Positions 1-33,689 of a stretch of 33,689 bases of DNA are shown here, piece after piece; positions within the stretch are counted from its first letter, which is position 1; the number at the start of each line of letters is the position of its first letter. The notes beneath the pieces were generated by a model. It ran no database searches and was not told the origin of the DNA. It was given only the letters and a program-made list of their open reading frames with translations. The translations under genes were made by a program, and so were the position numbers. Source of the DNA: a virus. The DNA lies in IMG/VR virus record IMGVR_UViG_3300042305_001667, positions 1 through 33,689 of that record, one strand, 5' to 3'.

Positions 1-114
1 CAGATAAGTTTCTCACCATCATTGAGGGATCCCTGGGAGGCTTATTTGTTGCAGAGTGCAGTTAGGGGCGCTTGCATTAAGCATCATGGCATAACGAGTT
101 TATCGCAGACCTGA
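1..114 (+). CDS. Possible 3' end of a truncated upstream gene
   Basis: The first frame is open from the window edge to a TGA at 112-114, 9 bases before a terminator hairpin, which is where the end of a + strand gene would be expected. The 37 visible residues match no family I recognise. Frame 3 is also open, to a TAG at 63-65, so the frame choice is uncertain. AGG codons in frame 1 are unusual next to the neighbouring genes. Confidence 0.25.
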   Translation, partial: QISFSPSLRDPWEAYLLQSAVRGACIKHHGITSLSQT

Positions 115-122
115 TAAAAGAA

Positions 123-153
123 AAACGCCGCCAAGGAAACTTGAGCAGCGTTT
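123..153. terminator. Hairpin terminator between convergent genes
   Basis: The arms AAACGCCGC (123-131) and GCAGCGTTT (145-153) pair with one C/A mismatch around a 13-nt loop. A-rich sequence on the left and T-rich on the right could let it work in both directions. Positions 124-160 are identical to 2381-2417 except at one base, in the stem. Confidence 0.65.
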
Positions 154-178
154 AACTTATTACTAAATAATGCTGAAA

Positions 179-589
179 TCAGCGTGAGCCACGAGCGCCA
201 CGAGGATCAACATATTCTCCTGTATCATAATCGTAATATCTTTCCCCAGCTTCTTTACGGCGTCTTTCATTTTCACGTCCCATAGCTTCGTTTTCCTTCG
301 TGCCTGGGGTCATCATGCGGTCGTGTTTTGCTGCATGTCTTTTTGCTCTACGTGCAGCGGATCTCCAATGCTTTTCTGAAGCAAGTGCTTTAGCGGCACC
401 TTCTTCATCACCTGCGTCGGAAAGCTTTTCGGCTAATGCTGCATAATCATCTGCGATGCTATCAAGTTGAGATCCTGGCTTGAAACCTCCAGGTGTGCCG
501 CCTCCAAGCATAACTTCAGCATCAAATGCTGAAACTTCTTCTACTTGTTCACGGATAAGTTGCTTTAGTTGTCCTAATGTAATCTTCAT
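179..589 (-). CDS. Small tagged protein A (capsid-targeting-like N-terminus, basic body)
   Basis: This 136-residue protein has no recognisable enzymatic domain. Residues 1-18 are MKITLGQLKQLIREQVEE, an amphipathic helix nearly identical to the N-termini encoded at 2711, 5008 and 5603 (all - strand). The rest has a Gly/Pro linker, an Ala-rich acidic helix (about 42-70), and an Arg/Lys/His-rich stretch (about 72-120) with a Tyr/Asp/Arg tail, as in a DNA-associated internal head protein. The start is supported by AAAGGAA upstream. A 58-bp block upstream is shared with the gene at 2451-2711, and the downstream terminator is shared too. In T4, short N-terminal sequences target internal proteins to the prohead and are cut by gp21 after [L/I]-x-E; I-R-E at 12-14 fits. 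Packaging is inference. Confidence 0.75.
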   Translation of the reverse strand: MKITLGQLKQLIREQVEEVSAFDAEVMLGGGTPGGFKPGSQLDSIADDYAALAEKLSDAGDEEGAAKALASEKHWRSAARRAKRHAAKHDRMMTPGTKENEAMGRENERRRKEAGERYYDYDTGEYVDPRGARGSR

Positions 590-627
590 AAAATAATATT
601 CCTTTCTCTTCTTTGAAGAGTTTTGTT

Positions 628-685
628 TTCTTTAAATATGATATAACCTTTAAATCTTCTTTTTTTTTCATCTCTATGCAGTTTA
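628..685 (-). promoter_or_regulatory. 58-bp conserved upstream block, copy A
   Basis: This block aligns without gaps to 2729-2786, and both lie upstream of - strand tag genes. On the - strand it contains AGAGATG, a run of nine A, GAA, and two ATTTAA boxes with an 18-bp period, the second inside ATATTTAAAGAA. Substitutions between the copies are not concentrated at third codon positions, so it looks like a promoter or leader, not coding DNA. The function is inferred. The rest of 590-859 holds no gene I can support. Confidence 0.5.
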
Positions 686-859
686 AAGTTATGATAGATT
701 GATGTAGGTTAGAAGACATAGAGAGAGACAAAAACGGTATTCTGATGTATATTTAACATACAGAGGTTCCTTATAAGCTTTTTTTCCAATGGTTGGATTT
801 TATGGCTTATATCTTTCCTCTGTATCATTAAAGTCCCATTGGGCAACATAGGTGAATAA

Positions 860-1519
860 ATGGCTAAAAGAAAGTTAAGCGTTAATGACGCTTATTTTGA
901 AAGCATTGATACACCTCAAAAAGCTTATTGGTTGGGCTTCATTGCTGCTGATGGTTGTGTCTCATCAACAAAAAACGCTATAGTAATAGCCTTACAACAA
1001 CAAGACAAATGTTTGCTTGAGCAGTTTAAACAAGATATTTGTTTTAGCGGCGAAGTAAAAGATTATAATAACAAATATAACGTTTCAAAAATCTATATTA
1101 CATCTAAAAAGATGAAAGAAGATTTAAGCAAATGGGGTATTGTTCCACGAAAAACTAATATACTAACTTGGCCAGACATAAATCAAAACTTCTATCCAGA
1201 TTTTATTAGAGGATATTTTGATGGTGATGGCTCATGGTCTGTCAGAGTTCGTGGAAACTGTAAAGATTGTATATTTCAGATTGTCTCCGGCGCAGAAACC
1301 TTTTTAAAACATATTGAAACTGTGTTAAGGTTAGAATGTGGATTTGAAGAACGAAACCTGTGCAAGATGACTAACACAAACTGTTACGAGTTGAAATATA
1401 GCGGAAATGGTAAAGCAATGAAGCTTTATGATTTTCTTTATAGACCCAACTCTTTTTACCTTGAACGCAAGTTCAATAAGGTCACTAACATAATAGAAAA
1501 TAAAAGGAAAGAAAAATGA
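860..1519 (+). CDS. LAGLIDADG-type homing endonuclease
   Basis: This 219-residue protein has two LAGLIDADG helices: YWLGFIAADG at 23-32 and FIRGYFDGDGS at 115-125. Each ends in the acidic residue that coordinates the catalytic metal, so one chain can form a complete active site. Such enzymes cut an allele lacking the element and spread their own gene by repair. There is no surrounding gene to splice, so it is free-standing. It sits between a - strand tag gene and the SSB gene, and its TGA overlaps the SSB ATG (ATGA, 1516-1519). It is richer in AT than the SSB gene, consistent with separate acquisition. A group I intron was considered, but no split gene is visible. Confidence 0.9.
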   Translation: MAKRKLSVNDAYFESIDTPQKAYWLGFIAADGCVSSTKNAIVIALQQQDKCLLEQFKQDICFSGEVKDYNNKYNVSKIYITSKKMKEDLSKWGIVPRKTNILTWPDINQNFYPDFIRGYFDGDGSWSVRVRGNCKDCIFQIVSGAETFLKHIETVLRLECGFEERNLCKMTNTNCYELKYSGNGKAMKLYDFLYRPNSFYLERKFNKVTNIIENKRKEK

Positions 1520-2337
1520 CATATTCATTAGACGCCATTAAGGCAAAAATCAATCAACTATCTGGTAATCGTGCCGCAGCGGGTGGAAAGACCGCAGAAA
1601 AGACGAAAGTAAACTGGTGGAAGCCGCAGCTTGGTCAGCATGACATTCGCTTCCTCCCCTATCAAGATCGTAATGGTCAGCCTTTCCATGAGGTAAGCTA
1701 TTATGATAGTCGCCTTCTATCAGAACGCCGGTTTGTAGCCGGTTGTCAGTTTGAAGGGACCACCGATCCTGTCTTTAATCTCCTAACCGAGCTAAAGAAG
1801 GATAAGTCCAAGGAAGCTTGGACGCTATGGCGTAATCTCCAGCCAAAGGAACGCTACTATGCCCCAATCATCGTTCGTGGTGAAGAGGATAAGGGCGTTC
1901 AACTCTGGGAGCTAAATGGAAAGCTTGTAAAGGATATTTACAGCGTTCTTGCTCACCCCGACTATAAGGATGAAAACCTTATGGATCCAGAGACTGGTTA
2001 TGATTTCACCGTAACCGTATCTCCAACTGATAAGACCTTTGCTGGTAATCCAGTTAAGGATATCAAGCTTCAACCACGCCGTAAGCCCTCACCACTCGCC
2101 AAGAGTTCAGAGGCAGCAGATAAGATTGTTGCTGGCATTCCAAACCTTGAGGCATACTTCAAGGCGCAGGTAAAGAGTGAGGACGAGCTTAATGCTATGC
2201 TTCAAAACTTCCTTGCTGGTAATGGTTCCTCCTCCGAGGAGACTGAAGAGGTTGAAGAGGTCAAGGATAAGACCGTTTCAGAGGCAAAGGTAAAGAAGGC
2301 AAAGAAATCGATCGATGATGCGTTCGGTGATTTGTGA
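1516..2337 (+). CDS. Single-stranded DNA-binding protein, T4 gp32-like
   Basis: This 273-residue protein binds ssDNA at the fork and coordinates recombinase and helicase loading (T4 gp32 is 301 residues). The N-terminal region (1-35) is basic and Ala/Gly-rich. The central part carries the aromatic pattern of the gp32 OB-fold: NWWKPQLGQHDIRFLPY at about 33-49, then YY, RYYAPIIVRGEE and GVQLWELNGKLV. The C-terminus has a Ser/Glu-rich linker (about 237-250) and ends in DDAFGDL, the acidic tail that typically recruits partners. The zinc-binding His/Cys set of T4 gp32 is not obvious. The start is fixed by AAAGGAAAG upstream and the ATGA overlap. C-ending codons suggest high expression. Confidence 0.85.
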   Translation: MTYSLDAIKAKINQLSGNRAAAGGKTAEKTKVNWWKPQLGQHDIRFLPYQDRNGQPFHEVSYYDSRLLSERRFVAGCQFEGTTDPVFNLLTELKKDKSKEAWTLWRNLQPKERYYAPIIVRGEEDKGVQLWELNGKLVKDIYSVLAHPDYKDENLMDPETGYDFTVTVSPTDKTFAGNPVKDIKLQPRRKPSPLAKSSEAADKIVAGIPNLEAYFKAQVKSEDELNAMLQNFLAGNGSSSEETEEVEEVKDKTVSEAKVKKAKKSIDDAFGDL

Positions 2338-2380
2338 CGGATTAAGCATCCCCCTGACAGTTTGAGATAAACAAAAGAAG

Positions 2381-2409
2381 AACGCCGCCAAGGAAACTTG
2401 AGCGGCGTT
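2381..2409. terminator. Perfect-stem terminator between SSB and tag gene B
   Basis: AACGCCGC (2381-2388) pairs perfectly with GCGGCGTT (2402-2409), followed by TTAACTTAT. It lies between convergent genes, so it probably serves both. The 37-bp unit 2381-2417 is repeated at 124-160. Confidence 0.7.
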
Positions 2410-2450
2410 TAACTTATATAACGGCGAGGTTGTTCAGAATACGTATTAAA

Positions 2451-2711
2451 TCAGAATAATCCTCTAGCGATATCTCTGATGTGCTGTTCTAAAGTGTCGC
2501 CATTTCGAAACACAATGACTAGTTCATCATCCTCGACAAAAACCCTTGTGACATTTTGTTTTGCACGACCCGCATCCGATGCATCAAACCAACCAGCATG
2601 ATCACCAAGCGCCAAAACAAACTTTTTTAAGTCGTTATGGCGACTGGCTTCCATTTCTTCTTCTACTTGTTCACGGATTAGTTGTTTAAGCTGCTTTACT
2701 GTAACTTTCAT
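2451..2711 (-). CDS. Small tagged protein B
   Basis: This 86-residue protein starts with MKVTVKQLKQLIREQVEE, the shared N-terminal helix, followed by a Glu-rich continuation. The body (about 25-86) is a small alpha/beta sequence ending in strands such as RVFVEDDELVIVF and a short helix. I recognise no family. An AGAGG site lies 8 nt upstream of the ATG. The 58-bp upstream block and the terminator are near copies of those of the gene at 179-589, while the bodies are unrelated. It lies between SSB and the recombinase gene but points the other way. A packaged or injected role is inferred only from the tag. Confidence 0.75.
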   Translation of the reverse strand: MKVTVKQLKQLIREQVEEEMEASRHNDLKKFVLALGDHAGWFDASDAGRAKQNVTRVFVEDDELVIVFRNGDTLEQHIRDIARGLF

Positions 2712-2728
2712 AAGATAACCTCTTTATC

Positions 2729-2786
2729 TTCTTTAAATATTGTAATCCCATTAAATGTTCTTTTTTTTTCATCTCTTTACAGTTTA
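2729..2786 (-). promoter_or_regulatory. 58-bp conserved upstream block, copy B
   Basis: This is the second copy of the block at 628-685, with the same run of nine A (- strand), both ATTTAA boxes and the same spacing. The ATATTTAA box lies 22 nt from the start of gene B. It is a candidate late promoter or leader. Confidence 0.5.
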
Positions 2787-2811
2787 CGTTTAGATACGGT
2801 TAGTATATGAT
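2783..2811 (+). promoter_or_regulatory. Candidate sigma70 promoter for the recombinase gene
   Basis: TTTACG (2783-2788) and TATGAT (2806-2811) are separated by 17 bp, 20 nt upstream of the recombinase ATG, which has GAAGGAA as ribosome site. The -35 end touches the divergent 58-bp block. Confidence 0.35.
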
Positions 2812-2831
2812 GATCTGAAAGAAGGAAACAC

Positions 2832-4058
2832 ATGGCAAAACCAACTACAAAAAAATCAGGAGATACGCAGCAAACAGTTCAAGATACAGTAATGGATGAC
2901 TTTTCATCCGATCTTATCAAAGCAATCAATAAAGAACACAATGATAAGATCGCTTTCAATCTTGGTGTAGATGATGCACCAACCCATGTTCATCGCTGGA
3001 TTTCTACAGGCTCACGACAACTAGATTATATTATCGGAAATCGTCGTGGTGGTGGAATGCCAGAAGGACGTATTGTAGAAATACAAGGTCCACCCGGTAT
3101 CGGTAAATCAACCCTAATGGCTCAAATAGCACGTTCTACCCAAAGAATGGGTGGCATTGCGGTCTATATCGATACCGAGAACGCAACAAATCCAGATACC
3201 CTTGCTAATATGGGTGTTGATGTGGCAAGAAGATTTGTTTTCGTTCAGTCCCCATGCACAGAGGAAATACTCTCCGTAATAGAGAGCACTATCCTTAAAG
3301 CCCGCACTATGACCAAAGACGTTCCTGTTACCGTCATTTGGGATAGCGTCTCTCAATCATCCCCAAAGGCTGAATTGGAAGGCGACTATGATCAGAACAC
3401 AATCGGTCTACAAGCCCGTGTTCTATCCAAGGGCATGAGAAAGATTGCTAACGTTATCGGTGGTCAGAAGGTTCTATTGGTTCTTGTAAGCCAACAGAGA
3501 CAGAAGATCGGCGTAATGTTCGGTGATCCAACTACAACATCTGGTGGTATGGCAATACCATATTCTTCATCGGTTCGTATCCGTCTTGATGGTGGATCGG
3601 CTATTAAGGATAAAGATGAAAACGTAATAGGTATTAACGTAACAGCTAAAACAATCAAGAACAAAGTAGCCAAGCCATTCCGTAAGGTTGGTTTCCAGAT
3701 TATGTTTGGAAAGGGTATCTTTGAGAATGATGAAATCTTTGATCTTCTTCGGGAGTATTGCAAGAATTCAAAGGCTGGAGTTACAGTAGGTAATAAGAGT
3801 GTTTCCGTAGCTGGAGATGGGGCTTGGAAGACCTTTACTGTGATGGATCTCAAAACTGGTGAGGTAGAAACTGAAGTTAAGTTCTATAAAAATGAATTTA
3901 GTCAGAAAGTTTTGAACAAACCAGACTATTTAGAATACGTTAATGCGCTGATGGACGCTGCACTTATTATCAGCAATAACGACAACACCGAAAGCCATGC
4001 AACTTATGAGGCAATAGCGGAAGGTGATGTAAAAACGGCTGACGAGTTAAGCGCCTGA
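2832..4058 (+). CDS. uvsX: UvsX/RecA-like recombinase
   Basis: This 408-residue ATPase would form filaments on ssDNA and catalyse strand exchange for recombination-dependent replication and repair. Visible motifs are Walker A GPPGIGKST (86-94), the catalytic glutamate region VYIDTENA (111-118), Walker B VTVIWDS (166-172) and a loop L2 region VSQQRQKIGVMFGDPTTTSGG (219-239). An N-terminal polar arm of about 40 residues and an Asp/Glu-rich C-terminus are typical. Length is close to T4 UvsX. It sits with SSB upstream and dUTPase, exonuclease and helicase downstream, matching a T4-like replication set. It is followed by a 13-bp inverted repeat. RecA or UvsX naming is a family-level call. Confidence 0.9.
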   Translation: MAKPTTKKSGDTQQTVQDTVMDDFSSDLIKAINKEHNDKIAFNLGVDDAPTHVHRWISTGSRQLDYIIGNRRGGGMPEGRIVEIQGPPGIGKSTLMAQIARSTQRMGGIAVYIDTENATNPDTLANMGVDVARRFVFVQSPCTEEILSVIESTILKARTMTKDVPVTVIWDSVSQSSPKAELEGDYDQNTIGLQARVLSKGMRKIANVIGGQKVLLVLVSQQRQKIGVMFGDPTTTSGGMAIPYSSSVRIRLDGGSAIKDKDENVIGINVTAKTIKNKVAKPFRKVGFQIMFGKGIFENDEIFDLLREYCKNSKAGVTVGNKSVSVAGDGAWKTFTVMDLKTGEVETEVKFYKNEFSQKVLNKPDYLEYVNALMDAALIISNNDNTESHATYEAIAEGDVKTADELSA

Positions 4059-4100
4059 CATTAACAACCCCAATAACACACAACACATAACACCCAAAGT

Positions 4101-4150
4101 AAAGGCGATAATCTAAACTAACTGAAAGGTTAACAAGGATTATCGCCTTT
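4101..4150 (+). terminator. 13-bp inverted repeat between recombinase and dUTPase genes
   Basis: AAAGGCGATAATC (4101-4113) and GATTATCGCCTTT (4138-4150) pair perfectly around a 24-nt loop, which holds a smaller TAAC/GTTA pairing. The following ATCATTTTAA is only moderately T-rich and the dUTPase ribosome site (ACAGGAGAAAC) follows closely. It could be a leaky terminator or an mRNA-processing structure. Confidence 0.5.
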
Positions 4151-4173
4151 ATCATTTTAAACACAGGAGAAAC

Positions 4174-4746
4174 ATGAAATCACATAATCCAAATGATGCA
4201 ATTAGAATAGCAATAGAAGAACCAGTAGCACAAAATGCATATAAAACCGTAGACCGTAATTGGTTTGACCCTCAAATACCAAAGGCACCAAAAACTATCA
4301 ATATCAAATTTAAACTCATGAATAGTAATGCCAAGCTACCTCATGCAGTCCGAGATGGAGATATTGGCTTTGATGTTTATTGTGCGGAGAATATAAATGT
4401 TCCAGCTCACGGTTTAGCTAAAATATCAACCGGTATTCAATTAGCAGATATGCCAATAATGGACAATGATCGTAATCGTATCTTTATGAAGATAGAGGGA
4501 CGTAGTGGATTAGCCAGTAAGGGTATATTCCCTGTTGGTGGTATTATAGATCCAAACTATAGGGGTGAGATAGGCGTTACGCTTATTAACCATAGTGCTG
4601 CTGATGCGGTATTTAATGTTGGTGATAGAATAGCTCAGTTAGTAGTTTACAAGGTAGCTACTGCTGGTGAGGTAGTAATGGCTGAGACAAACAAAGTTAC
4701 TGAGACAAATCGTGGTTCTGCTGGATTTGGTTCATCGGGAAAGTGA
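4174..4746 (+). CDS. dut: dUTPase (deoxyuridine triphosphatase), trimeric type
   Basis: It hydrolyses dUTP to dUMP and pyrophosphate, keeping uracil out of DNA and feeding dTMP synthesis by the ThyX at 15502-16173. All five motifs are visible in the 190 residues: GDIGFDVY (62-69), GRSGLASKG (109-117), GGIIDPNYRGEIGV (122-135, with catalytic Asp126 and Tyr129), GDRIAQLVV (150-158) and RGSAGFGSSG (180-189). About 45 residues precede the usual domain start and match nothing I recognise. A good AGGAGAAAC site precedes the ATG. It ends just before a strong terminator. Confidence 0.93.
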   Translation: MKSHNPNDAIRIAIEEPVAQNAYKTVDRNWFDPQIPKAPKTINIKFKLMNSNAKLPHAVRDGDIGFDVYCAENINVPAHGLAKISTGIQLADMPIMDNDRNRIFMKIEGRSGLASKGIFPVGGIIDPNYRGEIGVTLINHSAADAVFNVGDRIAQLVVYKVATAGEVVMAETNKVTETNRGSAGFGSSGK

Positions 4747-4767
4747 AATCGGTTAGATAGAAAAGAG

Positions 4768-4802
4768 AAACGCCGCTCGGGATTGATTTCGGGGCGGCGT
4801 TT
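4768..4802. terminator. Hairpin terminator between dUTPase and tag gene C
   Basis: AAACGCCGC (4768-4776) pairs perfectly with GCGGCGTTT (4794-4802). The stem matches the terminators at 123-153 and 2381-2409 but the loop differs. It lies between convergent genes. Confidence 0.7.
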
Positions 4803-4825
4803 TCAATTATACCATTCAAATGGTT

Positions 4826-5008
4826 TCAGAGCTTTAAATTCTTCTTTGCCCATTCTTTTGCAAGTGGGTCGGCAGTATTTAATGTTTTTACAGCGGCTTG
4901 AACTTCTTCAGATGCTAAAGGCATATATACACTTTGATCATCTTCTTTCATTGCCATTTCAACTTGTTCACGAATAATTTGCTTTAGTTGTCTATATGTA
5001 ATCTTCAT
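4826..5008 (-). CDS. Small tagged protein C (60 residues)
   Basis: The N-terminus MKITYRQLKQIIREQVEMAM matches the shared tag. The remaining 40 residues are mostly polar and helical, and no family is recognised. More than a quarter of the protein is tag, so after cleavage at I-R-E only about 45 residues would remain. It is second in a - strand pair, 13 nt after the gene at 5022-5603, with GGGATAAA upstream of the ATG. It probably shares that gene's promoter. Confidence 0.65.
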   Translation of the reverse strand: MKITYRQLKQIIREQVEMAMKEDDQSVYMPLASEEVQAAVKTLNTADPLAKEWAKKNLKL

Positions 5009-5021
5009 ATTATTTATCCCT

Positions 5022-5603
5022 TCAGCGACGATTTTTCAATTGGCGTCTTAACTCTTCTTTTACCATTTGTTGAATTTCTTCTTCAAGTCCCATAAAGCCT
5101 AAACCGAATAATCCTGGCTTCCAACCTTTTTTAGTTACCATTTTTACAACTGCGTCGGCTCTTTTGTTTCCGAAATTGGGAATTTTGACTTTGTTTAACG
5201 CCTGATAGCACGCCGCCATTACCTCATCGTCCCTCGAACGGATCAGCTCAATAATGTAGCGCCCGACCTTCGGATCTTTATGTGCGTCTTTTTTATTTAA
5301 ATACTCTATAATATCATTTGCAAGTTCTGTTCCTTCTTTTTGAATTTTTTGTTCACGAGCATTTTCTCTACTCCTGTCCGCCGACCTCTCGGCGGACGAG
5401 GCGGCTCGGGTAAGCCGGTCTTGTTCCAAATTTCTCGTTCCTCTTCTCTCAAGCTCGGCTCTAATATTTTCTTTGTCTTCTCTCGGAATGTTATATCCAA
5501 GACTATTTTCAAGGTCTGAGGCAGTATACGTCGTTATATCTTTACCATTATACAATACTTGTTCACGGATAAGCTGTTTAAGTTGTCTTACTGTAATTTT
5601 CAT
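5022..5603 (-). CDS. Tagged protein D (193 residues)
   Basis: The protein begins MKITVRQLKQLIREQV, the shared tag, then a different body. About 30-90 is Arg/Glu-rich and probably coiled (Ser-Ala-Glu-Arg repeats around 68-82). About 95-165 is a helical domain with alternating charged and hydrophobic residues. The tail (about 175-193) ends in a second Glu/Lys-rich helix. I recognise no enzyme. GAGGAG lies upstream of the ATG and an ATATTTAA box (5629-5636 on the - strand) 26 nt upstream. It is divergent from the exonuclease gene at 5697. It may be an internal head or core protein, by tag only. Confidence 0.7.
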   Translation of the reverse strand: MKITVRQLKQLIREQVLYNGKDITTYTASDLENSLGYNIPREDKENIRAELERRGTRNLEQDRLTRAASSAERSADRSRENAREQKIQKEGTELANDIIEYLNKKDAHKDPKVGRYIIELIRSRDDEVMAACYQALNKVKIPNFGNKRADAVVKMVTKKGWKPGLFGLGFMGLEEEIQQMVKEELRRQLKNRR

Positions 5604-5696
5604 ATATTAATCTCCTCAAAAGATAAAGTTAAATATATTTGAAGAATTGAAATCTAACCGGTATATCAATTAAATTCGTTGGTATATGTTAAGTCT

Positions 5697-6707
5697 ATGT
5701 CCCAACCAACCCAAGAAAGACCGATACTAATCATTGATGCATTCAATAATTTTATTCGGCATTTCCTGGTCAATCAAGAAATTAATCTCCGTAGTCAGCC
5801 GGTAGGAGGAGTGGTTGGGTTCTTGAAATCGGTTGACTACCTTGTTGGAACCTTCTGCCCATCCCGTGTATACGTTGTCTGGGAAAACGGTGGTCCGTCT
5901 CAAAGGCGCAGACACATTTCCCCCGAATACAAGGCGAATAGAGCCAAGATGAAGGAAGTGAAGAAAATCCAACAAGGAAAGGAGAGCATTCGGGATGTTT
6001 TAGCATTAGATGATCAGACAAGGGTTCAACAGATCACAATGCTAACAGCTCTACTTAAGAGCACTCCCGTATGCCAGATTTACGTGCAAGATACAGAATG
6101 TGATGATATCATCGCTTATCTTGCTCAAGATAAACTTCATAACTCAACCGCTAAAAGAATTATCGTTTCTAACGATAAAGACTTCTACCAATTACTTCAT
6201 AATCCACTTATAGAAATATATGATCCTGCCAGCCGTAAGATTATAGATGGAAATGAAGTTATTAATAAGTTTGGTATTTCTGCCAGGAATTTTTGTTTGG
6301 CAAAAACGATAGCTGGTGATGATAGCGATAACGTAGCTGGGGTGCCAGGAGCAGGGTTCAAGACGGTAGCTAAACGATTTCCTAAAATGGCTTCTATAGA
6401 TGAAGACCTGGATATAGCTACGGTCATAACAGAAGCCAAGGCAGCGAATATAGGAAAGAAGAAACCTATTGCTGTTTATAACGATATTGTAGAATGTGAA
6501 CAGCTAATAAGACGTAATTGGGACTTAATGTATTTGAACAGTAGCAATTTAAGTGCGAGTCAGATTAGCAAGATTAACTACATTGTGGATAACCATGAAC
6601 CAAGAATGGATAAGTTGGGGTTAATCAGAACAATCATGGAATGTGGTATAAATGCCACGTTTGATTATGATCGTTTTTGCTCCCAAATGCGCAATTTTGT
6701 GCGATAA
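5697..6707 (+). CDS. 5'-3' exonuclease, T4 RNase H/FEN type
   Basis: This nuclease family removes RNA primers and 5' flaps during lagging-strand synthesis. Acidic metal-binding residues appear in order: Asp14 (LIIDAFNNF), Asp132/Glu134/Asp136-137 (DTECDDIIAYL), Asp160/Asp162 (SNDKDFYQLL) and Asp208-211 (AGDDSDNVAGVPGAG). The last leads into the helix-3-turn-helix DNA-binding segment (about 212-225). I chose ATG 5697; the frame extends to a TTG at 5679, but neither has a clear ribosome site and the conserved fold begins soon after the ATG. The protein is 336 residues from ATG. It is divergent from tagged gene D and precedes the helicase. Confidence 0.88.
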   Translation: MSQPTQERPILIIDAFNNFIRHFLVNQEINLRSQPVGGVVGFLKSVDYLVGTFCPSRVYVVWENGGPSQRRRHISPEYKANRAKMKEVKKIQQGKESIRDVLALDDQTRVQQITMLTALLKSTPVCQIYVQDTECDDIIAYLAQDKLHNSTAKRIIVSNDKDFYQLLHNPLIEIYDPASRKIIDGNEVINKFGISARNFCLAKTIAGDDSDNVAGVPGAGFKTVAKRFPKMASIDEDLDIATVITEAKAANIGKKKPIAVYNDIVECEQLIRRNWDLMYLNSSNLSASQISKINYIVDNHEPRMDKLGLIRTIMECGINATFDYDRFCSQMRNFVR

Positions 6708-6762
6708 TTTAGGGGTTTAAATTAATTTTAGAAATCGAGTAAGGTTACAAGAAAGGAAACCT

Positions 6763-8205
6763 ATGAGCGTAGTATTTATGAAAACGATGAGCGGTGAGCA
6801 GACCAAACCAGAACCTGTGAAGGCTGAAACTGGAAAACATTTCTCTTTTGATAAGAGCTTCCAAGAAAAGATTGTCCAAGCTTTCTTGATTGATAGAAAT
6901 TGGGCAGGACAGTTTGCAGAAGTTCTTGATGTTAACTTCTTCCAGTTTGCATATCTTAAAAAGATTGCCGACACTTATATGTCTTATAACAAGAAATATA
7001 AGGAATTCCCATCAATGGCTTTACTTGCTCAAATCGTAGCATCCGAGCTAAAGAACCCATCTGATAGCATTCTTCGTTCCCAAATCCATGATTTCCTACT
7101 TCGTGTAGAAGAAAACAAGGATCTTGGTGATCTTGGATATGTCAAGGAGAAATCCCTTGATTGGTGTAAGCGTGCTGGACTTCAGAAGGCTCTTGAAGCC
7201 TCCATTGAGTTCATTGAGACAGAGAAGTATGAGAAGGTTGTAGAAACCATTAAATCGGCTATTAACGCTGGTAATGAGCATTCCCCAGGCTTGGAGCTTA
7301 AGGATGATGTTGATGCCCGTTATAGCGAAACCTTCCGCAGAACTGTCGCTACTGGCATTAAACAACTTGATGAAAAGAAGATCCTTAATGGTGGTCTTGG
7401 TGCCGGTGAACTTGGTGTAATCATTGCTCCTACAGGGGTAGGTAAATCCCACCTACTTACCCACTTTGGAGCACAGGCTCTCCTACAAGGCAAGAATGTA
7501 TTGCATTATACGTTTGAACTAAATGAGAGAGCTGTTGGTATTCGTTATGACAGTCATTTGCTTGATATTGATAGCATTGATTGTTATGAACACAAAGAGA
7601 AGATCAAGAAGTATTACGAAGAGAATGCAGAAACCCTTGGTCGTCTAAAGATTAAATATTATCCAACCGGCACAGCTACAATCAATACCTTACGTTCACA
7701 TATTGATAAGCTTGCTAATGAAGGTTTTAGACCAGACGTATTGGTTATTGATTATGCTGGTATTATGCGTTCAACAGAGAAGTATGAGCTTCTACGTCTT
7801 GAACTAAAGAAGATTTATGAAGAACTTCGTGGCTTTGCTAATGAAGTAGATATTCCGGTATGGACCGCTTCACAGTCAAATAAGGAAGGCGCCAACAAGG
7901 ATTACGTTGACCTTACAAACATGGCAGAAGCTTATGGTCAGGCCCACGTTGCAGACTTTGTTCTCGGTCTTGCCAGAAAGAGCATGAGCAAGAGCACAGG
8001 TTATGGCAATATCTTCATTGCAAAGAACAGAGCCGGTGTAGATGGTGTTCAATTCCAGATACACTTGGATACTGCTCGCTCTAAACTTCGTGTTCTATCC
8101 GAAGAAGAGTTTAACAAGATGAAATCAGATCAGGAAGAACTTGAAGACGGTAATCTTAAAAACTTCTTCCGTGAAAAGATCCGAGACTATCAAAAGAACC
8201 ATTGA
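6763..8205 (+). CDS. Replicative DNA helicase, DnaB/T4 gp41 type
   Basis: This 480-residue RecA-fold ATPase would unwind DNA as a hexamer. An N-terminal helical region (about 30-175) precedes the motor. The motor shows Walker A APTGVGKSH (222-230), a catalytic glutamate in YTFELNE (249-255), Walker B VLVIDYAG (326-333) and a sensor region WTASQSNKEG (about 371-380). AAGAAAGGAAA precedes the ATG. It is followed after 8 nt by the NrdB gene. No separate primase gene is seen in the window. Confidence 0.9.
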   Translation: MSVVFMKTMSGEQTKPEPVKAETGKHFSFDKSFQEKIVQAFLIDRNWAGQFAEVLDVNFFQFAYLKKIADTYMSYNKKYKEFPSMALLAQIVASELKNPSDSILRSQIHDFLLRVEENKDLGDLGYVKEKSLDWCKRAGLQKALEASIEFIETEKYEKVVETIKSAINAGNEHSPGLELKDDVDARYSETFRRTVATGIKQLDEKKILNGGLGAGELGVIIAPTGVGKSHLLTHFGAQALLQGKNVLHYTFELNERAVGIRYDSHLLDIDSIDCYEHKEKIKKYYEENAETLGRLKIKYYPTGTATINTLRSHIDKLANEGFRPDVLVIDYAGIMRSTEKYELLRLELKKIYEELRGFANEVDIPVWTASQSNKEGANKDYVDLTNMAEAYGQAHVADFVLGLARKSMSKSTGYGNIFIAKNRAGVDGVQFQIHLDTARSKLRVLSEEEFNKMKSDQEELEDGNLKNFFREKIRDYQKNH

Positions 8206-8213
8206 GGTGTTAT

Positions 8214-9194
8214 ATGTCCCTAATAGAACGTCGCATCAATTATAAGCCATTTTCATATCCACAAGCTTATGACTATTGGCTCAAGCAACAACAAGCACAT
8301 TGGCTTTCCTCCGAAGTAACTCTTAATCAGGATCTTCTTGATTGGAATATGAACCTTACTCCGTCAGAGAAGTCTATTATTGGTGGCATTCTAAAGGGCT
8401 TTACACAGACTGAAATATTCGTTAATGATTATTGGTCTAATAAGGTAGGTCGTTGGTTCCAGCATCCAGAAGTTGTTATGGCTGCTACAACAATGGCTTC
8501 CTTTGAAACCATCCATACACAAGCCTATTCTCTACTTGATGAAACTCTCGGATTTGCTAACTATGAGGCATTTCTTGCAGAGCCAACCATTAAAGCCAAG
8601 ATTGATCGTCTTGTAGAAACTGGTAATATTGATACAACTGATATGACAATAGAGAAAAAGATGACAATGGCAAAGTCTCTTGCTGTATTCTCTGCATTTA
8701 CAGAAGGCGTTTCTCTTTTCTCTTCATTTGCTGTCCTTTTGCATTTCTCCCGTTATAATAAAATGAAAGGCATGAGCCAGATCGTCACTTGGAGTATTAA
8801 GGATGAAACGCTACATTCGGAGTTTGGTTGTTATTTGTTTAGAACGTTTATTGAAGAAAATCCGGAAATCTGGACCGACGAATTCAAGAAAGAAATCTAC
8901 CAAGCAGCAAGAGATACTGTGGCTTTAGAAGATAACTTTATTGATAAGGTATTTGAGCACGGAGACATTGAAGGTCTTACCAAGGAAGATTTAAAGGATT
9001 TTATCAGACACCGCACAAATATGCAACTTGGTAAACTCGGTTTAAAACAGAATTGGAAGAATGTAGACAAGGAAGCATTGAAGCGTATGGAATGGTTTGA
9101 TGCTATTGGTGCTGGAGTTAGACTTGATGATTTCTTTAGCGTTAAGCCAACTGATTATTCCAAGGGCGTTGTAAATTTTGATGATATGTTTTGA
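8214..9194 (+). CDS. nrdB: Class I ribonucleotide reductase, small (beta) subunit
   Basis: It houses the metal cofactor that starts radical-based reduction of ribonucleotides by NrdA. Metal ligands fit Glu67 (GFTQTE), Glu98 and His101 (FETIH), Glu164 (TEGVSL), Glu198 and His201 (KDETLHSEFG). The radical tyrosine position is kept as Tyr105, four after His101. The first ligand is Glu where E. coli NrdB has Asp84. The tail VNFDDMF is the type that docks on NrdA. An in-frame TTG at 8202 exists, but GAGGTG at 8205-8210 sits ideally before ATG 8214, giving 326 residues. It is just upstream of nrdA. Confidence 0.93.
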   Translation: MSLIERRINYKPFSYPQAYDYWLKQQQAHWLSSEVTLNQDLLDWNMNLTPSEKSIIGGILKGFTQTEIFVNDYWSNKVGRWFQHPEVVMAATTMASFETIHTQAYSLLDETLGFANYEAFLAEPTIKAKIDRLVETGNIDTTDMTIEKKMTMAKSLAVFSAFTEGVSLFSSFAVLLHFSRYNKMKGMSQIVTWSIKDETLHSEFGCYLFRTFIEENPEIWTDEFKKEIYQAARDTVALEDNFIDKVFEHGDIEGLTKEDLKDFIRHRTNMQLGKLGLKQNWKNVDKEALKRMEWFDAIGAGVRLDDFFSVKPTDYSKGVVNFDDMF

Positions 9195-9211
9195 TTAAAC
9201 GAGAATAATAT

Positions 9212-10921
9212 ATGAAGACACTAGAACAATTAAAAGCAGAAGGGGAAGCACCAGAATGGTTAACATCTGATGCATTCCAGACATTACGTGGTGGTTATCT
9301 TTGGAATGATGAAACTCCAAAAGCTATGTATCATCGTGTAGCAGCAGCAGTAGCAAGTTCCCTAAAGAAGCCAGAGCTTGAAACCAAGTTCTTTGATATT
9401 ATGTGGAAAAACTGGCTATGCCCTTCTACTCCAGTTCTATGCAATGCTGGAACAACTCGAGGATTGCCAATCTCTTGTTTCTCTTCATATATGGCTGATG
9501 ATACGTATGAGATCCTTGAAACCTTACAGGAAGTAGCAATGCTATCCAAATATGGTGGTGGAACAGCTATTCACGTTAATGATGTTCGTGCTAAAGGGGC
9601 TCCAATCTCAAAGGGCGGACATTCTGATGGTGTAGTTCCATTCCTTAAAATGGCAGATAGCGTTATTCTTGGTATATCACAGGGTTCTACCCGTCGAGGT
9701 GCTTGTGCTGCTTACATTGATATTGAACATGGTGACTTTGATGAGTTCTTACAGTCCCGCCGACCTACGGGTGACGTTAATAGACAATGCCTTAATCTAC
9801 ATCATGGTGTATGTGTTTCTAATGCGTTTATAGACAAGGTAAAGGCTGGAGATCCAGAGGCACGTAGACGCTGGAAAGAGCTTGTTAAGAGCCGTGTAGA
9901 GACAGGAGAGCCCTATGTTTTCTTTACGGACAATGCTAATGATCAAGCGCCGCCTGTATTAAAAGAAACCGGCATCAAACTAAAAGGTTCAAATCTCTGT
10001 TCTGAAATCTTCCTTCCTACAGATAAGGATCATACATTTGTTTGCTGCCTTTCTTCCCTTAATCTCGCAAGATGGGATGAATGGAAAGATACGGATACAG
10101 TTCAACTCTCTGTATGGTTCCTTGATGGTATAATGGAAGAGTTTATCCAGAAAGCCTCAAAGCTTCGTGGATTTGAAAGAGCATTAAGATTTGCTGTTAA
10201 GTCCCGTGCTCTTGGACTTGGTGTTCTCGGTCTACACTCATACTTCCAAAAGAATATGATTGCATTTGATAGCCTACAAGCTTATCTCCAGAATAAAATC
10301 ATATTCAAGAAGATTAGAGAAGAAGCAGAGTTGGCAACAACAGTTCTTGCGACTGAATATGGAGAGCCAGAGTGGTGTAAGGGTCATGCCAGAAGAAATG
10401 CTACTCTTATGGCTATAGCACCAACTGTATCTAACTCCCTTATTGCTTCTAACGTATCTCAAGGTATTGAGCCATGGATTGCTAATGCATTTGCTCAAAA
10501 GAGCGCAAAGGGAACATTCGTAAGAAGAAATCCAGAGCTTGAGAAGCTTCTTAAGAGCATTGGACAAGATACCGATGAAGTTTGGGGTTCAATCCTTAAG
10601 AATGATGGTTCAGTTCAGCATTTAGAATGTTTAACAGCGGAACAAAAGGAAGTATTCCTTACAGCAAGAGAGTTAAATCAGTTTGCTATTATTAAGTTGG
10701 CGGCTGAAAGACAGAAGTTCATTGATCAAGGACAAAGCATCAATATCTTCTTCCCAGCTAATAGTGATCCAAAGTATATCAATCAGGTTCATTTAGAAGC
10801 TGCTAATAGTGGATTAAAGAGCCTATATTATCTTCGTTCCACATCTGTTCTTAAAGCTGAACAGAATAGCAATGCTGTTTATAAGAGAGAACTAACAGAA
10901 TGCACTTGGTGCGAAGGATGA
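9212..10921 (+). CDS. nrdA: Class I ribonucleotide reductase, large (alpha) subunit
   Basis: This catalytic subunit (569 residues) reduces ribonucleotides to deoxyribonucleotides with NrdB. Active-site features are Cys89 (PISCFSS), the Asn-Cys-Glu set in NLCSEI (261-265) and a Cys in VCCLSSLNLA (about 278-279). A YY pair for radical transfer lies in SLYYLRS near the end. The C-terminal CTWC (564-567) is the swinging redox pair, normally reduced by thioredoxin or glutaredoxin. No such partner gene is seen in the window. The N-terminal ATP-cone is absent, so overall activity may not be shut off by dATP; this is inference. It is followed after 4 nt by the amidase gene. Confidence 0.95.
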   Translation: MKTLEQLKAEGEAPEWLTSDAFQTLRGGYLWNDETPKAMYHRVAAAVASSLKKPELETKFFDIMWKNWLCPSTPVLCNAGTTRGLPISCFSSYMADDTYEILETLQEVAMLSKYGGGTAIHVNDVRAKGAPISKGGHSDGVVPFLKMADSVILGISQGSTRRGACAAYIDIEHGDFDEFLQSRRPTGDVNRQCLNLHHGVCVSNAFIDKVKAGDPEARRRWKELVKSRVETGEPYVFFTDNANDQAPPVLKETGIKLKGSNLCSEIFLPTDKDHTFVCCLSSLNLARWDEWKDTDTVQLSVWFLDGIMEEFIQKASKLRGFERALRFAVKSRALGLGVLGLHSYFQKNMIAFDSLQAYLQNKIIFKKIREEAELATTVLATEYGEPEWCKGHARRNATLMAIAPTVSNSLIASNVSQGIEPWIANAFAQKSAKGTFVRRNPELEKLLKSIGQDTDEVWGSILKNDGSVQHLECLTAEQKEVFLTARELNQFAIIKLAAERQKFIDQGQSINIFFPANSDPKYINQVHLEAANSGLKSLYYLRSTSVLKAEQNSNAVYKRELTECTWCEG

Positions 10922-10925
10922 CCAT

Positions 10926-11612
10926 ATGACAATAAGACTAATAGACTTAAGAGCACAACAAACAAATCCATTTCCCAGAAAAAAGAGTTCTGACGGAAAG
11001 ATTATAAACACATCAAAGGTTGTTAAAGGTAAAACCGTATGCCGTGATCCAAAATCTGTAACCGGTATTGGTATTCATCAAACAGCCTGTGTGTTCGGAC
11101 CATTAAATGATAGAGAGAAGGCTTACAGACGTGCCAGCGGTATTCCAGCCCACGTTACAGCCTTCAGAGATGGTGTATATGTAGCTGCTGCACCGTTAGA
11201 TTGGTTCTTATATCATGGAAATGAGCTTAATGCATTTAGTCTTGGATTAGAGTGCGAAGGACATTATCCAGGGCTATTAGATGACCCAAAAACGCCTATT
11301 AGAGAGGATATCAAGACAACCTGGGGCGGCACACCAACTCCATTAGATGATAAGGCTATAGAGACGTTTAGAGCCGCCCTTAAGTGGCTAGTAGAGAATG
11401 GTAGAGCCGCTGGTATGCCAATAGAATATATCTGGGCACACAGACAATCAAATGGTCAAAAGCCTTCAGATCCTGGTATGGGTATTTGGCAAAAGGTTGT
11501 ATTGGAATATGGTGTTCCAGTTTTAGGATTAAAGACCCAAACAGAGAAATGCTGGCGTGACGGTAAGCCAATCCCAACAAACTGGGATCCAAACGGCGTA
11601 GGCAAATATTGA
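10926..11612 (+). CDS. N-acetylmuramoyl-L-alanine amidase (Amidase_2/PGRP fold)
   Basis: It probably cuts the amide bond between MurNAc and the stem peptide of peptidoglycan. Zinc ligands fit His51 (GIHQTA), His172 (WAHRQS) and Asp182 (KPSDPG). No signal peptide or clear cell-wall-binding repeat is visible in the 228 residues; the last 30 residues (TEKCWRDGKPIPTNWDPNGVG) could form a small accessory module. A holin is not seen beside it. The gene follows nrdA by 4 nt, so it may be co-transcribed with nucleotide genes, unusual for a lysis gene. T7 lysozyme is a related amidase that also regulates RNA polymerase, an alternative role. Its TGA abuts the stop of the convergent exonuclease gene. 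Confidence 0.85.
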   Translation: MTIRLIDLRAQQTNPFPRKKSSDGKIINTSKVVKGKTVCRDPKSVTGIGIHQTACVFGPLNDREKAYRRASGIPAHVTAFRDGVYVAAAPLDWFLYHGNELNAFSLGLECEGHYPGLLDDPKTPIREDIKTTWGGTPTPLDDKAIETFRAALKWLVENGRAAGMPIEYIWAHRQSNGQKPSDPGMGIWQKVVLEYGVPVLGLKTQTEKCWRDGKPIPTNWDPNGVGKY

Positions 11613-12422
11613 TCAACGGAACTCGTAGGTATCTTGTCTTTCCTCAAAGAAGTTAATGAGGGCAGATAGAATACCTGCGAGTTGTTCTGTATCTGCGATA
11701 GCAGAATGCCAATGTTTTGTAGAAACTTGGAAAGCCGTGCCCAAATCTCCAAGACGATTAATAAAGAACTTTTTTGGTCTTAATACACGGAGGAGAGGTT
11801 CAGCGGCTGGATCTCCCTCTTTTTCCATTAGAGCAAGAAGAGGTTGTAGATAGTTCTTTGCAAGAGCTTTTGTATCTACAATTGGCATTGTTGGCATTTT
11901 AGGAAGTTTGTGGCGTTCTAATGCTTTACCAATCTGATACATATCAAATCTTGCATTATGAGCGACTAATATTGGATTACGATCAGCAAAACTGTTAATA
12001 AAGTCTACGAAGCCTTCCATCATTTCAGCTTCTTCCTGATAAGGAACAGTTTCTGTATGATAAGCAGTCATACCAAGTAGGTCTTCTACAGTCTTTTCAT
12101 CTGGATTTGTCCATTTACCACGAGCTTTAAGGTCTTTTTCTCTTTCTATTCTGGAAAGAGTAGCAGCGGTTAGTTTAGCCTTCATATTGAACTCACCAAG
12201 GCGTTCACCTGTATTGGTATCATAAGCTACACCGGCTATTTCTGTTATTTGAGCAAATGGTTTCTTTGGATCCAGAGTTGTAGTCTCTGTATCTATGAAG
12301 ATTAATGTTTTGTTTTTAATCTTATCTACAACTTGGTCAAGGGTTAGTAGGGTCTTTTCTATTTGACCTTCTTCCAAGGCTTCACGGAGGATAAGTTTTA
12401 TGTATGTTTTTAGTAAGTTCAT
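11613..12422 (-). CDS. DEDDh 3'-5' exonuclease with tag-like N-terminal helix
   Basis: This DnaQ-like exonuclease has 269 residues. Catalytic residues are Asp44/Glu46 (FIDTET), Asp160 in AHNARFD (154-160), and His239/Asp244 in HSAIADTEQ. About 36 residues precede the fold, starting MNLLKTYIKLILREALEEGQ. This resembles the tag helix and has two T4-type cleavage sequences, L-R-E before Ala and L-E-E before Gly. The other DEDDh exonuclease in the window (26721-27302) lacks this extension. No clear Shine-Dalgarno is seen. It is divergent from the metallopeptidase gene by 24 bp, which also carries a tag-like start. It could be a proofreading or nucleotide-recycling enzyme, or a packaged nuclease. 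Confidence 0.85.
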   Translation of the reverse strand: MNLLKTYIKLILREALEEGQIEKTLLTLDQVVDKIKNKTLIFIDTETTTLDPKKPFAQITEIAGVAYDTNTGERLGEFNMKAKLTAATLSRIEREKDLKARGKWTNPDEKTVEDLLGMTAYHTETVPYQEEAEMMEGFVDFINSFADRNPILVAHNARFDMYQIGKALERHKLPKMPTMPIVDTKALAKNYLQPLLALMEKEGDPAAEPLLRVLRPKKFFINRLGDLGTAFQVSTKHWHSAIADTEQLAGILSALINFFEERQDTYEFR

Positions 12423-12446
12423 AGAAGTAAGTAGTAATTAAAGATT

Positions 12447-13394
12447 ATGAACGAACAACTTAAAAAACTTCTTGAATACCTTTTGGAAGAGGAATTGGAA
12501 GAACAAGTGGCGATTAGCACGGGTGGAGGAGCTGTGGCTTCAAGTGGTGCTATAGCTGGTGGTAGTGCATCTTCTGCAATGGATCCTGCTAATTTTAGTC
12601 CCCCACCTAAAAACAAATTAAATGAGATTAATCTTGTATATAATGGAGCTGGGTTAAGTTTTTCTGATATATCAAATAATAATATGGATGCTTCGCAAGA
12701 TCAGGGAGATTTAACCGGTGAAAATGATGATACTAAAAATCCATCAAAAAACAGAGTAAAGAAAAGTCTAAAAAGAAAATTTAATTATCGAAAAAGCGAT
12801 AGAGGATATAACCCTGTAGAAGATACTATGTGGAACTATGGGGATAAGCCAATCTATCGTGATGGTAAAGCAGGGACACTTCCAGCAAATAAAGTAAAAT
12901 ATATTGCTTTAGAAGAAGTAGTAAGTTTGGACAAGACTCCAAAGAAAGTAAAAATATATCAAGATAAAGGTCATCCAGTTAGTCAGCAATCACTAAACGT
13001 TCTTATTGATTTCCTTAAATTTTGTAACAGCATTCTAAAGCTTGAAAACATGCCAGATATATATCTTCACATGATAAAGAAGCCAGAAATGACAACTGGC
13101 ATGTATAATCGTGGCGATCACATAATCCATGTTTTGTTTGGCAAACGGCTTTTAGTGGATGTTATGAGAACAATTGCTCATGAACTTACCCATGCCCGTC
13201 AAGAGGAGACAGGATTACTTGATAAGCATTTAGCAAATGTTGATCCTATGAATGAGATGGGTGACATAGACACGATATATGAGAATGAAGCTTATACTCT
13301 TGCAGGCAATATTGTAAAGATATTTTGCCGTAAATATAAGCGTATTCCTAAAGATGAATTGTATGAACTTAATGAAAACAAGCGGTGGTTATGA
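12447..13394 (+). CDS. HExxH zinc metallopeptidase with tag-like N-terminal helix
   Basis: This 315-residue protein has three parts. Residues 1-20 (MNEQLKKLLEYLLEEELEEQ) form an amphipathic helix like the tag, with L-E-E sites. Residues about 22-110 are low complexity: Gly/Ser/Ala, then Asn/Asp, then Lys/Arg. Residues about 150-315 are the peptidase: HELTH (245-249) gives two zinc His and the catalytic Glu246, and ENEA (279-282) offers Glu281 as a third ligand. The specific peptidase family is not identified. The target is unknown; if packaged, it could act in the head or be injected. Its TGA overlaps the PAP2 gene start (ATGA 13391-13394), so the two are translationally coupled. Confidence 0.8.
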   Translation: MNEQLKKLLEYLLEEELEEQVAISTGGGAVASSGAIAGGSASSAMDPANFSPPPKNKLNEINLVYNGAGLSFSDISNNNMDASQDQGDLTGENDDTKNPSKNRVKKSLKRKFNYRKSDRGYNPVEDTMWNYGDKPIYRDGKAGTLPANKVKYIALEEVVSLDKTPKKVKIYQDKGHPVSQQSLNVLIDFLKFCNSILKLENMPDIYLHMIKKPEMTTGMYNRGDHIIHVLFGKRLLVDVMRTIAHELTHARQEETGLLDKHLANVDPMNEMGDIDTIYENEAYTLAGNIVKIFCRKYKRIPKDELYELNENKRWL

Positions 13395-14041
13395 ATTTTT
13401 TAGATAAAGTCACATATGGCAATCTTTCCTTAAGATATAAAGAGATATCTTTACGTAGGGATAAAGTTAGTGAGAAACTAATGAAGTTTGGGTTATATGA
13501 TCGTTTATTTGAAATACCACCACCAGCAAATTCTTCTACAGAAACAGAAAGAGAACTTTTAAAGCTTGTAAATATATTAAAAAATCTATCAGATGTAACC
13601 CTTGAATTTTGCAAACAAGCAGAAAAAGATCATGTTAAATTGTTCATTGAGTATTTGAATCGTCATGGTATTAATGATATAAACAAGGACGATTTGAATA
13701 TTGTTTTGAATGAGCTAGAACCTTTGTTAATCCGTTTAAAAGAACATTATAACCGTCCAAGACCTTATCAATTGGCCAATTATTATGGTTTAGATATATA
13801 CGTTCCTATTGATGCATATATGGCACTTACTCCTGCATATCCAAGTGGTCATTCTTTTGAAGGATATATACTAGGAGAAATATTATCCGCCAAGTATCCA
13901 GAACATGCTGTTGGATTACTTAAACTAGGTAAAAATGTAGGTTTATCAAGAATAGCTACTGGAGTTCATTATCCATCTGATCATGAATTTGGTCGATACT
14001 TGGGCGCCATAATCATAGAAAATGATTTAGTCCAACTATAA
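13391..14041 (+). CDS. PAP2-family phosphatase, soluble
   Basis: The 216 residues carry the complete PAP2/vanadium-haloperoxidase signature: K-x6-RP at 117-125 (KEHYNRPRP), PSGH at 151-154, and SR-x5-H-x3-D at 186-197. His193 would be the phosphate-accepting histidine. There is no signal peptide or membrane helix, so it should be soluble, unlike lipid phosphatases of this family. The frame extends to a GTG at 13385, but ATG 13391 makes the usual 4-bp overlap with the metallopeptidase gene. The substrate cannot be read from the sequence. The coupling suggests a joint role with the metallopeptidase. Confidence 0.85.
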   Translation: MNFLDKVTYGNLSLRYKEISLRRDKVSEKLMKFGLYDRLFEIPPPANSSTETERELLKLVNILKNLSDVTLEFCKQAEKDHVKLFIEYLNRHGINDINKDDLNIVLNELEPLLIRLKEHYNRPRPYQLANYYGLDIYVPIDAYMALTPAYPSGHSFEGYILGEILSAKYPEHAVGLLKLGKNVGLSRIATGVHYPSDHEFGRYLGAIIIENDLVQL

Positions 14042-14097
14042 TATCTTGTGACAAAGTTCACGTATATCACCTCTATTTATTTATATGGGTGTTATAT

Positions 14098-14877
14098 ATG
14101 AGAAAAGTGTTATTGGGTTTTATTTTATTGATAACGTTATTGTTTAGTTGCCACAGCAATGTGGATATCCGGCGGGAAGAGAGAATATCTCCGCTGGAAA
14201 ATGCACTACGAGCAACTGTAGCCTTCGTAGAAACAAGAACAGAGACAGCCGCTGATCAAACCGCACAGGTATATTGCAGCGGCTTTTTTATTTCTGATCG
14301 GGTAATAGCCAGCGCCTTGCATTGCTTTCAACATATGCGGATTGTAAACTTTCATGGTCATATATTGCAAATACCAACTGTATATGATCCAACGGGAGAC
14401 GTGGTTCAATTTGTTAGATATGGCGATATTGATATGTTAACAAGACGTTTTATAAACGACATTGTTAATGAAGCTGAAGTTGTTTACATAGATAGCGAAA
14501 ATGACCTCGCCATTTTAAGATTGACAGAAAATACCGAAGATGCAGAGCACATTATAACTTTAGCTGTAGAACCACCAGATGTAGCTCAAAGAGTTATATT
14601 AGTTGGTCATCCACATGAGTTAGTATGGTCTGTAGTAGACGGTATAGTTTCAAGAAATATTATAGTAAATGGACAATTGATTGTTATTCAAGCTTCTATA
14701 CCTCTTACTGGAGGATATTCTGGTGGTCCCTTGATGTTGCCAGACGGTCGTGCAATAGGATTAGCAAGTTCTTATATAGGAGATATGCATCATTTGTCTC
14801 TGTTTGTCGCTTCACGACTAATTGCTCAAGGACTTTTCATACATGAAATGTCACGAATGAACATAAATAATCATTGA
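14098..14877 (+). CDS. Lipoprotein trypsin-like serine protease
   Basis: The N-terminus MRKVLLGFILLITLLFSC is a lipoprotein signal: basic start, hydrophobic core and Cys18 in a lipobox. The mature protein should be lipid-anchored outside the cytoplasmic membrane. The S1 catalytic triad fits His75 (ASALHCF), Asp136 (SENDLAIL) and Ser208 (GGYSGGPL). Cys60 and Cys76 could form the usual disulphide near the His. Start ATG 14098 has GGGTG 6 nt upstream; the frame extends to a GTG at 14089. A surface protease made during infection could alter the envelope or block superinfection, but this is speculation. Confidence 0.85.
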   Translation: MRKVLLGFILLITLLFSCHSNVDIRREERISPLENALRATVAFVETRTETAADQTAQVYCSGFFISDRVIASALHCFQHMRIVNFHGHILQIPTVYDPTGDVVQFVRYGDIDMLTRRFINDIVNEAEVVYIDSENDLAILRLTENTEDAEHIITLAVEPPDVAQRVILVGHPHELVWSVVDGIVSRNIIVNGQLIVIQASIPLTGGYSGGPLMLPDGRAIGLASSYIGDMHHLSLFVASRLIAQGLFIHEMSRMNINNH

Positions 14878-14897
14878 TATACTATCATAACGTTTGA

Positions 14898-14906
14898 TGG
14901 TATAAT
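14898..14906 (+). promoter_or_regulatory. Perfect extended -10 box, leaderless arrangement
   Basis: TGGTATAAT matches the extended -10 consensus exactly and ends 6 nt before ATG 14913, with no ribosome site between. No good -35 at standard spacing. A 10-bp stem (14878-14887 with 14895-14904) overlaps it and may act as terminator or operator. Confidence 0.4.
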
Positions 14907-14912
14907 CTATTC

Positions 14913-15251
14913 ATGTTTAGCCGTCTAAAAAATCTGTTTTCTCAAAAAAAAGAAAAAGAGAAGCCGATATTAGATATTATTCAAGAGGCGCCCATAGGAA
15001 TAACGTTAAAACTTAAGTTTAAAGATCCAAGAAAATTAGGATTAATTGACCCATCTGGCAGTTTAACAAGAAGATATGATAATGAGGATTTAGATAAAAG
15101 AATCCTCATTGGAACTCTTTTGACAAAAAAATACATTAATGGTATGCTTTTTTTAGAAATTGGTTGTTTTAAAATGAGAAATGGAATGAGGGTTGAAAGA
15201 ACGTATACTCTCATGGTAGAAGAGATAGAACACGTAGAGGAAGTTAAATGA
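14913..15251 (+). CDS. Hypothetical protein, 112 residues
   Basis: The protein has a basic start (FSRLKNLFSQKKEKEK) that could be an amphipathic membrane-binding helix. A probable small beta domain follows (ITLKLKF, LIGTLL, GMLFLEIGCF, TYTLMVEEIE). I recognise no family. The only upstream signal is an extended -10 box ending 6 nt before the ATG. Its TGA overlaps the next start (ATGA 15248-15251), giving a coupled run to ThyX. Confidence 0.7.
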   Translation: MFSRLKNLFSQKKEKEKPILDIIQEAPIGITLKLKFKDPRKLGLIDPSGSLTRRYDNEDLDKRILIGTLLTKKYINGMLFLEIGCFKMRNGMRVERTYTLMVEEIEHVEEVK

Positions 15252-15505
15252 AATCACTTCATATTCATGCTCAATATGCTGAACATCAAGAAGCACGTAT
15301 AACTGGAACAAGAGAAGCTTTAGAGGCACTACAAAAAGCACTCAATCAACTTATATCTTCCGGCAAATCAGAAAAAGAAGTTGTTGTAGAAATGGAATGT
15401 CGTGACGGAGAAGGCTACGAGCTGGTTCTTCAAATGAAACCAGACCTTGAGGGTGATAGCTTGCCTTATGTGTCATGGAAAAATTGGGATGGAGAAAGCG
15501 TATGA
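15248..15505 (+). CDS. Hypothetical small protein, 85 residues, coupled to thyX
   Basis: The sequence has an alternating strand start (LHIHAQYA), a helix (about 20-38, REALEALQKALNQLI), another strand (EVVVEMECR) and YELVLQMKP near the end. This beta-alpha-beta pattern loosely recalls Imm32-type immunity proteins, but I hold that only as a weak possibility. It overlaps both neighbours by 4 bp (15248-15251 and 15502-15505), so its dose would be tied to ThyX. Confidence 0.65.
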   Translation: MKSLHIHAQYAEHQEARITGTREALEALQKALNQLISSGKSEKEVVVEMECRDGEGYELVLQMKPDLEGDSLPYVSWKNWDGESV

Positions 15506-16173
15506 AAGAAGAACATCAGAATAAAGTAGAGCTACTTGGACATTATGGTGGAGATTTAACCCACAGTCAATCAGCTTGGACAAGCACTATAAGAGATATT
15601 GATGAAGCTAAACTTGGTAGAATGCCGGCTCTACTAAAGATGCTTGCTGAAAATCATCACGAAACTCCATTTGAGAAGTCCAGCCTTCATTTCCTTGTAA
15701 CCAGCGAGATTGCCTCGCATATACATATCATAAAACATCGTATTGGTGTTTCAGTAAATGGTGAGAGTGCCCGCTACAAGGAACTAAAAGACGACAAATA
15801 TTATGTTCCCCAGGATTGGGACGATGAAGAAGTAAAGCTTTATGTAGACCACATGGAAGGCAGTCTTAAGAGCTACCATGAGTGTTTAAATCGTCTTGTT
15901 GCAAAAGGCGTATCCCGTAAGCGTGCCAAAGAGAGTGCCCGTCTATATCTTCCATATGGCAATCAGTTAACGGCTGATGTTATGTTCAACTTTCGTTCTT
16001 TTGCTCATTTCCTTGGGTTGAGATATTCGACTCATGCCCAGGTAGAAATAAGAGATATTGCTAGACAGATGCTTGAACAGGTGGTTGGTATTGAAGGAAA
16101 TCCATTTGAACACACTTTAAAGGCGTTTAAGTTAGTGGATGAAAATGGAAAGATCAGAGAACCTTTTGAATGA
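15502..16173 (+). CDS. thyX: Flavin-dependent thymidylate synthase ThyX
   Basis: It methylates dUMP to dTMP using methylene-tetrahydrofolate and FAD/NADPH. The ThyX signature (R/K)HRxxSxNxxSxRY is present as KHRIGVSVNGESARY, with Lys for the first Arg. Active-site residues near FRSFAHFLGLRYSTHAQ towards the C-terminus also fit. An in-frame ATG at 15475 exists, but ATG 15502 overlaps the upstream stop and has GGAGAAAG before it, giving 223 residues. With dUTPase and NrdA/B it completes a dTTP route. Confidence 0.95.
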   Translation: MKEEHQNKVELLGHYGGDLTHSQSAWTSTIRDIDEAKLGRMPALLKMLAENHHETPFEKSSLHFLVTSEIASHIHIIKHRIGVSVNGESARYKELKDDKYYVPQDWDDEEVKLYVDHMEGSLKSYHECLNRLVAKGVSRKRAKESARLYLPYGNQLTADVMFNFRSFAHFLGLRYSTHAQVEIRDIARQMLEQVVGIEGNPFEHTLKAFKLVDENGKIREPFE

Positions 16174-16191
16174 GGCTAATACTTAACAAAT

Positions 16192-16620
16192 ATGGCATTC
16201 AATTATAGAACCGGTCCAAATAACGTAGGCGAATATCAAGCCAGCGGTTTACCTTATGTAACCCAATCTGTGGCGACGACCTCTCCTTTTAACATTCAAT
16301 TTCCATTTGTTACAAATGAGATAACCGTTAAAAATAATACATCAGGTCTTTTAAGAGTTGGTTTTACTCAAAACGGAGTACAAGGTACCAATTTCTTTAC
16401 ATTACCGGTAAGTGGTGCTTATAGCGGCAAATTACGTGTAACCGATTTGTTTGTTCGCTCTGAAACTGGCACAGTAACTTATGAAGTTGTAGCTGGATTA
16501 ACAACTATTCCAAGACAAGAGTTCTATATTCTTACTGGTGCTCTTAACGTATTCAGCGGTTCCGAACAACAGATCCTTGATTATGGACTCAAGGGCTTAG
16601 GGTATACTGGTATCGGATGA
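16192..16620 (+). CDS. Probable small virion protein, 142 residues
   Basis: The sequence is Thr/Ser/Gly/Asn-rich with alternating hydrophobic residues predicting beta strands (FNIQFPFV, EITVKNN, LLRVGFTQNG, VTYEVVAGL). There are no Cys residues and no catalytic motif. This is the style of phage decoration, fibre or neck proteins; no named family is recognised. It is convergent with the fibre-like gene that follows. Only a weak upstream site is visible; ATACTTAA at about -15 resembles the candidate late box. Confidence 0.6.
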   Translation: MAFNYRTGPNNVGEYQASGLPYVTQSVATTSPFNIQFPFVTNEITVKNNTSGLLRVGFTQNGVQGTNFFTLPVSGAYSGKLRVTDLFVRSETGTVTYEVVAGLTTIPRQEFYILTGALNVFSGSEQQILDYGLKGLGYTGIG

Positions 16621-16634
16621 CACAAAACATCCCC

Positions 16635-16653
16635 TCTGATATATATAATCAGA
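16635..16653. terminator. Weak hairpin between convergent virion genes
   Basis: TCTGAT (16635-16640) and ATCAGA (16648-16653) pair around a 7-nt AT loop and include the fibre gene's stop codon. The stem is short, so the terminator role is uncertain. Confidence 0.3.
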
Positions 16654-18331
16654 ATATTTCTCTCCAAGATAATGAGCCGTAGTAATCCATAGTGCTTCCG
16701 CCTATGTGCATGACGGCTAGTACAAGTTGATCTGGAACATTGTTAACATCTGCACTAACCAAAAGAGAACTTCTTAAGTCTCCAATAGTAGCAGCACTAA
16801 CGGTCACGCCCTGTCCAGAGACATATCCACTTTTAATAACAGTTCCACCTGTTAAAGTGTTAGCAATAGTTCTTGATATATCATATTCAATAGCAGAGTT
16901 GGAAAGACTGATCCAAGATGCAGCATCAACCCCAGCTACGGTTGGATTTAATATAAGTGCCCATAAGAAAGTATCTGCTGATGTTGGAACTAATGATATA
17001 TCGGTAGGATATATTGTTGCTCCTATGTTTGTGCTTTTAAGACGTATACTGATCACCGGACAAAAAACACCATTAGGAGCATTTACTAACTTACTTGTTC
17101 CTCTGTTAGCTGTTCTTAAAGTTCCCAAAATTTCAAGACCGCCCTCAGATAAGGCTGTTGAACATATTTCTTTTAATGTTGCCGCACTTCCGGCAGCTAA
17201 ACTTCGAATTTCATAACGTATTGGAAGATTAGGAGTAGACATATATACTTTTGTTAAAGTATTTGCTCTATTAAATTCGTGAACATATATAGTTTGTCCA
17301 TTAAAAACAAATCCAGCTCTGACACGCCCAACTCCTAACCATTCAAAATCAAAAAATGAAATTTGAGCTTTTGTTATGTCAAGTGTGATGCCACTAGCTC
17401 CAGTACCATCTAATCGATCTAAATTCCATGAACTTTGACTAACTTGTGTAGTAGTAGGAGTTCCTGTGGTATTAGTTCTAAGACAGATATTAAGATTACT
17501 GCCGCTTTGTTCAAAGAACAAACCATTAGAATTGTCAAAATATCCAAATCTTTTTACTATATTTGATGAGCCGGAATCAAACAAATAGGTTCCCATTACA
17601 ACCAAAGATTTTCCTGGCTGATAATTCATGCGTTGACGTGATTGTTTTATAACAAATGCACCATTTGTTCCGCTAACAGACATTAATGTTGCAGCTTCAT
17701 TCTGGATATAGGTCACTTGCCCGTTAGATGCTGTAGTAGACCAATACAAATCTTGATTATCGAATATTTGTTTACTTTCGAAAAGAGTAGTTGGATTGCT
17801 AACTCTTAAACGACCAAATGCATCTAATCCTGGATTATCGCCATACCCGGCAATTGTCACACTTCCGGACATAGATACTGTCCAAGGATTTGTTCCTTGA
17901 GCAACAGTTACGCTATCAGATCCGGAATTAAGATTTCTAATATCTATGTCTCCGGAGTTAAGTTCGTTATATATTGTATTAATAGCACTTGATAGAACGT
18001 TTTGTGCTGAAACGATAGCTCCAGAAACATCTGTATCAATAACAATTAACTTATTTGAAGCATCTTGTTGGAGTGCAACACCATTATCGCCATAAACGGT
18101 TACATCATCAGATGCGTAATCCAAGTCTCTAATATCTAGATTTGTAGCGGAAACAACCCATGGGCTTGTTCCTTGAACTGTTGTTAATGTTCCGGTTACA
18201 AATAAATCTCTTGTTGCTGCTTGTCTTAGTACACCAATGTCACCACTTGATGTTACGGCGGCCGGGATATTGATTGTAGATCCGGATATTACTATGTCAA
18301 CGTCTTGTTCTATTGGTATGCTAAAACTCAT
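16649..18331 (-). CDS. Fibre-like or baseplate-associated structural protein
   Basis: This 560-residue protein is Ser/Thr/Asn/Gly-rich and beta-strand-like throughout. It has an internal repeat: VQGTSPWVVS (52-61) matches AQGTNPWTVS (144-153), and LDIRDLDYASDDVTVYG (65-81) matches IDIRNLNSGSDSVTVAQ (129-145). A DAFGRLRVSNPTTLFESKQ stretch (170-188) leads into the large C-terminal domain; I have the impression that this element recurs in virion proteins of large marine phages. Its exact place in the virion is not known. Upstream AGGATT could be the ribosome site, and ATATTTAT lies 38 nt upstream. It is alone on the - strand between + strand genes. Confidence 0.75.
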   Translation of the reverse strand: MSFSIPIEQDVDIVISGSTINIPAAVTSSGDIGVLRQAATRDLFVTGTLTTVQGTSPWVVSATNLDIRDLDYASDDVTVYGDNGVALQQDASNKLIVIDTDVSGAIVSAQNVLSSAINTIYNELNSGDIDIRNLNSGSDSVTVAQGTNPWTVSMSGSVTIAGYGDNPGLDAFGRLRVSNPTTLFESKQIFDNQDLYWSTTASNGQVTYIQNEAATLMSVSGTNGAFVIKQSRQRMNYQPGKSLVVMGTYLFDSGSSNIVKRFGYFDNSNGLFFEQSGSNLNICLRTNTTGTPTTTQVSQSSWNLDRLDGTGASGITLDITKAQISFFDFEWLGVGRVRAGFVFNGQTIYVHEFNRANTLTKVYMSTPNLPIRYEIRSLAAGSAATLKEICSTALSEGGLEILGTLRTANRGTSKLVNAPNGVFCPVISIRLKSTNIGATIYPTDISLVPTSADTFLWALILNPTVAGVDAASWISLSNSAIEYDISRTIANTLTGGTVIKSGYVSGQGVTVSAATIGDLRSSLLVSADVNNVPDQLVLAVMHIGGSTMDYYGSLSWREIF

Positions 18332-18424
18332 AAGTAATCCTATCGTATATCATTGATAAAAGATATCATATAAATATATAATCAGAAGAGATAAGATATC
18401 ATCTAACCTATTAATGAGGTAAGA

Positions 18425-19075
18425 ATGGGAAAATATGCAGATTTAGCCGAAAAGATCGGCAAGTTAGTTGATGATAAGAATGCAGCATATGGGTCATCAT
18501 TTGATCAGGCGGGAGATTTCTTAAAACTGTTATATCCAAATGGTATACCGGTAGACTCCTACACGGATATGTTATGCGTTGTTCGTATTTTTGATAAGTT
18601 AAAGCGTATTGCTACCCGTAAGGATGCTTTTGGTGAGAGCCCTTATGGAGATATCGTAGGCTATGGATTGCTTGGTCTGTTTAAAGATGGCGGCTCACAA
18701 AAAGTAGAAAATACAGAACCGGAACCTTATACACCAACGCCGGATGATGTAAGACAGGCAAGAGAAGAACAGGCGGCAGAAAAAAGAGCTGAATTAGTTC
18801 AAAAAATCATTGATCACAGAGGAGTTAAAAAGGAAATAGCTCCTGCAACTCCACCACCGCTACCTCCCACAGAAACTGCACCAGAACCTTCAACAACGGA
18901 GAAACCGGAAAAAAAAGAAGAGGCCGCCCCAGTAAAAAAGCCTAATTGTGCTATCTGTGGGTTAGAAGTAGAAGGCACGATTCCAGAAGAAGAATTAAAA
19001 TCTGGTAAAACTATAGTTCATAACGATTGCTATAGTAAATATTTGAGGGAACAAAAGCTAAAAGCAAAGACCTGA
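18425..19075 (+). CDS. DUF1599-like protein with C-terminal zinc-finger motif
   Basis: Residues 1-85 resemble DUF1599 (nucleotide-modification-associated domain 1), with KNAAYGSSF (18-26), a central helix with Asp/Arg (DMLCVVRIFDKLKRI) and SPYGDIVGYGLLGL (72-85). A charged helix (about 107-137) and a Pro/Glu-rich linker (about 138-172) follow. The C-terminus has CAIC (175-178) and HNDC (199-202), a plausible single zinc site. DUF1599 is associated with modified-base pathways in phage genomes, but no base-modifying enzyme is seen here. GAGGTAAG precedes the ATG. It leads a run with the membrane protein and actin-like ATPase. Confidence 0.7.
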   Translation: MGKYADLAEKIGKLVDDKNAAYGSSFDQAGDFLKLLYPNGIPVDSYTDMLCVVRIFDKLKRIATRKDAFGESPYGDIVGYGLLGLFKDGGSQKVENTEPEPYTPTPDDVRQAREEQAAEKRAELVQKIIDHRGVKKEIAPATPPPLPPTETAPEPSTTEKPEKKEEAAPVKKPNCAICGLEVEGTIPEEELKSGKTIVHNDCYSKYLREQKLKAKT

Positions 19076-19079
19076 TAAT

Positions 19080-19430
19080 ATGGATCCCTTAATATTTTTA
19101 GTTATTGCCAGTTATATATTGGTGTTTGGTATTGGTTTTATTGCCGGGAAGAACATGTCTCCCCCAACCATTATTCAATCTGCACACCAACCGGTTATAT
19201 CAGAAGTAAAAACCGGTTATATGCCTATTCCAAAATCTGTTGAAACAGCTCCCGTTGTATCCCGTATTAGCAAAATAGAAATAGATGATAGGAAGTTTAT
19301 AACTGAAGTAAAAACTGATAGTCTTGAGAAAAAGTTTGATGATCTTGGAAAGACAACAGTAGCCAAAGACGAAGGTTTAAGTGCTAATGTTTCTAAACTT
19401 GCATCATTAAAAAAGTCTAAAGAGGACTAA
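19080..19430 (+). CDS. Small single-pass membrane protein
   Basis: Of 116 residues, about 3-25 (PLIFLVIASYILVFGIGFIAG) form one membrane helix. The rest is soluble and charged, probably cytoplasmic, with a Lys/Asp-rich C-terminal half. No family is recognised. It starts 4 nt after the previous stop and shares one base with the actin-like gene start, so translation is coupled. It could anchor or regulate the actin-like filament, by neighbourhood only. Confidence 0.7.
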   Translation: MDPLIFLVIASYILVFGIGFIAGKNMSPPTIIQSAHQPVISEVKTGYMPIPKSVETAPVVSRISKIEIDDRKFITEVKTDSLEKKFDDLGKTTVAKDEGLSANVSKLASLKKSKED

Positions 19431-20512
19431 TGGGTTTCAAAATACTATCACCAGAAGAATTAGAGACTATGGAAAAGAAACAAAAGAGGAGTAAAAAGAT
19501 GACTAAATTAGGTAAGGGATTAGACGTTGGTACATCATTTGTTGTATTAGCGTCTGAACAGGAAGAAGGAACGGTTCAATATAAAGATTTTCGTGATGCC
19601 TTCTATCACATTAAGCCTTCAACACCAATCGCTGCAAAGATGATTGAAAAAGGTTTGGCTGGTAAAACGTTCGTTAAAGACACGGATGGAACATTCATCC
19701 TTCTCGGTAAGGATGCTATTGAAAAGGCTGTAGAACGAAATGATAGCGCCAAGCGTCCCATGTTCCGTGGCGTTGTCTCCTCAAAGGAGAAGGATGCCCG
19801 TAAGGTTCTATCCTATATTCTTAAAGAGGTAGCAGGAACCCCAGCAGAACAGGGAGAAAAGCTTGTATTCTGTATTCCTGCCCAGCCTATCGATCAGGAA
19901 GATGAAGAGTTTGATGTTGGATATCACGAAGACGTTGTAAAGAAGATCCTATCCGATGTTGGTTATGCTCCAAGAGCTATCAATGAGGCAGAGGCTCTTT
20001 GTTATTCAGAGCTCGAGAATGACGATTATACCGGCGTTGCTCTATCATGGGGTGCTGGTATGGTTAACGTCTGCGTAATGCTTAATGGTGAGCCTGTATT
20101 GACCTTCTCAACCACCAAGAGTGGCGACTGGATTGATCGTATGGCTGCTGTTGCTACTGGACAGACAGATAGCATTGTTCAGGCTGAAAAGGAAGAGGGA
20201 GACTTCACTATCGGTCAACCTCACGATAACCAGATCCTTGCCGCTGTAGCTGCTTATTATGAGCGTCTTATTGATTATACTACAAAGCATTTGGCTGCTG
20301 CTCTTGCAGATCATAAGGATCTTCCAAAGTTTAAGGATGCTCTACCGGTTGTAGTGGGTGGTGGAACTACACAGGCTAAGGGTTTCGTAGCTACGTTTGC
20401 AAAGAAGCTTGAGGCTAATGGTTTTCCTGTTGCCGTTAAGGAAGTAAGACATGCTTCCGATCCTTTACATGCGGTCGCCAGGGGTTGCCTTATTGCAAGT
20501 CAAATACTTTGA
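19430..20512 (+). CDS. Actin-like ATPase (ParM/MreB/Hsp70 fold)
   Basis: Three nucleotide-binding elements are visible: phosphate-1 GLDVGTS (30-36), phosphate-2 VALSWGAGMVNV (203-214) and adenosine VVVGGGTTQAKG (307-318). NEAEALCYS (185-193) fits the connecting region. Phosphate-2 has Ser where Asp is usual, which may alter hydrolysis. Phage actin-like proteins are known to form filaments that position DNA (for example AlpC of a Corynebacterium prophage). Two starts are possible: ATG 19430 (weak AGAGG, 4-nt spacing), and ATG 19499 with AGAGGAG at ideal spacing. The second begins just before the fold, so a short form may exist. Codon use suggests strong expression. Confidence 0.82.
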   Translation: MGFKILSPEELETMEKKQKRSKKMTKLGKGLDVGTSFVVLASEQEEGTVQYKDFRDAFYHIKPSTPIAAKMIEKGLAGKTFVKDTDGTFILLGKDAIEKAVERNDSAKRPMFRGVVSSKEKDARKVLSYILKEVAGTPAEQGEKLVFCIPAQPIDQEDEEFDVGYHEDVVKKILSDVGYAPRAINEAEALCYSELENDDYTGVALSWGAGMVNVCVMLNGEPVLTFSTTKSGDWIDRMAAVATGQTDSIVQAEKEEGDFTIGQPHDNQILAAVAAYYERLIDYTTKHLAAALADHKDLPKFKDALPVVVGGGTTQAKGFVATFAKKLEANGFPVAVKEVRHASDPLHAVARGCLIASQIL

Positions 20513-20542
20513 TAATGTGACTACGGTTAATATTTAACCGTA
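20509..20542 (+). promoter_or_regulatory. Candidate promoter with palindromic operator at nuclease start
   Basis: TACGGTTAA (20522-20530) and TTAACCGTA (20534-20542) form a perfect 9-bp inverted repeat with a 3-nt centre, whose last base is the A of ATG 20542. TTGATA (20509-20514) with TATTTA (20531-20536, 16-bp spacing) could be a promoter through the palindrome. No ribosome site precedes the start. Confidence 0.4.
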
Positions 20543-20940
20543 TGTTAACCGAGACAGAAAAGCTGGTTTATTTCTACAAAGCCAGGGTTAATAGAGTTGT
20601 TGACGGAGATACCGTTGATATTCTTATTGACCTTGGCTTTGGTCTTTATAAAGACGTTAAGGCACGCCTTTGGGGTATTAATGCTCCAGAAATCTCCCAT
20701 CCAAAAGATGAAGAGGAATTGTTAAAAGGTCTTGCTACTAAAGGTCGTGTAGAAGAATGGTTTAAGCAAAATGCTACTGACGGTTATATTATAATTCGTA
20801 GTCATAACGGCAGAGAATTAAGACAAGAAAAATATGGTAGATGGTTAGTAGAAGTTTATCCAGTAGGATTTACAAAGGATACAATATCATTAAATGACAC
20901 ACTTGTTAAAGAAGGTCTTGCCGTTGAATTCATGCGATAA
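20542..20940 (+). CDS. Staphylococcal-nuclease-fold (thermonuclease) protein
   Basis: The 132 residues cover a compact SNase domain: ARVNRVVDGDTVDILIDLG (14-32), RLWGINAPE (42-50) and EKYGRWLVEV (96-105). Positions equal to Arg35, Glu43 and Arg87 of staphylococcal nuclease are kept (Arg42, Glu50, Arg100), while the calcium ligand Asp40 is replaced by Asn47. There is no signal peptide, so unlike the secreted model enzyme it should act in the cytoplasm or be packaged. A role in host DNA breakdown is plausible but unproven. Confidence 0.85.
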   Translation: MLTETEKLVYFYKARVNRVVDGDTVDILIDLGFGLYKDVKARLWGINAPEISHPKDEEELLKGLATKGRVEEWFKQNATDGYIIIRSHNGRELRQEKYGRWLVEVYPVGFTKDTISLNDTLVKEGLAVEFMR

Positions 20941-20950
20941 AGGGAATATT

Positions 20951-21034
20951 ATGAATGGCGAATATGATCCAATACCGGGTTTGGTGTTATTGTTTTATTG
21001 TTTTCTTTTATACCTTTCGGGCTATTTGCCCTAA
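20951..21034 (+). CDS. 27-residue predicted membrane peptide
   Basis: The ORF encodes MNGEYDPIPG followed by a hydrophobic helix (LVLLFYCFLLYLSGY) and a short end. AAAGGGA at the proper spacing upstream of the ATG supports translation. It sits between the nuclease gene and the gene at 21058. Such peptides can be membrane-active or holin-like, but no specific function is assigned. Confidence 0.5.
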   Translation: MNGEYDPIPGLVLLFYCFLLYLSGYLP

Positions 21035-21057
21035 ACTCTTCCTAAAAAGGAATGGTT

Positions 21058-21360
21058 ATGTCAGAAGAAACAACGCAAACAAATAGAACACTTTACAAGA
21101 TTGATGATAACGTTATTGCTATGGTAAGAGAGTTAGTTCAACTTTCTCTTTTAACTGGAACAAACATTGTAGATCATCTTCGTTCAGTAGTAGTTGAGGT
21201 TCATCCCGAGGACAAAAGATATGTAACTCTTTGCCCAGAATATGTTGAGAGCTATAATCGCATGGTCGAAGGTCTTAATAAACAAGCAGAACAACAAATG
21301 CAGGAAAATGAAACTAAGTTAGCTGCTACGGAACCTACTCCACCAGCTCTACTTGATTGA
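21058..21360 (+). CDS. Hypothetical protein, 100 residues
   Basis: The protein is polar and mostly helical (about 15-45, including MVRELVQLSLLTGTNIVDHL), with a Gln/Glu-rich coiled stretch (70-90) and a Pro-rich end. No family is recognised. An upstream in-frame ATG at 21052 overlaps AAAAAGGA, whereas ATG 21058 sits 6-7 nt after it and is chosen. The gene is followed by a strong terminator. Confidence 0.7.
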   Translation: MSEETTQTNRTLYKIDDNVIAMVRELVQLSLLTGTNIVDHLRSVVVEVHPEDKRYVTLCPEYVESYNRMVEGLNKQAEQQMQENETKLAATEPTPPALLD

Positions 21361-21388
21361 TTAAACGCTTCTTCCTCCATTGATTAAA

Positions 21389-21420
21389 CCCCGGAATAAC
21401 CCAAAATTCCGGGGTTTTTT
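21389..21420 (+). terminator. Strong intrinsic terminator
   Basis: CCCCGGAAT (21389-21397) and ATTCCGGGG (21406-21414) pair perfectly with an 8-nt loop, followed by six T. It closes the 18.4-21.4 kb group and precedes the promoter at 21426. Confidence 0.85.
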
Positions 21421-21425
21421 ATTGC

Positions 21426-21454
21426 TTGAAATATGATGTTCGATATGTTATATT
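21426..21454 (+). promoter_or_regulatory. Sigma70 promoter with extended -10, leaderless arrangement
   Basis: TTGAAA (21426-21431), 17-bp spacer, TATATT (21449-21454) preceded by TGT (extended -10). The -10 box ends 7 nt before ATG 21462, with no space for a ribosome site. Confidence 0.6.
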
Positions 21455-21461
21455 TACATAT

Positions 21462-21608
21462 ATGACAAAGTACGCAATCATCTACACGTTCAACGGTCAG
21501 GCAAAGTGGGATCTCGTCAAGGCGGGTTCGGTCACGGAGGCTCGCCGCAAGCTTCTAAATAAGTATCCGAGCTATAACATTCGGATCCTTGACATTTCTA
21601 CTCTCTGA
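21462..21608 (+). CDS. Hypothetical protein, 48 residues
   Basis: The protein starts MTKYAIIYTFNGQAKWDLV and ends in a strand (YNIRILDIS). A helix with EARRKLL lies between, giving a beta-alpha-beta shape. The frame extends upstream to 21426, but that would read through the promoter, so ATG 21462 is preferred. Codon use is more GC-rich than in the genes before the terminator. No family is recognised. Confidence 0.6.
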   Translation: MTKYAIIYTFNGQAKWDLVKAGSVTEARRKLLNKYPSYNIRILDISTL

Positions 21609-21647
21609 TTTATAGTCAAAAAACCTAACACAAAAGGAGATAAGAAA

Positions 21648-21848
21648 ATGGTTGGAGATTTTGAAAAGCTGTTGAATAAGGGTGATAAGCTTTCCATGAA
21701 CGTTCTTGGTAAGACCTATGAGGTCACGGTCAAGGATACCGATATTTCCGATTATGAGCGCAAGTATCTAATCGCTTTTTCGGATATGCCTGGGGATAGT
21801 AAGTGGATCAATAACACAATCGTTCGTCAGTTTCGTTATACTAATTGA
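21648..21848 (+). CDS. Hypothetical protein, 66 residues
   Basis: This is a small, probably beta-barrel protein with an acidic start, KLSMNVLGKTYEVTVKDTD in the middle and a basic end. A classic AAAGGAGA site lies upstream of the ATG. It probably shares the 21426 promoter. Not recognised. Confidence 0.65.
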   Translation: MVGDFEKLLNKGDKLSMNVLGKTYEVTVKDTDISDYERKYLIAFSDMPGDSKWINNTIVRQFRYTN

Positions 21849-21879
21849 ATAATTAACACAAAGAAAGAATACGTATAAT

Positions 21880-22104
21880 ATGCGTCTAACATGGGCAGGT
21901 AAGCTTCTAGCAGCGACGGTGGGTGCTCGTCTTGCGGCAGCCGGATTGCGGCATATTGCTAGCAATATGGATGATGGATCCGGTGGCGGAACCGTTCAGC
22001 TAACGGCAGATCAGATTAATGCAGCGCAGCAGTTTGCTAATGCTAACGGCATTTCGCTCCGTGAGGCTGTTCTACGTCTTTATAATCTAAATCTTATTGA
22101 CTGA
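21880..22104 (+). CDS. Hypothetical protein, 74 residues
   Basis: It has an Ala/Leu-rich basic N-terminal helix (about 3-25), a Gly-rich break (DDGSGGGT), and a helical C-terminal half (LTADQINAAQQFANANGISL) that looks like a small helix-turn-helix. The start is preceded by AAAGAAAGA and, closer, TATAAT directly before ATG. No function is assigned. Confidence 0.6.
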   Translation: MRLTWAGKLLAATVGARLAAAGLRHIASNMDDGSGGGTVQLTADQINAAQQFANANGISLREAVLRLYNLNLID

Positions 22105-22107
22105 TTA

Positions 22108-22440
22108 ATGCATTACGATCCCGGCTGTTATACTCTTGTCTGTAAGTGGAACCCTACGCAGGGTAAGCTTTATCGGAGCTATTACACGCCGGGATTTATC
22201 TTTAGCGACAAGCCCGCATATCCCGGTCGCCATAATCATATCGTTAGGGGATATTATGAGTTTGAGCGTATTCCTCACGGGGGTATTTTCATGTTTCTTG
22301 GTGGTCCCGGTGGTCGTCAGCGATGCCCTGGTCATTATGTAGCTTATAAGGTGTTGTGGGGCGAACGCATGGGTTGGTTGATCTATCCAGAACAATATAT
22401 GCGGCATGATTATAGTCCGGTAGATCCAATTCGCCTATAA
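22108..22440 (+). CDS. Hypothetical protein, 110 residues
   Basis: The sequence is rich in Tyr, Gly, Pro and Arg with few acidic residues and probably beta-stranded (GCYTLVCKWN, HIVRGYYEFERI, GGIFMFLGGPGG). It begins 4 nt after the previous stop without a ribosome site, so translation is likely coupled. Not recognised. Confidence 0.6.
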   Translation: MHYDPGCYTLVCKWNPTQGKLYRSYYTPGFIFSDKPAYPGRHNHIVRGYYEFERIPHGGIFMFLGGPGGRQRCPGHYVAYKVLWGERMGWLIYPEQYMRHDYSPVDPIRL

Positions 22441-22460
22441 TATAGGACTAAAATAATATC

Positions 22461-22489
22461 TTGAAATATCCTTTTCTTTTTGATATTCT
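22461..22489 (+). promoter_or_regulatory. Sigma70 promoter with extended -10
   Basis: TTGAAA (22461-22466), 17-bp spacer, TATTCT (22484-22489) preceded by TGA. The sequence TGATATTCTATATA is the same as in the - strand promoter at 33299-33327. It drives the 22514-23258 overlapping genes and has a normal leader with AAGGAAGG. Confidence 0.6.
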
Positions 22490-22513
22490 ATATAGACAAG
22501 GAAGGAAAGAAAA

Positions 22514-22720
22514 ATGATCGGTGGTTGCAGCAAGTGTTCGGGCGAGGGTCGTGTGATGGTTCTTGACGAGGGAACCCATTGGCATTGGGAAGCGTGCCCC
22601 GATTGCAACGGTTTTGAGGAAATGGCTCTTACCGGGGGCGCTACTTGTGATAACTTTGGCGATGTTTCGCCCTGGGCGCTTGCGGTGGACGCCGAGATCA
22701 ACGATGATCTCCCCTGGTGA
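22514..22720 (+). CDS. DnaJ-type zinc-finger protein, 68 residues
   Basis: CSKCSGEGRV and CPDCNGF form a CxxCxGxG...CxxCxG pair as in one zinc centre of DnaJ, joined by a linker with THWHW. The C-terminal half is acidic, and no J-domain is present. It may bind nucleic acid or a host chaperone partner; unknown. AAGGAAGG lies before the ATG, and its TGA lies inside the ribosome site region of the next gene. Confidence 0.7.
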   Translation: MIGGCSKCSGEGRVMVLDEGTHWHWEACPDCNGFEEMALTGGATCDNFGDVSPWALAVDAEINDDLPW

Positions 22721-22728
22721 GTAAACTG

Positions 22729-23028
22729 ATGTATAACCTTTACATTGATGATCTCCGCAATCCTCCTGCTGATAGGGATTGGGTTGTGTGCCGGTCCTCG
22801 CAGGAGGCTCTTGATCTCGTTATGGAGATTGGGATGCCGTCCTATATTTCCTTTGATCATGATCTCGGGGAGGATGATACTACCATGATTTTCCTTCGGC
22901 GGCTGGTGAACGAGGTTTGGGATGGGCATACTGTTATTCCAGGTTATCAGATCCATTCTGCTAACCCCGTGGGAGCGCAGAATATCCGTTCCTTCATGGA
23001 AAGTTGGAAGCGGAGTCTTTCGCTGTGA
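22729..23028 (+). CDS. cREC-like (cyclic-phosphate processing receiver) domain protein
   Basis: This 99-residue protein matches the small receiver-like family found in phages: LYIDDLRNPP at 4-13, VCRSSQEALDLV, ISFDHDLGEDD (around 46-56), and IHSANPVGAQNI near the C-terminus. The Asp pairs and His-Ser-Asn resemble a metal and phosphate site. The family was predicted bioinformatically to process cyclic phosphates at nucleotide or RNA ends; I know of no proof for this protein. GGTGAG lies 7 nt before ATG 22729; a GTG start at 22717 overlapping the previous stop is possible. It overlaps the next gene by GTGA. Confidence 0.7.
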   Translation: MYNLYIDDLRNPPADRDWVVCRSSQEALDLVMEIGMPSYISFDHDLGEDDTTMIFLRRLVNEVWDGHTVIPGYQIHSANPVGAQNIRSFMESWKRSLSL

Positions 23029-23258
23029 ACTTTAAGCCCGGTGATCTAATCCGCATTAAGCGACCTTTTACGTTTGTCCGTTGTGTCAATATCGCATCGG
23101 CAGACTGGTTTGACTTTCATGCGGATCAGGTCGGGCTTTATCTTAAGTGGAGGGCTTCAAAGCATAGTGGAGCCGTTCAGCTAGCACTAATCCTTGTCGG
23201 TGAAACAAAATGCTACGTTGACGAAGCGGATATTGAGCTAATCCCTTCAACCGAATAA
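23025..23258 (+). CDS. Hypothetical protein, 77 residues, GTG start
   Basis: It is a short beta-rich protein (DLIRIKRPF, VGLYLKW, VQLALILVGETKCYV), possibly a small barrel. GTG 23025 overlaps the preceding stop (GTGA) and has GCGGAG 9 nt upstream; the frame extends to a TTG at 23004. No family is recognised. Confidence 0.6.
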   Translation: MNFKPGDLIRIKRPFTFVRCVNIASADWFDFHADQVGLYLKWRASKHSGAVQLALILVGETKCYVDEADIELIPSTE

Positions 23259-23261
23259 TAG

Positions 23262-23290
23262 TTTATAATCCTTCTTTTTTCTGATAAAGT
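23262..23290 (+). promoter_or_regulatory. Candidate extended -10 promoter before UV endonuclease
   Basis: TTTATA (23262-23267), 17 bp, then TAAAGT (23285-23290) preceded by TGA. The -10 box ends 6 nt before ATG 23297. The -35 is weak. Confidence 0.4.
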
Positions 23291-23296
23291 GTAGAT

Positions 23297-24226
23297 ATGT
23301 CTCTCGGATTGTGTTGTCAGTATATTGAGCCCGTTAAGAAGCGAACGGGTAATGTCGTCTATAAGAATATCATTGAGGAAAAGACCTTGCAGCTAGGTGC
23401 CTTCAAGGCTGGCAAGTATCCCCTCACCCGTATTCGTTCTACCTATCATCATAACGTTGATCAGCATATCAAGCTTGTGCCAAAGCTTGTTTCGCTCAAT
23501 ATCCGATCATTCCGTCTTTCGTCCTGTCTGCTTCCCTTGTGGGATCAGAATAGTCAGATGATTAAGGATGATGCTATTCTCGTTGGTAAGCTTGCAAAGC
23601 TTGGTAAGCTATTTATTGATAATGGCATCCGAGTTACCACGCATCCAGGTCAGTTTACCGTTATTTCCAGCGATAATGCAAATGTTATCAAGAACAGCAT
23701 TACAGAGCTTGAATATCACGCATGGGTTTTTGACTGTATGGGTCTACCCCTTTCAAGTTATGCAGCTATCAATATTCATGGTGGTAAGGCTAATCGTTCA
23801 GATACTATCGTGAGCGTCTATCGTTCTCTCCCTGATAACGTCCGTTCACGACTTACTCTAGAGAATGACGAGAAGTGCTACAATGTTCCGCAGCTTCTAG
23901 AAGTGCATGATCGTTGTGGTGTTCCGGTAGTGTTCGATAGCCACCATTTTACTTTCAATACCGGCGATATGTCATTTGCCAACGCTTTTGATGATACACG
24001 CCGCACGTGGGGAGATATCAAGCCTTTGCAGCATATTAGCAATACGGAGCCTGGGTTTGAAAATGCTGCCTTTAACCAGAAGCGTGCCCATTCGCAGTAT
24101 ATCCATCGTATCCCTGATATGCAGCTTGAGGCTATGCGCTCCGATACTATTGACGTTGACGTTGAAGCAAAGCATAAGAACCTAGCCCTATTGGATATGC
24201 GGCGTAAGTTTAGCATTTCCTGCTGA
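23297..24226 (+). CDS. UV-damage endonuclease, UvdE-like
   Basis: This 309-residue TIM-barrel enzyme would nick DNA 5' to UV photoproducts. Metal-binding and conserved blocks appear in family order: FRLSSCLLPL, THPGQFTVI, AINIHGGK, LTLENDEKCYN, VVFDSHHFTFN, HSQYIHRIP and DVDVEAKHKNLAL. The length agrees with the bacterial enzymes. There is no ribosome site, and the -10 box lies 6 nt upstream of the ATG. A phage repair enzyme would repair sunlight damage on entry. Its terminator overlaps the next promoter. Confidence 0.9.
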   Translation: MSLGLCCQYIEPVKKRTGNVVYKNIIEEKTLQLGAFKAGKYPLTRIRSTYHHNVDQHIKLVPKLVSLNIRSFRLSSCLLPLWDQNSQMIKDDAILVGKLAKLGKLFIDNGIRVTTHPGQFTVISSDNANVIKNSITELEYHAWVFDCMGLPLSSYAAINIHGGKANRSDTIVSVYRSLPDNVRSRLTLENDEKCYNVPQLLEVHDRCGVPVVFDSHHFTFNTGDMSFANAFDDTRRTWGDIKPLQHISNTEPGFENAAFNQKRAHSQYIHRIPDMQLEAMRSDTIDVDVEAKHKNLALLDMRRKFSISC

Positions 24227-24251
24227 AAAAGCCTTAAAATCTAATATATTT

Positions 24252-24277
24252 AACCCTTGAGAAATCAGGGGTTTTTT
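24252..24277 (+). terminator. Intrinsic terminator of UvdE gene, overlapping a promoter
   Basis: AACCCTTGA (24252-24260) and TCAGGGGTT (24265-24273) pair with one T/G wobble and a GAAA tetraloop, followed by T's. Its left arm contains the -35 box of the next promoter. Confidence 0.75.
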
Positions 24278-24285
24278 GTTATTAT
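24257..24285 (+). promoter_or_regulatory. Promoter embedded in terminator, leaderless arrangement
   Basis: TTGAGA (24257-24262), 17-bp spacer, TATTAT (24280-24285) preceded by TGT. The -10 ends 6 nt before ATG 24292 and there is no ribosome site. Confidence 0.5.
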
Positions 24286-24291
24286 TATATT

Positions 24292-25044
24292 ATGGATAAG
24301 CGAACGATTATTGTTGGTGATGTGCATGGGTGTCTGGACGAGTTTCGGGCGCTTGTGGAACGTGTTGGTTATCGCCAGGGCACGGATCGTCTAATCGTTG
24401 CGGGTGATCTTGTGGATCGTGGTCCCGATAGCGCAGGGGTTGTGCGTTATGCAATGGAGATTGGTGCAGAGGCGGTGCAGGGTAATCACGATGCAAAGCT
24501 TCTCCGGCGACGTAAGCATATGCTAAAGGCGCAGATTAATGCAAACTATCGTAATCCGATGTATCCGGATGCGGATCAGGAGCGCACCATTTCCCAGCTT
24601 GGGGATAGTGAGATTGCATGGCTAGAAGGTTTGCCCTACTACATTGAGCTTCCGGAGCATAATGCGCTTGTGGTTCATGCTGGTTTTGCCCCTGGTGTTC
24701 CGCTTCATAGGCAGAATAAGGAGACTATGACGATGGTGCGTTATATTCATCCGGAAACCCATCGTATGATGGCGCTTGAAATGCCTGGTTTCCGTCAACC
24801 TGCTGGTAGTGTCTTTTGGGCGGATCTATGGGATGATACCCGTGATGTTATCTTCGGGCATAACGTTGTTGGTCGTGAAGGTATCCGAGTTTGGAAGGGA
24901 ACGAAGGGTGCTGGATGCTATGGTATCGATACCGGCTGTGTGTTTGGAGGTCGTCTAACGGCTATGATTATGGCTGGACGGCAGGAGCGTGAGGTTGTGC
25001 AAGTTAGTGCTGCACGGGAATATAGTGAGTATACCAAGCACTAA
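24292..25044 (+). CDS. Calcineurin-like metallophosphatase (ApaH/PrpE/PP2A type)
   Basis: The 250 residues show the full motif set for a two-metal phosphatase: GDVHG (9-13), GDLVDRG (38-44), GNHD (64-67), and later LVVHAGF plus IFGHN. Related enzymes split diadenosine tetraphosphate or protein phosphates; lambda phage encodes a protein phosphatase of this fold. The substrate is not readable here. GC content is high: bases 24301-24360 hold 31 G/C of 60. It is probably translated from a leaderless mRNA. Confidence 0.88.
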   Translation: MDKRTIIVGDVHGCLDEFRALVERVGYRQGTDRLIVAGDLVDRGPDSAGVVRYAMEIGAEAVQGNHDAKLLRRRKHMLKAQINANYRNPMYPDADQERTISQLGDSEIAWLEGLPYYIELPEHNALVVHAGFAPGVPLHRQNKETMTMVRYIHPETHRMMALEMPGFRQPAGSVFWADLWDDTRDVIFGHNVVGREGIRVWKGTKGAGCYGIDTGCVFGGRLTAMIMAGRQEREVVQVSAAREYSEYTKH

Positions 25045-25070
25045 ACGTTAACGGATCTTAAAATGAGAAA

Positions 25071-25097
25071 GCGACCTAGAAATGGGTCGCCTTTTTT
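25071..25097. terminator. Bidirectional terminator
   Basis: GCGACCT (25071-25077) pairs with GGGTCGC (25084-25090) using one T/G pair, followed by a T run. It lies between convergent genes; its other face has a less complete T tract. Confidence 0.7.
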
Positions 25098-25366
25098 TAT
25101 CTTAGTTCTGCAAAATATTTAACTCGATCATCATGTATTTTGCCGATCATGTAGTTATATATGCTTATTCCTTTATCCGCATCTGTTAGTAATTCAAATG
25201 AACGAAAAAAAATTGGTTCACGTAATACGTTATTATAATGATAATAAGCATCTGATGCTATTTGCATTGAACGATATATTAAGTCTCGAGCCTCGGCACT
25301 AGCTAGATCCTCAATGTTTGGTATCTTCCACCATATTTTAATTAATTTTTTTTTTGGTTTTTTCAT
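25097..25366 (-). CDS. Hypothetical protein, 89 residues
   Basis: It has a very basic N-terminus (MKKPKKKLIKIWWKIP) followed by helices (EARDLIYRSMQIASDAYY, FRSFELLTDADKG). It is AT-rich unlike the neighbouring phosphatase. No family is recognised. TAGGATA upstream may be a weak ribosome site. Confidence 0.55.
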   Translation of the reverse strand: MKKPKKKLIKIWWKIPNIEDLASAEARDLIYRSMQIASDAYYHYNNVLREPIFFRSFELLTDADKGISIYNYMIGKIHDDRVKYFAELR

Positions 25367-25435
25367 ATTAATATAAATTCTATCCTAGCATACTAGGAGC
25401 TCCACAGTAAATAAAATAACAACAACTATTTATTA

Positions 25436-25534
25436 ATGGCTATTAAAAACGTTTTAGGTTCTCAAGGTGTAGTTAGTTCAAACGTTATGAATAGTCTGTT
25501 GGCGTATTTTGATGAATATTATTTTTTAGCATAA
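25436..25534 (+). CDS. 32-residue mini protein resembling the N-terminus of the next protein
   Basis: The ORF MAIKNVLGSQGVVSSNVMNS... ends at TAA 25532-25534. Its start can be aligned with that of the following virion-like protein (MGIRNKVTKKGFVSTNASDV), keeping M, I, N, G, V, S, N and similar residues. It may be a short paralogue or the remnant of a truncated gene copy. No ribosome site is seen. Confidence 0.4.
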   Translation: MAIKNVLGSQGVVSSNVMNSLLAYFDEYYFLA

Positions 25535-25569
25535 TATTTATAGCTACCACAGGAAGAAGGTGATTTAAT

Positions 25570-25998
25570 ATGGGTATCAGAAATAAAGTTACAAAAAAAG
25601 GTTTCGTAAGTACGAATGCTTCAGATGTTAATTCTGGTTTTTTTGGTTTTGAACAACAGCTTATTACCGCAGCAGGAACATATGATGTTGAAACAAGCTT
25701 TGTTGTTGTTTCATCTAGTGCGCCAGACGTAACTGCTTCATTGCCAGCTCTTAAAGATGAATTAGTTGGAACCGTAGTACGTTTTATGCAAGTTAGTGGC
25801 GATGATTTTCTTCTTTCTGCTTCAAACCCAATTGTATCTAATACTGGAGCCACAGTAGACTGGACACGCCTATTTGATAACGTAAGTGCTTTCCAAATTG
25901 TTGATATAGTAGCAGTTGGTAGCTCAACAGGTCCAGCTTTACTTCCTACCGGCGAAAAGTTTGTATGGGTTGCTGGCGAACTCGATACTGACGTTTGA
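25570..25998 (+). CDS. Probable virion structural protein, 142 residues
   Basis: The sequence is beta-rich and Val/Ser/Thr/Gly-rich with almost no Cys or catalytic residues (TYDVETSFVVVSSS, LVGTVVRFMQVSG, AFQIVDIVAVGS), similar in style to the product of 16192-16620. Decoration or fibre roles are possible. AGAAGGTG lies before the ATG, and ATATTTAT (25534-25541) lies 28 nt upstream. A strong shared terminator follows. Confidence 0.6.
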   Translation: MGIRNKVTKKGFVSTNASDVNSGFFGFEQQLITAAGTYDVETSFVVVSSSAPDVTASLPALKDELVGTVVRFMQVSGDDFLLSASNPIVSNTGATVDWTRLFDNVSAFQIVDIVAVGSSTGPALLPTGEKFVWVAGELDTDV

Positions 25999-26022
25999 TA
26001 TTTAATCACCTGATATAAATGC

Positions 26023-26052
26023 AAAAGGGAAGGTCGCAAGACCTTCCCTTTT
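26023..26052. terminator. Strong bidirectional terminator
   Basis: AAAAGGGAAGGTC (26023-26035) and GACCTTCCCTTTT (26040-26052) form a perfect 13-bp stem with a GCAA tetraloop, flanked by A's and T's so it works on both strands. Confidence 0.9.
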
Positions 26053-26073
26053 TATTTTAACTATATTTAAAGA

Positions 26074-26724
26074 TTAGCGAACCGGCTTACCGTTAGGCAA
26101 ACGGAATTCAGTCTCAATCTTGAAATCCACGTGGAAGCTTGGAATACCAATGTGGTTAACTACGTTGTGCTTTATAGCTTCCTCTGAATCAAGGAACCAA
26201 TCGGCGTGCTTCTTTTGGTGAACCAACTCAAGGAAGTAATCTTCTTTGTGTCCACAGTTTTTTGCCATCATCTTGAAGATACGTTCATTCAAACGATCCG
26301 TTTCTACAGCATTAGCCTTAACTTCTTCGTTCTTGCCCCAATTCATGCTGGATACTTCATGGATCATAACAGTAGCCGATGGAGCACAGAAACGATAACC
26401 TTCTGCACCACAGGTAAGAAGAACAGCGCCACATGACATAGCCTTACCTTCTACAATGGTTGCGACCTTTACCTTGCAAGCATTAATCATATCAACCATA
26501 GCGAGCAGAGAATATACTTCACCACCATAGCTGTCAATGATGATTGGCAAGATTTCCTGTTTTGCCTTGATGCAATGATCTTCGGCGGCTTCCAGCTCCT
26601 CACAGAATTTATTTGCGGTATTTTCTGTAAAGGCACCGGAGAACTTGATATAGATTGGCATATAACATGCCGACTCAATATCCTTAACTCTTACTCTTTC
26701 ATCTACGTTAACTGTATATCTCAT
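26074..26724 (-). CDS. ClpP-like serine protease (S14 fold)
   Basis: Catalytic residues fit Ser97 (GKAMSCGA), His122 (VMIHEVSS) and Asp175 (ADWFLDSEEA), in ClpP spacing and context. The substrate-lining segment IIIDSYGGEVYSLLAMVDMI (61-80) also fits. The 216-residue length is similar to ClpP. Some phages use ClpP-fold enzymes as prohead proteases, so it could process tagged proteins; degradation of host proteins with host ClpX/A is the other option. It overlaps the DEDDh exonuclease gene by ATGA (26721-26724). No scaffold or capsid gene lies adjacent, which weakens the prohead assignment. Confidence 0.82.
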   Translation of the reverse strand: MRYTVNVDERVRVKDIESACYMPIYIKFSGAFTENTANKFCEELEAAEDHCIKAKQEILPIIIDSYGGEVYSLLAMVDMINACKVKVATIVEGKAMSCGAVLLTCGAEGYRFCAPSATVMIHEVSSMNWGKNEEVKANAVETDRLNERIFKMMAKNCGHKEDYFLELVHQKKHADWFLDSEEAIKHNVVNHIGIPSFHVDFKIETEFRLPNGKPVR

Positions 26725-27302
26725 TTTGTTGATCCTTTTACTAAATTAGTCATGCTTCTTAATACATTTAGGGTTAAATCTGCATCGTATCCGGCTTCGT
26801 GTCTTTTGCTTTCATCTACATCAATCATCATAGCAGAAGCCATTTCAGAGAGACTGTAGGTATTAAGCTTTGGAACTATTCCAGTAAGAGCAAGAAATTT
26901 GCCAACTGATGCGGTATCAATATGGCGCCGGTCAAAATAACGATCCCAATCTTCTAGTAGATGGGTTTTGACAAATTTTACATCAAATCGGACATTATGA
27001 CCAATTGGAGTAAGTTTTTGATTTAAAGTCCACCCAACTATATAATTTTTGAACCGGGTTTTAACTTCTGAAACCGGTTTAGCTACTAAATCATGATCCA
27101 TGATATTAATACGATTAATATTAAGACCTTGAGCAGTTAAATGATATACACCATCATCCGGCTTTATCTTTAAATCAATTGTATCTAATATATTCAGACT
27201 ATCATCTAGAATATGTCCGTATAATGTTAAAAGGCTCATTTCTTTACGTACACCACCGGTTTCGGTGTCAAACAAGAAATATTTAGGATTATCTATTGCC
27301 AT
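26721..27302 (-). CDS. DEDDh exonuclease, untagged
   Basis: This 193-residue exonuclease has FDTETGG (11-17, Asp12/Glu14), GHNVRFD (101-107) and HEAGYDADLT (168-177, His168/Asp173). It starts only about seven residues before the fold and lacks the helix of the exonuclease at 11613-12422. It is the first gene of a - strand pair with the ClpP-like protease. A 6-bp inverted repeat (27300-27305 and 27313-27318) spans its start codon. It may be a proofreading or RNA/DNA trimming enzyme. Confidence 0.85.
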   Translation of the reverse strand: MAIDNPKYFLFDTETGGVRKEMSLLTLYGHILDDSLNILDTIDLKIKPDDGVYHLTAQGLNINRINIMDHDLVAKPVSEVKTRFKNYIVGWTLNQKLTPIGHNVRFDVKFVKTHLLEDWDRYFDRRHIDTASVGKFLALTGIVPKLNTYSLSEMASAMMIDVDESKRHEAGYDADLTLNVLRSMTNLVKGSTK

Positions 27303-27396
27303 GTATCTATCTTACATGCATAGATTAAAAATATAAAGTTCTTTTCTTTCTTTGTGGAACGCTACCAATTAAGAGAGAGATAATTAAGCTTAAGCC

Positions 27397-28914
27397 ATGA
27401 CCAATAAAAAAACAAATCTCAAAAAGCTTCTTGAATATACCGGTCCTAACTTTTATGGTAATCCATCATTTGGAGGCACCGGCAACTTTGGCATGGGGGG
27501 ATATAAACAATTAGCTCATTTTGGACTTAATTCAGCTACAGAAGCTATAGCAGATCAAGAACAAGAAGAACTTGAACAAAACATAGAAGATCAAGAGTGG
27601 ATTAACAACAAATACCGTAGAGGTTTTGGATTTAATTCTGATGAAGATCCTGTTCCGCATTGGAATGGTAGAAATGGTGCTGTAGAAACTGTTGCAGAAA
27701 GTGCTCCATATGACAACTCCGTTTCTCGTATGAGAGACTTACCTGGATTTCCAGCACCTAATACGTTAGTTGAGCCAAAACAGTTTACTCCAATGAATGC
27801 CGGCGCCGATTATGAAAATCCTATAGATGGACGCAAGGTAGAATATTTAGGTCCAACACTCAACGGTGTTCCTATGGATGATATGACAGGAAATTCTGCT
27901 GCTATGTCTTTACAATTAGATGAAAAAGATGAATTGATAGGTCGTCGTGTAAAGAAGCTTAAAAAACCTATTACAAAAAAATTAGATAAGCTTATTGGAC
28001 CAGATCCAGATTTATCATCTGATACGGAGCATGAAAGTGATGCCCGTGATCTAATACTTTATGATTACATTAAAGATTTGGTAAGAGAAACGATACAAGA
28101 ATTGTTAGGCGCCCCAAAAGCTACGACACCAGACCGTTTAGGTTGGAATAATACAAGAACAAATTCATTAGCCGCATGGAGAAATCATAGGGATCCAAGC
28201 AAAGAACCGCCAGAAACATGGCGCCCACAGTTTGGAGAGAATGAGGAACAAAATCCTCCAATGGTGTTCGAACCTCCACAAAGAAGTCCATTAGGCGGAT
28301 TTGGTTCTATTGGTTGGCCAAAACAGTTTGTTCCAGTCGATTATGAAGCTACTCATGGTGGAGATGAAAATTTTGGCGAAGATTTGTTAGGGGCAAGAAG
28401 ATTAAGACAATCTCCTACAGACGATGATCGTGTTGGAGTCAATGCAAGTATAAGAGAGGCATATATGGAAGAACTTAAAACATTATTAGAATACCTTTTA
28501 AACGAACAAGATGATAGTGGTGATAGTGATTTAGGTTCAGATTCTGGCGACTCTGACAGCGATGAAGGCGGTATGGATGAAGAATTTGCTTCTAAAGCTC
28601 AACGTCGTTTCTTTTTTGCAAAAGCAGCCGAAGGCGGCAAAGAAGGAGAAAAATGGAAACGTTTGGCTTCTGAGTTTGAAAGTGAAACTCCAAAGGGTGC
28701 AAAGCTTCCAGAACGTGTCGATGAAGCAATGCTTGAGGAAGGTATTGATGAAGGAGAAAATGCTCCTACCAATCCAAGTTTATGGAGTCAAGCAAAGTCT
28801 CAAGCCCGTAAAAAGTTTAAAGTATATCCATCTGCATATGCTAATGCCTGGGCATCTAAGTGGTATAAGAGCAAGGGTGGCGGCTGGCGTAAGAAGGGAA
28901 AGAAGAAAAAATGA
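27397..28914 (+). CDS. Multi-module probable virion protein with repeated tag-like helices
   Basis: Three helices like the shared tag occur in these 505 residues: LKKLLEY (8-14), LYDYIKDLVRETIQELL (221-237) and YMEELKTLLEYLLNEQ (356-371). Between them are Gly/Asn/Pro-rich segments. After the third comes an Asp/Ser stretch (372-390). A SKAQRRFFFAKA element (399-410) and YPSAYANAWASKWYKSKGG (477-495) follow, then a poly-Lys end. The YPSAYANAWA domain recurs in marine phage proteins and resembles DUF5872; its function is unknown to me. The helix spacing suggests separable modules. It overlaps the GIY-YIG gene by ATGA and probably belongs with the gene at 29594. Confidence 0.65.
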   Translation: MTNKKTNLKKLLEYTGPNFYGNPSFGGTGNFGMGGYKQLAHFGLNSATEAIADQEQEELEQNIEDQEWINNKYRRGFGFNSDEDPVPHWNGRNGAVETVAESAPYDNSVSRMRDLPGFPAPNTLVEPKQFTPMNAGADYENPIDGRKVEYLGPTLNGVPMDDMTGNSAAMSLQLDEKDELIGRRVKKLKKPITKKLDKLIGPDPDLSSDTEHESDARDLILYDYIKDLVRETIQELLGAPKATTPDRLGWNNTRTNSLAAWRNHRDPSKEPPETWRPQFGENEEQNPPMVFEPPQRSPLGGFGSIGWPKQFVPVDYEATHGGDENFGEDLLGARRLRQSPTDDDRVGVNASIREAYMEELKTLLEYLLNEQDDSGDSDLGSDSGDSDSDEGGMDEEFASKAQRRFFFAKAAEGGKEGEKWKRLASEFESETPKGAKLPERVDEAMLEEGIDEGENAPTNPSLWSQAKSQARKKFKVYPSAYANAWASKWYKSKGGGWRKKGKKKK

Positions 28915-29591
28915 ACGAAGACCTTCGCAAATGGTTTTACGTGTATGCATTGTTAAATCCGATTGACAATTCAATATTTTATATTGGAAAAGGTTCTGGA
29001 AATAGAGTATATGATCATTTAAAACCCTCCGGTTGGGGCAACAATTTACATAAAAAATATAAAATTCAATTAATACGTAAAAACGGTAAAGAGCCGGTTG
29101 TTTTATTTTTACATGAAAACCTTGAAGAAAAGATAGCATATGAACTTGAAATACAAGAAATTAAAAAATGCAAAGAAAATGGAATACAATTGACAAACCT
29201 AACTGAAGGCGGAGATTGTGGTCCAAAAAGATATGGAAAAAGAAGCGAACAAGAAAAACATATTATCGCCGCCAAAACAAAAGAAGCGATGTGGAAACCG
29301 GAAATAAGAAATAGACATATCCAAAGTGTCAGGACAGAAGAAAATAGAAAACGTCGAAGTGATGATCAAACAAAAAAGTTACGTTGCAATCGTGAATGGT
29401 ATCAAAAATTTACTAAATCAAATTGCAATCCGGATTACAGAAATCGTAAAATCATACGAGATGATGGATTAATATTTAATTCTGTTGAAGACGTTGCGGT
29501 GTATTATAATACAAAAATAAACGTGATAGTTCGTCATTTACTTGGACATAGAAAAACCTATAAAAAACACACATTTAAGTACATGGATTAA
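28911..29591 (+). CDS. GIY-YIG homing endonuclease
   Basis: The nuclease domain carries WFYVYALLNP (8-17) and FYIGKGSGNRVYDHL (23-37), the GIY-YIG pair in variant form, with Arg32 as the likely catalytic Arg. The catalytic Glu is probably in the helices that follow. The C-terminal part (about 183-226, GLIFNSVEDVAVYYNT then helices) resembles NUMOD/IENR DNA-binding modules of intron-encoded nucleases. It starts on the ATGA end of the previous gene and stops 2 nt before the next, so it is free-standing between two genes that look like neighbours. It is very AT-rich. Confidence 0.88.
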   Translation: MNEDLRKWFYVYALLNPIDNSIFYIGKGSGNRVYDHLKPSGWGNNLHKKYKIQLIRKNGKEPVVLFLHENLEEKIAYELEIQEIKKCKENGIQLTNLTEGGDCGPKRYGKRSEQEKHIIAAKTKEAMWKPEIRNRHIQSVRTEENRKRRSDDQTKKLRCNREWYQKFTKSNCNPDYRNRKIIRDDGLIFNSVEDVAVYYNTKINVIVRHLLGHRKTYKKHTFKYMD

Positions 29592-29593
29592 CA

Positions 29594-30778
29594 ATGGCAA
29601 AAGAAAATAATAACATTAATGAAGTATATAAAAATTCAGGTCTTGGTAAATGGTTTGATCAAGATTGGAAAGATATCAGCCGTAAGAAAAAAGGTGGCGG
29701 TCATCCCCCATGTGGTGCATCTGCCGATAAAGGTGTAAGAGCAAAGGATAGCTCTAAAAAATATCCAAAATGTGTTCCAGCAAACAAGGCTAAAAATATG
29801 AGCAAGAAACAAAAGAAAAGTGCCGTTACAAGAAAACGGCGTGCTCCAAATGAACCAGGTAGTCCAGATAATGTCAGAACCGATGTTAAAAAAGAGAGCT
29901 GGGAAAAGTGGAAGCCAAAATCTAAAGAAGTATATCCAGGCGGCCTTCCAAGTAATAATGCACCAGAAAATCCGGAACCAATGAATGGTGCCGTAGCTTT
30001 TGAAAAAAACCGTAAAAAAGTGTTGGCGCAATTAAAAGAAGTTATTCGTTATTTAATAGTTGAAGCCGAAAAAGATACTGTACCAAACGTTTTAAGAAGA
30101 GGAAAGTCAGAAACTCAAACGCCAACAGATCCGGACATACAGTATCTACAAAGAGTTTTTAAGATTGGAGAATTTACGGATCAAGATTTGGTCACAATAT
30201 CAGAAAAATTTTTTAATATTTTAAAATCTGGTACAGCAGAAAAATACTATAAAGACATTGAGAATCTACCAAATATCGATCAGTTTAATAAGATTGTTGA
30301 TGGACTGGAGCATCCACGTTCGAAATCAAAATTAGATCCAAGAGAAAAGATAAATATTAAAAAAATAGTTTCAAAAATGTCAAGTAGTAATGAAGCATTT
30401 TTAGAAAAAGAAGCTGGTAGATCGCTTCGTCCTGCCGAGCCTAAAACTTCATCTTTTACAAGAAGTCCAAGACAAACTACCCGTTCTATGATTCTTCCTT
30501 CGCAAAGTGAAAAATTTGTTAAAGACGTTGGAGAATATCGAAAAATGGTTACTAAATTTATAACAAATCCAACTATTAAAAAGAAATTAGAAGATTATAT
30601 TACTAATGTTCAGTTCTCAACAGAATTGGATGAAAGAGATAAAGAAAGACAAATTTCAGACGTAATCGAAAAAGCAATCGATGCGCAACGTGGAAATATC
30701 AATGAAAATGCGCTACCAAGAAAACATAAGCACATGATCATAAAATTAGTTCTAAAGGAGTATAATCTTTATGGATGA
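29594..30778 (+). CDS. Multi-module probable virion protein, 394 residues
   Basis: The N-terminal block (about 15-85) has SGLGKWFDQDWKDISR, then Cys/Gly/Lys-rich text with CG (40-41) and YPKCVPANKA (57-66), typical of a domain of unknown function often seen with the YPSAYANAWA domain in phages. A linker rich in Pro/Asn leads to a tag-like helix (KVLAQLKEVIRYLIVEAEK, 142-160) with I-V-E before Ala. The C-terminal 230 residues are charged helices. No catalytic motif is visible. Only 2 nt follow the GIY-YIG gene, and the gene overlaps the next by 8 bp. Confidence 0.6.
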   Translation: MAKENNNINEVYKNSGLGKWFDQDWKDISRKKKGGGHPPCGASADKGVRAKDSSKKYPKCVPANKAKNMSKKQKKSAVTRKRRAPNEPGSPDNVRTDVKKESWEKWKPKSKEVYPGGLPSNNAPENPEPMNGAVAFEKNRKKVLAQLKEVIRYLIVEAEKDTVPNVLRRGKSETQTPTDPDIQYLQRVFKIGEFTDQDLVTISEKFFNILKSGTAEKYYKDIENLPNIDQFNKIVDGLEHPRSKSKLDPREKINIKKIVSKMSSSNEAFLEKEAGRSLRPAEPKTSSFTRSPRQTTRSMILPSQSEKFVKDVGEYRKMVTKFITNPTIKKKLEDYITNVQFSTELDERDKERQISDVIEKAIDAQRGNINENALPRKHKHMIIKLVLKEYNLYG

Positions 30779-31262
30779 TTGGGAAGCCAAGTATTGGGCA
30801 AATAGAGCAGCGCAACTTCAACAACAACCTCAACGCCCACAATATCAACAACCAACACGTCCTCAAATGCCAGAAGTAGACGTAGCTGGTATGCTTATGC
30901 AAAGAGCTATGATGCAACAACCAACGTCTGGTGGTTCCGTATATCTTCGTGAAGGTGCAAACTATTATCGTCAAATTCAAAACCCGGATGGATGGGGAAC
31001 CACTACCACTCTTATTCGTAGTATGGGTCCATTAACCGGAGTAGCCAATAAAGAGTTTGCTATAATGGGAGAGATGCGAGCCTACTGTGTGGACGACCTA
31101 CCCACGATTGATTTATCTAAAATCAACGAGCAGCCACAGAGAATGAAGGATTTGGTTCGTGTGAGAGCTCCGTTTGCAGGAGACTTATTAGTTGAACGTT
31201 CAGCAATTATAAATGGTGGAAATGACGTATCATATGGTGGTAAAACATTGTTAAAGGGTTGA
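30771..31262 (+). CDS. Hypothetical protein with Gln-rich N-terminus
   Basis: The first 35 residues are rich in Gln, Pro and Arg. The remainder (about 55-163) is probably a compact domain with GSVYLREGANYYR and VRAPFAGDLLVERSAI. No family is recognised. Its start lies inside the previous gene's end with AAAGGAG upstream (about 30754-30760). A virion role is possible from its neighbours. Confidence 0.6.
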   Translation: MDDWEAKYWANRAAQLQQQPQRPQYQQPTRPQMPEVDVAGMLMQRAMMQQPTSGGSVYLREGANYYRQIQNPDGWGTTTTLIRSMGPLTGVANKEFAIMGEMRAYCVDDLPTIDLSKINEQPQRMKDLVRVRAPFAGDLLVERSAIINGGNDVSYGGKTLLKG

Positions 31263-31270
31263 GGTGATAT

Positions 31271-32167
31271 ATGGTTAAAAGGGCGCTTGTATTAAGTGGT
31301 GGTGGTTCTCGAGGTGCTTATCAAGTTGGTGCGATACAAGCGTTATTAGAAGCTGGAAGAACTTGGGATACTGTTCATGGTATATCTGTTGGTGCCTTAA
31401 ATGCTTCATGGATTGCAATGCATTCCACAATGGAGCAACCTCATTGCGCTAAAGGGTTATTAGATATCTGGAACAGCATAAAAACATCAGATGATATCTT
31501 TACCCGGTGGAATCCTATTAAACCTATAAATTATCTCTTTTCAATGTGGAAGGGATCTCTACATAGTGGACAACCTCTTAAAAAATTGGTAGATACTTTC
31601 CTAGATCGATCAAGGATAGCTTCAAGCGGCGTTAAACTTACAATAGGTTGCGTAAATCTTAATACCTCCGAATATAACGTTATCGATGGACAAAACCATG
31701 CAATTAAAGAGTTTATTCTTGCATCCAGCCACTTGCCATTAGTTTTTGAACCTATTGATCTATATGGAGAGAAATGGGTTGATGGTGGTATACGTCACCA
31801 AATCCCAATCTATGAAGCTCTTAAAGAACGTCCAGATGAAATAGACGTTATCCTTACTTCTCCTATTGCAGTAAGAGATCGTATGTTGCCGGCTACCAAC
31901 CTCACAAGCGCCCCTAGAGTCGCTTTAAGAGCCTCTGAAATAATGAGCGACCAAGTTTACCTTATGGATTGCTACACCGTTTTAAGAGCAGCCAGGACGC
32001 TGGAAAACGTTAAGATTAATGTATACATACCAAGCGTATCCCCAAATCAAAATAGCATGGACTTCAATAAAGAAAAAATCCAAGCTGGTATAAAGCTTGG
32101 ATACGAAGAAACCCTTGCGAAGCTAATGCAAAAGGGTGATTTCGACGATGGTGGTCTAGAATTTTGA
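31271..32167 (+). CDS. Patatin-like phospholipase
   Basis: The 298-residue hydrolase has the patatin catalytic features: oxyanion loop GGGSRGAY (10-17), nucleophile Ser39 in GISVG (37-41), and Asp171 in WVDGG (169-173). ASSHLP (151-156) also fits the family. There is no signal peptide, so it would act inside the cell, on membrane phospholipids or on lipids during lysis or assembly. GAGGTG lies before the ATG. No holin or spanin gene is seen beside it. It might aid lysis, or attack host membranes from within; both are inference. Confidence 0.88.
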   Translation: MVKRALVLSGGGSRGAYQVGAIQALLEAGRTWDTVHGISVGALNASWIAMHSTMEQPHCAKGLLDIWNSIKTSDDIFTRWNPIKPINYLFSMWKGSLHSGQPLKKLVDTFLDRSRIASSGVKLTIGCVNLNTSEYNVIDGQNHAIKEFILASSHLPLVFEPIDLYGEKWVDGGIRHQIPIYEALKERPDEIDVILTSPIAVRDRMLPATNLTSAPRVALRASEIMSDQVYLMDCYTVLRAARTLENVKINVYIPSVSPNQNSMDFNKEKIQAGIKLGYEETLAKLMQKGDFDDGGLEF

Positions 32168-32171
32168 AAAT

Positions 32172-32197
32172 AAAAAACCCCGGTAGAGCCAGGGTTT
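32172..32197. terminator. Terminator between patatin and GC-rich gene
   Basis: AAACCC (32175-32180) and GGGTTT (32192-32197) pair, with a C/A mismatch and an inner GG/CC pair. The long A run on the left makes it best suited to the - strand gene. Confidence 0.65.
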
Positions 32198-32221
32198 AGT
32201 CTGTTTAGATTTTAGCGACTA

Positions 32222-33289
32222 TCACATACGCCAACCACCACGGAAATAAGCAGCACGACCCAACTTAGGATAACGACGCTTAACCCCGTAAATACCTTCC
32301 GGAGTAGCCTCGCCGGTATCAACCTTCCGGACCTCACCAAAGATGCCAGAGTTACGAGCAATCTCGGTCACACGATCAAGATTAGCGATGGTGAAAGACC
32401 ACGACTTAGTATCCGGATTGTAGTTGCGCTGATTAGCAGGAATGGTCTTAAGCTGCGCCATGAAACCCATCATGTTCGCACCACGGACCCACGGGAAGGT
32501 CACAACGAAGTCCTGCGTGCGGGTGGTAATCCCGAACATATGAACCGGAGCGGTAGAAGCCGCAGCAGCCTGGGCAACAACCTGATTATTCTGAACCCAC
32601 GTTGCAGCCTCGTTGCCAATCGCAGCGATATCGCCCTCATACATCGGCCAGAAGCGACGGACGTTATTAAGGAACGAAACAGCCTGGGCAGCAGGAGCCG
32701 AGTAGGGAGCACGATCACCACGATACTTCGGGGTAAGGATGCCGGGGATCTGACGCATAGCAGCCCAACCCGACTTATTGCCAAGCCCGGTCATGTAGAC
32801 CCGACCATTCTCAAACCAAACACGGCTGGGGGAGGTAGAAGCCTCACCGGAGAGGACAGCGGCAAGACCGACGTAGCCACAGGCACGCACAACGTCAACG
32901 ATGGTGGAGCGAACGATGGGCGTAGGATTCTCATAGGAGCAGACGAGATCACAGGCACGCACAACCTCACGGAGATCCGCACCCGTGCGCTGCATAATAG
33001 TCATATCGTCGGTGAGGTTAGCAACCTTCTCCGCAGACTTAAGAAGGCGCTTAACAGCAGCCTTCCAAACGCTCACAACCTCGGGAGCGAGCATTTCCTC
33101 ACGGACGCTCATGGCACGGACAGTAGCAAGCCCAAAGTTAGCAACAATGGTCTTTGCGTAAAGGTGGGTATCCTTCTTACGGCAGACGGGACCGACGCCG
33201 CACTCACGGGAAGCTGGATCGGTGAGGGCATCGCCACAACGGCTGCAATAACGGCGGGTGTTATCGGTGTGAAGGTGATTTCGATTCAT
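32222..33289 (-). CDS. Zinc-finger (DUF6011-like) protein with HARP-like C-terminus
   Basis: The N-terminus has CSRCGDALTDPASRECGVGPVC (Cys15, 18, 30, 36), the phage-type CxxC...GxGPxC motif resembling DUF6011. The middle is helical and Ala/Arg-rich. The C-terminal third has FVVTFPWV, LKTIPANQRNYNPDTKSWSF, the beta pattern seen before SNF2 motors (HARP-type), but no ATPase motif is present. A DNA-binding role is therefore plausible. GC content is higher than in the flanking virion genes. The 355-residue length and clear promoter support a real gene. It has no ribosome site; the -10 box ends 9 nt before the ATG. Confidence 0.7.
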   Translation of the reverse strand: MNRNHLHTDNTRRYCSRCGDALTDPASRECGVGPVCRKKDTHLYAKTIVANFGLATVRAMSVREEMLAPEVVSVWKAAVKRLLKSAEKVANLTDDMTIMQRTGADLREVVRACDLVCSYENPTPIVRSTIVDVVRACGYVGLAAVLSGEASTSPSRVWFENGRVYMTGLGNKSGWAAMRQIPGILTPKYRGDRAPYSAPAAQAVSFLNNVRRFWPMYEGDIAAIGNEAATWVQNNQVVAQAAAASTAPVHMFGITTRTQDFVVTFPWVRGANMMGFMAQLKTIPANQRNYNPDTKSWSFTIANLDRVTEIARNSGIFGEVRKVDTGEATPEGIYGVKRRYPKLGRAAYFRGGWRM

Positions 33290-33298
33290 CGTATATAT

Positions 33299-33327
33299 AG
33301 AATATCAGGTTAATGGTAGAAATTCAA
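33299..33327 (-). promoter_or_regulatory. Sigma70 promoter with extended -10, leaderless arrangement
   Basis: On the - strand TTGAAT (33327-33322), 17-bp spacer, TATTCT (33304-33299) preceded by TGA, then ATATATACG and ATG 33289. The TGATATTCTATATA core equals that of the promoter at 22461-22489. Confidence 0.6.
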
Positions 33328-33334
33328 GTAATAA

Positions 33335-33359
33335 AAAACCCCGGATTTACCGGGGTTTT
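33335..33359. terminator. Strong terminator
   Basis: AAAACCCCGG (33335-33344) and CCGGGGTTTT (33350-33359) pair perfectly with a 5-nt loop. It ends the gene at 33361-33669 and protects the promoter just beyond it. Confidence 0.85.
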
Positions 33360-33360
33360 A

Positions 33361-33669
33361 TCATCGCTTTCGTAGGGGCTGAACCTTATGCTTTGCTTTC
33401 CAGAGATAGGGGGCACAAGCTGCTGGGACTACAAACTCAATTTCGGGCTTTTCTGCTAGAGCAAAGACCCATGCTTTATCTTCACCACGGGGACCACCCT
33501 CTACATCACGAAGATACTGAATAAAAGTGCCGTTTTCAATGCGGGTAACACCGTGAGAGGAACCGACAACGGGCATACAAGGCAGATAACGGATACCAGG
33601 GATATCATGCACGTTAACCTGACGTTGCTCACGCCAGTAAAACTTCGGCAATTCAATTTGCTCAGCCAT
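33361..33669 (-). CDS. Hypothetical protein, 102 residues
   Basis: The protein mixes strands and turns (PKFYWREQRQVNVHDIPGIR, GTFIQYLRDVEGG, EIEFVVPAACAPYLW) and has a basic tail. No family is recognised. GC content is as high as in the neighbouring - strand gene. The -10 box TATACT ends 6 nt before the start and no ribosome site is visible. Confidence 0.65.
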   Translation of the reverse strand: MAEQIELPKFYWREQRQVNVHDIPGIRYLPCMPVVGSSHGVTRIENGTFIQYLRDVEGGPRGEDKAWVFALAEKPEIEFVVPAACAPYLWKAKHKVQPLRKR

Positions 33670-33675
33670 AATGTT

Positions 33676-33684
33676 AGTATATCA
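33676..33684 (-). promoter_or_regulatory. Extended -10 box near window end, leaderless arrangement
   Basis: TGATATACT on the - strand ends 6 nt before ATG 33669. The -35 region lies outside the window. Confidence 0.45.
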
Positions 33685-33689
33685 CAAGA

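What the first reader, a model, noticed from the sequence alone, without database searches (positions are those of the whole stretch)
115..5640. Tag genes sit as reverse-strand cassettes between replication genes, with duplicated promoter and terminator modules
The order SSB(+), tag B(-), uvsX(+), dut(+), tags C and D(-), exonuclease(+) repeats one design: a convergent terminator, a - strand tag gene, and a divergent promoter region. Genes A and B share a 37-bp terminator unit (one mismatch) and a 58-bp upstream block, while their bodies differ. This suggests spreading of a promoter-tag-terminator frame with exchangeable cargo, like morons with a built-in packaging address.
Basis: partly seen in the sequence, partly recalled or inferred. 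Interest (0 to 1): 0.7.

Follow-up and report, generated by a model that had tools for sequence, protein, structure and literature searches.

The report
Swappable tagged genes between phage replication genes
In an uncultured T4-like phage, small genes that share one 18-residue front tag but otherwise differ sit in slots between the DNA-replication genes and are gained, lost and swapped between almost identical phages, probably so that different proteins can be loaded into the phage head and injected into the host.

Summary
SSB, tag B, uvsX, dut, tags D/C and exonuclease lie as described. Genes A and B share a 37-bp terminator hairpin (one mismatch) and a 58-bp upstream block (49/58; shuffles reach at most 35), while their bodies are unrelated.

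Relatives decide the interpretation. In 20 contigs, including the window, I found 41 tag genes at three slots (before SSB, SSB-uvsX, dut-exo), all on the reverse strand: 30 distinct proteins in 19 unrelated cargo clusters. Contigs whose replication genes are 98.3-100% identical differ in slot content (229 aa, 114+117 aa or nothing; 96, 151, 174 aa or nothing). Empty slots keep the terminator and the + strand promoter, so the moving piece is promoter box + tag gene, with crossovers in the terminator hairpin.

The tag is held by selection on the protein (pN/pS 0.22, against about 1.0 in the cargo), has an invariant I-x-E, and occurs in more distant relatives among head genes beside a T4 gp21-type protease. 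This works like T-even internal-protein loci (capsid-targeting sequence plus shuffled cargo). Packaging itself is inferred, not shown. I call it a new variant of a known kind.

The parts
124..160 (.). 37-bp terminator hairpin unit at the 3' end of tag gene A (slot S1)
   Evidence: exact pattern also in L082, L003, L083, L084
179..589 (-). tag gene A, 136 aa; tag = codons 1-18 (536-589)
628..685 (.). 58-bp upstream block of A, containing the promoter-like box (CATATTTAAAG on the - strand) and the start of the divergent + strand promoter region
860..1519 (+). LAGLIDADG endonuclease ORF at the border of slot S1
   Evidence: PF14528 E 4e-11, phrog_4645 E 1.6e-54; also in L002
1516..2337 (+). single-strand DNA binding protein (slot border)
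   Evidence: phrog_1192 E 3e-19
2381..2417 (.). 37-bp terminator hairpin unit (slot S2), kept at empty S2 slots of L006, L089 and L095
2418..2760 (-). approximate moving piece at slot S2, judged against empty slots in relatives
2451..2711 (-). tag gene B, 86 aa; tag = 2658-2711
2731..2741 (-). AATATTTAAAG box, 30 nt 5' of the tag B start
2729..2786 (.). 58-bp upstream block of B with the divergent promoter region of uvsX
2832..4058 (+). UvsX/RecA recombinase (slot border)
   Evidence: PF00154 E 1e-58
4174..4746 (+). dUTPase (slot border)
   Evidence: PF00692 E 8e-26
4768..4802 (.). terminator hairpin of slot S3 (same stem, different loop)
4809..5659 (-). approximate moving piece at slot S3; empty relatives join the hairpin tail (...TCAATT) directly to GGTATATCAATTAAA or a near copy
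4826..5008 (-). tag gene C, 60 aa (second gene, no promoter-like box)
5022..5603 (-). tag gene D, 193 aa; family members share tag and C-terminal tail, with a variable middle
5660..5697 (+). promoter-like region of the exonuclease gene, kept at empty S3 slots
5697..6707 (+). 5'-3' exonuclease (slot border; likely start ATG 5697 rather than TTG 5679)
   Evidence: PF02739 E 5e-24

Best explanation
The tag genes are transcriptionally independent, exchangeable cassettes in a T4-like phage. Each slot is a terminator hairpin followed by the promoter of the next replication gene. A cassette (AATATTTAAAG box, leader, 18-residue tag, cargo) sits inside it on the opposite strand. Cassettes are gained, lost, fused or swapped by recombination that uses the terminator stem on one side and the promoter/leader/tag region on the other. 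Shown: presence/absence and cargo exchange within a near-identical group, one cargo family at two slots, a crossover in the terminator loop, and selection on the tag at the protein level. Inferred: the tag acts as a capsid-targeting sequence like that of T4 internal proteins. It would bring the cargo into the prohead core, be cut off after a hydrophobic-x-E motif (I-R-E-14, or V-E-E-18) by a gp21-type protease, and the cargo would be injected with the DNA, where varied cargo would meet varied host defences. Also inferred: homing endonucleases at the slot borders help drive the exchange.
For: Exchange: 41 tag genes in 20 contigs, all 41 on the - strand, 30 distinct proteins, 19 cargo clusters. 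S2 carries tag genes in 8 of 14 contigs, S3 in 13 of 22, S1 in 9 of 10. Core DNA 99.4% identical over 5,043 nt, yet S2 has 229 aa (L005) or none (L006); 99.9% over 3,665 nt, yet S1 has none (L004) or 78 aa (L112). The same cargo family is at S2 in L003 and at S1 in L112 (67% over 60 aa). L005 and L006 are the same up to GAAGCGCCGCC, then the terminator loop differs. Cassette remnants: a broken terminator between two tag genes in L004, a tag frame with an internal stop in L118, and a longer ORF in L005 that starts as the L004 117-aa cargo (94% over 118 aa) and then resembles the 114-aa neighbour weakly (38% over 42 aa). Box: all 6 exact AATATTTAAAG sites in 261,172 bases lie upstream of tag genes; resampled sequence gave 0-3. 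Tag: M1 L8 K9 I12 E14 in 30 of 30; pN/pS 0.22 in codons 2-17 against 0.96-1.01 in codons 19-50. Packaging: T4 IPII and IPIII (read) have a tag ending in I-A-E, and residues 8 and 10 govern processing in IPIII (PMC9026906 passages). In G020, G021 and G022 tag genes lie between the major head protein gene and the next late gene; in G020 and G021 the head cluster contains a gp21-type protease. The gene next to that protease has a tag-like start in G003, G020 and G021 (scores 28-32; shuffles reach 25 or more in 2 of 18,045).
Against: There is no virion proteome. Neither the head protease nor Gp23 was found in any tested record of the close group; these are fragments. Conservation runs to E17/E18, past I-x-E-14, so the first cut site may be wrong. 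The tag does not align convincingly with T4 CTS beyond MK and I-x-E. No cargo has a recognised function, and the tag D model has no PDB match. The protease-side tag-like start is weak, and the three cases are homologues of each other. The slots lie among replication genes, unlike T4 ip genes. The box resembles no promoter class that I could test. Nine of 29 distinct upstream regions have no box at 9/11 or better.
Confidence: 0.66

Rival explanations
1. The cassettes are exchanged as described, but the tag is a docking helix for something other than the head: host RNA polymerase, the replisome, or a phage compartment. The proteins act where they are made, during replication.
For: The slots lie among replication genes; the tag looks like a short amphipathic helix (modelled as helix 5-19 for tag D, low confidence); no packaging data.
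Against: Invariant I-x-E; tag genes inside the head cluster of G020, G021 and G022; tag-like start on the gene beside the head protease.
Confidence: 0.2
2. The tag-coding DNA is kept only as a recombination anchor or by gene conversion; the peptide has no function of its own.
For: Leader and tag DNA are shared across slots with unrelated cargo.
Against: Within the tag, synonymous sites differ at 0.56 and non-synonymous at 0.12 over 435 pairs: the protein is held, the DNA is not.
Confidence: 0.04
3. Ordinary orphan accessory genes (morons) inherited mostly vertically with high loss; the shared tag is a relic of an old paralogue family, with no targeting role.
For: No cargo function known; one decayed copy (L118).
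Against: Different cargo at the same slot in 98-100% identical phages and one cargo family at two slots do not fit vertical descent; selection stops sharply at residue 18.
Confidence: 0.1

Closest known systems
T-even internal protein (IP) loci with capsid-targeting sequence (CTS); Repoila et al. 1994 is cited in PMC3012670 (passages), the paper itself is not held
   Same: Short conserved start on unrelated small proteins, hydrophobic-x-E at the tag end, cargo that varies between close relatives
   Different: Tag sequence is different and longer; slots lie among replication genes and on the opposite strand; packaging untested; host and virion unknown
PeSL mobile regulatory cassettes of T4-like phages (Arbiol 2010, Comeau 2014; titles seen as references, contents recalled, papers not held)
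   Same: A promoter and a stem-loop terminator sit together at module borders and mediate shuffling; an empty slot here looks like such a composite
   Different: The cargo here is one class (tagged genes) with its own box; the hairpin is a convergent terminator; promoter class unknown
P1 DarB N-terminal packaging signal (PMC9024508, abstract and passages)
   Same: An N-terminal stretch sends a protein into the head
   Different: One large protein, 30 residues, no cassette exchange described in the passages seen
Morons of temperate phages (recalled)
   Same: Gene with its own promoter and terminator, present or absent between the same neighbours
   Different: Here the genes share a protein tag and fixed slots

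Membership tests
T4-type internal proteins with CTS | short N-terminal sequence shared by otherwise unrelated proteins | tested here: met
   30 distinct proteins, 19 cargo clusters; conservation ends at residue 18
T4-type internal proteins with CTS | prohead-protease type motif, hydrophobic-x-E, near the tag end | tested here: met
   I12 and E14 in 30 of 30; T4 IPII/IPIII I-A-E. Cleavage itself not testable
T4-type internal proteins with CTS | sequence homology of the tag to T4 CTS | tested here: inconclusive
   by eye only MK at the start and I-x-E agree; no statistical comparison made
T4-type internal proteins with CTS | phage encodes a gp21-type prohead protease | tested here: inconclusive
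   PF03420 in 3 of 19 records and 4 of 7, including tag-bearing G003, G020 and G021; none of the tested contigs nearest the window covers head genes (no Gp23 either)
T4-type internal proteins with CTS | protein found in virions and injected | not testable with these tools
   no proteome
T4-type internal proteins with CTS | cargo exchange between close relatives at a fixed locus | tested here: met
PeSL mobile regulatory cassettes | composite stem-loop terminator plus promoter at module borders (definition from a reference title, and recall) | tested here: met
   empty S3: hairpin tail then GGTATATCAATTAAA or a near copy; empty S2 of L006, L089, L095 likewise; promoter activity itself untested
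PeSL mobile regulatory cassettes | promoter is an early promoter | not testable with these tools
   no transcript data; sigma-70 scan shows no excess
moron | autonomous gene present or absent between the same two neighbours | tested here: met
   S2 with a tag gene in 8 of 14 contigs, S3 in 13 of 22

The most novel reading that the evidence does not exclude
A plug-in delivery system: one short tag, recognised by a head-core protein that carries a related N-terminal helix beside the prohead protease, gives any gene dropped into one of several terminator-promoter slots access to the virion, and homing endonucleases at the slot borders keep the slots in flux, so that a phage species carries a shared, fast-changing library of injected effectors.
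Probability: 0.3. Interest if true: 0.78.

Novelty: new variant of a known kind. Interest (0 to 1): 0.56.

Why it matters
If the tag is a head address, each cassette can be recognised from sequence alone by 18 residues. That would turn many orphan phage genes in metagenomes into candidate injected proteins, a class in which T4 IPI (anti-restriction) and IPIII (needed on one E. coli strain; PMC9391042 passages) are the examples I saw. The near-identical contigs with different slots also give a natural series in which cassette gain, loss and crossover points can be read directly.

Tried and rejected
Cargo function: Pfam, PHROG and NCBIfam found nothing reliable for the tag proteins scanned. The tag D model (mean pLDDT 75, pTM 0.47) had no PDB match at E<=0.001.

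A 388-aa protein with a different tag-like start (L118 3811-4977; L004 2533-3699; L112 4000-5166) looks to me like an R-S-E ADP-ribosyltransferase (motif recalled, by eye). Neither Pfam nor PDB sequence search nor a profile of the three confirmed it, and its single-sequence model is useless (pLDDT 35). I make no claim.

A 26-aa stretch of tag B found nothing in 50,697 phage records at E<=10. The 58-bp block as a pattern found no contig in viral contigs.

Leader hairpin: present in many leaders but weak against shuffles, and absent in others; not claimed.

Gene-conversion-only view: rejected by pN/pS. RaK2 'conserved N-terminal motif' (PMC3622015 passages) is a tail-spike motif and unrelated.

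Rows dropped before counts: L084 and L092 (second copies of contigs counted as L086 and L112), and other overlapping loci of the same contigs. The two tag genes of L014 and the weaker or further tags of G001, G002, G003, G004, G012, G014, G016, G018 and G020-G022 are not in the 41. One row of alignment A1 was cut at the wrong place, so I remade it without that row as A2. Some counted contigs are the same population (window and L107; L112 and L093; L118, L025 and L115; L016 and L109), so k of n counts contigs, not independent events.
Full report
WHAT IS THERE. The window is a whole 33,689-base IMG/VR record, by its size a fragment of a larger phage. Its first 6.7 kb hold SSB, UvsX, dUTPase and a 5'-3' exonuclease on the + strand. 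Four reverse-strand genes begin with the same tag, close to MKITVKQLKQLIREQVEE. The hairpins fold with z-scores from -3.3 to -6.8.

RELATIVES. Scans of viral contigs with UvsX, SSB and the exonuclease gave 22 further contigs in the close group (listed); two more distant contigs (L099, L101) were added to the cargo count. I name three slots: S1 left of SSB, S2 between SSB and uvsX, S3 between dut and the exonuclease. In 20 contigs including the window there are 41 tag genes at these slots, all on the reverse strand: 30 distinct proteins in 19 clusters when residues 20 onward are compared at E<=1e-3. In the close group S2 holds tag genes in 8 of 14 contigs, S3 in 13 of 22, S1 in 9 of 10. The six S2 slots without a tag gene include one with a GIY-YIG endonuclease (L086). 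Some contigs are the same population, so these are contig counts.

EXCHANGE WITHIN A NEAR-IDENTICAL GROUP. Nine contigs have SSB/UvsX/Dut/Exo/DnaB DNA 98.3-100% identical to each other, over whatever they share. Their S3 holds nothing, 96, 151 or 174 aa; their S2 nothing, 229 or 114+117 aa; their S1 166, 78 or nothing. The sharpest pairs are L005 and L006 (99.4% over 5,043 nt; S2 229 aa or empty) and L004 and L112 (99.9% over 3,665 nt; S1 empty or 78 aa). One cargo family is at S2 in L003 and at S1 in L112 (67% over 60 aa). This contradicts vertical descent.

ANATOMY OF THE MOVE. Empty slots are not blank. At S3 the hairpin's tail runs straight into the exonuclease promoter region; at S2 (L006, L089, L095) it runs straight into the uvsX promoter region. 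So the terminator and the + strand promoter belong to the slot, and the cassette is what lies between: box, leader, tag, cargo. L002 and L108 have another kind of empty S2, with an unrelated hairpin. L005 and L006 are the same up to the terminator stem and then have different loops, which places a crossover in the hairpin. Of 16 hairpins of this kind found in seven contigs (261,172 bases), 13 are at S1-S3 by my reading of the positions, one of them (at the end of G018) assigned by sequence likeness; the other three lie left of S1 (the tag A hairpin, with its mismatch, is not among the 16). The exact box AATATTTAAAG occurs six times in the same bases, each time upstream of a tag gene; 20 resampled sets gave 0-3. 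Twenty of 29 distinct upstream regions match the box at 9/11 or better; second-in-line genes mostly do not.

Debris supports the model. L004 has a broken terminator between two tag genes. L118 has a tag frame with an internal stop. In L005 one 229-aa ORF starts as the 117-aa cargo of L004 (94% over 118 aa) and then weakly resembles its 114-aa neighbour (38% over 42 aa). The tag D family keeps the tag and a C-terminal tail with a variable middle. Endonuclease ORFs sit at the border of each slot: LAGLIDADG at S1 (window, L002), GIY-YIG/NUMOD3 at S2 (L086; similar ORF in L003), and an endonuclease VII/HNH-like protein at S3 (L111). That they drive the exchange is inference.

WHAT THE TAG IS. Over 435 pairs the tag (codons 2-17) has pS 0.56 and pN 0.12; codons 19-50 have pN/pS near 1. 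The peptide is selected, and the DNA is not merely copied. M1, L8, K9, I12 and E14 are in all 30; E17 is in 27 and E18 in 23; residue 19 is free. T4 IPII and IPIII start with ten residues ending I-A-E. In IPIII, residues 4 and 7 govern targeting and residues 8 and 10 processing, and the authors suggest that CTS let T4-like phages take varied proteins into heads (PMC9026906, passages). The T-even IPs are described as a highly diverse set with only the CTS conserved (PMC3012670, passages).

HEAD LINK. Peptidase_S77 (gp21 family) is in 3 of 19 records tested and in 4 of 7 others. Among tag-bearing records it is in G003 (weak tag), G020 and G021. In G020, G021 and G022 a tag gene lies between the major head protein gene and the next late gene (in G003 the protease and head protein, in G021 the portal, are named by PHROG; the rest I named by their likeness to these). 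The gene beside the protease in G003, G020 and G021 starts with a tag-like sequence scoring 27.6-32.2, while shuffled starts reach 25 in 2 of 18,045. These three are homologues, so this is one event seen three times. No tested contig nearest the window covers head genes (no PF07068 hit).

LIMITS. No virion, transcript or host data. No cargo function was recognised. Cut site and promoter class are open. The tag was not found in named phages (26-aa query). The print search found no description of this tag or these slots; key papers on T-even IP loci and PeSLs are not held, so their content is recalled or second-hand. The 'Far-T4' paper (PMC4360716, passages) describes uncultured T4 kin; I did not test membership.

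VERDICT. Observation confirmed. Exchange model supported and refined. Packaging likely but inferred. A new variant of the T-even IP/PeSL kind.

Noticed in passing
L016, L118, L025, L116, L095, L088, L070 (uvsX); L088, L116 (nrdA): uvsX is split by a 0.5-1.2 kb insert near codon 229-236 and nrdA near codon 263 in several relatives; the window's copies are uninterrupted. Intron or intein not determined.
   Followed up: no
L118:3811-4977, L004:2533-3699, L112:4000-5166: 388-aa protein with another tag-like start (LKxLLxYLxE), at S2 in one contig and left of S1 in others; looks ADP-ribosyltransferase-like by eye, unconfirmed.
   Followed up: partly
window 12447-13394 and 27397-28914: Two + strand proteins start with a similar LKKLLEY stretch, perhaps a second tag class (the second scores 17 against the tag).
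   Followed up: no
window 11613-12422 (-): DEDD-type exonuclease (RNase_T) with a marginally tag-like start (score 21).
   Followed up: no
window 26074-26724 (-): ClpP-family protease (PF00574 E 2e-29).
   Followed up: no
G021 172043-174716: Cluster of three tag genes in a 260-kb record, about 12 kb from the portal gene.
   Followed up: partly

Follow-up and report, generated by a model that had tools for sequence, protein, structure and literature searches.

A shared N-terminal tag probably marks a large and fast-changing protein cargo inside the shell of an uncultured T4-like phage and its relatives

Introduction

The internal proteins IPI, IPII and IPIII and the protein Alt of bacteriophage T4 carry capsid-targeting propeptides (CTS), which are short, begin with MK and bear hydrophobic residues and a Glu in a common register ahead of unrelated bodies. 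IPII and IPIII start with MKTYQEFIAE/A, and genetic analysis of IPIII assigned residues 4 and 7 mainly to targeting, and residues 8 and 10 to processing by gp21 (PMC9026906). Alt is processed at both ends (PMC5694885). After injection, IPI blocks a host restriction enzyme (PMC3012670).

N-terminal signals are also known from other phages. In P1, the first 30 residues of DarB target proteins to the head, a reporter among them, and the Dar proteins are without a shared N-terminal consensus (PMC9024508). In phiKZ and SPN3US, head propeptides are removed after Glu by a gp21-like protease, and two paralogues have an identical N-terminal stretch (PMC5694885).

In this study, we analyzed a peptide, here called the tag, which is found at the N-terminus of several short proteins encoded by an uncultured phage and its relatives. 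The tag resembles the T4 CTS in the features named above, and the tagged genes of the analyzed DNA lie, like those of the T4 internal proteins, on the minus strand among genes of DNA metabolism. Unlike the Dar signals, it is strongly conserved, and it differs from the phiKZ and SPN3US propeptides, which are mostly longer than 100 residues and not common to many unrelated bodies.

Materials and methods

The complete IMG/VR record IMGVR_UViG_3300042305_001667 (33,689 bases), referred to as the window, was used. Some replication genes in the window were named from sequence and gene order alone. Slots were compared with relatives whose UvsX proteins were mostly 75–95% identical and in one case 60% identical. 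For start specificity, a tag profile covering residues 2–16 was trained on tags obtained with a strict pattern and scored at every position of 1,847 distinct proteins from the window and its relatives. For head modules, the major capsid protein (MCP) of a close relative served as the query, which yielded 43 modules with protease and MCP.

Results

The window is a 33.7-kb fragment from a T4-like phage and includes no head genes. Its plus strand encodes SSB, UvsX, dUTPase, a 5′-3′ exonuclease (FEN), a DnaB-type helicase, and ribonucleotide reductase. The same gene order (SSB-RecA-exonuclease-helicase-NrdF-NrdA) is present in Immutovirus, which is among the nearest cultured groups. Four short genes oriented opposite to this replication operon, i.e., on the minus strand, begin with MK[IV]TxxQLKQ[LI]IREQV. 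Tagged gene 1 (179–589; 136 aa; start at 589, N-terminus MKITLGQLKQLIREQVEEVS) occupies a slot upstream of the SSB gene, and its residues 1–14 (MKITLGQLKQLIRE; 548–589) end at Glu14, after which the cut is predicted. Tagged gene 2 (2451–2711; 86 aa; start at 2711, N-terminus MKVTVKQLKQLIREQVEEEM; residues 1–14 MKVTVKQLKQLIRE at 2670–2711) is located between SSB and UvsX. The slot between dUTPase and FEN holds tagged gene 4 (5022–5603; 193 aa; start at 5603, N-terminus MKITVRQLKQLIREQVLYNG; residues 1–14 MKITVRQLKQLIRE at 5562–5603) and, directly downstream of it, tagged gene 3 (4826–5008; 60 aa; start at 5008, N-terminus MKITYRQLKQIIREQVEMAM; residues 1–14 MKITYRQLKQIIRE at 4967–5008). Apart from the tag, the four proteins consist of bodies of unknown function without a match in Pfam or PHROG. 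A first-pass annotation had described a shared N-terminus on at least four small proteins with unrelated bodies; both the N-termini and the bodies bear this out, and all its gene coordinates were correct.

In tagged gene 4, the helix of the tag (residues 5–19) is predicted to be separate in the AF2 model and to be joined via low-confidence linkers, as is a C-terminal helix (residues 171–193, GLEEEIQQMVKEELRRQLKNRR region; 5025–5093, minus strand). A fold search with this model gave no match. The C-terminal helix is common to four proteins with differing middles and includes IQQMVKE, which has the form φ-x-x-φ-φ-x-E (φ, hydrophobic). In the family of this protein, the tag and the C-terminal helix (EIQQMVKEELRRQLKNRR) are kept while the middle is variable, so that a motif helix stands at both ends, recalling T4 Alt.

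The tag is specific for protein starts. Of the 1,847 proteins, 49 reach a profile score of at least 10 at their first residue, whereas the 470,431 other positions yield 28 such scores, several from tags behind mis-called starts; chance is therefore excluded as the origin of the tag. An unbiased comparison within one record (G015) revealed 26 protein pairs with alike N-termini and unlike bodies, and none when residues 40–70 were compared. In 58 tagged proteins whose bodies are otherwise unlike, position 8 is always or almost always Leu, and I12 and E14 each occur in at least 90%. Hydrophobic residues at positions 8, 11, and 12 together with Glu14 (φ-x-x-φ-φ-x-E) form a register which is present in 55 of the 58 tags, and in 24 of 2,213 untagged proteins from all loci, where about 6 were expected. 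The weakest argument of the first-pass annotation, the motif [L/I]-x-E by itself, was dropped: it occurs within residues 1–20 of 477 of the 2,213 untagged proteins and within residues 41–60 of 363 of 2,037, and since it is this common anywhere in untagged proteins, it does not discriminate without the register.

A short N-terminal peptide common to unrelated bodies spans 10–19 residues in a T4-type CTS; here 15 residues are conserved, in many members extending to residue 22. In a set of 416 tagged bodies, residues up to 15 have a high information content, which then dips, peaks again at residue 22 and is near zero from residue 23 on. Since residues past 16 played no part in choosing this set, the second peak is not a product of the selection. 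Residue 22 is Glu in 40% of the bodies, and φ-φ-x-E ends there in 26%, compared with a background of 0.5% per position; in the lineage of the window, this second site is weaker (VEE18). Conservation thus stops at a gp21-type motif and the bodies start right after it, which fits a cut removing the whole tag. In most tags, the residue following the predicted cut (P1′) is Glu or Gln, while it is Ala in the T4 CTS.

In the relatives, tagged genes are found in the same three slots (upstream of SSB, SSB-UvsX, and dUTPase-FEN), always opposite to the operon; the slot of tagged gene 1, for example, contains other tagged genes there. The 36 tagged proteins of these slots fall into 19 body clusters (BLASTP) behind constant tags, and one body cluster can occupy different slots. 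DNA pattern scans of IMG/VR detected the exact tag form of the window in 16 stretches and the related form MKITKxQLRxIIxEE in at least 120, by which several hundred tagged bodies were gathered. They form 58 body groups in a first set with the window form and, among the matches listed, 373 in a second set, which are upper estimates of independent families because the 4-mer criterion used is loose. Tandem arrays comprise 13 (L362), 8 (L281), and 5 (L300) tagged genes, and L281 sits among tail genes, between those for tail tube and baseplate hub. A search of 84,980 genomes of bacteria and archaea yielded a single occurrence of the window form; the 5.6-kb contig carrying it seems to belong to the same phage lineage. 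Among cultured phages, tblastn gave no match for the window form and for the MKITKRQLRRIIKEE form only a weak one (E 6), to an uncultured 484-kb phage. Scans of 58 and 80 tagged proteins against Pfam and PHROG revealed almost nothing about body function: one protein matched GNAT (E 7e-6), and the few other matches were weak. One NUDIX hydrolase has a weaker tag. A PHROG match of one tagged protein described as 'Ulx-like anti-restriction' was dropped as chance (E 0.01 in a scan of 58 proteins).

Tagged genes are also associated with an upstream element. The sequence ATATTTAA is present at −29 to −50 of three of the four tagged genes of the window, on the minus strand at 632–639 (gene 1), 2733–2740 (gene 2), and 5629–5636 (gene 4), as a candidate promoter element; the fourth gene directly follows a tagged gene. 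TATTTA lies no more than 60 bases in front of 32 of 65 tagged genes, 5 of 395 replication genes, and 4 of 43 recognized structural genes, the last including one gene each for portal, MCP, and tail sheath. These elements hint at a common promoter of the tagged genes, which may be a late one. The T4 late-promoter sequence TATAAATA, in contrast to TATTTA, shows no enrichment in front of them.

The protease was not found on the records closest to the window, and the link to the head runs via more distant records. G015 combines the exact tag core MKITKKQLKQLIREQV with terminase, portal, and a gp21-type protease, the latter matching PF03420 (gp21, Peptidase_S77) with 119 bits (curated cut-off 27; E 6e-36). 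Two tagged genes lie between its portal and protease genes, which is the position of gp67 and gp68 in T4, and four further ones are arranged consecutively upstream of terminase. A gp21-type protease and a gp23-type shell are both present in other records with tag or register, and one relative with 84% identical UvsX (G017) has gp23 and no tag in 44.6 kb. In the 43 head modules, tag or register is present in 45 of 209 genes between protease and MCP versus 38 of 580 outside, the nominal p of 1e-8 overstating independence because many module genes are orthologues. The genes between protease and MCP often begin with a tag-type helix (e.g., MGITKQQLKTIVKECLVEIL and MKLTSTVLKRIIAEEVAKIK). Like the tagged genes, these prohead core genes of T4-like relatives, located between gp21 and gp23, start with the same helix; unlike them, they are conserved single genes of the head module and not variable cassettes. 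The motif φ-x-x-φ-φ-x-E is about 2–3-fold enriched in the first 28 residues of proteins in T4, Immutovirus, G015, and the window. Such enrichment is absent in T7 and HTVC008M and weak in Microcystis phage Mel-JY01, which has no shared tag.

Discussion

By analogy with T4, the tagged genes would represent a known kind of system (the CTS), here at much larger scale. Without gaps, L8, L11, I12, and E14 of the tag align with Y4, F7, I8, and E10 of T4 IPIII. This resemblance is one of register and context, and the peptides are too short to establish common descent. The tag differs from the T4 CTS in being four residues (about one helical turn) longer, and in having mostly Glu or Gln past the predicted cut and often a second motif at residue 22. 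The internal proteins of T4 number only a handful; here, the body groups run to several hundred, and as many as 13 genes form one array.

We consider it likely, with a probability of roughly 80%, that the tag is a capsid-targeting propeptide working like the CTS of the T4 internal proteins, and it would probably mark a large, fast-changing protein cargo inside the virus shell. The steps that we infer are core binding, cleavage, encapsidation, and injection, with counter-defense roles of the bodies. The amphipathic helix of the tag (hydrophobic at 3, 8, 11, 12, and 16) would pack onto the prohead core, whose proteins in this clade begin with the same kind of helix, and the tag fusion would be enclosed as the shell forms. 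A gp21-type protease would then cut after φ-φ-x-E14, in many members also or instead near residue 22, thereby freeing the cargo, which would later be ejected along with the DNA. Because loading would need the tag only, bodies could be swapped freely in slots and arrays behind a constant tag. Several points speak against this reading: the link to the head through more distant records, the tagless relative G017, Glu or Gln as the usual P1′ residue, the tail-gene setting of array L281, and the lack of a match for the exact tag among cultured phages. In the literature searched, we found no tag peptides in print and no report testing cleavage, virion presence, or injection of tagged proteins. No virion proteome was found for the tagged lineage. 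For the Flavobacterium immuto phages, one paper on Baltic Flavobacterium phages was consulted, which covers neither proteomics nor immuto.

The conserved N-terminus might instead be a matter of DNA, i.e., a recombination or translation-start sequence heading exchangeable cassettes, with the peptide incidental. Cassettes are indeed swapped behind the tag, upstream elements recur, and in the close lineage, codons are identical at 67% of shared residues (38% expected), which indicates a contribution of recent exchange. When distant records are compared, codon identity is down to 48% (37% expected), yet L8, I12, and E14, hence the register, are kept; the best-conserved columns are those of the amphipathic register. 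These findings favor selection on the peptide, and an origin in DNA alone appears very improbable. If the peptide is selected, it could also be a docking helix that stays uncut and binds elsewhere than at the prohead, for instance to the inner membrane, the replisome, the tail, or a phage compartment. Amphipathic helices bind in general, the window slots are inside the replication operon, and array L281 is placed among tail genes. Docking alone would nevertheless not require conservation to end at a second φ-φ-x-E at residue 22, and the register identity with the T4 CTS and the tagged and same-helix core genes between gp21 and gp23 also count against this explanation, which we regard as unlikely. 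Those same core genes, by sharing the helix start, would agree with tagged small proteins being scaffold or core fragments, that is, prohead parts degraded in maturation rather than cargo, and T4 gp22, gp67, and gp68 are cut to fragments (PMC5694885). Against such a role speak the hypervariable slots and the sheer number of unrelated bodies (hundreds), a few of which have enzyme domains (NUDIX, GNAT), and we rate it as quite unlikely.

Two enzymes of the window bear diverged, tag-like N-termini. The DEDDh exonuclease (11613–12422, minus strand; RNase_T, phrog_192) begins with MNLLKTYIKLILRE/A, and the HExxH protein (12447–13394, plus strand) with MNEQLKKLLEYLLE/E. The latter contains HELTH and had no match in a Pfam scan; its AF2 model has a pLDDT of 48, and its best PDB match is weak (M1/M61 aminopeptidases, E 4e-3). 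The tag-like helices formerly annotated on both enzymes hold in stricter form: the exonuclease (MNLLKTYIKLILREA) and the metallopeptidase (MNEQLKKLLEYLLEEE) match the register in their residues 1–14 (12381–12422, minus strand, and 12447–12488, plus strand, respectively), and these are the only untagged proteins of the window with hydrophobic residues at 8, 11, and 12 and Glu14. That neither enzyme is cargo and the likeness is accidental is a sizeable, if minority, possibility. Both score below 0 on the tag profile, and a single relative has the exonuclease at that site, the others lacking it there. Accident is less readily reconciled with both matches falling exactly at residue 14, as only 0.26% of internal windows do so, and with the metallopeptidase helix being kept in seven relatives, one of which has a one-residue insertion shifting the following Glu. 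Of the modular capsid-loading system proposed in the first-pass annotation, the anatomy and context are well supported by the T4 CTS register, the portal, gp21, and gp23 neighbors, the end at a motif, and the swapping of cassettes. Its extension to the two enzymes, whose N-termini are diverged, has the 14-residue register as its basis and is plausible and less certain.

If the T4 logic holds, a tag of 15–22 residues would label several hundred otherwise unclassifiable protein groups as virion cargo. This would provide a sequence handle for finding injected counter-defense proteins, explain a class of fast-swapping phage genes, and supply further signals with which proteins could be loaded into phage heads for delivery. 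A broader picture, to which we give slightly less than even odds, is that large uncultured T4-like phages maintain an open-ended injected arsenal: dozens of proteins per genome would share one cleavable head tag, some with a further one at the C-terminus, in arrays and exchange slots, and the tag would pick out hundreds of unknown anti-host and anti-defense effectors. In Immutovirus, further recurrent N-termini have like endings, namely FDLKKFLVEN, RMQKLAGIITES, and SQLRQIIKEA.

Tag-like segments and terminal helices

Two mosaic proteins of the window, encoded at 27397-28914 (with the N-terminal segment NLKKLLEYTGP) and at 29594-30778, contain internal helices resembling the tag of the HExxH metallopeptidase (YIKDLVRETIQELLG, EELKTLLEYLLNEQ, and QLKEVIRYLIVEAEK), and phrog_27331 and phrog_23735 are small recurrent modules within them. 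Homologues of these mosaic proteins, which are possibly polyprotein-like head components, are encoded by close relatives.

In the cultured Flavobacterium phage immuto (loci L172-L175), several distinct recurrent N-terminal tags were observed within one phage, namely MENFDLKKFLVENKLT, MKKQILSEQFKRMQ-LAGIITES, and MKKSQLRQIIKEA, each ending in phi-phi-x-E. Immuto offers a culturable model for testing the tag idea. A 102-aa protein of the related record G017 (L151, 7900-8205) lacks the N-terminal tag and carries a C-terminal helix, RIDRMVREEITRQLRSKR, of the same kind as in the family of window gene 5022.

Two window-type tagged genes were also found on JAIOYD010000118.1 (L382), a 5.6-kb contig labeled as part of a Rickettsiaceae MAG. 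The contig appears to be phage DNA of the window lineage that was binned wrongly; as an alternative reading, the label would be a weak hint to the host.

Probable mobile elements and further enzymes

In the close relatives L030, L032, L034, L058, L083, and L084, an insertion of 250-270 aa either splits or lengthens the UvsX gene. This insert is likely to be an intein, or else an intron that encodes a homing endonuclease. Within the window, variable genes adjoin two likely homing endonucleases (860-1519 and 28911-29591), one LAGLIDADG-like and one GIY-YIG-like.

Near the amidase gene, a PAP2 phosphatase (13385-14041) and a trypsin-like protein with a lipoprotein-like signal (14089-14877) are encoded. 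No recognizable tag was present on these two or on a patatin-like protein (31271-32167); together, the three form an unusual enzyme set that may be host-directed.
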